Source of the DNA: Pegea sp. RAD2-039
Lineage: Eukaryota; Chordata; Thaliacea; Salpida; Salpidae
Reading direction: 5' to 3'
NCBI GenBank assembly: GCA_034620365.1
Contig: JAQGEQ010000363.1
Coordinates: forward strand, 1,860,001-1,924,000
DNA: 64,000 nucleotides
The translations under genes were made by a program, and so were the position numbers. This document shows, one piece after another, positions 1 to 64,000 of this stretch. Position 1 is the stretch's first letter. Every line of letters begins with the position of its first letter. The notes under the pieces were generated by a model. That model searched no databases, had not been told where the DNA came from, and was given only the letters and a program-made list of their open reading frames with translations.

Positions 1-61
1 TTAATTTCAAAATATACTTCCACCTTTTTTCTTGGTTATAAAAGTTTGATCTAATACTAAT

Positions 62-385
62 AACAACAAGACTTATTAATTGATAAGAAAAAATTTAAAC
101 TTTTTTTAAACATAATAAAACTTAACATAATTTGAAGTTATTTAAACTTCTTCAATTAGTTTATTAGTTATGATTTTTCCTTCTTTTATATTATCAACTT
201 TCTATACAATCGTTCACTGTAATATTCTTTGAGGAATACTAAAATGTATATTTTTTTTGTTTAATTATTCAAACTTAATACGTATTTTTTGATAACAACT
301 AGACTTATTTATTGATAAGAAAAAATTAAAAAAAATTTTTAACGCAATAAAACTTAACATAATTCGAAGTTGTTTAAACTTCTTT
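62..385. repeat. imperfect direct repeat, two ~92-bp copies
   Basis: Two copies, about 62-153 and 294-385, lie 232 bp apart. Both run from an AACAAC-TAGACTT-like start through GATAAGAAAAAA, AATAAAACTTAACATAATT and GAAGTT to TTTAAACTTCTT, with scattered mismatches. The rest of 1-1146 is AT-rich and shows no supported gene. It could be a diverged transposon end or a local duplication. Confidence 0.6.
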
Positions 386-1146
386 TATTGATTAATTAAC
401 AATTATTCAGCCCTTTCAACAAATCTTTGTGCTAAGTGTTAATACCTTCCATACTAAATAAGATTTACAAACAGATGACAAGTTATATAAAAAGTAATTT
501 ATTAGAAGTGAAACAAACACATTGAAGAGCTTTTTTGTAGATAGGAATATGTCAAGATTAGAATTTAAAATAAAGATACAGAAAACTTTGTAGAAGGCTC
601 CTAATTAATGATATGATACGAGATAGATTGAGATAACACCGACATGCTACAAGAAGCTGTCACGAAGATGTTCTGAAAATAATTTAAGGTTTGCAGTATT
701 TAGTTATTTGTATTAAATTGTCAAATATTTCAGATTTTTTGTGAAATTGATTCTATCAGTTAAAGTCTTCTTCTCTACTGAATGTTTTGAAGATGACTCT
801 CATCTAACACACTGAGATTTATGGAAAATGGAATTAATTTGATTTTCTATTTAATGGAACGCTTCTCTTTTTTATTCTACTTTTACAAACACAAAATAAT
901 TTGAAAAAATGTTTGTATCAACTTTCATTTATTCATTTCTATAACAAAACAATTTTTTAGAAACTTTATAATTCGTCAACTATAAAGCAAAACAGCGATA
1001 ATAAATTTGTTGAAACGTTTTATTGAATACTTCGTATATTATCTACAATAAAATAAATTTCTAAATCAAAAAACTGTTCAAGTTATACTAGCATTTTAAA
1101 AGCAAGCAATTATTCAATCATAAGAATCTCGTGAAGTAATCTTAAG

Positions 1147-1731
1147 ATGAACCTAAGAAGATTGGACAACCAAATTGAGAAGATGACTAAATGTTATTTT
1201 TTGGACTTTCATTTCATTTGCGAAACTTATTTGAGATTATCGTCGAATTATTTCCAAAACATTTTAGGATTCCATCTGGAATCAAAACAAATTCCTCCAC
1301 TAAATTCTACTAAACATAAGTTGAATAAACCACCAAAAAAGGACATGAAAGTTAAGAAGGCAGCTCAAAATGTTAAAGATAAAGTAGAGAAGAGGAAATC
1401 AATGATGAAGCAGGAAGTGAACAAGCTCTGAAATCAGTCCGAGAGAAAGTCAGTTTATAAAAGGGCTGGAAAAGCCACATTTAGAGTCAAAACCACCGAA
1501 AAAAATGAGCTCTAAAAATTTAGTAACTTGGAATACGATTTTCAAAGAATTTTTGAAAAGGTAGATTGCTAATAAAACGCTCAGACTTGAGGAAGATGAA
1601 TCCACTGAAGGTGAAAGCTCTGAAGATGATGAGCCACAAAAAAAGAAAACAAATGTTGGCAAAGGAACCCAAATTGTTAAAGATAAAAAAGAAGAAGAAA
1701 TCAATACTAAAGCAGAAAGTGACTCCTAATC
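1147..1731 (+). pseudogene. diverged copy of the array's acidic/basic protein gene, frameshifted
   Basis: The reading frame opens at 1147 (94 codons, Lys-rich tail) and is lost at 1431. It can be followed in shifted frames through 1465-1731, where NKTLRLEEDE and ESSEDDEPQKKK match the NKTLELEEDD and SSEDD blocks of the tandem units further right. An internal stop lies near 1561. No domain is recognised; the composition, alternating Lys/Arg-rich and Asp/Glu-rich stretches, is common in nuclear proteins. It differs from the array units by a longer acidic insert, and the CYPLYAHFL segment seen in the other units is missing. At about 1771 it abuts the first TERT fragment. Confidence 0.45.
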
Positions 1732-1774
1732 ACAAGTCTAGATTAGGTGATCAAAGGTGCAAACAGCCATAATT

Positions 1775-2600
1775 TAACTGCATAATGCTACGAATATCAT
1801 TATTTTCTTTTGGGAAAAACCTTGCACTGAATAACACAGCATCATCTGGTAAGAATTCATCAGCTATAGTCCAAAGACTTTTCTGAACTTTCAGCAAAGT
1901 AGCTCTGTTAATAAGAGCTGCCCAAACATCTTTGCGATAAAAGATAATCTTTTTTGATCTACAATTTGAGTTTGTAATATAAAAGGAGTTTTAATAAAGG
2001 CATGATCAAATTTGCAAACAACCATTCCATAAATATTTGAATCTTTTTTTTGTTACCATGTGCCCAAGGTATATTATGAAAATTAGTTTCAGAAATAAAA
2101 TGGTTAGTTTGAAAGGAATCAAACCTGTTGGAGTTAAGAAATAGTTTAAGTTTTTTGAGAAACCTCTTTTCATTACACTTTGAACCCCAAAAATAATGAA
2201 ATGGTAAAAGTCTTTTGATACAAGTTGTTAAAAAGAGGAAAACTTGATTGGTTTGACAGTGAATCTGAGTTAACTGTAGAATTTCTTTTTCCAGTTCACC
2301 ACGTTTTCTTGAATGATAAGAATTTAAAAATCTTTTCAAATTACCAATTTCTCCTAGATCTCGAAAATCCTCTGAAATTGGAGTATAAGATCTTAAAAGA
2401 AGATGAAATGAAATTCTTTTAAAATCTTTCATAAGAATAAAACAAATAGAAGAAATTCGTCGAAATCTGTTTTCTATTTTCCATGATTGTAACTCTATTG
2501 TAGAAATTAGTTGTTGTTGTCTTGTTCTACTTTTTAACTGAATAGAAAATTCACTTTTATTTAAAGAAACCTTTTTATAAAATATTTCATAATGAAATAT
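1775..2600 (-). pseudogene. TERT: TERT fragment, copy 1 (RNA-binding domain and T motif)
   Basis: Read on the minus strand this resembles telomerase reverse transcriptase from the RNA-binding domain into the start of the RT domain. It has the FWGSKCNEKRFLKKLKLFL block, the IPWAHGNKKK and MEWLFANLIMPLLKLL block, and in a shifted frame the T-motif half KKIIFYRK and the motif 1/2 segment FFPKENNDIRS. Homology ends at about 1775, before the catalytic Asp motifs A and C. This copy keeps the uninterrupted Arg-Ser-Lys-Lys codons of the T motif that interior copies have lost. However, an indel near 1980 (a shortened A-run) shifts the frame inside the T motif. The upstream frame ends at a stop at 2601-2603. 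Confidence 0.8.
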
Positions 2601-3214
2601 TTAAGTTGTTAAAACTCTACTTGCTAAGCCACATGAAGACAATTTTGCAAACAATTCCATTTCTTTATGATCTTTACGGCGTTTTTGGTTATTATGTATC
2701 ATAACAAATAGTTCTTAAAGTATATTCTGACATTTCATATCTTGAACTTATAGAAACTGAAAAAATCTTCAATAAGCTGCAAATACAATAAAAAGACTTT
2801 TAAACGACAAAGAACAAAATTAAAACATCTTTTTTATTTAATAAGATCAGATAGTTTTTCACATCGATTACTACAGTATTATAAAATTGGATTTTTACAT
2901 TTGCACTTGATACATTTAAAATAGTTTCAAACATTGTATAAAACGTTAAAATAATCATTATAAAGAGTAACCGCTAAAATAAAATCTTTGACAAAATGAA
3001 GCTTTTCAAAAAAATCTCTACAATATTCTTAATTACTGTCAATAAACCCATAAAAATCTTAAACTTTTGATAACAACACAAAAAATAATACACAAAATGA
3101 TAAAGTTTTTAGTTTTTAAAGTTTTCTAAAATTTTCCATTTATTATATTTAATGGTGAATTATTACTATCATAAAATATTAAATTAGAAAAAAAATTTAA
3201 ACTTTTGAGAGATA

Positions 3215-3830
3215 ATGTAGATAGTACATCAGAAGACTCAATGATAGTTTATAAAGCTCGTAAAACTTTGAAAAAGGGTCTATCAGTACCAGTCTAAAAG
3301 AAGAATGTTTTGAAAAGAAAGGTCCGTCTTAATAATAAAACGCTCGAACTTGAGGAAGATGATTCCTCTGAAGATGATATACCACAAGACCCTTTATGCT
3401 ATCCATTATATGCCCATTTCCTCAAAAAATGAAGGGTGCCTCAAATCGAGAGATCTGGGATGCAATAAAATGACATGATGATGAATTAAAACAGAGAAGA
3501 ATAGCAGATGAATCAATGAGAGTTAATGTAGGTAGTAGTCCAGAAGAAGAGGATGAAACTGATGATTCAGAAGATGGTGAAGCAAATCAAGTTAGGATTC
3601 AGAAAATAGTAAAGAGCTGAAAATGAAGCTGCACCTAAAGTTAGCTCTTGTAAAATTTATACCAGGAAAGTAAAAAGAACAGCTCAGAAATATAATCTCT
3701 GATAATTTTGAGTTAATGTCATTATATCCTGATGTAGAATAACCGGTTGTAGTTGGTAACTTGGATAATCAAGTAGGAATTTTAGAAACTTCTTTTTCAA
3801 ATAAATCTAAAGATGAAAATGAATTCTTTT
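3215..3830 (+). pseudogene. acidic-protein gene fragment, unit 2
   Basis: Same fragment as in the later units. An in-frame stop follows TSVPV just before 3310. One A is missing from the run near 3425, which shifts the frame, and AGACAT has become TGACAT, giving a stop near 3473. The 4004- rather than 4005-bp offset between 3310 and 7314 is explained by this single-base deletion. No promoter or start codon belongs to it. Confidence 0.7.
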
Positions 3831-3835
3831 TAAAC

Positions 3836-4664
3836 TTTAACTGCATAATGCTACGAAATCATTATTTTCTTTTGGGAAAAACCTTGCACTGAATAACACA
3901 GCATCATCTGGTAAGAATTCATCAGCTATAGTCCACAGACTTTTCTGAACATTCAGCAAAGTAGATCTGATAATGAGAGCTGCCCAAACTTCTTTGCGAT
4001 AAAAGATAATCTTGTTTTATCTACAATTTGAGTTTGTAATATAAAAAAAGAGTTTTAATAAAGGCATGATCAAATTTGCAAACAGCCATTCCATAAATAT
4101 TTGAATCTTTTTTTTGTTACCATGTGCCCAAGGTATATTATGAAAATTAGTTTCAGAAATAAAATGGTTAGTTTTAAAGGAATCAAACCTGTTGGAGTCA
4201 AGAAATAGTTTAAGCTTTTTGAGAAACCTCTTTTCATTACACTTTGAACCCCAAAAATAATGAAATGGTAAAAGTCTTTTGATACAAGATCTTAAAAAGA
4301 GGAAAACTTGATTGGTTTGACAGTGAAGCTGAGTTAACTGTAGAATTTCTTTTTCCAGTTCACCACGTTTTCTTGAATGATAAGAATTTAAAAATCTTTT
4401 CAAGTTACAAATCTCTACTGGATCTCGAAAATCCTCTGAAATTGGAGTATAAGATCTTAAAAGAGGATGAAATGAAATTCTTTTAAAATTTTTCATAAGA
4501 ATAAAACAAATAGAAGAAATTCGTCGAAATCTGTTTTCTATTTTCCATGATTGTAACTCTATTGTAGAAATTAGTTGTTGTTGTCTTGTTCTACTTTTTA
4601 ACTGAATAAAAAATTCACTTTTATTTAAAGAAAGCTTTTTATAAAATATTTCATAATCAAATAT
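3836..4664 (-). pseudogene. TERT: TERT fragment, copy 2
   Basis: The longest TERT-like frame in the array runs from a stop at 4665-4667 to a stop at 4017-4019. It contains in order: an Arg/Gln-rich helix (SRTRQQQLISTIELQSW), the LLPFHYFWGSKCNEKRF block, RFDSF, IPWAHGNKKK, and MEWLFANLIMPLLKLFFYIT. The last leads into the telomerase-specific T motif. Translation then stops in NCR-stop because GATC has become TATC beside the Lys-Lys codons. Past the stop, YRKEVW and RFFPKENND-like residues follow, with a one-base loss in the motif-2 codons. There are no motifs A-E, so no polymerase activity is possible. The open stretch just upstream on the minus strand (to about 4856) may be a further exon of unknown origin. 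Confidence 0.85.
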
Positions 4665-5286
4665 TTAAGCTGTTAAAACTCTACTTGCTAAGCCACATGA
4701 AGACAATTTTGCAAATATTCTTAACAATTCCATTTCTTTATATTCTTCACGGCATTTTGGTAAATATGTATCATAACAAATAGTTCTTAAAGTATATTCT
4801 AACATTTCATATCTTGAACTTATAGAAACTGAAAAAATTTTCAATAAGCTGCAAATACAATAAAAAGACTTTTAAACGATAAAGAACAAAATTAAAACAT
4901 CTTTTTTATTTAATAAGATCAGATAGTTTTTCACAACGATTACTACAGTATTGTAAAATTGGATTTTTACATTTGCACTTGATACATTTAAACTAGTTTC
5001 AAACTTTGTATAAAACGTTAAAATAATCATTATAAAGAGTAACGGCTAAAATAAAATCTTTGACAAAATGAAGCTTTTCAAAAAAATCTCTACAATATTC
5101 TTAGTTACTGTCAATAAACCCATAAAAATCTTAAACATTTGATAACAACACAAAATATAATACACAAAATGTTAAAGTTTCTAGTTTTTAAAGTTTTCTA
5201 AAATTTTCCATTTATTATATTTAATGGTGAATTATTACTATCATAAAATAATAAATTAGAAAAAAAAAAGTTAAACTTTTGAAAGA

Positions 5287-5900
5287 TAATGTAGATAGTA
5301 CATCAGAAGACTCAATGATAGTTTATAAGGATCATAAAACTTTGAAAAAGCGTACATCAGTACCAGTCTAAAAGAAGAATGTTTTGAAAAAAAAGGTTCG
5401 TCTTAATAATAAAACGCTCGAACTTGAGGAAGATGATTCCTCTGAAGATGATATACCACAAGACCCTTTGTGCTATCCATTATATGCCCATTTCCTCAAA
5501 AAAATGAAGGGTGCCACAAATCGAGAGATCTGGGATGCAATAAAAAGACATGATGATGAATTAAAACAGAGAAGAATAGCAGATGAATCAATGAGAGTTA
5601 ATGTAGGTAGTAGTCCAGAAGAAGAGGATGAAACTGATGATTCAGAAGATGGTGAAGCAAATCAAGTTAGGATTCAGAAAATAGTAAAGAGCTGAAAATG
5701 AAGCTGCACCTAAAGTTAGCTCTTGTAAAATTTATACCAGGAAAGTAAAAAGAACACCTCAAAAATATAATCTCTGATAATTTTGAGTTAATGTCATTAT
5801 ATCCTGATGTAGAATAACCGGTTGTAGTTGGTAACTTGGATAATCAAGTAGGAATTTTAGAAACTTCTTTTTCAGATAAATCTAAAGATGAAAATGAAAT
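5287..5900 (+). pseudogene. acidic-protein gene fragment, unit 3 (longest intact frame 5384-5695)
   Basis: An uninterrupted 103-codon frame encodes a Lys-rich start, an acidic block (EEDDSSEDD), a more hydrophobic segment (DPLCYPLYAHFLKKMKG) with NREIWDAIKRHDDEL, and a second acidic block (SSPEEEDETDDSEDGEA). No ATG starts it: the first codon is TTG. The same frame is closed upstream by a TAA after TSVPV, so this is a gene remnant and not a complete gene. After 5695 recognisable codons continue in another frame (KIYTRKVKR) and then again after a stop (SDNFELMSLYPDVE). I do not recognise the family. An identical 103-residue frame occurs at 9389-9700. Confidence 0.65.
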
Positions 5901-5910
5901 CTTTTTTATC

Positions 5911-6645
5911 TTTAACTGCATAATGCTACGAAATCATTATTTTCTTTTGGGAAAAACCTTGCACTGAATAACACAGCATCATCTGGTAAGAATTCATCAG
6001 CTATAGTCCACAGACTTTTCTGAACATTCAGCAAAGTAGATCTGATAATGAGAGCTGCCCAAACTTCTTTGCGATAAAAGATAATCTTGTTTTATCTACA
6101 ATTTGAGTTTGTAATATAAAAAAAGAGTTTTAATAAAGGCATGATCAAATTTGCAAACAGCTATTCCATAAATATTTGAATCTTTTTTTTGTTACCATGT
6201 GCCCAAGGTATATTATGAAAATTAGTTTCAGAAATAAAATGGTTAGTTTGAAAGGAATCAAACCTGTTGGAGTCAAGAAATAGTTTAAGCTTTTTGAGAA
6301 ACCTCTTTTCATTACACTTTGAACCCCAAAAATAATGAAATGGTAAAAGTCTTTTGATACAAGTTCTTAAAAAGAGGAAAACTTGATTGGTTTGACAGTG
6401 AATCTGAGTTAACTGTAGAATTTCTTTTTCCAGTTCACCACGTTTTCTAGAATGATAAGAATTAAAAATCTTTTCAAATTACAAATCTCTCCTAGATCTC
6501 GAAAATCCTCTGAAATTGGAGTATAATATCTTAAAAGAAGATGAAATGAAATTCTTTTAAAATCTTTCATAAGAATAAAACAAAATAGAAGAAATTCGTC
6601 GAAATCTGTTTTCTATTTTCCATGATTGTAACTCTAATGTAGAAA
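5911..6645 (-). pseudogene. TERT: TERT fragment, copy 3
   Basis: Short unit type: the ~145-bp upstream segment is absent. It shares the T-motif stop and the motif-2 deletion of copies 2 and 4-6. In addition a T is missing at about 6463 (GAATTAAAAATC where copy 2 has GAATTTAAAAATC), which shifts the frame upstream of the WGSKCNEKRF block. Confidence 0.8.
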
Positions 6646-7216
6646 ATATTTTTCTTTTCTTTATTTCTTTATGATAATTATGGCATTTTGGTAATTATGT
6701 ATTATATCAAATAGTTCTTAAAGTATATTCTGACATTTCATATCTTGAACTTATAGAAACTGAAAAAATCTTCAATAAGCTGCAAATACAATAAAAAGAC
6801 TTTTAAACGATAAAGAATAAAATTAAAATATCTTTTTTATTTAATAAGATCAGATAGTTTTTCACAACGATTACTACAGTATTGTAAAATTGGATTTTTA
6901 CATTTGCACTTGATACATTTAAAATAGTTTCAAACTTTATATAAAACGTAAAAATAATCATTATAAAGAGTAACGGCTGAAATAAAGACTTTGACAAATT
7001 AAAGCTTTTCAAAAAAATCTTTAAAATATTCTTAGTTACTGTCAGTAAACCCATAAAAATCTTAAACTTTTGATAACAACACAAAAAATAATATACAAAA
7101 CGCTAAAGTTTCTAGTTTTTAAAGTTTTCTAAAATTTTCCATTTATTATATTTAATGGTGAATTATTACTATAATAAAATAATAAATTAGAAAAAAAAAT
7201 TTAAACTTTTGAGAGA

Positions 7217-7830
7217 TAATGTAGGTAGTACATCAGAAGACTCAATGATAGTTTATAAAGATCGTATAACTTTGAAAAAGCGTACATCAGTGCAAGTCTA
7301 AAAGAAAAATGTTTTGAAAAAAAAGGTACGTCTTAATAATAAAACGCTCAAACTTGAGGAAGATGATTCCTCTGAAGATGATATACCACAAGACCCTTTG
7401 TGCTATCCATTATATGCCCATTTCCTCAAAAAAATGAAGGGTGCCACAAATCAAGAGATCTGGGATGCAATAAAAAGACATGATGATGAATTAAAACAAA
7501 GAAGAATAGCAGATGAATCAATGAGAGTTAATGTAGGTAGTAGTCCAGAAGAAGAGGATGAAACTGATGATTCAGAAGATGGTGAAGCAAATCAAGTTAG
7601 GATTCAGAAAATAGTAAAGAGTTGAAAATGAAGCTGCACCTAAAGTTAGCTCTTGTAAAATTTATACCAGGAAAGTAAAAAGAACAGCTCAGAAATATAA
7701 TCTCTGATAATTTTGAGTTAATGTCATTATATCCTGATGTAGAATAACCGGTTGTAGTTGGTAACTTGGATAATCAAGTAGGAATTTTAGAAACTTCTTT
7801 TTCAAATAAATCTAAAGATGAAAATGAATT
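7217..7830 (+). pseudogene. acidic-protein gene fragment, unit 4 (frame 7314-7625)
   Basis: 103 codons, identical to unit 3 except Glu-to-Lys in NKTLKLEE and Arg-to-Gln in NQEIW. It has the same TTG first codon and the same upstream in-frame stop. It is nearly identical to the unit at 11319. Confidence 0.65.
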
Positions 7831-7840
7831 CTTTTTAAAC

Positions 7841-8669
7841 TTTAACTGCATAATGCTACGAAATCATTATTTTCTTTTGGGAAAAACCTTGCACTGAATA
7901 ACACAGCATCATCTGGTAAGAATTCATCAGCTATAGTCCACAGACTTTTCTGAACATTCAGCAAAGTAGATCTGATAATGAGAGCTGCCCAAACTTCTTT
8001 GCGATAAAAGATAATCTTGTTTTATCTACAATTTGAGTTTGTAATATAAAAAAAGAGTTTTAATAAAGGCATGATCAAATTTGCAAACAGCCATTCCATA
8101 AATATTTGAATCTTTTTTTTGTTACCATGTGCCCAAGGTATATTATGAAAATTAGTTTCAGAAATAAAATGGTTAGTTTTAAAGGAATCAAACCTGTTGG
8201 AGTCAAGAAATAGTTTAAGCTTTTTGAGAAACCTCTTTTCATTACACTTTGAACCCCAAAAATAATGAAATGGTAAAAGTCTTTTGATACAAGATCTTAA
8301 AAAGAGGAAAACTTGATTGGTTTGACAGTGAAGCTGAGTTAACTATAGAATTTCTTTTTCCAGTTCACCACGTTTTCTTGAATGATAAGAATTTAAAAAT
8401 CTTTTCAAGTTACAAATCTCTACTGGATCTCGAAAATCCTCTGAAATTGGAGTATAAGATCTTAAAAGAGGATGAAATGAAATTCTTTTAAAATTTTTCA
8501 TAAGAATAAAACAAATAGAAGAAATTCGTCGAAATCTGTTTTCTATTTTCCATGATTGTAACTCTATTGTAGAAATTAGTTGTTGTTGTCTTGTTCTACT
8601 TTTTAACTGAATAAAAAATTCACTTTTATTTAAAGAAAGCTTTTTATAAAATATTTCATAATCAAATAT
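7841..8669 (-). pseudogene. TERT: TERT fragment, copy 4
   Basis: Positioned exactly 4005 bp after copy 2 and nearly identical to it, including the T-motif stop and the one-base motif-2 deletion. It carries the long (2075-bp) unit form. One visible difference from copy 2 is GTTAACTATAG for GTTAACTGTAG near 8340. Confidence 0.85.
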
Positions 8670-9291
8670 TTAAGCTGTTAAAACTCTACTTGCTAAGCCA
8701 CATGAAGACAATTTTGCAAATATTCTTAACAATTCCATTTCTTTATATTCTTCACGGCATTTTGGTAAATATGTATCATAACAAATAGTTCTTAAAGTAT
8801 ATTCTAACATTTCATATCTTGAACTTATAGAAACTGAAAAAATTTTCAATAAGCTGCAAATACAATAAAAAGACTTTTAAACGATAAAGAACAAAATTAA
8901 AACATCTTTTTTATTTAATAAGATCAGATAGTTTTTCACAACGATTACTACAGTATTGTAAAATTGGATTTTTACATTTGCACTTGATACATTTAAACTA
9001 GTTTCAAACTTTGTATAAAACGTTAAAATAATCATTATAAAGAGTAACGGCTAAAATAAAATCTTTGACAAAATGAAGCTTTTCAAAAAAATCTCTACAA
9101 TATTCTTAGTTACTGTCAATAAACCCATAAAAATCTTAAACATTTGATAACAACACAAAATATAATACACAAAATGTTAAAGTTTCTAGTTTTTAAAGTT
9201 TTCTAAAATTTTCCATTTATTATATTTAATGGTGAATTATTACTATCATAAAATAATAAATTAGAAAAAAAAAAGTTAAACTTTTGAAAGA

Positions 9292-9905
9292 TAATGTAGA
9301 TAGTACATCAGAAGACTCAATGATAGTTTATAAGGATCATAAAACTTTGAAAAAGCGTACATCAGTACCAGTCTAAAAGAAGAATGTTTTGAAAAAAAAG
9401 GTTCGTCTTAATAATAAAACGCTCGAACTTGAGGAAGATGATTCCTCTGAAGATGATATACCACAAGACCCTTTGTGCTATCCATTATATGCCCATTTCC
9501 TCAAAAAAATGAAGGGTGCCACAAATCGAGAGATCTGGGATGCAATAAAAAGACATGATGATGAATTAAAACAGAGAAGAATAGCAGATGAATCAATGAG
9601 AGTTAATGTAGGTAGTAGTCCAGAAGAAGAGGATGAAACTGATGATTCAGAAGATGGTGAAGCAAATCAAGTTAGGATTCAGAAAATAGTAAAGAGCTGA
9701 AAATGAAGCTGCACCTAAAGTTAGCTCTTGTAAAATTTATACCAGGAAAGTAAAAAGAACACCTCAAAAATATAATCTCTGATAATTTTGAGTTAATGTC
9801 ATTATATCCTGATGTAGAATAACCGGTTGTAGTTGGTAACTTGGATAATCAAGTAGGAATTTTAGAAACTTCTTTTTCAGATAAATCTAAAGATGAAAAT
9901 GAAAT
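9292..9905 (+). pseudogene. acidic-protein gene fragment, unit 5 (frame 9389-9700)
   Basis: Its 103-residue frame is identical to that at 5384-5695, 4005 bp away. Same missing start codon and upstream stop. Confidence 0.65.
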
Positions 9906-9915
9906 CTTTTTTATC

Positions 9916-10650
9916 TTTAACTGCATAATGCTACGAAATCATTATTTTCTTTTGGGAAAAACCTTGCACTGAATAACACAGCATCATCTGGTAAGAATTC
10001 ATCAGCTATAGTCCAAAGACCTTTCTGAACTTTCAGCAAAGTAGCTCTGTTAATAAGAGTTGTCCAAACTTCTTTGCGATAAAAGATAATCTTGTTTTAT
10101 CTACAATTTGAGTTTGTAATATAAAAAAAGAGTTTTAATAAAGGCATGATCAAATTTGCAAACAGCTATTCCATAAATATTTGAATCTTTTTTTTGTTAC
10201 CATGTGCCCAAGGTATATTATGAAAATTAGTTTCAGAAATAAAATGGTTAGTTTGAAAGGAATCAAACCTGTTGGAGTCAAGAAATAGTTTAAGCTTTTT
10301 GAGAAACCTCTTTTCATTACACTTTGAACCCCAAAAATAATGAAATGGTAAAAGTCTTTTGATACAAGTTCTTAAAAAGAGGAAAACTTGATTGGTTTGA
10401 CAGTGAATCTGAGTTAACTGTAGAATTTCTTTTTCCAGTTCACCACGTTTTCTAGAATGATAAGAATTAAAAATCTTTTCAAATTACAAATCTCTCCTAG
10501 ATCTCGAAAATCCTCTGAAATTGGAGTATAATATCTTAAAAGAAGATGAAATGAAATTCTTTTAAAATCTTTCATAAGAATAAAACAAAATAGAAGAAAT
10601 TCGTCGAGATCTGTTTTCTATTTTCCATGATTGTAACTCTAATGTAGAAA
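9916..10650 (-). pseudogene. TERT: TERT fragment, copy 5, with a patch resembling copy 1
   Basis: Overall a copy of the short-unit fragment at 5911, but 10,011-10,068 carries the variants of copy 1 (CCAAAGAC, AACTTTCAG, GTAGCTCTGTTAATAAGAG), not those of copies 2-4, 6 and 7 (CCACAGAC, AACATTCAG, GTAGATCTGATAATGAGAG). The interior T-motif stop is retained on either side of the patch. Confidence 0.8.
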
Positions 10651-11221
10651 ATATTTTTCTTTTCTTTATTTCTTTATGATAATTATGGCATTTTGGTAAT
10701 TATGTATTATATCAAATAGTTCTTAAAGTATATTCTGACATTTCATATCTTGAACTTATAGAAACTGAAAAAATCTTCAATAAGCTGCAAATACAATAAA
10801 AAGACTTTTAAACGATAAAGAATAAAATTAAAATATCTTTTTTATTTAATAAGATCAGATAGTTTTTCACAACGATTACTACAGTATTGTAAAATTGGAT
10901 TTTTACATTTGCACTTGATACATTTAAAATAGTTTCAAACTTTATATAAAACGTAAAAATAATCATTATAAAGAGTAACGGCTGAAATAAAGACTTTGAC
11001 AAATTAAAGCTTTTCAAAAAAATCTTTAAAATATTCTTAGTTACTGTCAGTAAACCCATAAAAATCTTAAACTTTTGATAACAACACAAAAAATAATATA
11101 CAAAACGCTAAAGTTTCTAGTTTTTAAAGTTTTCTAAAATTTTCCATTTATTATATTTAATGGTGAATTATTACTATAATAAAATAATAAATTAGAAGAA
11201 AAAAGTTAAACTTTTGAGAGA

Positions 11222-11835
11222 TAATGTAGGTAGTACATCAGAAGACTCAATGATAGTTTATAAAGATCGTATAACTTTGAAAAAGCGTACATCAGTGCAA
11301 GTCTAAAAGAAAAATGTTTTGAAAAAAAAGGTACGTCTTAATAATAAAACGCTCAAACTTGAGGAAGATGATTCCTCTGAAGATGATATACCACAAGACC
11401 CTTTGTGCTATCCATTATATGCCCATTTCCTCAAAAAAATGAAGGGTGCCACAAATCAAGAGATCTGGGATGCAATAAAAAGATATGATGATGAATTAAA
11501 ACAGAGAAGAATAGCAGATGAATCAATGAGAGTTAATGTAGGTAGTAGTCCAGAAGAAGAGGATGAAACTGATGATTCAGAAGATGGTGAAGCAAATCAA
11601 GTTAGGATTCAGAAAATAGTAAAGAGTTGAAAATGAAGCTGCACCTAAAGTTAGCTCTTGTAAAATTTATACCAGGAAAGTAAAAAGAACAGCTCAGAAA
11701 TATAATCTCTGATAATTTTGAGTTAATGTCATTATATCCTGATGTAGAATAACCGGTTGTAGTTGGTAACTTGGATAATCAAGTAGGAATTTTAGAAACT
11801 TCTTTTTCAAATAAATCTAAAGATGAAAATGAATT
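11222..11835 (+). pseudogene. acidic-protein gene fragment, unit 6 (frame 11319-11630)
   Basis: 103 codons, differing from unit 4 by a single His-to-Tyr change (KRYDDEL). TTG first codon, with a stop upstream in the same frame. Confidence 0.65.
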
Positions 11836-11845
11836 CTTTTTAAAC

Positions 11846-12580
11846 TTTAACTGCATAATGCTACGAAATCATTATTTTCTTTTGGGAAAAACCTTGCACT
11901 GAATAACACAGCATCATCTGGTAAGAATTCATCAGCTATAGTCCACAGACTTTTCTGAACATTCAGCAAAGTAGATCTGATAATGAGAGCTGCCCAAACT
12001 TCTTTGCGATAAAAGATAATCTTGTTTTATCTACAATTTGAGTTTGTAATATAAAAAAAGAGTTTTAATAAAGGCATGATCAAATTTGCAAACAGCCATT
12101 CCATAAATATTTGAATCTTTTTTTTGTTACCATGTGCCCAAGGTATATTATGAAAATTAGTTTCAGAAATAAAATGGTTAGTTTTAAAGGAATCAAACCT
12201 GTTGGAGTCAAGAAATAGTTTAAGCTTTTTGAGAAACCTCTTTTCATTACACTTTGAACCCCAAAAATAATGAAATGGTAAAAGTCTTTTGATACAAGAT
12301 CTTAAAAAGAGGAAAACTTGATTGGTTTGACAGTGAAGCTGAGTTAACTATAGAATTTCTTTTTCCAGTTCACCACGTTTTCTTGAATGATAAGAATTTA
12401 AAAATCTTTTCAAATTACAAATCTCTACTAGATCTCGAAAATTCTCTGAAATTGGCGCATAAGATCTTAAAAGAGGATGAAATGAAATTCTTTTAAAATC
12501 TTTCATAAGAATAAAACAAAATAGAAGAATTTCGTCGAAATCTGTTTTCTATTTTCCATGATTGTAACTCTATTGTAGAA
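11846..12580 (-). pseudogene. TERT: TERT fragment, copy 6
   Basis: It follows copies 2 and 4 closely up to about 12,400. It then switches to the short-unit form, with the ~145-bp segment absent and the AGAAAATATTTTTC junction near 12,575. It keeps the interior T-motif stop and the one-base motif-2 deletion. Confidence 0.8.
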
Positions 12581-13152
12581 AATATTTTTCTTTTCTTTAT
12601 TTCTTTATGATCTTTATGGCATTTTGGTAATTATGTATCATAACAAATAGTTCTTTAAGTAAATTCTGACATTTCATATCTTGAACTTATAGAAACTGAA
12701 AAAATTTTCAATAAGCTGCAAATACAATAAAAAGACTTTTAAACGATAAAGAATAAAATTAAAACATCTTTTTTATTTAATAAGATCAGATAGTTTTTCA
12801 CAACGATTACTACAGTATTGTAAAATTGGATTTTTACATTTGCACTTGATACATTTAAAATAGTTTCAAACTTTATATAAAACGTAAAAATAATCATTAT
12901 AAAGAGTAAAGGCTAAAATAAAATCTTTGACAAATTAAAGCTTTTCAAAAAAATCTCTACAATATTCTTAATTACGGTCAATAAACCCATAAAAATCTTA
13001 AACTTTTGATAACAACACAAAAAATAATACACAAAATGTTAAAGTTTCTAGTTTTTTAAGTTTTCTAAAATTTTCCATTTATTATATTTAATGGTGAATT
13101 ATTACTATCATAAAATAATAAATTAGAAAAAAAAAGTTAAACTTTTGAGAGA

Positions 13153-13765
13153 TAATGTAGGTAGTACATCAGAAGACTCAATGATAGTTTATAAAGATCA
13201 TAAAACTTTGAAAATGCGTACATCAGTACCAGTCTAAAAGAAGAATGTTTTAAAAAAAAAGGTCCGTCTTAATAATAAAACGCTCGAACTTGAGGAAGAT
13301 GATTCCTCTGAAGATGATAGACCACTGGACCCTTTGTGCTATCCATTATATGCCCATTTCCTCAAAAAAATGAAGGGCGCCACAAATCAAGAGATCTGGG
13401 ATGCAATAAAAAGACATGATGATGAATTAAAACGGAGAAGAATAGCAGATGAATCAATGAGAGTTAATGTAGGTAGTAGTCCAGAAGAAGAGGATGAAAC
13501 TGATGATTCAGAAGATGGTGAAGCAAATCAAGTTAGGATTCAGAAAATAGTAAAGAGTTGAAAATGAAGCTGCACCTAAAGTTAGCTCTTGTAAAATTTA
13601 TACCAGGAAAGTAAAAAGAACAGCTCAAAAATATAATCTCTGATAATTTTGAGTTAATGTCATTATATCCTGATGTAGAATAACCGGCTGTAGTTGGTAA
13701 CTTGGATAATAAAGTAAGAATTTTAGAAACTTCTTTTTCAAATAAATCTAAAGATGAAAATGAAT
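13153..13765 (+). pseudogene. acidic-protein gene fragment, unit 7
   Basis: The last unit, slightly diverged: IPQD has become RPLD, KQRR has become KRRR, and TTG has become TTA at 13250. The frame is open to a stop at 13559-13561. The following shifted frames are as in the other units. Confidence 0.6.
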
Positions 13766-13774
13766 TCTTTTTAA

Positions 13775-14509
13775 TCTTTAACTGCATAATGCTACGAATA
13801 TCATTATTTTCTTTTGGGAAAAACCTTGCACTGAATAACACAGCATCATCTGGTAAGAATTCATCAGCTATAGTCCACAGACTTTTCTGAACATTCAGCA
13901 AAGTAGATCTGATAATGAGAGCTGCCCAAACTTCTTTGCGATAAAAGATAATCTTTTTTGATCTACAATTTGAGTTTGTAATATAAAAAAAGAGTTTTAA
14001 TAAAGGCATGATCAAATTTGCAAACAACCATTCCATAAATATTTGAATCTTTTTTTTGTTACCATGTGCCCAAGGTATATTATGAAAATTAGTTTCAGAA
14101 ATAAAATGGTTAGTTTGAAAGGAATCAAACCTGTTGGAGTTAAGAAATAGTTTAAGTTTTTTGAGAAACCTCTTTTCATTACACTCTGAACCCCAAAAAT
14201 AATGAAATGGTAAAAGTCTTTTGATACAAGTTATTAAAAAGAGGAAAACTTGATTGGTTTGGCAGTGAAGCTGAGTTAACTGTAGAATTTCTTTTTCCAG
14301 TTCACCACGTTTTCTTGAATGATAAGAATTAAAAATCTTCTCAAATTACAAATCTCTTCTAGATCTCGAAAATCCTCTGAAATTGGAGTATAAGATCTTA
14401 AAAGAAGATGAAATAAAATTCTTTTAAAATTCTTCATAAGAATAAAACAAATAGAAGAAACTCGTCGAAATCTGTTTTCTATTTTCCATGATTGTAACTC
14501 TATTGTAGA
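13775..14509 (-). pseudogene. TERT: TERT fragment, copy 7 (edge copy, T motif and motif 1/2 intact)
   Basis: The best-preserved 3' part. From an ATG at 14036 the frame reads MEWLFANLIMPLLKLFFYIT, then KKIIFYRKEVW (T motif) and SARFFPKENNDIRSIMQLK (motifs 1 and 2), without the stop or the one-base deletion found in copies 2-6. It then runs out of TERT homology and continues antisense through the acidic-gene fragment to 13533. Upstream, a missing T at about 14,329 shifts the frame. Catalytic motifs A and C are absent. Confidence 0.85.
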
Positions 14510-14639
14510 AAATATTTTTCTTTTCTTTATTTCTTTATGATCTTTATGGCGTTTTGGTAATTATGTATCATAACAAATATCTTTTATTAAAACGCTAAAG
14601 TTTCTAGTTTTTAAAGTTTTCTAAAATTTTCCAAATTTT

Positions 14640-15533
14640 TAATATTTAATGGTGAAATATTACTATCATAAAATCAAAAAGTTAGAAAAACAGTTTAAAG
14701 TTTATAATAATTGATTTTATTATAATTAAGTTAATAATAATTGATTTTACGAAAATATTTTCCGTATAAATATTTATTTAAATATTGAAACTGCAAACTG
14801 AATTAAAGTAAAAACATCGATTAACTTGTAACTTGAAGAAAATCATTAAAAAGTTATTAAAACCTTAAATCTTGAAAGTAAATTTGAATCTAAATGCAGA
14901 GCTAATCATAAAACGTATAACATTAGCGTTAATAACTTGAAATCTTTTACAGGCTTCATTTTGTACTCCTTGTTTCACAAACTTTTTAGTAAAAAGCCAT
15001 AATTTCGAATATTATATATAATACCGTGATATTTTTAAAAATAAATTTTCAGAAATCAATTTAGGTTGTAGATTAATAAAGAGCTTCAATTTTACGATAT
15101 TTCTTGTAATTTATTTATTTAGCTTTTCTTAATTTGGGTTGATATTCAAATCAGTAGTTATTAATTAAGAAATCTAATCGTGGTTGGTGTTACCGCTTCG
15201 ATACACGGATCGATAAGTTAAATTAAGTCCGCCAACAACCTTCATTTTTCTCTTACAATTATACAAATAAATTATTATTTCAAACTTTCAAAAACATTAA
15301 GAGAATTTTTATGTCGACTTCTGAAGATTAATAATTTTGGTAAAGCTTTTGTTATAGCTTTTATCGTATACGAAGTAAGTCAGATTTATGTGTTTACTGA
15401 CAGTTACAAAATAAACACTGGAATATTTTAAAAAGTACTTTAATGTTATGCATCAGAGCTTCACTAATTACAGCAAGATTAAAATAAATGAAATTCGAGT
15501 TTTTTAAATTGCCGCCAATCAACTTCAAAGTTT
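14640..15533. other. intergenic spacer, no gene seen
   Basis: AT-rich sequence between the array and the INCENP fragment. The only structured stretch is 15,182-15,240, GC-richer, with loosely inverted GGTTGGTG and CGCCAACAACC ends. Its significance is unknown. Confidence 0.5.
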
Positions 15534-15934
15534 TTAAAATCTCTTCTTCTGCAGGGAAGGAGGAGTCTTCTTCCAACATGCCGAGCTTGTTCGCTTTATA
15601 TATCTTTCTTCAGTTTTATTAAACAGCTTTGTCGGATCAACAAATCTATTCTTAGTATTCCGTAAGATTGTAGCAATATTAGGAGGATGAATATGTTGCA
15701 AAAACATCTGGCGTTTCAACAACTTTCCTGAAGCAGAAAAGTTGAAAATATTTCTAGAAAAGAATCTCGAGTACCTTTCGCCCAATTAGGAACAGTTTTT
15801 CTGGGAGCATCTTCATCATCAGTACTATCATCTGAATTGAGATCGTAGATATTGTAATCTTCATTAGTTGATGGAAGAAGTACTCGATCTTCATGTTTTG
15901 GTGTCATATCGTAGCTGCTGATGTTCGATTCATC
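15534..15934 (-). CDS. INCENP: INCENP-like protein, C-terminal IN-box exons (partial)
   Basis: Two exons, 15,775-15,934 and 15,534-15,727, are separated by a 47-bp GT-AG intron and join in frame (GCG AAA G|GA AAG). The product has DLNSDDSTDDEDAPRK, then PNWAKG, HPPNIATI, VDPTKLF and RYIKRTSSACW, ending 13 residues later. This is the order of the INCENP IN-box, which binds and activates Aurora B; the TSS motif is the kinase's phosphorylation site in known INCENPs. Upstream exons (inner-centromere targeting, coiled coil) are not visible up to 17,039, where a gene starts on the other strand. It may therefore be a 3' fragment, or its other exons may lie far away. The acceptor at 15,935 is weak (TGTAAAAG). 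Confidence 0.8.
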
Positions 15935-17038
15935 CTTTTACAAAACAACCGATAAAACGCCGTCATTTCAATCAACTATAAGAACTTACTATCTCGTTAT
16001 TAGTTGCATTCATGTAAACTACGATTTCAACTATCAACAAAACATAACTCTACTTTTTCTGTCTTACAATTTGTATAAGCTGTGTAATTTTTACAAAACA
16101 TTTTAAGAACCAAATCTTTTTATTAAATGTTACGAAGGTTTCATACTTGTTAATTTAATACTTTAATATAATTTTTTTTCTGCAGCCAGGGTAGTTTGAG
16201 TACGTCCAGAACTAAAGGCAGTTAGATCAGTTTATCTACTCCTAATTCTTTGAAAAACTTTTGCTGATAATTATAAGCTAATAAAACGTCTTTAGTCTGG
16301 AACTTAATCATTAACAGTTTTTCTAACAATAAATGAACTGTTTTTAATATAATATCTTTTTATAACAAGTAATGAGCAAATATATTAAATACTAGATTAC
16401 TACTACCCGCTTACTACTATTTTATATAGCTATGCATTTGTTTATAAGGAGCATGTTAACGTTTACACTTATTTATTATTATTTGAAAAATACATCATAA
16501 AAACTAAAGTATAGCTAAACGATTTATAAGTTTTATTTAAGTTTGAGTATTTAATTTTGATATTACTTATTCGTTTGTCTTATTAGTTCTTTTTTAAAGT
16601 TTGGTTAGTTTTATATATATATTTTTTTTAATTAATGTCAATTTAGAATGACTACTAGAAGGAAAGAATTTTTTAAACTGCCTTTTAATGATTACTTTTG
16701 CCGTTATACATCTTAGAAATTTTCAGCTCAAAGTTAAAACTTATATTTAGAAATGAAACAAAATTGTTGCTTAAATAACTTTTTTAAGCTCTAACTTGGT
16801 TTTTTTCTCGCTTTGTCAGAACTTTTGATTATACATTAAGTTGCATTATATTTATTGTAAAACTATTCAAGCAAAACTCGATACTTTTTTTTGAAACTGA
16901 TTGTGTTTAATGTTCTATTATAAAATATATACTCAAAAACTGAGATCTATTTAGAAGTTAAAAAAAGGTCATTTAAAAGCTTATCAGTAACCAAAAAACT
17001 ATTTAGTGAATAGAAAATAATTTCAAAGAATAATAAAA
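15935..17038. other. intergenic, no supported gene
   Basis: AT-rich. I looked on the minus strand for the Glu/Lys/Arg-rich coiled coil expected upstream of an INCENP IN-box and found none. It includes whatever promoter serves the gene starting at 17,039, but I see no convincing core element. Confidence 0.5.
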
Positions 17039-19144
17039 ATGTTATATTTTGTATTATTTATACTTTTCTGCAACTTAAAAAAATCACATGGACTAAAAGG
17101 TAAACTTTAGTTTAAGTCATAGGATACATATGTTATGATGAGTGTAAATAAAACTTCATTAAACATATTTAGGAGAAATAATAAAAAGATCGTTTTGGGT
17201 GTTTTTAATGAACTAGATTTGTTATTAGATAAATGAAAACCCCTTTTGTGCAAGTTTTCTCAAATATAAATCAAATATTGATAAAAGAAATAAGTTTTAA
17301 AACTTTTTTTCTTTTATATAAAATGTTTTTAACACATTTAAAGGGCAAATATTATTATAGATATTTAATTAAATGTTTAATAAGTATTTGAATGACTTTT
17401 ACATGTCTGAATTTTTACCTGACTTGTTGAATTTTGTTATTTCAATATTTTTTTAATAATCTGTTTATTTTGGTATCTTTATTTATTATTTATTTTAGTA
17501 AAGGTATATAGTTGAATTTTTTATCAAATGTTTTCAAAATTTCAGGGTCACTTTTCTTCTTTTACTGGTTAGTTTGACTTTTACTTAGTTAAAAAATTTA
17601 ATTTTTAGACAACTTTAATAAAGTTATAAATTTTTAAGCCATAATTTCTTGAGGCTAAACAACTTGTTTTTAAGAAGATTTAAAAAAAATCTTTCAGTTT
17701 TTTATCTTAATCTCTATCAATAATTCATGATTTCTTTTTACTTTCTATTCTTATAATTTTGAAAATTACTTTTTAGGAAAATTAATTTGTAAAATGTATC
17801 CTGGTTCCAAAGTCTTTAAATTAAAAGTCCCTGATGATAAAAAATCATGGGATGTAAAATTTGATTCATATGATCCTCCGAATTATACTGCTGCACATGT
17901 TTTAAGAAATCCTGTATGGGCAGATATTGATGTTCCGTGAGTAATTTCCTTTTTATCAAAATTGAAAATATTTTTAAGGTATTTCGATAATTATTCAAAT
18001 TTATTATTTTCAAGAAATATTTATATATTTTTTTATCATTTTTATTTATATGTTTAAATAATTTTTTCAAAGACAAATGAAAAAAATGCTAAATTATAAC
18101 GCAATGGATAAATCTATAAACCGAATAAGCCATTTTGGAACTTATAAGGTAAATCTCTGTTCTGTTAACTCTGAATTTTGAATTTTAAATTCTTAGATAG
18201 CTGGAATGGTCCCTCTGAACCCTTTGGGTAGAACAGGTATTAGTGGTCGTGGTCTATTAGGTAGATGGGGACCAAACCACGCAGCTGACCCGATTGTGAG
18301 CAGGTAACATAAGTTTTTGTTAAGAAAATTAGGATAAGCGAAAAAATATTTAATTTTTGTCTTAAATAAAAAAATGATAAAAGTTTTTAATGATGAATTT
18401 CGAATAAATCTCAAATATTAAAAAAGAAGAATTTATGAAACGATTTTTATTTGATAATAAAATTGAATAATTTAATAATGTGAAATAATTTCTTAAAAAT
18501 TCTTTAGATGGAAACGAAACCATAAAAATGAAATTGTAAAAGATGCGAGAAGTGGAAAACAAATCTTGCAAATTGTCGTAATCCAAAGAAAAGACAACGG
18601 AAATTGGGCCATACCAGGGGTAGAACCAAGTTATACTTGAGACAAACAATTACAAGTGTTTTTAGGGCATGGTTGACCCTGGTGAGAAGGTCTCAACAAC
18701 TTTGAGAAGAGAATTCGGTGAAGAAGCTCTTGATAGTTTGAGTTTGAACGAATATGAAAAAAAGAAGTTGCATGAATCAATTTCAAATGTCTTCAATAAA
18801 GAAGTTCCGGTGAAAATTTCATTTTTTTCAACAATAATCTCATTAAAGATCTGAAATAGGTGTACAAAGGAGTTGTTAAAGACGGTAGAAACACTGATAA
18901 TGCGTGGATTGAAACTGTAGCTTGTAGTTTTCATGATGAAACAGGTTTCAAATTAATTTCTTTTATTTTTCAAATATTTTCATCAACTTCAATTGTAGGT
19001 GAAAGTGTTGGGCAATTTTCGTTGGCAGCTGGAGATGATGCAGCAAAAGTGAAATGGGTAGATGCATGTGAAGACATGAAGTTACATGGAAGCCATAATG
19101 AGCTTGTCTCAAAAGTTTGTCAACTTCTTGGTGCTCATTGGTAG
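17039..19144 (+). CDS. NUDT9: NUDT9-type ADP-ribose pyrophosphatase, 8 exons, 296 aa
   Basis: Exons 17039-17099, 17777-17936, 18073-18148, 18197-18303, 18508-18619, 18666-18809, 18860-18944 and 18999-19144 join in frame with GT-AG introns, three of them only 46-54 bp. The family hydrolyses ADP-ribose to AMP and ribose 5-phosphate. Diagnostic blocks are YPGSKV near residue 28, [15 protein letters not shown], and the Nudix box starting near residue 172 (GGMVDPGE, then REFGEE with all catalytic glutamates). After it come RNTDNAW and [18 protein letters not shown] is the form associated with active enzymes, unlike the degenerate box of human TRPM2. Exon 1 encodes a hydrophobic leader ([10 protein letters not shown]) that looks like a secretory signal, not a mitochondrial presequence. 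The join to exon 2 is by frame and splice sites only. Confidence 0.93.
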
Positions 19145-19516
19145 TTTTCTGTTTTTGATCTTCAACTTTCTTATCTTTTTTAATTTTTATTCAAAAACTT
19201 TTATTATAATTTCTAAATTTTGTTTTGGACAACTTTTCTAACTTATATTATTTCTTTTTTTATCTTTAATCTCGAAACAGAAGCGAATTTTAATAAAAAA
19301 ACTTATCAGTTTTCAAATAAAACAATTTCTGTTTTGAAAAAAACCATTTGAAACAAGTTCAACAGGAAAAGCAGAAAATTTTTTGATATAAAGAATGAAT
19401 TTAGTAGAAAAATCATTGAAAAAAACTTCTAATAACGAATAGAAGAATAAACAAAAAGTTATTTTGAAAACTTCAGTTATAAAAGCAAGATTAATCTTTA
19501 AAGTTCAATTAGAAAG

Positions 19517-20341
19517 ATGAGTTGCAACAAAAATGTTGAAACTAATTTCGGTAAGTTTATGTTTGTGCAAAAGTCTTTGGATTTCAAAAAGTCTTCAGAT
19601 TATTATCAAAAAAACTTCTCAATATTAGCTCCATTAAAATCTAGAGATGAAGTAAAAGAGATTCCAGCAATTATAAAAAGATGTGGCCGAGATAGATGGA
19701 GGATTGGTTTGGTGTTAGATGAAGATGTTTGGTCAGATGGATCAATTTAGGATGAAACTCGGGTGAAAGTTCATGAAACAATAATCAGTGGAGGTCTCGC
19801 AGATCGTTTGCATTCATGAAGTCAACTGGGGCACTTGCAGCTGTACAATATAAAAGTTCAATGTTTTTCATCTGTATGAAGAAAATTTCGACTACAAAAA
19901 TTCAGTCATCAACAACTGACTTTGCTACAAGTCAACAAGAAAAACAACAACAAAGTAGTTAATTAAAAAAACAACAACAAGAAAGACACCAACAGAAAAG
20001 CTAACAGTTAATATTAAAACAACATTTAAACCAATTAATTTTGAGCCAATCACAATCAACTACAAGACAAATCTGAATATTAATTTAGCTCCAACTTTAA
20101 CCCCTAAGCAAGGTTCTCTCTCAGGTTTAGTGATTTTAGTTCCTTCTATTATTAGAATAGTTTTTATTATGTTTTGTTTCGTATTTTGTAGAAGGATTTG
20201 TCGAAAGAAAAAAAGTCGTGAACATATTGAAATGGTTACACTACCTGAAAAAATATTTGTATTTTTTACATCAAAATTTTTGTTGAGTAATGTTAAAGGA
20301 ATTAATTTTACTGATGTAGATATCTTCTGTGTTATAATTTG
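19517..20341 (+). pseudogene. decayed single-pass membrane protein gene (unrecognised)
   Basis: A first piece opens with an ATG at 19,517 and has a possible donor (GTAAGT) at 19,551. A second open piece up to 19,750 contains RCGRDRWRIGLVLDEDVW and ends at a stop. Codon-like sequence continues in shifting frames (IHEVNWGTCSCTI, KFNVFHLYEENFDY). It then becomes a Thr/Lys-rich stalk, a hydrophobic segment (SGLVILVPSII...FIMFCFVF) and a basic tail (CRRICRKKKSREH), stopping at 20,341. Several in-frame stops and frameshifts cannot be removed by obvious splice sites. I do not recognise the family. Confidence 0.4.
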
Positions 20342-22438
20342 ATTATTTTAAAACATTTTAATAATTTTATCAAAACCTTTGATAGTAGCTTATCTAAAAC
20401 TTCGAAAATCAATTTTATATAAAACTTTTATTCAATCGAATTACTAATCATAAGTCATCTCTAAATTTAAAAAAAAATTGGTAAAATCTTCAAAATGTAA
20501 ATCAAAAACATAAAAAACTTGAGGACTTCTTTATAAATAGAATTGATCCAAAAAAGACGTTTACATGAAAAATTAATGAGAAAACTACTTAGTAAAGTTA
20601 TTTTAGCGAATAAATTGATCATTTTGGATTAAGCTTTTAAGGTTTAAGAATTATTTTGTTTGATTTAGTAAAGACAATTTTTAATGTTTACAAATTATCA
20701 TTTATTTGTTCTTAAAATATCCAAACGATTAAGAAATGATTTATATATTTATCATACTTTGTTATAAAAACGGTCTGTAAATGTTCATGATGTTGTTCAT
20801 CATATATTTAAATTTAGAAAATTTTTTAATGTATTTTGAAAACAAAGTTAGATAAATAAAGAAACTTCTTATATTATTTCAGCTGTGAACCTTTGTAAGA
20901 TCTGTTTTCATAATATAATCAGCAATCCAAGATTATTTTCTGAGGTTTTACTAATTTATAAAACTTTAATTATGAATTTCTTTCAAATAAAAAAATATTA
21001 TCTATTTTTATCATTCCCTGGTCTACTAAATAACTACAGCTTTCGAATATTAAATTTAGTATTTTTTTAAATTTAGGTTTATAATTTTCTAGATATTGAT
21101 TAAGAAAGTTTTATAAAAACGTTTTTAGAAGACGTTCAATAACTCATTAGTTATGAGAAGTCACATGAAAGCAAACTGAAAGACTTTAAAATAAATCATT
21201 TAAATTTAAGCTGTGTTTTGATAGAGCAGCTTAAACATGATTAATCCAAAAATCTTTAAAAGCCTCAAAAAGTTTATTTTCAACAAATAACTGAAATGAT
21301 GCTAGTTGGTCACCAATTAGATTAAACTTTTCTATTTGAGCAATAACTTTGAAACAAATTATCTATAAGAAAAATAACCGCTAAATGTCGCTAGAGAATA
21401 AAGTATAAAAAAGGTTGAAGAAAATTCACAAATTTTACTTAAACTATAAAGGAGTAAAATATAAGAAAATACTTTGTGTTTTACATGAATAAAATTTTAT
21501 AGGATTTTAAGGTCACAAAAACTGAATCAATTATTATCTTTTGAAAATTAATATAAGAAATTATCAAGTTATAGAAGTTTCTAGAATTCTGAAAAAATGT
21601 TTTGCATGAATTGTAAAAACGATGAAAAGTCCAAATTAGGGTAAAAATTCATAGAAAATGTTTAGAGAAGATCAAAACTTCATAGTTTGATATCAATTAT
21701 TTCAATAAATTACTTTCTCATGTTGTATAGCGATATATTTAAGAAATTTTATATTATTGTTTAAATATGAACCAACTTGCATTTAACAGAATTCAAAACT
21801 ATTTCAAAAACCTTTAGTCAGTCAGGGTTGAAATTGTTTAATTATAAAGCACTCGACAATCTATCAGTATAAACAGATGTAATCTTATGAGTTTTTAAGA
21901 TCTTTTCAACATCTCAACTACAATTAATGATTTTTTTCTGCAACAAGCAAGTCTTAAGTACCTTTAGTATCCAAGAACAAGTTTTTAGATTTAAATTGTT
22001 TGCTGAAACTTATTTAATTTATACTCAAGGTTCAGTTAAAATGAAAAATGTTAATTATTTAATAAACTTCTCCTTTTGTAACTTTCATTTACTCTTATGT
22101 TCAAAGTCTAAATTCACTTTCTTCTGTAGAAATGAAGCTATTAATTAGTTAAGTAGGAATTATAACCCAAATTGTTAAATCACCAAAACTGACTGATAAA
22201 GATGCTATTAAGAACAGGGGACATAACGTGATTGAACTAGGTGTTGATCAAAATTAAATTTCTATAAATCAATTTTCAACTTTTTGATTTTTTACTTTGA
22301 TAAATTGAAATTAATTTCTCAAAACTTTCATTATTCAGTTTCTATTAATTTAACTTTTATTTATTTCTAATTTCAAAGGTTTCTTTTGATTAAAGCATTA
22401 CTAATTATTTATAATTGAAAGTTACCGTTGGTGCCACT
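20342..22438. other. intergenic, nothing supported
   Basis: AT-rich with short chance reading frames only, for example at 20,885 and 21,927. No domain, splice structure or repeat was recognised. Confidence 0.5.
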
Positions 22439-22504
22439 AAACGTTTTGATGACGTCATCAATAACGTCACCAAACGTTCTGATGACGTCATCAATAACGT
22501 CACC
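22439..22504 (+). promoter_or_regulatory. two tandem 33-bp repeats each with a full CRE palindrome
   Basis: Units 22,439-22,471 and 22,472-22,504 differ at one visible base. Each contains the perfect palindrome TGACGTCA (22,450-22,457 and 22,483-22,490), the cAMP-response element bound by CREB/ATF bZIP dimers, followed by a half site AACGTCACC. Four ACGT cores within 66 bp of otherwise AT-rich DNA argue for a clustered bZIP site or a minisatellite. The nearest gene is Bax inhibitor-1, whose 3' end is 540 bp to the right. Function is inferred from sequence only. Confidence 0.55.
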
Positions 22505-22740
22505 AACATTTCTATGGTGAAAACAAATTGAACTTTAGCAACTATTTTGACGACTTCTATAATACTGTTTGAATTTGTCTCGAATATTTGTGAAGATTTT
22601 CAAACTGTTTTGAAATTCATATTTCCTCTTTTAAACATTTTTCTGATCGTCTAATAGCTCAACAAAAACTGATTCACAAACCAGCAAACCTGGACCAGGT
22701 CCCACATATATTAGGTTGGGTGAGGACCACGACTTTTATA

Positions 22741-22812
22741 TAACTCCTCGACTAATAACAACTTGTCACACACAAACCTTACACTTGATGGTTGAAGGTG
22801 CTGAGGAGGAAA
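22741..22812 (-). repeat. short dispersed repeat, copy A
   Basis: In minus-strand sense it reads CAGCACCTTCAACCATCAA, then AAGGTTTGTGTGTGACAAGTT and a TTATTA tail. This matches copies near 54,223 and 63,700 and weaker ones near 42,300, 46,617 and 61,600. A TTATATAAAAG stretch lies just beyond it. Confidence 0.6.
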
Positions 22813-23041
22813 ACCAGCACAGAGATCTGAGGTCTTTTGAAACTTTTTGTTCTGAATTTATTTTTATTTTTTCCTCAAATTCTTAATTCTATTATTAAGA
22901 AGAAAATTTGAATATAGACAATTTATTTGGTGCTTACAAGTTGGGAAATATCTACAAAGAAATAATTGTTGTTGAATATATTTGACAACTACTAAGTAGC
23001 AGGCTGCTATTAATTACAAACACTTCAATTGCAAAAAATTT

Positions 23042-24986
23042 TTAGTTTCGTCTTCGACGTTTGTTCTCAGAATCATTGACTGCAAGGATCTGAAGGAGGG
23101 TGCGGAACAAGTTGACAAAATCGATGAACAAGTGAACAGCGTGCCTATATATAGACGAATGATTAAGATTAGATAAAATTAGTTTTTATTCATTAGTTTG
23201 TTTGAATATTTAAATATTTTTAAGGCTGAACAAAAGATAGTTTTTGAACTTTTAGTGAGTTGTCACAGTGAAGAGCCTTTAAAAATATCTATTAGGGGTC
23301 CCAACTACAAGTTGCAACGAAGTCTTAACTCAAAACCCGGAATAATTGATTGAAATTGATGAAAGAAACCTCAAAGTCGTCAATAAAAAGTTTTCTTTTT
23401 AAATCAACAATTTAATTTCTAATTATGAATAAATTAATAAAAAAACAGTTTGAAGTTTTGTGTGTAGGTGTTCAATAATAACTTCAACACTCACATGATG
23501 AAGTCTTCATCTCCGTTCATTTGACGTTCAATTATAATTTGAGTATCATATATGATGAATCCAGAAGACATAAGAGCACCAAGATAAATATGGAATTTAT
23601 ACAAAGCAAATGAACCCGTAAAATAAACTGCGAAAGCTCCAAGCAAACTAATCATCATCATTGTTCCAAGTATTCCTTCAAATAAATCTCATTATCAACT
23701 GAATCAGAAAACTTTACGACTTCCTCACCTCCTAAGAAGAGATATGATCTTCTACGAGCTACAAGGGCACTAACAGTGAAGCAAATGAACATTGATGAAG
23801 CAGTAAAGAAAGCAGTAACAATATGAGCTGGATTAAGCATCATGACTAGTCGAAGAAGAGGTGCTGTTTCCATACCTAATTACAAAACCTTGTTTAGTTA
23901 CTGCAAATACTAGACTTTCTATGAAGAGACTATTACAGTGAAGTTGATCATTTACATTTGCAGCCAGGAGTGATAATGATAATTACTTAGTTGATTAGTA
24001 AATGATAAATGACCATACCAATGAAACATCCAATAGCTACAAGAAGACCAAGCCTTTTCATCAAGTTTTCTTTTTTATGTGGAATAAATGCCAAGCCACT
24101 CATCAAACCAATCATGAATAACATATGTAATATTCCAGTATGCTGTAAAAGTGTTCATGGGTTTAGTTGATGACTAACACAATAAATGAAAAGTGCAAAT
24201 ATATGCAATAACACGTTTCAACAAAGCTTATATCTAGTTCAATTAGTTTCTATTAGAAGTAGACTTTAGCACTTTGACTACTAAACGCAAAATCTTTTTG
24301 TATGATTAGGTTTTTTACTAGGTGTTGATAGCCGAGGAGTTTTTTATCTATTTACAATAAATAAACGCAGAGGAGGGTGCCTGCAAAGAGCACCTCTTGC
24401 TAACACACATTCTTATAAATAGTATTATAAATAAAATGTTTGTATTTTATAAAAGACTTAATCTGAGTTGCTAAATAAAATCAGAGTTAGAATCTAAAGT
24501 TGAACTTCTACAAATTAGGATCAACAAGTGAAAGTAGATGAGCAAAAAGACTTTGGAAGGTTCATTCAAGGAAATATAAAAGAAAGAGAAATTTTAAAGA
24601 TGTAAATTTAAAAGAAGAAGACGTTTTTGTAATCACTAAGAGCTAAAATAATTAACTCAAAATTTTATTCAGAAATTCATGAAAGGATTATTTCAAAAAT
24701 ATTCGCAAAAAACTAAACAAACTGAAGAAAAACTACAAAAAATTGTAACAAAATAAGAAACTTACATTAATTAGGGCAAAGGTCATATTTAGATACGCCC
24801 CAAGACCTGCTGCTAACAAAGCAATGCTCAAACAAGCATATACATTTTTCAAGTGGTTTTTAGTTCCTTTGGTTCTATAAAAGAAAATAAATTAAAAGTT
24901 GATAAATAATGATGAATTATTTACAAGTGGGACAAGTTTGTCAATGTTGACATCTTCACACGGCTACTACGGAACAAGGAATCCAT
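23042..24986 (-). CDS. TMBIM6: Bax inhibitor-1 (TMBIM6), 6 exons, 241 aa
   Basis: Minus-strand exons 24925-24986, 24766-24874, 24019-24142, 23729-23875, 23495-23675 and 23042-23144 join in frame to a TAA stop. The protein is a polytopic ER membrane protein of the BI-1/TMBIM family, which lowers ER calcium load and protects against ER-stress death. Family markers are HLKNVYACLSIALLAAGLGAYL (first membrane segment, split here as HLKNVYA and the hydrophobic run), PAHIVTAFF, SALVARRRSYLFLGG, FIIYDTQIIIER and HLFIDFVNLFRTLLQILA. It ends in a basic KRRRRN tail, equivalent to the lysine-rich tail of other BI-1 proteins. About seven hydrophobic segments are visible. ATG at 24,986 begins MDSLFRSSR, as long as known N termini. 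Complete and apparently functional. Confidence 0.95.
24345..24440 (-). mobile_element. LINE 3'-end fragment inside a BI-1 intron
   Basis: In minus sense it reads TTAGCAAGAGGTGCTC, TGCAGGCACCCTCC and TCTGCGTTTATTTATTG. This is the same 3' UTR as the fragment at 39,655, where it follows the C-terminal codons of a non-LTR retrotransposon. It lies within intron 2 (24,143-24,765) in the same orientation as the host gene. Confidence 0.65.
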
Positions 24987-26979
24987 TTTTTTTGACAAAA
25001 ACGTTATAATTCAAGATCTGTGAACAGTTCGAAAAATTTTATTATTTTTTTGAAAGGACTTTTAAATAAAAACAAAATATATTTTTCATACAACTTAAAA
25101 TTGGAAATTATTTATAAAATATATTTTATTTAGGGTTTTTTTTAGAATAAAACTTTTGGAATTAAAATAAATGTTTAAAAAAATATCTAAAATAAACTTT
25201 TAAATAAATAAAAGTTTAAATTATCAACTTAGTTATAAAAAATTAGAAAATATTTAAAAAACTCAACTACAAAAACACATAAAGCTAATTTGACTATGCA
25301 TTCAATCCATAAATAAAACATAAAAATCAAAAACATAAAACAATTATAAACATTCAATAAACATTTTAGCAAAGAATTTAACTAAAGATAAATTAGTAAA
25401 TCAAAAAAATAAACCAAGTGAAAGTAAATTTAAAATATATAAACTAATAATTTTAATAACAAAAAATATATAAACAGATACAAATCAAAAAAGAGACTAT
25501 TTAAAGTTTTGAGCAAATAAAAATTCTCTAAAACTTAAAAACTTTTTGAGGATTCATTAAAAAAGATCTTTTATACAAAAGGTAAACTAAATATTATTTC
25601 AATATTCTATTTGAATTAACAAGTCAAAATAAGAAAAAATATATTTCAAAACTTTTTAAATTTAAAATTTTGTAAAAATTAAGGTTGTATAGGATAATAT
25701 TTTGTATATTATTTCAACTATGTATTTGAAAACTCAGAAAAGAATTACAAGCCATTATAATAAAGATTGCTTACAAAACGAAGAAAAACAACAACAATTT
25801 AAGTAAATAAACTAAAGAAAATTATGTAAATATCTGAAAACACGCTTATATAGAAACTAAAAATCAATTATAAACAACAGATTACTTCACAACATCCTAT
25901 ATTGAAAGCAACCTTAGAATAAAATAGTCTCAAACCAGTCTTTATCAAAATAAGCTTTTTTTGGAAAAGAAATAAATAGTCATCAAAATAAATTCGTAAT
26001 TTAATAAATAAAAACACTTTAAAAATAAATCAATAAAAATATATATTTGAAATAGTTATGATATTTTTGAAGTTTTAGCGATAAGATTTTTCAGCTAAAA
26101 CTTGAATACAAAAGATGGTTATTTGATATTTACAACAAATGTTAGCTATACATATACTTTAAGAATAATTCAAAATAAATTGTCACAATAATTTAGGATG
26201 CAAAAAATATAAGTGTTATTTCAATGTTTAAAATATTATTACAAACTTTTATCTATCAGCAAAACAAACTTTTTGTTGAAAAAGGATTTTATTTAAAATT
26301 TGTGTATTTAAGAAAAACTTATATAAAAGCTCCTAATACCTATTAATTATTCATTTCACAAGAACTGTTGATGAAATTTGTATTATGTAAACTTTTTAAT
26401 AATGATAATAACTTATTTTGATTCAGGCACCATGCAAGGAAAATAATACTTATATCATATTTCAAGAGTAATAAAAATATTGTTGGATCATCATAATAGA
26501 TTTTAACTTAGATTTCATATAGCACCAAATGATTATGCAAAAAGAATACGACAAAAATGCATTACACGGTGGCGTGGTGTTATGAATAGATCAATAGGCT
26601 GCAATAGACTGTTAAGGGATTAAATTTCTTTTTATTAGTAAGTACCACAAATTGTTTTGTAATTTAATGAATATTTTTAAATTTCAATAATTACTTTTGT
26701 GGCTCTAATTGTTATAGTTTCTTAAAACCTTTATAACAGTTGAAAAATTGTAATGCTGTTTTAAAATAGTTGTCTCATAGTTCAATCATTTATACTTACT
26801 TAATTATATAAGTTTTAGCTAAACTTCTGTCTGCTTATCAATCTATTAAGAACCTTGATTTATTATTTAGTTCATTCGACAACTTTTTTAGGTTTAAACT
26901 TTTCAGCAACTTGTTTTGTAGAAATTTTTCCACAAACAAAATAAACAACTAAAAGAAAAGTTATTTTATAAATAAGTTT
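24987..26979. other. intergenic, nothing supported
   Basis: Very A-rich sequence upstream of the BI-1 start codon. It must hold that gene's promoter and any untranslated leader, but I see no distinct core promoter element and no coding signal. Confidence 0.5.
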
Positions 26980-27146
26980 TGTTTATTGATCGAATATTGG
27001 TCGGTCTGTTTCGGCCGAGAACAAGGTCATTCTACCCGGGTTTTTTGTGGACTTTACCTTCTTGCATATATCTGTCCACCAGGACTCGAACCGGGACCTT
27101 TCGCGTACTGAGTAGGCATGATAGTCGCTGCACTACTAGTAAACAG
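26980..27146 (-). mobile_element. tRNA-derived SINE
   Basis: The minus-strand head (27,146 to 27,072) folds like a tRNA. Acceptor strands CTGTTTA and TGGACAG pair at all seven positions with G-T wobbles. A D-arm-like AGT...ACT follows, then an anticodon stem CATGC/GTACG with one mismatch and loop CTACTCA. The T arm is CCCGG-TTCGAGT-CCTGG with one mismatch. GGTTCGAGTCC is a perfect polymerase III B box; the A box is degenerate. A non-tRNA body of about 90 bp follows (ACCCGGGTAGAATG, TCGGCCGAAACAGACCG), ending near a CAATAAACAAAAC tail. The tail and GC content unlike the surroundings favour a SINE over a functional tRNA gene. Confidence 0.75.
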
Positions 27147-27297
27147 ATCACTTGAAGTTATGTTGAGCCTATAAGAAGCATACGAGTACAAAAGACATCT
27201 TTCAACCATTTACAGCGTGATTTGTCGCTTTTTTATTTAAATAAAAACGATTCAGATAAAAACAATATCGCTTCATAAGATTTCGAGTCAACTGATA

Positions 27298-30200
27298 TCA
27301 GATGTAAATCTTGTGGATGTCTTCTTCATTACTACGTTTCTTGGAATTTGTCAGGGTCATTGAGATGAGAAGAAACGAAATAAACAATCCAACATATTTC
27401 ATATCATTAAAATATTTCCCATATTCTTTTCTAGGTACAAAATTTTCAACTAGCTTACTGGTCTGTGAATAAAAACAACAAATCACTTTTCAGTATGATT
27501 GGAGACTAAGTCCAAATCACTTTTCATAAACAAACTTTATCAACTTATAATTTATCAAATGATTTTATAAACAAAATAATTGAAAACAAGAAAAATTGAA
27601 ATTTAGGATTTCACAATCAACCCACTCTTTGATGTAAATAAAATCCTAATCCTATTAAGGCCAGATTACCAGTTGCTGATAACCCTTTCATATACATAGC
27701 ACCTGATAAAAAAGCTAGACTAGCAATCATAGAACCTGTAAGAAAATTCTCCATTCTTTTTCTACTTTCATTTTCATCAAATAATCTAAAAAAATAAAAT
27801 TTAAAAAGTGTTTCTACAATTTTAGTTTATCAACCTTTCTTTAAGAAGTCTGCGTGGGTCGTTATCTGTACATTCCGTGATCCATCTAGCTAGAGATTTG
27901 ATTTCAGCTTTCTTGTCATCTTCAATATCCTGAAAAATTTGTAGAAAAAGTTTAATAAATGAGAAAATATTTGTTTACAATTTTGAAAATACTATTTTTG
28001 GGCGAATTTGTAATTTAGATAATTTTTAACGACTCTCATAAAAGGACAAATAAAATACTTTTGAGAAAAAAGAAGAAAATGAAAATCTAATCTAAGATGG
28101 ATTTATTTGGTGAAATTTGTAATAATCTCCAAATATTTCTTGTCTTAAAAGATTTGAGAATTTGGTATGAAATTTTAAATCTTGTGAGATGAAGATTTCC
28201 AGGTTTTTAATGACCTGACATCGGAAAACTTTTATGGTGAAAATATTTGTCGGTGAGCTTGAGTTGTTCGGATTGAAGTCATAAATTAGTGGATCCCAAA
28301 GAAGATTGAAGATCAGATGATTTAGTCACAATGAGTTTGGCATCATCGGCAAAAATCATTAAATTCCTAGAACCATTTAGTGATGTAGAACTTTGTGGAA
28401 TACTAGTGAAGATAGGACACCAGCTGATCACTGGAGGATCTTTAAGGAAGTTGAGTTAGGGAGTAAATTGCTGCTGATAAAAGTAGTTTCCTTTTTTATG
28501 AACTTGGATGATGATGGAACTCTTCCATTGCAAAGATACGTAACTGAAAGATGATGAGGAATTAAAGACATTTAATACAAGTTATACTATAGAATAGATA
28601 GATCTCAAGAGTTAATTTGTCCTCGATGTTGTGGACGGCATTGAAAATGTCACATTGAGTTGATAACAAAGTCATCCATAAGATTTGTTTGCTTTGAGAA
28701 TGATGCTTTTACTGTCGATGTCTTTAGTGAAGACCTTCTGAAAGCTTCTGGTTGAAAAGTTCAGCTTTTTGAAGATCATTGAAATTTATTTTCATCAATA
28801 TTTATAATCGGGAATTTAATTTAGATAAAAAAAAATCCGTGATGAGCCACTTGAATATTTTTTGCTGCCAAGTCCCACGGTTATCTCTGCGTCATCAGAA
28901 AGACCACTAATACCATGAGATACTTTCTACGCCGCTAGTTGGCGCTATATAGCGCTTATGTCTTCGACGACAAGGTCGGATTAGAAGCCACGCTTACAAA
29001 GCACATTGGAACCGACTTAACTATATCTCCATCTCATCTCAAATGACTGTTAGCTGATCAAATCAATCTGATTCTCTTCTGTATCAGCAAAATATACTGA
29101 AGTGATCATCACATCTCAAATTTGAGATTATGCTCATTGACAAAATGATTATACATAAGATAAGGCTCCGAATGTAAGGATCACAAAAATATGTTATTTT
29201 ATAAAGATTTTCAAACATAAGAATTAAAATAATTTCTATTTTAAGTAAAAAGTTCTTTTGTCGTCACCTGAAGCGCATAGACAGTGTCATAATGAAGAGT
29301 CCAGCAAACACAACTCAAGTAGAGAAGAGAGGTCAAGGGTAAGTTGATTTGACCAGCTATTTGAGCATAACCCATAAAAGCACCAATATTGAAAGTCAAT
29401 CCAAGTGCAAGTTGAGGAAATTGGGTGTACCGTTTAGCAAGAGGGTAAGCTACTACAGGTATCATTGATAAAACTCCAATTGCAATGCTAAGAACAAAAA
29501 GTGTCAATGATTAAGTTGCTAAAATGAAAGTTGTTGTAAAAAATTGAATAATGATGAAAGTTTATGAAGCAGAGATACTTGAAAATAGGATAATGTTTAT
29601 AAACTTTAATATAAATACAAGGGTTGTTGTTAAAATGATAAAATTAAAAGAAATAGATGGAATAAAACTTCAGAAAGTTTGGATTTAAAAAACAATTTAA
29701 TAGATTGTTTTGATTTTCAACAAAAACAACGTTTATGAAAATAACAACTTTAATAAAAGTTAATTTGAACTTTGGTTTGTTTTGATTTTGAAAATAACTT
29801 TAATTTTATTTTTTTAATTACAAGAAATTAAATGTTATATTTTAATTATGAGATATTGAACTCAAACACAAAAAGTCTGTGAATATAATCCATAAAAAAG
29901 ACTTAAAGAATGTTGCTAAAATCAATAAAGCATAAAAAAGTAGAATTTATTCAAAATAAGTAAATCAAACTTTTATTGAATTGATTTTAAATATGATAAA
30001 ATAAATAATTTATGTCAAAGAAGACACTAAAAATAAAATTTCAGATTTAAAAAGATGATAAAACTATAAAAAACTATTTTAAAGATAATATTACTTTTTC
30101 AAGATTTATTAATATATTTTGTGCTCAATAATGTTAAATTTATCCAAATCTATATACCCAGATATATCTATGCTATTTATGCCTTACCAAATAGGATTTA

Positions 30201-30951
30201 ATGTTAATAAAACAGCAAGAGATGAAGTCAACAATCCAGACAACATTATCACACTATTTCTTTCTGATATTGCACCAGAGGCCAAAGGTCGATTCAATGT
30301 TCTCTTAACTAATTTATCCAAATCTTTATCCCAAAGATCATTGATTATACATCCAGCAGATCTCATAAGAAAAGATCCAGCTCCAAAGAGACCTATTTAC
30401 ATTTTAATCATGAGTTCTTCTTAACATTGTTTATAAACATTTATCTTTAGAAATATATACTTTTAATATTTACAAACTTGATAAATAATTTATACAAATG
30501 TAAACAAGGTATTTTTAAATCATCGAAAAAGATTCAACACTTGATAAATTTCTAAATAACAGAAACTGAAGCACAAAAGTTTGTATTTACCTAAATAATA
30601 GAAGCTGGGCAGATGCCCAAATGGTGTTGCCAATGAAATACCATAAACACAAGGAAAATATAATAACCAACCACCGATGGGCTTATCAAATCGAATCAAG
30701 TCCAAATATGGTTGCCATTTAGGAGGCAGCTTTGGTAAAGGATATGAAAAATTCAAAGATGATTTATTAAATTTAATAAAAGTCTTTGCTTTTTGGTCTT
30801 TTCTTTTTTCAGAAGCATAATTTCTTTGACCATTTAAATGAGTTGATGATATTCTTTTGAATAAATGAAGAGGTGAAGATGAAACAAGTGAACAATTAAA
30901 TAACTTTTTTAAATACATGTTTCTGAAAATTAGTAAAAGTATGAATTTCAT
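27298..30951 (-). CDS. COQ2: 4-hydroxybenzoate polyprenyltransferase, 6 exons, 401 aa
   Basis: Minus-strand exons 30591-30951, 30188-30392, 29268-29487, 27835-27929, 27626-27785 and 27298-27462 join in frame. COQ2 attaches the polyprenyl tail to 4-hydroxybenzoate in ubiquinone synthesis at the inner mitochondrial membrane. The UbiA signatures are present: PYLDLIRFDKPIGGWLLYFP, the first Asp motif NDLWDKDLDK, NRPLASGAIS, QLALGLTFNIGAFMGY, and the second Asp motif YDTVYALQDIEDD split across exons 3 and 4. The N terminus is basic and Ser-rich (KKLFNCSLVSSS), consistent with a mitochondrial presequence; an alternative start is the Met at residue 12. Exon 5 must end at AGA|GTGGGT to stay open into exon 6. 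The long intron 3 (27,930-29,267) contains a LINE fragment. Confidence 0.94.
28205..28800 (-). mobile_element. decayed LINE reverse-transcriptase fragment in COQ2 intron 3
   Basis: Minus-strand remnants, in order: a KAELFNQ and FQKVFTKDI block (linker before RT), WKSSIIIQVHKKGN (RT start), and RNLMIFADDAKLIVTKSSD, with FADD at the place of the RT catalytic Asp pair. An in-frame stop follows in TNL-stop-LQS. Several frameshifts separate the blocks. It belongs to the CR1/Jockey-like non-LTR group by motif style and is inactive. Confidence 0.7.
28942..28955. other. perfect 14-bp GC-rich palindrome
   Basis: GCGCTATATAGCGC lies within COQ2 intron 3, in a locally GC-richer stretch (28,860-29,000). 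Two further GCGC-like half sites are nearby (GCCGCTAGTTGGCGC). Role unknown. Confidence 0.5.
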
Positions 30952-33900
30952 TAGAAATTGAATTATAAAAGTGAAACTTCATGATAAAAAGTTAAATTGT
31001 TCATTCACTAAACAATGAACAGCCTAAAAAATAAAATAATTTGTAATAAATTATATCAGAACTTATTATTATAGAACTTTTGTTAAAACATGACTAGAAA
31101 AATGATTTTATTGAATCATAATGAAAAATACTTTTAAATATTGTTTTAAAAATATAAAAAGAAATAAATATTTAATTTAATTTATTCAAATATTTATAAA
31201 TGATATGGAAATATTTACAATTCAAAATTTATGATTCTAATAAAAAATTTTATCAGACTTGAATATTAGCTAAATCTTCAATTGAAAATTATCCGAAAAC
31301 AAGCCACATGATGTAAAAAGTGAGTTTGGATATTAGAATTATAAAAATAAATAAAAATACACAATAATAACGTAAATACAATATTTATCAATACATTGTG
31401 CATCTGAGATATTCCAATGTTTTGAAAAGCACAATTTTGGACAAATTCAAAGTTTGACCCATAAATGGAACAAGTATGATGTAAAACTTGAAACTAACCG
31501 TATTTTGCTTAATGTTGCTGTTTTCAATCGAAAAGTTTTTTTAAACTTTCATTTATCAGTTATTAAATCTTTTCCTATTTTTAGAGTGATATATTTAAGT
31601 AATCAAAAGATAGCATCTAACATGACTTATCTAAACGTTCAGATTTTAGTTTCAAGTTGTTTTCAAAATTCTATACTCAACTTTCTAACTCTTGATCAAT
31701 ATCTTATTGCAAAAAAAACATGTTATTGCAAAAGAAAAATAAAACAGATTGAAAATTAGTTGAAAATATGGTTTATTGAAGCAACGACATGAAATGCACA
31801 AAAAGTAATAATATCCTTCTGCCAGGACAAGAGAAGCGTGATAAAATGTCAAACATTATAAATTCACGGTCAAACACATTCAAACATATTTATTTTTATA
31901 TGGCTAAAATATTGAAGTCTGTGGATTAATAAGCTCTGTGCAAATTTGCGTCTTTGGATAATACCAATAAAAACACAGGTTTGCACAAAACTCCAAAAAT
32001 CCTGAGAGCATTAAAACCTAAAACAACGAAACTTAATCAACTTGCCGAAAGTAACTTCTGACTTTCTTGTTTTCTGCCATGAATCAGTTGGTTTCACTGA
32101 TACAAAGCAGAAAACAAAAAATCAAAAGTTGAAATTAGAACCCCGGTTCTTGATTAAACTGAACAGCCCATCTGAGTTGTTGACCGAGTTTTATTCAACT
32201 CAAGGCTGAGCACAACAAGCGATAACCAGCACAGGCGCAGCTGAAAGCTATTTCATGCACCGAAATTATTTCATTTACCCGAATCCGTTCTTACTTAATC
32301 AGTTGAGGTGTTTTCTTCTCAGCTTATACTTCTGGCCAGGTAGTCGTCTGCTTTTCACTACTTTACCTAAGATAAGGCATCAGCTCTTCGTTGTTCAGCT
32401 TCATCGATGAATGCTTAGCGCTTTCCATAGCTATTTATATACTTTAGCCAGACAAACTTTTTCTACACTTTCTCTTTTAAATTGTTTTTCGTAATCTTTT
32501 AATGTTTTTATCATTTGTTTTTGTTTTACTATTTTAAAAGCAATTTTAATTTAAGTTTAGAATAGAATTGACAACTTTTTGGCAAATCAAATACAAAATG
32601 TTTTATAAATTATCAGAAGTTGATATATTACAAAATATTCTACGTAAAACAAAATTTCAAAATTGTTCACAAGATATACTTAAAGAAATTAAGTTAGCAA
32701 TATTTTGTTTTCTTCCAAAGTGATTATGAGGTTGACTTAACCTTTGCCCATAAGTTAAAGGCCTCATAATAATATTTATGAAGTTTAGTTTTTATAAATA
32801 TTATCTTCAATTAAGATTTATTTTGATTTAGCAAAAATAAAAGATTAGAAAAATTAGTTTTTCAAATATTATATTATTAAGTATCAGATATAAATTGTAT
32901 ATTATAAACATGTAATTGATATTTGTTATTATCAACTTTTAAGTTAATGCAATGAAAAATCATTTGCAATCTGGTACAACTAGTAAGAATTTCTTTTTAC
33001 ATTTAGTTTACTCAAGAAGAATTACATCATTTCAAATTAAAAATGGTTCAAATTATTACATTATTTCTTCTATCAATTAAGTTTGCAGATCATATTTGAC
33101 CAAATATCACTAAATATATACTATATATATATATATAACCAAATATTGGATAAATAACCAATAAATAAATACAATATAATACATTTATAAATGTAAATTG
33201 CCATAAAAAAATTTTTGGAAATCAAAATTTTGTGGGTTAAACTGATAGCAATAACTTCACTAAGATTAGAAAAATTAAGGCTAAGTGTTTGATAAAAATT
33301 AATTTTTTGCTCTTTTACAGAATAATATTTTTTTGATTACATTTGACTTTTCGGTTCTGTTAAACTTGTGAAAAATCTTTTTTTAATTTTTAGGATAATA
33401 GTAGCGTATGTTAGAAGTGAGTCTTAAGAGCTTGCCGCCACTAAGTATGAAATCTGTCATAAGACAAAAATGGCGTTGACCGAAAAGTTTTAACAGATTA
33501 GCATAATCAAGCTGACCTTATCAACTTTTTGCTTAATTTTAGTGCTATAAATGGAAATTGAACCAGAGCTGCTACCTTACATTTTATTATCGCCTTTGAA
33601 ACTGATTAAAACCTTTTCTTTAACAATTTTAGCTGAATATGAAATTATTTTTTTCATAAAATTCATTTCTAAAAACTTTAAGCTTATAAATCATTTTGTT
33701 GTTTTAATAACCAATTTGTCTGTTGACTTTTTTGGTTTGAACTTTTGAACTACTTATGATGAAATAAGTTACAAAATACCAGCAGCTGGTGTCTACTCTA
33801 AATTAACAGAAATTAGTGATTACAGAAGAAACTTGCCATTGCAAAATAGTAGTTATCAAACTGCTCATTTATTTAACAAATATACATAAATATTAAATGT

Positions 33901-35558
33901 TTAAAACAAACATAACTCCAAAATCTTTTAGAGGCATGATAAAATTAGAAAAACAAAATCGTCGGCTGTGATTGGTCTATTGAATGGGCGTTACAGGTCC
34001 AATTCAAACAGTATCTATGGGCGTACGCGCGGCTTCACGTCTTAGTCAATGTGAAATGAGGTGCTTATTTGCTGCAGAGGTTTATTTGGGCAAACGTTAA
34101 AAGTTGAATCCCTATAACAGATTCAATTGTCGAATCTTTCATTGTTAATCCGAGTTATATGATAGTGATAGACCATTAGAGTCAACTGTATGTTTTGTAT
34201 GGAAATATGTTCTTTGGAACTCTGCGTTTGAAGCTCTCTACTTGTTCCATGGGGTTATTGTTGTAAGTTGGATTGCCTCCTGAAGTCCGGTACCCTCCCG
34301 TGCTAACACTTTTTTAGATTTTATTGTTTGCAATGATGTGACATAATGGCTGTTTCAGGTTGTCATCCTTACCAACGTTTTCTACCACGTGGTTTTGTTG
34401 CTTACAATTTTTGAAAAAATTAATGGAAATCCAGGTTAAGTATCCAATTCATGTTAGTCCGGAAGATATTCTAATGGGCAAAGAAAATATTTGTGTCATA
34501 GAATAGGGTCAGGAAGTAGAGTAGGCTATCTATAATAAAGTTTATGTAAGGGTTATAAGCTGTACAGAACTTGACAAGTTTGCTTCAGCAAAAACCTGAC
34601 ATCAAAATATAAACAATTTAAATTTCTGCATCAAATAAATAACTTGATGATTTTCTAAAATAAATAGATATAAAATATACTCCATAAATGAACAAATTGG
34701 CGCTAAGAAATAATAAATCCTACAAAATTCATTTTTTTAGAGAATATAAACTTGCTTAACACTAATCTCAAACTTTGAAATAATTTTTTAAAATGTAACA
34801 AAACAATCAAATACTCAAGTATAAAAAGATTTCAAAGTTTTTTTTTTATTTATTCTTCAAAACATTATTCCGTTGACCTTTTTAAACTAAGAGTTTTGAT
34901 AAAGTTACTTTTTATTTAACTTTTAACTATTGTTGAATTTTATAGATAAAATGTTTTGTTACAAGCTTTAAATTGAAAAGATGAAAGTTTAGTTTGATTA
35001 AAAAAGCATTTTATATCTTTAACTTTCAGAAACTTTACTAATTAGCTTTCTGGTGTTAGTTGAGCTGCTAGATCTTTTGTTAGTAGATCTTCTCACTGTT
35101 AAGACTTTTTAAACGCTTAGAAATTTTCAGATACTTGCAACTGAGGCAAGTTAAATTTGTGTTGAAGTACTTTTATCTATTAAGAACAAGACTTGTTGAA
35201 AGTTAATCTTTGTTTTGCCTCTGTCATCCAATGACTTTTAGCAGATCTCATTATTTGTCGCAAGGGTAGCTTTTTATTAAAGATTAGCCTGTAAAGTATC
35301 GGTCCGCTTTTATTACTATCAAATAAATCGAATATAAAATGATTTGAATTATTTAGTTTGTTTTTTTTATACATTGTTTCTGGTTAAAATAACTGCTAGA
35401 CGTTTGCTTAGATTTTGAAAAAAAAAACTTTCTAAAATATTTCAATACTTTTAAATTTTATTTAAAGTCATTCACTGTGTTTCTTGTTTCTAGTTCCGTC
35501 AATGTTTAGAAATTAAATCTTTTTTACATTCTGCTACTACTAGTAACTCCTGAAACTA
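30952..35558. other. long intergenic region; no gene seen
   Basis: Mostly AT-rich with short chance reading frames, at 31,454 and 33,551 for example. Two GC-richer islands stand out, 31,960-32,420 and 33,960-34,420. The first ends in a minus-strand TATA-like GTATATAAATAGC (about 32,434-32,446). The second includes GTACGCGCGGC. A (TA)n run lies at 33,119-33,138. I could not attach any of these to a gene. Confidence 0.45.
32434..32446 (-). promoter_or_regulatory. candidate TATA box at edge of a GC-richer island
   Basis: Minus strand GTATATAAATAGC. Downstream in minus sense the sequence is GC-richer, with an ATG AAG CTG AAC frame of only 13 codons, so no protein-coding target is evident. It could be a chance match in AT-rich DNA or the promoter of a non-coding transcript. 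Confidence 0.25.
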
Positions 35559-35972
35559 TTGTTAGACAGGTACAAGGTTTATAAAAAGCTTATAAAAGGC
35601 TCACGTCTCTTCTTATTTTCAGCTTTACTTTTTGAAGTTCTTGTTAAAGATTTGAAAATGTGCAAACGATTTTTTGAAGTCATGGAAGGTGGCTCTATTT
35701 ACATTTGTTCGAAATGTGATCTAGGGGTCGCTAATAAACAAGATCTGATTGATTGTGGATGCCAACAGAAAACAGCTCTTATAATATGGATCAAACAAGT
35801 GATCAAATGTAATGGAAGTTCTCAAAATCGTTTCAGCAAGTACTGTCGAAAGTGTAATGCTTATTTAGGTGAGATTAAACAAGACCAACCAACATTAATT
35901 GGGTATGTAGTTATTCGAATAACTTATGTGAATTCACAAATAAGTTCCAATTTGATTAAATCTACTTGTTGA
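35559..35972 (+). CDS. small Cys-x2-Cys protein or exon, family unknown
   Basis: An open frame of 137 codons. Its middle carries IYICSKCDLGVANKQDL, a CGC pair, and KYCRKCNAYLGEI: two Cys-x2-Cys knuckles about 50 residues apart, suggesting one zinc-binding fold. The spacing and the C-x2-C...LG ending loosely recall Mis18/Yippee-type domains, but the match is too weak to name. A splice donor GTATGT overlaps codons after PTLIG (about 35,902), so the coding part may end there and join an exon I cannot find. The downstream 36,280-36,600 stretch has coding-like but stop-ridden sequence. The start codon is not supported by anything but its position. Confidence 0.4.
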   Translation: MLDRYKVYKKLIKGSRLFLFSALLFEVLVKDLKMCKRFFEVMEGGSIYICSKCDLGVANKQDLIDCGCQQKTALIIWIKQVIKCNGSSQNRFSKYCRKCNAYLGEIKQDQPTLIGYVVIRITYVNSQISSNLIKSTC

Positions 35973-36279
35973 GAAGTCAGCGTCGAAGAAGATCAAATAC
36001 AATCCTATTTTTTTTGTGCACTAAAAAATCACTTTTAGTGTTTTCATCAAACTCTCTGTAAAAGTTACTTTTAATTTTTTGAGAACTTTTCTTTTTCTTT
36101 TCTTTTTTTTTCTTTTAAGTCTTCTATTTGTATATTAAACTTATTTCCACTTTTTTGATTCATGTTGTTGCCTTTTCGATAATAAAATTGAGCTTGATCT
36201 AAAAATAAACTTTTTCACGTTTTAAAGTTTTGCAATTTTATTAACCATAAAAGCCAGCAGTTTTCCAAAACTTTTCAAA

Positions 36280-36640
36280 GAAGTTTAGATAAAATCTTTA
36301 AGGTGATCTGGAAACTTGTTCAGTATCTTCTTAGAATTAATTAGTATTTCAAAATCCATATAAAGATTAGATTCAGAGGATCATTCAGATTAAGAGGAGG
36401 AAGATTAAGGAGCCAAAAAAAATTTAAGTACCAAAAACATGTTTAAGGCACAGACATCCAACTAAGAGACTTCAAAACGTCAATTAAAAGAATCGTTACT
36501 AACTCCAAGAGTTTAGATTGTTAATCAGAGAAACAAGATTTGTAGAAGAGCAAAAGTTTAAGTGACATTTTGATTCTGCTCTGAAATCTTTGAGTTCTGG
36601 AGATCTGAGTGAAAATTTATTTACTTTTCTTTTAATTTTA
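36280..36640 (+). pseudogene. stop-interrupted coding-like stretch
   Basis: One frame gives DSEDHSD, EEED, KKNLSTKNMFKAQTSN, ETSKRQLKESLLTPRV and IVNQRNKICRRAKV, separated by TAA stops. Composition is acidic then basic, with a TPR motif. It may be the decayed continuation of the ORF ending near 35,972, or unrelated. No domain is identified. Confidence 0.25.
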
Positions 36641-36678
36641 AATTTTCAAAGAAATTTTAATCACTATCCAATGGATTT

Positions 36679-37923
36679 TTATTCAAATGCTAGAGGTTGA
36701 ACAATAGAATGAAATTTGGCATCAGAAGTAAACCAAAGAGAATCTAAAATATCTTTACATTTTGGTCTATCGTTTTGTTTTAAAGTAAGAACTGAAATAA
36801 TCAACATCCCCAAATAGAAGCTATGTTGTTTCATAGTTTGTAAGTGATAAGTTACTGAACCTTTTGAAGCAAACTTCATATATGCTGTTCGAATTTCAAC
36901 TAAATCAAAAGGAAATTTTAATGTTAAGAAGTAATATAAACAGATAGTTGTACTCCACGTGTCAACTGTATTTGTGTATTTTACACACCGATTTCTTAAA
37001 ATGATTTTCATTATTTCAGGAGCACAAAATTCAAATTTTCCAGCTTTATCTGTCATATAAGGTGAAGTAGTATTGTAACAAGCATATTCAAATCCAGTAA
37101 GCTTAACAATTGGATATTTATCTCTACTTTTAAGTAAAATATTGTTCAGGTTAACATTTCTGTGTGTAATTCGTTTTGAGTGTAGAAATGATAGAGCTTT
37201 AAAAACTTGATAAAAAACTACTTTGGCGGACATTTCTGTAATTTCTAAACTGCCTTTAGCTAATCGATTTGCTAAGTTTTCTCCAACACATAACTCCATT
37301 TCTAGAAATACACAAGGTCCTCTTGTCATGAAACTATACACGCAAATAATATTCCGACAATGAAGATCTTTTAACTTATCAAATTCTTCTCTTAATTCTT
37401 CTTGTTTTGTTTTATAAATTTTCTTTTTTTTGATTATTTCAATTTTATTTACCGCACAGCATCTTTCATCTTCTAATAAAAACGCTGAAAAGACTTCACC
37501 AAAACTTCCTTTTCCTAAACTTAACAAAGATTTTAATATAGGAGGTAGATTTTGACAAACTTCCTCAGTTTTCAATAAAATAAAATTATAAGTCCAATCA
37601 TTTAAACTACTTATAGTGTCATGATTATTTAATTCGACAAATTCTATTACTTGTTTTGAATTCACCAATACATCAAAACCAGATTCTAACACTTTCAGCC
37701 AAACTTTTGTATCTTCTGAACGCTCGATAAAAAACACTTTTTCATATTTTTTGATTTTTCTCTTTTTGTTTGAGAAAAATAATTTCTCATCTTTAATTAA
37801 ATAATTTTTATTTTGATTTGAAGTTGATTGTAAAATTGCCCAACATTCTTTATTTTTGTTTTTATTAACTCCTACGACAACTTTATTGTTTAATTTTATT
37901 TCATTTCTTTTTGCAATTGACAT
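36679..37923 (-). CDS. intronless FHA + kinase-fold protein, predicted pseudokinase, 414 aa
   Basis: A single uninterrupted frame. Residues about 25-110 resemble a degenerate FHA domain followed by the CHK2-type linker. The kinase fold starts at GKGSFGEV (138-145), with AVNK (157-160) as the ATP-lysine region, HRNVNLNNILL (254-264) for the catalytic loop, VKLTGFEYA (273-281) where DFG should be, APEIM (301-305), and DTWS (321-324). The order and FHA-kinase layout match checkpoint kinase CHK2/RAD53. However, the catalytic Asp of HRD is Asn, the following Lys is Asn, and the DFG Asp is Gly, so phosphotransfer is unlikely. No introns in 1.2 kb, among neighbours split into 5-11 exons, suggests an old retrocopy; no poly(A) tract is visible. 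The frame is fully open, so it may still be expressed as a binding protein. Confidence 0.8.
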   Translation of the reverse strand: MSIAKRNEIKLNNKVVVGVNKNKNKECWAILQSTSNQNKNYLIKDEKLFFSNKKRKIKKYEKVFFIERSEDTKVWLKVLESGFDVLVNSKQVIEFVELNNHDTISSLNDWTYNFILLKTEEVCQNLPPILKSLLSLGKGSFGEVFSAFLLEDERCCAVNKIEIIKKKKIYKTKQEELREEFDKLKDLHCRNIICVYSFMTRGPCVFLEMELCVGENLANRLAKGSLEITEMSAKVVFYQVFKALSFLHSKRITHRNVNLNNILLKSRDKYPIVKLTGFEYACYNTTSPYMTDKAGKFEFCAPEIMKIILRNRCVKYTNTVDTWSTTICLYYFLTLKFPFDLVEIRTAYMKFASKGSVTYHLQTMKQHSFYLGMLIISVLTLKQNDRPKCKDILDSLWFTSDAKFHSIVQPLAFE

Positions 37924-39654
37924 TTTAGTATGGCTAGGTTGCTAAAACGAATGTTCTTATTGTTTGTATCTTACATGTTTTTGTAATTATGAAAATTGAG
38001 TCATTAAGGAAGAAAATCAATTTTCTGCTAAATTTAATACTCTAATATTTGAAGAGAAACAGAAAAGTTTTTTTCTAGAAATACTTTATGCTAAGTAGTA
38101 GATAACTAATTATTTATTTTTATCTTAAATTAAGTAAAAATACTTTAATAAACTAAAATAAATTTGAATCTAAACTAAGAAACCTTTTTTCTAACTTCTT
38201 TTAGCCTTTTTAGTTTTAAACTCAAATACAAACTAATATAAAATTGCTACCTTTTACAACTAAGTTCTTTAATTGTATTAACAACAAACTTATAAAAACA
38301 AATCATTTTTATGTTTCTATATTATAAAAAAACTGTATTTAAACTAAAACTTTTCTGATAACTACACATCTATCTGTTTATATTTTTCTTTATTAGTTTT
38401 AGATTGTAGCTTTTATATAAAAGTATTTGCAAAATTTTGATGAATTGAATTAACAAACTGGTGAGGATATTATTTTTGTTTTGAAGTAAATATTTAGTAA
38501 AAGGTTTTCTTTTCGAGTTAATAAATATTTTTCATAGCATGAAAGGTATAATAGATTTTTATAGTATAGCAGAAGATCACTTTACTGTATACGTAAATGT
38601 CATTTGCAGAAGGCCTAGACAAGCATGTGTGATACAGAAGGAAACATTATATTAACAAATTTGGTTTTGGGGAAACATTTTATAATAATTAATTTGTGAA
38701 ACTTTAATGTTTGTTATTATTTTCTTAATTTGTTATGAAAGGTACTTGCTTATAATTTTTATTAAAACCAAATTTAATTTTTTAAACTCTCTGAATGGTT
38801 GATTACCATTGAAATTTACCGCACGGGTATTTTGTAAAGTTTTATTTCACGTTTAGAGCTTCAAATTAGTTTTGTTGATTATTTATAAGCTGATTCATTC
38901 TTACATTTTCAATTAAATCAAAATTTCAAAATAAGTTTTCTTGTGTAGTTGTTGATTTGTTTAATTTACTATTTGTACAAATTGATGAATGTTTGAACTC
39001 AGTTCAAAGAGATTAGTTATTTTGAAAAATTGTCTACAAATAATTGAGTTTTAAAACTACTTAAATATATTAGATGAAGGAAAAGTCTTTATTAAACTCA
39101 ATTACAAATTAAGATTTCAATTAAATTATTTATTCTGTTTATAAAGTCTGTTAAACTTCTTACTTGAAAGCTAACCATTTAGTAGTTGGTGTTTATACAA
39201 TAAAAAAAGTTATCACAAAATCTTAAAAACTAACCAAAGCCTTTTCAATAGTTAGAGGATTTCAAGATGTTATCAAGAATGACCAAGCTCAAAACTTGAT
39301 TCAAATTGTTGTAAAATTCTCCAAGTTGACTTGTTATAAAATGAAATATAAGTTTTTGATATCTTCTTATACTATGAAAATCAGATAATTTTAGATATAA
39401 CAAGTAACAAAAAGTTAAACCGATCATGAGACTATCAAACAGAAGTGATTTAAATCAATTGAAATTGGTGCCAAAAGTATTTCTTATTGATACACACAAG
39501 ATTATCAAATTATTCACAAATTTGAAAACTTGGGTACTAACCACTAGTTGATAATTATTGTTGTAACTTAACTTGAAGTAAATAAAATAATTTGCTTTTT
39601 TTGAGATGGTTAGAATTGATTTTAACTTAATTTAGTGGTATTATAATTTCATTA
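37924..39654. other. intergenic, nothing supported
   Basis: AT-rich upstream flank of the pseudokinase. No coding, RNA or repeat signal was recognised. Confidence 0.5.
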
Positions 39655-40215
39655 TTTATTCATTTTATTTATTACAATAAATGCGAAGGAGGGTACCTGG
39701 AGAGAGCACCTCTCGCTAACATACATTCTGACATATAATACCTATTATATATATTTAAGTTGAAAATATAGAAAGAAAAAGATGTAACACATGGCATTTC
39801 AGTAGTCCTCAAAGCATATAATAGTGAATAATTACATAGAATGTTCATAATATAAAAAAGGAAAAAATCACAGCTTAGAAATGACAATGTTGGCAATATT
39901 AAAACGTTTCAACTTCTTTTTTAAACTACGCCAGCGACTCCGACATGACAATGTCTGATGGCAGCTGGTTCCATATACTAATTATGCCGTATGAGAAATA
40001 TTTGCTCTGACCAATGTACCAGGTGATATAGGCTTTTAAGATGTAATCTGTGTCATCTGAGCTGATATAACTTGAGGGAAGGACTAATGAAAAAGAAATC
40101 ATCAAACTGAAGGTCAACTAAATTGTGGATAATTTTAAAAATAAGAATTAAGTCGTATTTAATCCGTCGAATTTCCAAAGTATCTAAAGTACTAAAAGAA
40201 GCTGAGACGATGTTT
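39655..40215 (-). mobile_element. LINE 3' fragment (end of ORF2 plus 3' UTR)
   Basis: Minus-strand codons LDTLEIRRIKYDLILIFKII at the 5' side are followed by FDDFFF and then YFSYGIISIWNQLPSDIV. These are the conserved C-terminal blocks of CR1/Jockey-type ORF2 (the LExRRxxxDLxxxYKI and RxxxxWNxLP motifs). An in-frame stop follows (SLA-stop) and a 3' UTR ends in GAGAGGTGCTCTCTCC, GGTACCCTCC, ATTTATTGTAATAAATAAA. The 3' end is shared with the fragment at 24,345. 5'-truncated and inactive. Confidence 0.75.
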
Positions 40216-41953
40216 ATAACTATTAAATAATTATAAAGTTGTAAACTAAAAAATTATCTATGTAAACTACTGTCGTGTGTTGAATGTCCTCAAATTTCCA
40301 TTGACTCCACCAATTATCTCGAAAAACTTCTTAGGTTCTTTTTGAAGTAATTTAAAAACGAAAATCAAATAAGAATCAAATTGATAAATTTTGGTTTCGT
40401 AATATGACCTTAAAATATATTATCTAAATAATTTCATTATTCATTTTTAGTACATGTGATGATAAAATCAGATCAAATTTGAAACTCAAGCTCAATTACT
40501 CGAAGTGAGTTGCCAAAAATGATTTGATAATTATTGAATAGTAAAGAAAGAAAATTATATTTTCAAAAGTAGAACAAAATTTCTTTTAAAGATTACTTTT
40601 GTGAGAACAATTATAAATTAAAATTTGCTTTTTTAGATGCAAGAAACACTAATCTAGTTAAATTGATTTTTGAATAAATGAAAGTGGTTTTAAAATATAA
40701 TTTTTATATTTATGAGACTTACAAATTTTGAGAATTTTGAGAATGAGAATACAAAAATTACAATTTAATCATCAAATAAAAAAAATAAATATTATGCAAT
40801 ATTTTTATAAAAGTATAAATTAACTTCAAAAGGTCAATCATTAAAAAAAGTTTAAACATTTTGAAATTGTAGAAAAAACATGAACGACTTTTTTCATCAA
40901 GATGACTAGACAGAATACAAAGAGATTTTCAAAAATTTAATTTTTGACAAACATGTTGAACAACAACATTTTTCTTTAACAGCTGTCCATTGTTAGTAAA
41001 AACAGTTTTTTGATTTAGTTTGAGAAATTTTAATAGTATCTAAACTGAAATCCCTAGAACCATCTATTTGAAGAAGTTTTTGTTCAAAAATAAAGTTCTT
41101 TTATAGCCATAGGCAAATGAAGTAATAGTTAAATTTAATTTAACCAAAAAAAGTAGTTCTAATTTTAATAATTTTAAGAAATATATTTAGTAAGAACTGA
41201 AATGCTACAGCAGAAAGAACCTAAAATTTCAATGAAGTGATAATTATTATAAGTTTAAAAAGATAAAAATTTGAGGTAGTAAGAAAACGAAAACTAAGAA
41301 GTTATATTCAATTCACTTTAATGTTTAAAAGAAGAAATTTTGAATATTGTCATAAATCATAGGTTAATCATTTAATTTTAACTTAAATCGATTAATCTAG
41401 TTATTATTTAATATTCAAAAGTCTGTAGAATGTTCTTTGTTGTAAATAAAGCAGTTTACTTTTAATAAAATTGTTGAGATTTCATAAATTTTGAACTAAA
41501 AAAAAATCATAAATTAAGATGTAAAGCTTTACACATTTTATAGTTTGTATTTGAAAAAGTTATATTTGTAAAAATAGTTTTTAGATTTGAGAAAAACTTT
41601 TTTAAGGTGTTTTTACTGACCTAAGAAACGTTCAGAGCCCGGGGCAAAGACAAACTGAATGCAAAGCTGAAGCTCTCAGAGCGAAGTTAGTTTGCGAAAA
41701 ATGGCAAGATATTTTTAAGAAAGTCCTGAACCAACTTTATCTAATGAGTTTTTTCAATGAAAAATTTAAGTGATGCTGATAATATGTTTCGTTCTTCTGA
41801 TTACTTTCAGACAATCTTAAGTTTAAATGTTTATTGTTATGTTTGAAATACTTTATTAAAGTTTTCTGTTTATTGAAAGACTTTTTTTGAAGAAATATTG
41901 AAATTTGATTTGAAGTAAAGTTTGAAAAATTAAAGAATTATTTTCACAGGAAA
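40216..41953. other. intergenic, nothing supported
   Basis: AT-rich flank leading to the protease gene. A short GC-richer patch (CAGAGCCCGGGGC, 41,634-41,646) lies about 310 bp before the start codon. No recognisable TATA box at a plausible distance. Confidence 0.45.
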
Positions 41954-44900
41954 ATGTTTTACAAAATATATAAAGATTTTTTTTGCTTTTTATTAGTTAT
42001 TGTACTAATAATAAAAGAACAAGAAGCAGCATACAATGCAGAAGCTCCAGCGATTGTAAGAGAGCGATGGAGAGAGACTGTATTCCTTCCTCAACGCTCT
42101 TCTAGTACTCTCAATGTAAATTTCTCTCCAACAGCCCTCCCTTCTTATGGTAGTAAGTTGAAAACTTATCTAGTTCTTTGATAAATGATAGTTTAGTACA
42201 AACCTTTGAATTATCATCGATAATGGTTGGATTCTAATAAAGCTAGTTGAGTTGATTAGCATGTTAGTCTGAAAAACTTCTTGATCATCAATACAAAGGT
42301 GTGAGTTGGTTTACAAACAAACCTTGCTTTTGGTGGTTGTTGATGCTTAGTAGCTGTACATATAAAACCTTTACGCTGATAAAATGATGAAACTAGTAAA
42401 TTTTCAGAGCTAATTTGAATTTATTTAAACCAAATCAACTTAGTCTTTTAATCTATTTAATAATTAATTTAATTATTTCTCTCTTCAGTACAAACATTTT
42501 TTTAGGACAGATGTGTTTCTCATGTATGAATACTTCAGACATCAACTCAAAATTGTACGATTTTTTTTTTCAGACATTTTTATTATTTTCAGAAAATAGT
42601 CCCCGAGGTCGTGCCTTAAGCGTTGGAGATCAAAATCTTGTAGAAGTTTGTTCTGCGAGGACCCGAAAACCCTGTGGACCGACTGACAGGTTCGAATTAG
42701 GTCCAGCACCTAATAATTACTTAAAAATATAAAAAGATCGATCTGCATTTGTTAGCTTTATGCTTTTGTTTAAGATCTCTTCATTTTACAAAAAAATATT
42801 TGTTGTAAATTAATATTCGCAGAATCAAGTGCTTGAGATGGTCTTGTTGTTGGAATGATGAAGATGATATCAAATGTACGAAACCGAGATATATTTGTAA
42901 GTTTCACTTCAATTTGATTTAGTTGAAAAGCAATTTTGTTTCTTTATCAACATCGACTTTTCATCACTGTTTTGATTGATGACTCATTCCATCAGCTAAT
43001 TAATTTCATTAGTTGACTTAAGCTTTAATAATTACTAATTTCTTGATTTTATTAAACTGTTTATCAAAGGAGAAAAAGTAAAAAAAATATATATAATTGA
43101 AAAATATGTTTAAACGATTAGAAATAGATTAACTTTATTTTGTTAGCTATCCACTTGTTCAAATCTTTCAAAATTATCTTAGATATGACTTAATTTAGAA
43201 AATAAAAAGACATGTTAGGATCTATTTAATAATAATATTAAATATAGGATTTATTTTGACTATGTGTACTTTTTAGGATACTTACATCATTTAAAAATCT
43301 TTTTCTTCACAGTTGTTGGAGCTAAACAATGTGGTGTTATAAACAACAATAAGATCCAAGGTTAGATATTTTGATTTTAAGAAAAATATCAAATTATTTG
43401 TTGTGCAGGATTTCAACAAGTGGTTGATAATCCAATACTGACACTTTTATCAAGGCTCTTTCAACCACGAATTGTTGGTTAGTAGAAACCTCACATTTTT
43501 CTACGATACACTTTTATATTTGTGAAATTTTTTAGGAGGTCAACAACCAGTTGAAGGGTCTTTCCCCTGGATTGCAAGATTAATTGTTCGAAGCAATTCA
43601 CAGACCTTTTGTGGTGGTTCTCTCATTAACAAGCGTTGGGTTGTTACAGCTGCACATTGCTTCCCTACGGCAGACGCCAGGTAAAAGATACCAGATATTA
43701 AGTTTCATCTAAAGCATTTTTTTTTCAATTTTGACAATTCTGCTACATTCAATAATCTGAGAAACTATTTTTCTATTAGATCTTTCATTTTTTCAAAACT
43801 TTTCAATTAATTTTGATTAAAATTTTTACAAATCATTTAAAATAGATCTAAACTTCAATTTCTAATAATATAAAAAAACTATTCAACCTGATATTATCTA
43901 TTTTAGCTTCAAGTGTAAAGGTTGATCATCTTCCTTATTGCAGTTTTTATTCTGTTGTTCTCGGAGACCACATCATATCAGATACCACAGGAAATGAACA
44001 ATTTTTTGATATGTCTCAACTAATTTATCATCCTGATTATAATCAAGTGACTCAAGCAAATGATATAGCGATGATTAAGGTGCTAATGCTACAAATACAT
44101 CCATGAAATTAATCAAAAAGTTTCTAGTTATCAAGAGATGCAGTTTACACCAAATACGTATCTCCAGTGTGTTTGGCTCCACCAGAATTTCTTACTGATG
44201 ACGATAAACCGGGCTCATTAGCTGGGAACACAGGCGTTGTTTCTGGTTGGGGGAGAAACGGTTAGAGTTTTACATATTTAAAAAATTGTATGAGTTAATT
44301 GCTGAAAGAAACAAAGAATATGATTTGCTGTGTGCTGCAGAGTTATATGATTGTAAAAGTTTGAGAATATCTCGCGATTTTTAGCTATTCACTTTATATA
44401 TTACTTGTAAAAAATCGCTTACATACCAAACAAACCCTCAAAAATACCTTCTTTGGTTTAGTTACCATGTCTGACTTCTAATTGAAATACATTTTGTTTA
44501 CTATTTTCAATCATATGTTATAATAAGGTACAAAAAAACAATTAATCTCTTCTTTTATTTGATCTAGGTCCCGCAGGATCTCCTACTGATACTTTAATGT
44601 ATGTTTTATTACCCATTATACCAAATTCAGTTTGTAGCGCTATTGTAACTGACGCGCCAGGGAAGTTCTGTGCTGGAGGAGTTGCTGGCTTCGACTCGTG
44701 CCAGGTTCAAAACATCTTCATTGAGACACTTATTTGAATTTCTACTTCCAACTTAACAGGGAGATTCAGGGGGACCTTTAGTCCTCGCTGATGCAAAAGA
44801 TGGAAGAGTATATCTTCACGGGATCGTATCAACTGCCATTCCTGGAACTACTTGTGGAACAACGGCTTTTGGATTGTATGTTAGAGTAAGTTTGAAGACT

Positions 44901-45862
44901 TTTTGTCAGTTAATTAAGAAACCTGTCTTGAAGAGGCTTACTCTGAGTGTTTTTTCACAAAATCTTTTTAATCATCTTTAATCTAAACAGTCGATTTCTT
45001 TCTTTGCTTTTAGGAGATAGAAATTTTCTTCATAGAAAACGATCTTTTAAAACTTGTATCAAATCTCTTAAATTTTGACTTTTCATGTCTTTTACCTCAT
45101 ACTATTGTTTAACATTTTTAATGATTTATTAGATGTGGCAATCTTTTATACATTCTTTGAAGTTTGTTGTTAAAAATGAAGCCAATTGTAATTTAACAAT
45201 ACCTACTAGGTGAATAACTTTTTCAAAAGGGTTGGCTAAAATTAGGAACCTTCTTCCAGACTCCATCACTAAATCAAATTCTGTTACATCTTTAATAATT
45301 GTTCTAAAGGAGTAATTTAGTGACTCACGATATATCATTTGCTTGTTTTCTATCACTGTATTCCTAACTTTACTTATACTTCTTATGTCTTTTGGTGTTC
45401 TTATTTTTGACACTACTGATGTTACTTGAGACTTCATTATTTTTATATAATCATATTGGTTTGTGCTCGATATAAAAGCTGTATAGTTTCTATTCTGCAC
45501 AAGGTCAAGTTCCTCATTTCAAAAAAGGTCTCGCTTAGCTTGGAGGTGAGTATTTTGGTGTTTTTGCATAAAACATTTTTGGTAGGACCAACTTCTTAAA
45601 TACTTTGACTAGAGATTGGTTGATTTTATGGGACACAAAAAGAGCTTTTTTTTCAACGTTGTTGCTTCAAGGCATCTTTTTTTAAGAGTTTGTAAAAGTT
45701 TCAGAAACATTTTTGCATTTACATTTCTCCTTGATATTGTTGTGCTTCTGACGATCTAAAGATTAAAGTAGCAATTAAGTTTTTTTTTTTTTGTAAAACC
45801 AGCATTTGATGTTACAGGTACGAGACTACTACACATGGATTAAAGGGGTAATGGATACTTGA
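41954..45862 (+). CDS. secreted trypsin-like serine protease with Cys-rich pro-region, 11 exons, 402 aa
   Basis: Exons 41954-42152, 42593-42689, 42823-42896, 43313-43360, 43409-43477, 43536-43680, 43944-44079, 44128-44260, 44568-44704, 44760-44885 and 45818-45862 join in frame. A signal peptide (FFCFLLVIVLII) leads to a pro-region with VCSARTRKPC and CLRWSCCW. The activation site is RIVGG (from residue 160). The S1-family triad is His203 (TAAHC), Asp251 (NDIAMIK) and Ser349 (GDSGGP). Asp343 at the pocket base predicts cleavage after Arg/Lys, so it is probably activated by another trypsin-like protease. The Cys-rich segment is not a clear CLIP domain. Arthropod proteases of this layout act in clotting, melanisation or development, but which of these applies here is not shown. 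Exon 1 could also end three bases earlier. Confidence 0.93.
42300..42352 (-). repeat. short dispersed repeat, copy B
   Basis: Minus sense: GCATCAACAACCACCAA, then AGCAAGGTTTGTTTG. Partial match to the family at 63,700, inside intron 1 of the protease gene. Confidence 0.45.
45129..45500 (-). other. open frame of ~123 codons antisense in the last protease intron
   Basis: Uninterrupted from 45,500 to 45,129 but starting with GTG, with no upstream ATG before a stop. It contains SQVTSVVSKIRTPKDIR and MESGRRFLILANPFEKV. Its length is notable in such AT-rich DNA, and the intron (44,886-45,817) is far longer than the neighbouring introns. I recognise no family. A degraded mobile element inserted in the intron is possible. 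Confidence 0.3.
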
Positions 45863-47170
45863 TGATATTCAAAAAGGTTTCAATTGTTCATTTGAATAAA
45901 TTCAAAATATATTTTATCTTTTAAGTGTTTGGTTTTATTCTAACTTTTATTGACGAACGCTGAAGTATTTTTAAGAGTTTTAAAGAATATTTTATTGATT
46001 AAAAAATTATCAGATAATAATGTTGTATCATTTCTGTAAAACACATTCCTATTATCTCCTACTAAACCTAAAACATGTTCTGCTGATACTAGTAAGAATC
46101 ATCTGTTTTGCTATTTTCTATTCTAACTTAATAAAAAATTTATAAAACAGAAAGTTTGTGATTTCTACAAAGTTTTTATAAACTAGAAAGCTTTTAACAT
46201 AAAATAGGTTTTTTTAAACAAACTATCTTTAGATCTTGCATAAATGAACAAAGAAAGCCTTAGAAATGATTAGGTTGAAAATGCGAAGAGCTGAATTTAA
46301 AAAATGTTTACAATTCCATAAAGATATGTAACAGTTCTATACTTTGATCTTTTTACAAAAATGATGTTTATTGTTTTGTTTGCATGAACAAATTGTAGCG
46401 TCAATTCTACCGTTTTATTAAAACTTTAAATTATATTTTTTTCAGTTTAGTAACATTTAGTTATAAAAAGAATGCAAACTTAAACATTAATAATTTTTTT
46501 TTTAATAAGCGAAAAGCTTGTTAGCAGCTCACAACATGTTTGCATATCAAACTTATAAAGTTAATTACAAATTAGGTATCAAGCTAGAACCTTATTCTGT
46601 GAAAACTTCTCATCTAACAACACCAAGATAAAACAACTTGTCTAACAAACAGATCTTTCTCTTGGTGTTTATAAATTTTGCTTGCCTTTAAAAAAAAGAG
46701 AAAAAATTTATTTTTATCTTCCATAGTTTCTTACAATTTAGTTTATAACTTATTAACATCAAAAATCCAATTTTCTTAGTTGAAAATATTAGATTGATTG
46801 CTGCAAATAATTTTCAGAAACTAAAACCTAAAAAATCGATTGTTGTTTCAAGCTACGAAATAACTTTAATTACTATCAGCAAAAAAACTTATAGCCCCAA
46901 GGAGAAAATTTCGATTAGAGTAAAAATACATCAATCGACATAAAAAGATTCATTCATAAAGTTGCTAAAGTTGCTTCCAACAGGAATTTTCACTTTTAGA
47001 TGAGGTTTATTAGGCTAAAAAGTCACTTTTTCCGACTTTTAGATCATCAGAAGCTGTTATTCATAAGTTAAACTAAAGAATTGAAAGTAGAAAGAATCAT
47101 TTAATAAAACAGTTAATTTGGATAAGTAGTTTTTCCTAAAAACAAAGCTGGGATCTGATCTGGGGTGTTG
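45863..47170. other. intergenic; AATAAA after protease, otherwise nothing
   Basis: GAATAAATTC at about 45,894 is a plausible polyadenylation signal some 30 bp after the protease stop. The rest is AT-rich, apart from a dispersed-repeat copy at 46,617. Confidence 0.45.
46617..46672 (-). repeat. short dispersed repeat, copy C
   Basis: Minus sense: AACACCAAGAGAAAGATCTG, then TTTGTTAGACAAGTTG, matching the AAGATTTGT...GACAAGTT core of the other copies. Confidence 0.45.
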
Positions 47171-47183
47171 GAAACTGATGATT

Positions 47184-48710
47184 TTAAAGAAGAAATACCA
47201 TAACGACCGTTATGTTAAAATCTATCATCTCAGAGACATTTGTGAGAATGTCGGAGTAGGAAAGAGAAGGAGTATTACTATCATCGGTTATAAAAACGCT
47301 ATTAAATTGATTGTTTAGCAATTCAGCTTCATTCTCTGGTTCCATCACAAGCTGGTCGCTGTTATCAAGCAAGGGAGGTATTTGAGATCTCGCCTTAAGC
47401 TTGCGATTTATGAAACCAGAAAACGTTTTCTTGCTAGGTGAAGATAAAACTGCACTTTCTCTTCCTAAATATAAATTAGAAATAGATTTCTTGTAAACTA
47501 TACCAGGATATTTTTACAGAGATTTGATGGAAGGGTCTGTTTTAGTTTGTTTGTTTAGGAGGTTTTTTAAATGTTGTAAATTCCTTAAATATCTGGGCAA
47601 ATGTGGTTTTTTGTTGATTCTTTAAAAAGGTATTAATTTTTCGATTGACTCTTTAACGATGTTAGTAAACCTTGAGTAAATAGTAATGATGTCTTCGGAA
47701 GAGTTGAAAACAGAAATCCAGTCAACATCTGATAGAAACTTGTTAATACCATTATAATTTCCACGGTAAAAATTCCTCTTGCTTGAAGTTTTAACGTTCT
47801 TAGAAAAAGTTTGGTAGAGCTTGAATTCAATCATATTGTGATCGCATGTCAAAGCAAAGGGTTCTTTTTGTTCAATGTAGATAATGTTCTCGGGTTTTGA
47901 TGTGATAAGATGATCTAAAGCATTACCACTAACTTGGGTCGGAAAAGTAACCATCTGAGATAGATTATTGGCATTGAAGAAGCTTACAAAGGCATGACTT
48001 TGAATGGCTAAATTAGTATTATCGCTATCCAAGTTAAACGATTTTCCAATAAATGCTGAATTCGAGTTATTCCAATCAATTTTACTGAAATTAAAATCCC
48101 CCAAAATATATAACTCAGGACACACAACACTCTTTAGAACCTTCAATAAGGCCTTAACAGTAACCTCATCATTAATTTTAGAGGGTGGTAGGTAGATACA
48201 TATAAAACGAGAAAATTTAGACTTTGAGTAATGAAAATCAAAAGCGATAATCTCAAACCCTGGACAATTAATGGGATCGATGTGAATTATAGAGATCATT
48301 GGTGCAAGCAATGTTTTGTAAATTACGCAAACACCGCCGCCTCTATCATACAGTCAATCAAAACGCAAAACACAAAGAAGATTACCGTCAACCAGAAAAG
48401 AGTCAGGATAAAACGGTTTCAACCAAGTTTCAGTAATAAAAACAAATGTGAAATCTTGGGAAAGCAAAAGAGCTTTCAATTGGAAAATTTTGTTAATAAT
48501 CGACCGCGCGTTAAAGAACATACCTAATGTGATAGAAGAATTGTCTTTTTGATGCTTGTGAGATTTGATGATGGGCTTCTGTAAATTGATATCTTGGGTA
48601 TTCACAATTTTGTCCGGAGAGAGTTTGAAAAAAGAAGATGAGGGTCCAGTGGTTATTTTCCACTTCCGTTTTTTGAAAAAACCTTGACAATTCTCAAGGC
48701 CCAAGGTGGA
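47184..48710 (-). mobile_element. LINE ORF2 fragment: AP endonuclease plus linker
   Basis: The minus-strand frame from 48,704 contains the apurinic-endonuclease blocks of non-LTR retrotransposons: FFNARSIINK and FVFITETWL at the start, a GGGVCVIYK block, FICIYLPPS, ELYILGDFNFSKIDW (the catalytic GDFN), NALDHLIT and TCDHNMIEF (SDH-type end). A single TGA lies between RFD and LYDRGGG near 48,350; otherwise the domain is open to 47,622. Degraded linker follows, then EAELLNNQFNSVFITDDSN (47,184-47,372). The RT and C-terminal parts are missing, so the element is 3'-truncated or deleted, not a typical 5' truncation. Confidence 0.85.
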
Positions 48711-51700
48711 CCTCGAACTTTTTATTTGAAATCAGTTGGTTGTTAATGAGTAAGATGTTTAGATACTTCAAAATATTTTTATTTAAAATAAATAATCATA
48801 AAATTAGCCGATTAGCAATTTAGCAGAAGATTTGGGAACTTTGGATCTTTAATGCCGGTTTCAAGCTCGTGCAGAAAAGAAGCATTTTAATAAAAAGTCA
48901 TTTTGGTTGAATTTGCACCTTAATCTGTAGAAACTCCTCGGCTAAGAATATCAAAATGTTCTACAAGTTTTGCTTTTTATGATATAATCAGCTTGCTTAA
49001 TAGAAGTATATCCCCTAAATGGAATAAAAATAAATTTAGAATTAAAATTGTTTATAGAAAATTATTTTAAAGAAGTTAAACATTTTTCAAATAATACTTT
49101 AAAGGTTAGTTACTTTTTGTAGCTTCTGAGTTTTTGTTTGCTTTATATTAGTGGCTTCTACTTTGCATTTTTTGCGTTATTCTTTTTATAATATTAATAT
49201 TACAAAAATATTTTTAAAACTTACCACTAAGTGACGCTATTAATACCCAAAATGAGTTTTTTAAAAGAATGATAAGTCTAAAATAATTTGCATAATCACA
49301 TTGATTTACATATATACTACGATTAGGAAAATTCCTTCATCAGATGCGGGCGAAATTTGTTAAGCACCTTTGGTCACCAAATTTGTAAGACAAAATCTTG
49401 GGGTTAGCATCTCGGGTCGGAAAGGTTCTACAAGTCAAGATGAAGAATCAATTTTGATTATTAGGAATATATATTTATTTTTTAAATAATCAGGCTCGCC
49501 ACTATTAACAAGCAAAATTATTATCACGTTACTAGACAAACATACTTCTTTAGAAATATTTAATTATTGATGATAAGATTTGATTAATATTATTTTATAA
49601 TTTTTATAATACTTCTTTTCACACTTTTCATTTCAAATTCAATTAATAATTTCTTTAAAAAAATTAGATTTTATTGTAATTTCTTTTTAACAGAAATTTG
49701 TTGGTAAATTAATAATGATTTGAACATTTATTTATGAGCCGAAAATATTTAAAATTTAATTTCTTAAACACGAGCCAACAAGTTGTGATGCTTTGTTGAG
49801 ATACTTCAATCGATGTGTCATCGCTTTTTATTAAAAATTGATTTCTTATAACAAAAGAATTATTTTAGAAAGAGCGATAATACTTAAAACAGATTAAATG
49901 ATTGTTATATAAACTAGAATTTTTGTAAGTAGTTAAAGGCTTGAACAAAGCTTGACTTTTCATCAGATAGATAAACCTTCAACTAAAATAATCACCATTT
50001 TTCAATCAATATCAGTTGTGAATGATTTGGTTTGACTTTTGTTGTTTTTATCGGTTTTTAAAATGAACAGAAATTTCTGAAGGAGTCACGTGATAAATAC
50101 AGGTACAGTTAAAAATTAAGCTTTGTAATTGGTTCCTCTTTCTGAAGTATTTATTTATTTTTATTCCATAAGCAATACTTTAAAGAATAAGAAATCGTTT
50201 TATCTTTTAACTAGATAGTTTTTTGAAATATTTTTGGCAACAACTTTTTTGAATGGATTAAGTTTTGATTGAAAATTTTTTTATTTTTCTAAAAAATGTT
50301 CACCGCATTCTGGTGCTTTTTATTTCATTGTTAAATTTGATATTTGTAAAAATATTTTAAATTTTTATTGTCAAATTCATTTTTAATTACTTAAAGTATG
50401 TTAATAAGATATTGGAAAAATATAATTACAAATTCGATAATTAAAAGTACATCACAAACTTTTAGGACTTAAATTAGTTGATAAATTTATAGAATTATAA
50501 TTTTCTAAAGCGGCCAAATTATCTTTTAATTGTTTGAAAATATTATTTTTTCAACAAATCTAAAACTTAAGTTTTTAAGATGTTGATGATATAATTTATT
50601 AGTCTATTTTTTAAGCCCCTCAAAAATTTTTCTGAAGAAATTTAGTATTTTAAATAAATTGTTTCATAAATTGAAACTAAAATATTCTAAATAGAAAGTA
50701 TTTAAAAATTCACTTTTTTCAATAAAAACACAATTAAACTTATTATAAAAAAAATCGTTAAAATATTTAATAAAATAAAAAGCCACTTTTTTCTTGTATC
50801 AAAAGTAAATCTGTTACAACAATTTCTGTCGATTTAAAAAGTATATAAAAAAGAAGACAGATAAAGACATCATTGTAATCTCTACTTTTAATAATCTGTA
50901 TGACTTTAGCGACTTATAGTGTTAAAATGTTAAAATGAAATAGCTAGAAGTTTGGTGAGATAGATTATGACATTTTTGTATGACATTATCAGGAACATAT
51001 GATGTTACACGAACTAATTGTTTGTATATCACATTCATAGAATGCCAAATGTCACTTTGATAATTGCTGAGTGACAAAAGCAAAACTGATTTGAAAATAA
51101 AAACGATTTTCTACTGATGCCTTTTAAATGAAAAAAAAAGTTAGAAATAGAACAAAATAAATATCAATAGACTGAGAATATTAAGATTAATTTTTGTATT
51201 TTGACTTGCACTGAACGTTTGATAAATGCTAAAAATACTTTTCTTGTTTTCAGTAAATTTTTATTTTTGGCAATAAAGTATCGGCAAGTTTGAAACTACA
51301 GAAGATCGGAAATCAAAACAATTAATCAATCCTCGAAAGCAACAAGAAAACAAAAATAAAAGTTCTTCAGCAAACGTAGGTGTAAAAAAAATACATGAAT
51401 TATTTTCCATAAATTTCTATAAAATAGTAAGTTTATGAATTACAAAAACTTGAAAGTCTCCATAAATGACAAGATAATCAAACAGTTTTTGTTGGAAAAT
51501 ATTTTTATGTTATGTTAAGTGGCGAACAGATTAAGCTGGAGTCCTTATCTGACGTCTTTACATTCCGAAGATTATTCGAATATAAACTTTGAAAAGAAAC
51601 TTTGAGATGGATTTGTATTTTTATTGTGTTTGAATTAGTAATTACAGAATCTGCTGATGGACATTTTTAAGTAATTTTTACTACACACAAAAAGTAAACC

Positions 51701-51972
51701 TCCAAAATTAGTCACTAAGAGGATCAATTTAAGATTTGATTTTTGTTTGCTCCTCCGTTTTAGGTTGTTTGAACAGCTCAAGAATAAATGAAAAATAAAG
51801 CACTTAGATGAAAACTTCTGATGTTTAATTATCGGAAAATATTTTGAGATGAAATTTCAATCAAAAGTTTCTTTTTCATTTTGAAGTGGTTCTTCACAGC
51901 TGATGAAGCTTTGAAATTCAAACTTTTCGTTCCAAACGACTTTTGATCAATCGAAGAGTCTTTAAATTGTAA
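48711..51972. other. intergenic, nothing supported
   Basis: AT-rich. A GC-richer patch at 49,340-49,440 (GATGCGGGCGAAATTTG, TCTCGGGTCGGAAAGG) was checked for a tRNA and does not fold as one. An ACTCCTCGGCTAA motif near 48,938 recurs at 22,745 and 24,330. Confidence 0.45.
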
Positions 51973-54900
51973 CTAGCGACATCCACATCTTTCAACTCTC
52001 ATTCCTTGATATTGTGTATCATAAACAATCGAGTCTTGTTCGGAGTAAATTAAAGATATTGGACTTAGTTTAGTAGGGACACAACAGGGTCTTTTGTGCC
52101 TATCAGGATTTGTGATACTCATCCAATATTGTATGATTGAATGTCTGCTGATATCCGATTGAAACAACGGATCACATCTTCCGACACACTTCCCAGCCTG
52201 ATATCCGCCCGGAGCTTTTATCCATTTATCGTAGCCGATATTATGAAAGTGAACATACATCTTTTCAAGATGACACGGCTGCAAGCGTGATTGAATATGA
52301 TTGGATCGCCGCTTTCTCACGTGACTTTCAAAACTTTCTAGAAGTTCCTCATTTTCTGTCTCTTGAAAGGGAGGTATGTTTGGGACATACGGTCTCAAGA
52401 ATTCTTGGATTTCAGTTTTACGGACTTTTCCTTGTCGGTTTTTACTGTTTGAATATACAACTAGAAGAGGCTGGTTAATTATTTCTTCTTGTTTTCTCTC
52501 ATCATCCTAAAACAAAAAAAAAATTTATTTAAAAAAAAACTTTTTTATTCAATATGAAAATTTAATTTGCAAATTTTAAATTGACAGATTTTTAGTGAAA
52601 TAAAGTTCTTTTCAAAACAAAACTTTCTTCATCTAATGATTTTGATGAAGATTTATTCGATTTTAACATTTTGTAAACATTAAAAGAATTAAAAATTTAA
52701 TTTGAGATATTATATTTGATTTTTTGTGAATCAAAATTTAGTTGTTTGAAAAGTTTTGATTTGATTTGATTCTAATTTCTATATTTTTAGATTTGCAATA
52801 ACGTCAAAGAATTAATAACAAAAGAGTTTCTCAAAATTTTAAAGATTCTGCAAATAAACGAAGATATTTTTTAACTATTTCATCTATTTGCATCTCAATA
52901 ATTTTATTTGATACTTGTTTTAAATTCATTTAAATCAAAAGATGGAATGTTTATCAAATATTTTTATGAAAATATTGATATGTAAAGTAAAGAACAGTCA
53001 ATTAAGTAAATTATGAAACAACCATTTAATTGGTTTAAATATTTCTTTCAAAATTACTATTTGATTCAAAGTTGTTTTTAGTAATTTATTTTTGTGTTTA
53101 ACTCAAAACTTTTCTCGTTCAAAATGTTTGTACAACATTTAAATGAGTTTTATTCAATGATTTTGCTGAATTTTAAATGATACTTAAAACCAATTATTTA
53201 TTCTTTAAATTTTCAAAATGAGAATCAGATACTTAAAAAACAGTTTTCAGATTTTTAAATTGAATGAAATATTTTAATAGTTTGATTTTTAAATCGAGTA
53301 ATGATGAGAAATATTCAAAACATAAAAAATTAGATTTAAACTATTTTGTGAAAATATAGAAACATTTGGAAATTGTGAGAAATTATTCAAGTAATCTTCA
53401 ATATCTTGAAATATTCAAAATTCACAAATTACTTCGAATTTTTTGGATTTTTGATTCATTTTAAATACAAAATTTTAATATTAATTGTTAATTAATATTA
53501 TTTTAATATTTTAATATTCATTTATTATCAAAAATTTCAAAAAACTAAAAATTGATAAAAAGAAATAATTTCACTTGAACAAATAAAATTATTTACAAAT
53601 AAAAAAATATTTATCAATAAATAAAAATATGTTATCAACAAAAACTTTTTTGTTTTATCATCATTGTGTTATCATTTATTTCTAAGTTATTTAAACAGCT
53701 AAATTCAAAAATTTACAAGTGCAATTTAAGAACAAATTAAAATAATGATTCAACCAATATTATCTCTTCAAAAAATACTTATTTTTAAGATTTAATTCAA
53801 TTGTTTACTTATAACAACATGACTAATTTAAAACAGATCTTTTTAAAATGGGATGTCTTTCCTAAATACATCTTTAAATAATATGCAAATTAACTCATTT
53901 TTGCATAAATTTGGTTAATAAGTTTTAAAAATTGGAAATAATTTGATAATTTCTTTAAAAGTAAAAATTAGAAATGCTTAATGAATGAATAAAACCTCTT
54001 CTTGTATATCATACAGTTCTCCTTCACTTTGCATCTGAACTTGGATTAGATGAGACGAATTCCGATGATTTTGAATCCATAACTTCAAAGCTCTTGTAAT
54101 GTCAATACTAATAAACGTTCCGCTATCTGATGCATCCATTATTTTAGCAGATAATAAACTGAAAAATAAACAATTTAATTATTAGTGTAAAAAGACAACT
54201 GCTTTTGAAATTGATGTTAAAACAAGTGAGATCTCAGCACCTTCGACCACCAAACACCATGATTTGTCTGTTTGACAAGTTTAATAATAATTAAAATTTA
54301 AACCTGAAGATGCTGGATAGAATTTTTTGAAGTTATGATATTCTGCGGGACAATCAAACCAAACTCAATTACAAAAACAGACTTTTTATCAAAATTAAGA
54401 TCTTGACAATCTATATAAATATAACCAGATGTTATCTAACCGTCGTTTTATAGATAGATCTTCATTATCTGGCAGCTCCGATATTTCGTAAACCGAAACT
54501 TCCACGTCTGATTGCTGGATGTGTCTTTCTCTATAAATAATTATAAATTTCATTTCTCTATCTGTCAAGTGTTTCCTTTGAGCTTAATTGGAAATTAATT
54601 AACTTTTGTTCTTTTATAAACAATTTAATCTTTTTGTTGTCACCTACAGTGAAAGCTACTGATTAATATTTGATTTGTTTGTTTGAAGTATTTTGAAAAA
54701 GTTTTGAAATTAACCTGTAAAGTTTCAGCATTTCACCAATAATTATTTCAGCTTTTTTGATATCGTCATGGCGTAAGATTGTTGAAACATGAAACTTCAA
54801 CAGATAACTCATCCTCAAACACAGCATTGGTTCCAAACGTCCTTTCAACAAACATTCATTCCTCTCTTGCGACGCGACCCGTCTCATCTCTTCAACAGTC

Positions 54901-55730
54901 GCTAAAAACATTAAAATCATAAAACTCAGCTTCACACTAACCAAATGTTTGATTTTATTAAAAATTTTTGAAGCACTCGATTAAGAATCGAATCGAAGCG
55001 TAAATTTGGTCATTTGCACCACAACACACCGATAGACGTCATAAGGTAACATCTGTTTAAAGTCCACTTTGGGAATAGACATTCTGATTTGATAAATTAG
55101 AAAATTACGCACTCAAGTATGACGGTTTGATTCTCGATATTTTGTAGTAAAAACTTAAAAATGTTTGAAAGTATTTGCAAAATGTTTACCTTGGTTGAAA
55201 AAACTACGAATCATTGAGGTCGAAAGATTGTTCTTAGCGTCATCACGAAATCTTGCAAATAACTTTGTCAGAAATAACGATGCTGCCAAATTAGTTTTTG
55301 AATTATCGTCATCATTGACTCTTACATTTGTAGTAGCATCTAACTCTTCATATTGATTTAAAGAATTAAAATTTTGCTCCAAAATTGACCCAGGGTTATA
55401 ATCGTCAGGTTCAAATATTTCAAGCTCATCTAAATCTCGTTTACTTCTACCTTCTGCTTTATCATCTTCACTTAGTTTCATACAGCTCGAGTTGCAAGAG
55501 CAAGTCATACATAGTGTTGATAAGGAAGTGTTGTGATTTTGAAGTTTAGATAGAAGTTCGCAGCATCTTTTGATTAGATATTCGTTTTCACTTTGTAATT
55601 TATCAATTCTTACTTGATCTGTTTGACTTGTGTAGTCAGCAGGTTTGCTAATCGAAGTCGGAACCAAAATCAAAATGATTATTTCCATTACTGCAATAGC
55701 TTGAACGTACATTCTTTCAAAGAATAACAA
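51973..55730 (-). CDS. TGF-beta/BMP-type secreted ligand, 5 exons, 504 aa
   Basis: Minus-strand exons 55190-55730, 54715-54901, 54441-54530, 53996-54158 and 51973-52506 join in frame. A hydrophobic signal (MEIIILILVPTSIS) precedes a long prodomain. This has an N-terminal Cys cluster (CC, CMTCSCNSSC) and the propeptide blocks FISIDITRALKLWIQ and QPLLVVYSN. RKRR (391-394) is the furin site. The 110-residue mature part has seven cysteines in the usual pattern: C405, GKCVGRC, RPCCVPTKLSPIS and ERCGCR at the C terminus. GYDKWIKAPGGYQA is the hallmark loop. The class is BMP-like by Cys count (no extra TGF-beta/activin pair), but I cannot assign the subfamily. A second RSKR at 95-98 could be an additional cleavage site. 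The Met at residue 7 is an alternative start. Confidence 0.92.
54223..54290 (+). repeat. short dispersed repeat, copy D, in a TGF-beta-ligand intron
   Basis: AAGTGAGATCTCAGCACCTT, CGACCACCAAACACCATG, ATTTGTCTGTTTGACAAGTT. It aligns along almost its whole length with 63,695-63,765. It lies in the 54,159-54,440 intron. Confidence 0.65.
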
Positions 55731-58700
55731 ATTAGTACAAATATTAAAGTCCTACGTATGAGTTCGCCTAACAAGTTGGAAAAACGTTTGATAAAAAAAA
55801 TTGTTTATATTAAAGCTATGGATCTAATTAAATCATAAACATTGCTTACGTAAACAAAGTATATTACTATTTCATCTCTAATTTTGTATTTAAATTATTG
55901 AAAGTTGAACAGATCAAAAACTCAAACTTTCTCGTATATGAGTTCAACTTCACTTGAAAAATTTGTTTAACGTTTTGACTCAAAACTAAATAACAAATAA
56001 TAACAAAAGCAACTATTTGTTTTCACAATAACTAGAAGTAAAAATTTTTATATCAAAATTTGTTCAAAACAAACGGTTTGATACTAATCAAAACATTGCT
56101 TTTTTCTACTTATATCTCTTTTGTTTAATAAAATTTAATTAAAAATAATCTTGCTAATTTATTCTAATGAGTCTTTAAAATGATGTCAATAAAAAGCTTA
56201 TGGCGTTTTGCTAATGTTGTTATCTTGTTAACAGCTTTAAGTAGATTAAGTAATTAATCGGATTAGCTGGCTATTTTGGATACCACAAAAAAATAATTCA
56301 ACTTAATGAAAGCCGATAGCTTAGAATCAAAAAATTTACTGTTCAAGTGTCAAGTAGTCCAAAATACAAATTGGTGATACTATTTAAATTGAAAATCGAA
56401 ACTACTCAAATAAACCTGTTCATTCAACTGTAAAAACTGTACTTATTGCCATGGAAACATAAACAGTAACTCAACTCGAAATCAAAGCATTTATTAAGAT
56501 TCTGCTATTTAATCTTTATACTATTATTAATTTTTAGGTAAAAACTAAGAATTACTATAAACTGTATCTTTTAGACAACCCTTCCAAGAGTTGTACCTTG
56601 ATAAGATGAGAAACTAACTGACTTTCCAGACTAACCGTTATGCTGGTGAGACGTCTTTGCTCTAACATCTGCTTTTACTTCACTGGTTATTAAAGCTTTT
56701 TTATTGAGTTAAACTACATGAGTAACATTTTCAGTCAATAACGTGATTGATTAGAATAGTCTGTCGATTTATTTAAAGTTTTTTTACACTTTCCAAGTAG
56801 AATCTTTACAAAAATTAAATAATTAGAAATTATAAACTTTATGATTTATAAAACTTAAATATTTGTTATGGTTATCTGCACTAAAAACTGAAGACAAAAA
56901 AATGACCTGACATTTGAATTTATTTTTTATGAATGAAAGTTTGAAAACTCACCAAAGTAACTTTTCCCTTCAAAAACTATTATTAAAAAATGCTTTGTGA
57001 TACAAGAGACTTAATTTAATCGTTTTAATTATCTTTTTACAAATGAAGTATTCGATGGTATAAATTAAAATACTTTAAATAAAAAGAATTTTAAATCACA
57101 TCAAAGAAGAATCTTTCAAGAAGAATCTTTAAAAACGATTTGAAAGCAAATATTTGATACATTAAAAAGCTTAAAACTGATATAAGCTTCATTTTAATGG
57201 ATTTGTGAATCATGCCCAATAATAAGTAGGTTTTAGAGTTTCAATTTTGTTTTGTTAAGTAACTACTCAAGTAATTCCAAAATAAACCCTAAAATTCATG
57301 AAGCAGTTGACTAAAAATATAAAAAAAATCAACTGAACTTATTTTGTAGCTTATAACACACAACTATCTAATACTAAAAAGTTTTAATATAAATACAATA
57401 AAATCATTTTTTCAAAGATTTTAAAATGATTCAAAGTTTTTTGGATATATTTTATTTAATTGTTTCATTTTTTTAAAGCAATCTAAATTTCTAGGCTTGT
57501 TGAAAAAATTGGTGTTTTTAAATGCTTGATTTTAAAGTGATATTTTTTCATTTATAACTCGGCTGTTGAAAGAGAAGTTACTACGCAGTTTTCTATTCTT
57601 TTATTTTCATTATAGTAAGATTACTGATATTCTAGTAATTAATTCACCAAATTTTTTAAAAATGTCAAATAATATCAACTGAAACTCAATATATAAGGAT
57701 TTCAAAAAATTTAGTAATTTTATTACATAATACACATTATTAAAAATTTGAAAAGGTCTTAAAACCAACTATTTAATAATAAATTAATTTTATAAATCAA
57801 CAAAGTTATTATCAGCGCAGTTATTATCAGATACTGCAGTCTAATTGTTGTAGTTTTTGAGAATAGTGAAGTGTATTCACGCTGAGAGTGTTTGTAGAGA
57901 ACCCAGTGGCTCTAAAAATGCAATAACGTAAACATTAGATTATATAAATAAAGTATTTCGTAATATGTCGAGCTACTAATTGAGATATTTGCTTGTATCT
58001 ATATAAAATGTTGTTAGTTTTAAATGATTGATACAGAATGTTTTGTTTGAGTTTAAAAAAAGTTTGAATAACCAACAAGGTTCAGAGGTGTTAAAAACAT
58101 TTTTTAAAAAGGTATCTATTACACTATTTCTCCTTACTTCTGAACTTAATTAATAATTTTTGAAATTAAAATTTGTTTAAAAAAATAATTTCTATAACCT
58201 GTCAATTAGTTATCTGAAATTAATCGCAAATTAACTTACTTTTATATATAAATATATATAAAAACAAATTATTTTTACGGAAAATTATTAGTAGTCTGAA
58301 AAACTCATGAACTAATTTAAACCTTTCTAAGTTGTTCAAACTAAAATTAAACAATTAACAAAATTACTAAGTAAATTCATTTAATTATTTACTAAAAACT
58401 GAAATAATTTTCAAAGTTTTATGAGTTTGGAAACAAAAACTTTATTAAAATTATTAAATCTAAATTTCTCCAAAGAAAGTGGAATGATTTTGATGTCCTG
58501 ATCATCAAACTTAAATCATAAGAAGCTTTCAAAATAAAACTGTATATTGAAGATTCTAATTTTTAGCTAAAATAATCAAACACAATAAAAATAGAAAACT
58601 TTAACGTCGATTCTGTTTGATTTCCTCTAACACTATTCTGTAGTGAACACATTTTCAGTTATTAAAAGAATTTCAAAAATTGAATCAAACTGTTTTCCAT

Positions 58701-61700
58701 TATCGTTAAACTTGACAAGCTTAATGCTTTTCTTAATTTTTCTTAACTATAAATTCCTAAAATAAGCTAAAATTCGAAACTTCAAGTACTTTGAGTATCA
58801 AATTTTACTTTGATATTTAGCTACAAGCTGTTAAACTAACTCAATACCTTATGATGTACAAAAATATTTTCAAAAACTTATATTTTAATATCTTTAAGTT
58901 CATCTAAATAATTCAAAAATATTACAAAAGAAAGATTTATGCTACAAATTTTATGTTTAAAAGATTAAACGCAAATTTTTGAAAGCTTAATATAGCTTTA
59001 TCCTTATCTATGTATTTAATGAAAGCATGATACTAAGGATATAATTCTCTACAGCAACTTCATATATTCATTAATCAAACAATCTTTCTCTAAGTATCTG
59101 ATTATGATAAGAAAACATATTCTGAGTCTGTTGCTGATGAAAAACTGAACAAATTTTACTCAAAGGTAAACACTAGTGATAATTATCAAAAAATTATTTT
59201 GTCACACTAATCGCTTCTTTAAACTAAAATCTGTTTTGATTTCTGTATTTTAAAACCAGTAAACTTTTTGATCTTATATAAAAATTAAGAAAATATTAAA
59301 AGATATTCGTAATTTTTTCTTTTATTATTAAATTTATAGGATTTTTAAGAAATAATATTTATTATGAGCAATATATCTATAATTTAAAAACAAATATTTG
59401 ATGATATTTCACTAATGTTACCTATAAAGTGTTACAAAAATCTATTTTAAAAGAATTAAGAAATGAGGAAATTATTTTCATTTAACTTTGTTTACAAATA
59501 AACAAAGAATTATTATTTTGAAAAAAAAAACTAATTTCTTTTCGCTAAACTCTTCTGTTATAGATTTCAATTGAACTAAAGTGAGGCATATAAAAACTAA
59601 GTAAGTGTTAGACAAAAGAAATCTTCCACTGATAATCTTCGTTGAAGGATTTCTAGCAGCAGGTTTACTGAAGCTTAATCGAGCTTAACTTGAACTAAAA
59701 TTAAAATTTTCTAAAATAACAACTCTAATAATTTTGTTAGTAATTCTATAAGCTTCCATTATATCTTATTTTTTACTATTTAGTCATTAAGTTTTGAAGT
59801 TCAACAAATATTTTACTCAATTATATTTTCTTTTAATAAAAATAACAAAAGAAATCTGACTTTGCGACTAATTTTAAAACAAAACTGATCTTCTTAAAGT
59901 ATCTTTCCTTTTAAGTAAAACTTTCAAAGCTACAAGCTAAATTTATTTCATTAATGACAGTCACACCAGCCAGGCAACCACAAAGCTTGAAACTGTCGAA
60001 GGCTTCAATCAGAAAAGAAGCTGTTCTTATCAGACTTAAGTGGTGTAGTTAAGATCACAGAAACATCTGATCGTTTTACATGTCACTTTATTCATCTAAA
60101 CGTCTTTCATCATTGGCTGTCTTCATGTTTATACGCCTCATCAACTTGTATATGTCTGCTGAGTTTACATTCATAAAATTCATCTCTATTTATCGCAAAT
60201 AATTTATTTGAAGTGAAAAAGATCTCAAGCTATTTAAGGATTTAATCTTTCACATTACTAGTATTAAACTGCTTAAACATTTTTCTTCAAGTTTTGATTG
60301 AGTGCAGATTGAGTCTGATTTTAAAAACAAAAGTCTTTTTTTTAATGTTTTCTTTTTTAATCTTATTAATTTATTATCAGAACAAGTATGCTTACAACAG
60401 CATAAAACTAAATTAATTAAACTAACTAATCAATAATAAACAAATCAAAAACTAAATACAGTTTGATAAATAAAAGAATTTTTAAAGATCATTTTTATAC
60501 CAATCTATTTTTAAAGTTTATTTTTTTAAATTTCAACAATCAAGTCTTTGTAGATCAACTTAAAAATCATCGCTTTGAAAATAAAAGTTGATTTTAATTA
60601 AACTTTTGATGCTGAATTTGATGACTGAATTAAAATAAAAATAAAACAATCTTTATCTTACAGGGTGAGACGGAGTTTTTTCTTTTAATTTTCAGTGAAA
60701 AACTAACAGAAAAAACTCTTAAAAATGGATCTTTAGAAAAAGTCTAAAATTTTATACCTAAAAACATCTTTCTTAGCTGCATTGAATAATTGTACTGATT
60801 GATAATTTAATTAATAAACTTCATTTCTAAAATCGAATTTGCTTAAAATTAATTTAATTTCAAAAAAATATTTTGGTTAATTTATAAATGAGTAGCTTTT
60901 AATTAAAACATTTAGTAATTATTGTAAGGTTTCATTTTAAGATTACCTAAAAGCTCTAAACATAAACAATTTTCGAGAAATTAAGAAATACAATTAGTTC
61001 CACAAAAGCATTAATTTGTAACTTTAACAACATCTAGATTTTAAATTATAAATATAATTTGTAAATAATCTTTATGAAAATATTTTGATTGCTAAAGTAA
61101 ATAATTTTATAGAATGATTATTTTAATTTCTAATGTTATGCAGAATTTCTTAATACAAGCAACTCTACGAAAAATAGTCACATTGATTCAGCAATCTAAA
61201 AAACTCCTTAACAGACACTAATTCAAGAAAAAGTTGATAAATTTTGTGCTTGGTGTTAAAGAGTTGTAAAGAGACCTTGTGCAGATCTATCTTTTTACAA
61301 ATATTTCTGAAGTATATCTTAATTTATCTTAGAATAACTTTTTACTTAACTGTTCAGTTGTCAATAATATTTTAAGTTTTTGCTGAATTTCTATTTTAAG
61401 TAAATTGAAAGTTTTAAAAACTGAGTTTTTTTCTGATTACAGTTTAGTGATAAATAAAACACTCAAATATTTTCTCAACTTTTTAAGTTTGAACTTTATT
61501 ACATCTATTTTTCAAGTAGAAAAATAACTTGATATTTATCAAGCTCTTCAAAGGTTTTATATTTAATGATTATAAAGTACCAGTTAGTTGATCAACAAAG
61601 ACATGCCTATATGTAGACACATCTTGTGCTTGGTGGCACAAAGTGCTGATGTCTTGAAAAATTGCTCTTAATGATGCAATCTTTAGCTTCTCTTAAACAC

Positions 61701-62904
61701 ATTTCCTCATGATCAAACTGACTAGTTAGTTTTCAAGTGAAGCTGTAAGTTTTGATGTGAAATTAAAAAAAAAGGATTTTTTGAAATTGAGATAATCTTA
61801 ATTAACTTTACTGCTTTTCAATTAATCTTTCATTAAAACTTTTATTTATTTTCATCTTGGAATTAATGCTTGTAAGAAGTTTAAACAAGTTTCAGCAGCT
61901 TATTTTTTCAGCTATTTATATTTCTATAGCTTCTGGTTATTATCTTTTGTGAAACAAATTAAATTTATAAATCTTTAGGATTCACTTTAGAAAGATATTT
62001 TTTGTTAAATCAGAGTTATTCTAAATCAACCAAAATGATAAAATGTATTTCTTAATTTTTGTCATTTTTAAATATTTGAAATTTGAAAAAGAACTCTTTT
62101 ATTTAAGATTTAAAATTCTTATTTAATTCTTTTTTGAGTTTCATCTAATTTCATTCAAACCTTAAATTTTCTTCTTACTTTTAGATAAAATAATTAAGAA
62201 GTTAAACAAAATCAAAATATTCTTTAATGTAAAAACTAGAAATATTCTTGATGAAAATTGTCATTTTTAACTTTGATTTTGTTTCATAATTTTATTCCTA
62301 ATCTTAAGGACATCTTTACTTTAAAATACTTCAATAAGATTTCAGTTCTTTCATCAAATCTCTTCTTTCTAGGCTCTGTAGCATTTGTACTTCACACAAT
62401 TTGTTCAAAACAGTCAGCTGCATTTCTTCTCACCAGCTTCAACAGCTTCCAACCGAAGTTTGTTGACTAAGCAAGCTTGTAGAGAAGTTTTTAGAAGTCA
62501 AGAAAATAATTTTATTCAATGGTCACCACCAAATGAATTCTTTAACTTTATTAGTTGGTATTAAAAATGAAAGTTGTTATCAAATTGCCGGATAGAATAT
62601 GGTGAGAAGTTTTTAAACATTTGAAGTTTTAAATTAAAATAGTTTGATAAAAAAACAAAATTTTTATTGATTCCAAAAAATACAGAGAAAATGTTTAATT
62701 CTTAGAAAACAATCAAAATTTAATTTTATAATTTTTTTTATCAAAATTGAAAGACACAAAATGAGGAAAGACACAAAAATGAGGAAAAAAGTTCAGTAAC
62801 AGAGAATATACCGACAAAAACAAACCTTTAAAAAGATATTAAGTTTGATAAAAAAAAAATTATGAATGAAAGAGTTCAAGAAAAGATAAAAAACTTCTCA
62901 TTTA
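55731..62904. other. 7-kb intergenic desert
   Basis: Uniformly AT-rich, no supported gene on either strand. Chance frames only, such as 62,258-62,470. A slightly GC-richer patch at 59,950-60,170 (CACACCAGCCAGGCAACCAC) and a weak dispersed-repeat copy at 61,600 are the only distinct items. The left part must hold the TGF-beta ligand promoter. Confidence 0.5.
61600..61655 (-). repeat. short dispersed repeat, weak copy E
   Basis: Minus sense: CAGCACTTTGTGCCACCAAG, then CACAAGATGTGTCTACATA. Shares the CACCAA-CACAAGATxTGT core. Confidence 0.35.
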
Positions 62905-63499
62905 TCACAAAAACAAAACTTGCTTTCTAATATACTCATGTAATGTTTGGTTACCAAGGACACCAACATGTGTGTTGCCAGGCATTTCAAGTCCATGGAC
63001 ATCATATTTTTGTTGTTGTTTCCACTTTAAACAAGCTGAAGAACTCCAAGTATTGACAGTTTCATCACCATCACCATATTGCACATAGCTTGGTGGACCA
63101 TCAGGAAATCCATCTTCTTTATAAACAAATTTCTGTAAAAATCTTCCAATTTTACAACAAATTAAAATATAAATAGATTCAAAACCTCCGCAGTTTTGAC
63201 TTGAGTGCTATAAACGCAGTGGACCGGAACACCAGGTGCTTCTAGATGACCCACAGTCATATTATTCTCCAACCACATCTGATAACAGTCAGGACAATTT
63301 GCACTTTCCAAGATTGCCTTGTAATCGAAAACTGTTAAATTTTTCATCGTTCCATTCTTAGTTTGCAATCCAATAATGTATTTTTTATTCTCTGGCCACA
63401 AGTCAGGACGTGGAAGCAACATTACAGATGATGGCATCGTGCGGAAAGCTGATCTCAACTGCTTAACTGGGAGTACCCAAGGATGTCCTTCTGCATCAC
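62905..63499 (-). CDS. PLA2G15: LCAT/PLA2G15-type lysosomal phospholipase A2, last two exons (partial)
   Basis: Exons 63186-63499 and 62905-63132 join in frame to a TGA stop. They encode the C-terminal half of an LCAT-family acyltransferase/phospholipase: RSAFRTMPSSVMLLPRPDLW, FDYKAILESANC, GVPVHCVYSTQV, YVQYGDGDETVN with the catalytic Asp, and GNTHVGVLGNQTLHEYI with the catalytic His near the end. The nucleophile Ser lies in exons that should start beyond 64,000. The GVPVHCVYSTQVKT block and short C-terminal tail resemble PLA2G15 (lysosomal) more than LCAT. An NQT sequon is present. The closing exon appears intact. Confidence 0.85.
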
Positions 63500-63639
63500 C
63501 TAAAAGATGAAGAAGTTAGAAAACCGTCGATTTTATCACAAATCTTTGAAATTTAAGCGGAGTCGTGAAGATCATTTTCATCTGTGTTCTCGCGCTTTAT
63601 GACGCTCGAGAGTTTGTATCTTCAGCTCCCTAGACTTCT

Positions 63640-63780
63640 TGCTGATGGTTATATGTTGCTAGCCGAGGAATTTTTACGAATCAAGGTGCTAGAAGCAAGT
63701 GAGTCTTCAACACCTTCAACCACCAATCACAAGATTTGTTTGCAAGACAAGTTATTATTGACTTGGGATTTGAAACAAAT
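63640..63780 (+). repeat. short dispersed repeat, copy F (longest)
   Basis: Runs from GTTGCTAGCCGAGGAATTTT through AAGTGAGTCTTCAACACCTT, CAACCACCAATCACAAGATT and TGTTTGCAAGACAAGTTATT. Used as the reference for the other copies. It lies upstream of the 63,499 exon in what is probably an intron of the lipase gene. A chance 67-codon frame covering it is not a gene. Confidence 0.6.
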
Positions 63781-64000
63781 TTGTTAAACGCTTTGAGACA
63801 AGTAAATTATTAATATTTAGAATTTCCTGAAGTTCATTTTCTACTTCCGCAGCTGCTACAAAACTTATTATTTTCTTTTTGTGACAAATATACAGAAAAT
63901 AGATAATTTTGCATTCGAAGTTTTATAACTTTCAATGAATTATGACAAGTGGGTTTTGAAATGAAATAAATAATTTCCTGCTAATAGCTAAACTGTAAAC

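Follow-up and report, generated by a model that had tools for sequence, protein, structure and literature searches.

The window, the whole 64,000-nucleotide stretch of contig C21 that was analysed, carries on its minus strand, from ~1773 to 14640, seven copies of the 5′ half of the telomerase reverse transcriptase (TERT) gene (Table 1). A repeat search detected these as direct copies with start-to-start spacings of 2064, 2075, 1930, 2075, 1930 and 1932 bp, and the array contains units of two lengths (2075 and 1930 bp). Each unit consists of the 5′ half of TERT, ~400 bp of 5′ sequence and a partner patchwork, with TERT and the partner frame located on opposite strands in every unit and the TERT 5′ ends and partner segments arranged head to head. 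The units themselves follow one another head to tail and include nested, near-identical multi-unit repeats, as in tandem arrays with higher-order organization. Identity is 99.94% between copies 2 and 4 (1 of 1568 bases different) and 99.23% between copies 3 and 5 (11 of 1426); apart from these two pairs, the copies are 2.7–5.2% distant from one another and from TERT, and different copies carry different sets of indels. Both the near-identical 4-kb repeat and the number of copies are as given by the genome assembly, a draft of 387 contigs. Inverted repeats were not found in positions 1–18000 of the window, using a 15-base seed and a 60-base minimum.

Table 1. Features of the TERT fragment array and its flanks (positions in the window).
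Feature	Position	Strand	Remarks
Left flank of duplicated block	1..397	+	1–291 matches C21:2237749-2238037 near TERT, 96%
Copy of intact TERT 3′ flank	416..1150	+	C21:2248799-2249534 (L009 2800-3535), 95.4%
Degenerate C177-gene-related (partner) pieces	1151..1772	+	order differs from C177 gene
TERT fragment copy 1	1773..3200	-	ends at codon 345; 96.5% to TERT; 9-bp and 2-bp deletions, 1-bp insertion
Partner segment 1	3201..3704	+	C177 C-end-like piece joined to N-end-like piece; frame broken, internal TGA
TERT fragment copy 2	3705..5272	-	type A, without 144-bp deletion; 96.4%
Partner segment 2	5273..5779	+	107-aa open frame 5372-5695
TERT fragment copy 3	5780..7205	-	type B, 144-bp internal deletion; 94.9%
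Partner segment 3	7206..7709	+	107-aa open frame 7302-7625
TERT fragment copy 4	7710..9277	-	type A; 1567/1568 bases as in copy 2
Partner segment 4	9278..9784	+	107-aa open frame 9377-9700
TERT fragment copy 5	9785..11210	-	type B; 99.2% to copy 3; 48-bp tract mostly TERT/copy-1-like
Partner segment 5	11211..11714	+	107-aa open frame 11307-11630
TERT fragment copy 6	11715..13141	-	type B, some changes in common with type A; 95.4%
Partner segment 6	13142..13645	+	107-aa open frame 13238-13561
TERT fragment copy 7	13646..14640	-	270-aa open frame 13533-14345; 95.2%; 144-bp and ~374-bp deletions
Copy of TERT 5′ side	14589..15166	+	C21:2252199-2252754, 86%; left end overlaps end of copy 7
Right end of matching block	15221..16013	+	copy of C21:2257900-2258687, 93.5%

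All seven copies match the Telomerase_RBD family (PF12009) above the 25-bit cut-off in a Pfam profile search in which they were read through internal stops, scoring 46.4, 84.1, 77.8, 84.1, 79, 84.1 and 82.3 bits for copies 1 to 7, respectively, with a second piece at 25.9 bits in copy 1. The 270-aa open frame of copy 7 matched only telomerase reverse transcriptase chains in the PDB, five of five distinct sequences at E ≤ 0.001 with the best at 1.3e-13. With respect to the 769-aa TERT frame, the copies stop at codon 389 (copies 2–7) or 345 (copy 1); counted on the PDB-chain alignment, the aspartate of motif A falls at residue 413 of intact TERT. All array copies thus end before motif A and lack the catalytic motifs A–C of the RT domain. 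The sequence-only reading, in which tandem TERT fragments stop ahead of motif A, is therefore borne out with respect to identity, tandem arrangement (from the spacing of the seven direct copies) and end point; the TERT profile match is present and no other reverse transcriptase gave a better one.

The only intact TERT found in the genome is located at C21:2249598-2251838, ~375 kb to the right of the array on the same contig. It has a 769-aa frame with RBD and RT domains (RVT_1, 49.1 bits), and its T-motif block aligns with the human TERT chain 7qxa_A of the PDB. Frame inspection revealed no convincing upstream exon of at least 55 aa for the N-terminal TERT domain between this gene and the next. 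The copies are 94.8–96.5% identical to intact TERT at the DNA level, and six of the seven also carry ~400 bp (up to 401 bp) of 5′ sequence lying outside the TERT open frame, most of which has been lost from copy 7. The match to the TERT region extends beyond the array, on the left through 416–1150 and past the window, and on the right through 14589–15166 and 15221–16013; C21:1856349-1859828, to the left of the array, matches 2245073-2248574 in the TERT neighbourhood at 96.3%. Both array flanks consequently match flanks of intact TERT. At only 86%, the match of 14589–15166 to the TERT 5′ side is below that of the other flank pieces. In genome searches scoring best candidates only, the sole TERT-like place outside C21 was one old relic on contig C258, and dispersed near copies were not found.

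Stop changes, 3–8 per copy, and at least one frameshifting indel are present in all seven copies, and Ka/Ks relative to TERT is 0.96–1.35; thus, no protein-level constraint is seen in the copies, and the Ka/Ks values and stops are grounds for rejecting conserved protein-coding copies. Distinct coding changes numbered 15 synonymous, 65 nonsynonymous and 12 stops, compared with 21.1, 65.7 and 5.2, respectively, expected without constraint, synonymous changes not being in excess. Several copies nevertheless retain open stretches: copy 1 one of 213 aa, copy 2 one of 215 aa and copy 7 one of 270 aa. Sites variable with respect to TERT in copies 1–6 are less frequent in the coding part (82 of 1168) than in the 5′ part (43 of 401; Fisher p 0.024), also when the stretch around the 144-bp deletion is omitted (58 of 968 versus 43 of 401, p 0.003). 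The lower coding variation could derive from sites that changed in the real gene, whose lineage is constrained, or from faster change on the 5′ side; it differs from the prediction of a wholly even neutral clock and slightly lowers our confidence in the explanation favoured below. Divergence along the unit is uneven, ranging from 0.0 to 15.2% per 100-bp bin. The 144-bp deletion is present in copies 3, 5, 6 and 7. It was rejected as a spliced-out intron, and is read as a plain deletion, because the aligned edges of the deleted TERT segment lack GT...AG and copy 3 has an altered sequence to the left of the deletion.

Units 3 and 5 differ at 13 sites, eight of which lie within 48 bp, a clustering produced by none of 100,000 random placements, and this tract of copy 5 appears to be conversion-like. 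Units 2–6 have 25 sites in common at which they differ from TERT. The 4,005-bp two-unit (A+B) duplication is probably recent and seems to have been followed by sequence exchange. Tandem duplications and higher-order repeats evolve by unequal exchange and gene conversion. Like higher-order repeats, the TERT array has alternating unit types, an apparently recent two-unit duplication and a conversion-like tract; unlike typical examples, it is short, with seven copies, and its unit is made of gene pieces.

The partner is a patchwork, permuted and broken, whose pieces are related to an otherwise unrelated gene of contig C177 and map to it at 76–81% and out of order. An in-frame TAA is common to all six units, and a 107-aa partner frame is open in five of them. 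Neither the C177 protein nor the 107-aa frame has a Pfam match at E ≤ 1, and the three matches obtained in the PDB were weak and fell on ribosomal proteins (best E 0.14). The earlier claim that the TERT fragment is always paired with the same antisense partner holds in part: the partner recurs as the rest of the tandem unit but, being a permuted patchwork with an in-frame TAA in all six units, provides no good evidence for a gene acting against TERT.

We consider that the array very probably represents unprocessed (genomic) TERT pseudogene fragments, tandemly amplified and neutral at the protein level; in this reading, the succession of events and the parental sequence assigned to each flank piece are inferred. 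As in other unprocessed (duplicated) pseudogenes, the parent's genomic flanks are copied and the frame is disabled. Since the flanks on both sides match TERT flanks, they indicate a genomic segmental duplication rather than a retrocopy or a retroelement. The block around the only intact TERT found has a second, rearranged copy ~375 kb away on the same contig, one that is devoid of the catalytic 3′ half of TERT and has the C177-related patchwork in that position. Unequal exchange would then have amplified the unit in head-to-tail orientation, giving the seven TERT copies observed, with the 4,005-bp A+B duplication and the conversion-like tract in copy 5 as probable traces of recent events. Carrying stops and frameshifting indels, with no synonymous excess, the copies would have no protein-level role and the array would persist as neutral, recombining DNA. 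The option of a neutral satellite built from gene pieces, also raised from the sequence alone, gains support from the copies, their stops, Ka/Ks and the coding-change counts.

Derivation of the copies from a mobile reverse transcriptase element, such as a Penelope-like element, or by retrocopying of TERT mRNA might be entertained because TERT and Penelope-like elements share common ancestry, as stated in PMC3846280. However, the copies match telomerase chains and the telomerase RBD family, and sequence 5′ of the open frame was copied together with both genomic flanks, whereas a processed pseudogene would be confined to mRNA limits. Neither a better retroelement match nor dispersed copies emerged among the best candidates scored, the relic on C258 being the one TERT-like place outside C21. 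Combined, the copied flanks, the 5′ sequence and the telomerase-only matches rule out such an origin with near certainty. The near identity of copies 2 and 4 and the draft state of the 387-contig genome are consistent with the array, or its repeat number, being an assembly artefact. This is highly unlikely, as copies outside the pairs 2/4 and 3/5 differ by 2.7–5.2% mutually and from TERT, 13 sites separate units 3 and 5, indel sets differ among copies, and the array lies between matching flanks on a 2.64-Mb contig. Some copies could also produce a truncated TERT, reduced to the RNA-binding domain, that would compete for telomerase RNA with the complete enzyme; the open frames of 213–270 aa containing this domain in copies 1, 2 and 7, and the retention of ~400 bp of 5′ sequence by six copies, agree with such a role. 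It is made extremely unlikely by the stop changes and the one or more frameshifting indels found in every copy, by the Ka/Ks of about 1 and by the loss of most of the 5′ sequence from copy 7, which has the longest frame.

We regard as very unlikely the alternative that antisense transcripts or small RNAs (siRNA/piRNA) produced by the array tune or silence the real TERT, in the manner of Su(Ste) and AT-chX. According to PMC7874207, these Drosophila clusters are gene-derived tandem repeats reported as piRNA sources; the TERT array similarly comprises tandem repeats resembling a host gene that could give antisense RNA and, unlike them, is known from DNA sequence alone. Its high similarity to a host gene is, at the sequence level, that of a gene-targeting piRNA/siRNA cluster. 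TERT and the partner frame occupy opposite strands in each unit, and the head-to-head orientation of partner segments and TERT 5′ ends could bring sense and antisense transcripts together. Of 1549 TERT-fragment 21-mers, 1254 occur unchanged in the array, and Piwi-domain matches are detected at three genome places (10 matches). The 94.8–96.5% identity also exceeds both vasa benchmarks in the same source, in which the 76% identity of AT-chX piRNAs with vasa is reported as insufficient for repression and the vasa of another species, at > 90% identity, is reported as silenced in hybrids (PMC7874207). However, high identity follows from recent duplication without any need for selection, and the lower variation of the TERT coding part than of the 5′ part, which RNA-pairing conservation could give, can also stem from constraint on the real TERT; inverted repeats of at least 60 bases were not found in window positions 1–18000. 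We see only a slim chance that antisense or piRNA-type RNAs of high identity, made by the array, lower or time TERT expression in trans, with telomerase dosage partly set by unit number.

Searches of open-access papers yielded neither a tandem array of TERT fragments nor gene-fragment satellites with piRNA; on TERT tandem copies or pseudogenes, the one relevant paper was on plants. Partial TERT copies are known in plants, where, according to PMC7916837, TERT paralogs and pseudogenes include TERT_D of Nicotiana and two copies on one Mimulus scaffold. As in these plants, extra, partly truncated, frame-broken TERT copies occur here beside the working gene. In contrast to the single or paired plant copies described there, however, seven head-to-tail copies of one 5′ segment are present in an animal-like genome and are joined to pieces related to another gene (PMC7916837).

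The array provides a well-resolved example of a gene region that was copied, truncated, joined to pieces related to another gene and amplified, and it also shows copies in tandem still exchanging sequence. In this species, the seven fragments, at 94.8–96.5% identity, could also mislead gene annotation or qPCR directed at TERT. If it were true that array RNA acts on TERT, this would be the first known control of telomerase by a gene-derived repeat cluster.

One segment is present in the window as seven direct copies, corresponding to the 5′ half of the telomerase reverse transcriptase gene (TERT) on the minus strand. The telomerase RNA-binding domain (Telomerase_RBD, PF12009) exceeds the Pfam cut-off in all seven copies and the 270-aa frame of copy 7 matches only telomerase chains in the PDB, which account for all five distinct sequences at E ≤ 0.001. 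Thus, the seven telomerase fragments proposed in the sequence-only reading are borne out. DNA identity between the copies and the intact TERT gene, ∼375 kb to the right on the same contig (C21), is 94.8–96.5%, with 401 bp upstream of the TERT frame included in the match in copies 1–6 and mostly gone from copy 7. In the genome searched (105.7 Mb, 387 contigs), the RNA-binding domain detects nine matches, the intact gene plus the eight pieces composing the seven copies, and the TERT protein detects at least 19, at least 18 on C21 and one weak match on contig C258, the counts from both searches being lower bounds.

The intact gene aligns to a PDB TERT chain across the T motif and the RT motifs, and no separate N-terminal domain was seen upstream of it. 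Exons which, by eye, we take to be argininosuccinate-synthase-like lie upstream on the same strand (8121–9413 of L009, the stretch holding intact TERT). The match list for exact four-fold TTAGGG contains only four contigs: C108 and C125, each with matches inside its first 60 bases, and C139 and C342, where the matches form runs; 81 matches are forward and 5 reverse, with none in the reversed control, a pattern that fits ordinary telomerase telomeres. The match on C258, an RNA-binding-domain piece of 72% DNA identity adjoining a C-terminal-part piece, is an old TERT relic, so duplication of TERT sequence has probably occurred repeatedly.

Locations and matches of the TERT-related and partner-related features
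Feature	Location	Strand	Match or content	Identity
Seven-copy array	window 1773-14640	minus	TERT 5′ half	94.8–96.5%
Unit 5	window 9785-11714			
Copy of TERT 3′ flank	window 416-1150			95.4%
Sequence left of window		 	C21:2245073-2248574	96.3%
Right flank piece	window 14589-15166		TERT 5′ side	86%
Right flank piece	window 15221-16013		TERT 5′ side	93.5%
Intact TERT	C21:2249598-2251838	minus	769-aa open frame; Telomerase_RBD 82 bits, RVT_1 (reverse transcriptase domain) 49 bits	
TERT relic	C258:1709950-1710314			72%
TERT 3′-flank repeat	window 571-712			
Repeat group left of window	C21:1818192-1839963	plus	window 571-712 repeat	
Second repeat group	C21:1735527-1746958	minus	window 571-712 repeat	
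Gene related to partner	C177:146809-148083			76–81%
Shorter relative of that gene	C49:72212-72340			

Likeness to the TERT region extends beyond the array on both sides, so a genomic block around TERT was duplicated. Which sequence gave rise to each flank piece is ambiguous, as some pieces are themselves doubled beside TERT (C21:2236100-2237571 and 2247102-2248574, 97.4% identical). The surroundings of the array look duplication-prone, since the TERT 3′-flank repeat recurs at a regular 3.4–3.8-kb spacing in two groups of opposite orientation, both left of the window (best 40 of 100 candidates scored), and since L062, another stretch of this genome, contains tandem copies 94–95% identical and up to ∼5 kb long, in which no open frame reaches 110 aa. 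The window (C21:1860001-1924000) is AT-rich (G+C 17.5–35.4% per kb). Among its open frames we recognise, by eye, one resembling COQ2 and another resembling a TGF-beta-type ligand, and on this recognition we regard the DNA as animal. A repeat at 39656–40240 also occurs in stretches L009, L026, L028 and L061, overlapping in the last a presumed LINE-type reverse-transcriptase-like frame recognised by eye.

A segment of ∼500–620 bp, the partner, separates the TERT 3′ flank from the first TERT copy and each copy from the next. It contains pieces resembling a gene on contig C177 in scrambled order, and in six units a piece resembling the C-terminal end of this gene is fused directly to an N-terminal-end-like piece. 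The antisense partner of the sequence-only reading, a 107-aa plus-strand frame open in 5/6 units, is the junction of these out-of-order pieces, and a TAA upstream in the same frame, common to all six units, breaks the homology. The C177 protein, rich in lysine and serine and acidic in its tail, gives no Pfam match at E ≤ 1; it and its shorter relative on C49 share a block in the N-terminal part, around PLDPLF and GASNREIW/GATNREIW.

Units, each a TERT copy plus partner, are of two lengths, 2075 bp (type A) and ∼1930 bp (type B), the latter carrying a deletion of 144 bp within TERT. Identity reaches 1567/1568 bases for copies 2 and 4 and 1415/1426 for copies 3 and 5, so a 4,005-bp A+B pair was probably duplicated recently. 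Units 3 and 5 differ at 13 sites, eight of them inside 48 bp, a clustering reached by 0/100,000 random placements. Of the eight, unit 5 carries the base of TERT at five, four of them with the same base in copy 1, a copy-1-only base at one and a private base at two, which suggests gene conversion from a TERT-like donor, TERT itself or another copy, after the 4-kb duplication. Copy 6 combines 17 changes common only to copies 3 and 5 with seven common only to copies 2 and 4, as exchange between units would give. Units 2–6 have 25 changes relative to TERT in common (1423 comparable columns).

Relative to TERT, every copy contains 3–8 stop changes and one or more frameshifting indels; Ka/Ks is 0.96–1.35. 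With each change counted once, 15 synonymous, 65 nonsynonymous and 12 stop changes are observed, compared with 21.1, 65.7 and 5.2 expected without constraint (synonymous class, p 0.17). Divergence in TERT coding, 5′ part and partner is 3.5, 5.0 and 3.0% between units 2 and 3 and 2.4, 3.0 and 2.8% between units 2 and 6. Its distribution along the unit is uneven, with 0.0–15.2% per 100-bp bin and a peak beside the 144-bp deletion. Variable sites between copies 1–6 and TERT are fewer in the coding part (82/1168) than in the 5′ part (43/401; p 0.024), also without the stretch around the deletion (58/968 against 43/401, p 0.003), and this counts against a neutral-pseudogene reading. Protein constraint on the copies fails to account for the low coding variability because Ka/Ks is ∼1; it could originate from constraint on the real TERT lineage or from a faster-changing 5′ side, and an RNA-pairing constraint is a possible source.

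The array would allow antisense or small RNAs, as the 5′ side of TERT is placed head-to-head with the partner and identity to TERT is high, 1254 of 1549 TERT 21-mers being present in the array. The genome has Piwi-domain matches at three places; however, the same layout, identity and matches would be expected without any function. Truncated TERT copies have been described in plants (PMC7916837) and tandem piRNA clusters derived from genes in Drosophila (PMC7874207); a tandem TERT-fragment array was not found in the open-access literature. We file the array as a tandemly amplified unprocessed pseudogene. The sequence evidence fits an order of events in which the TERT block would have been duplicated, the catalytic half then lost and pieces related to another gene captured, with unequal exchange afterwards.
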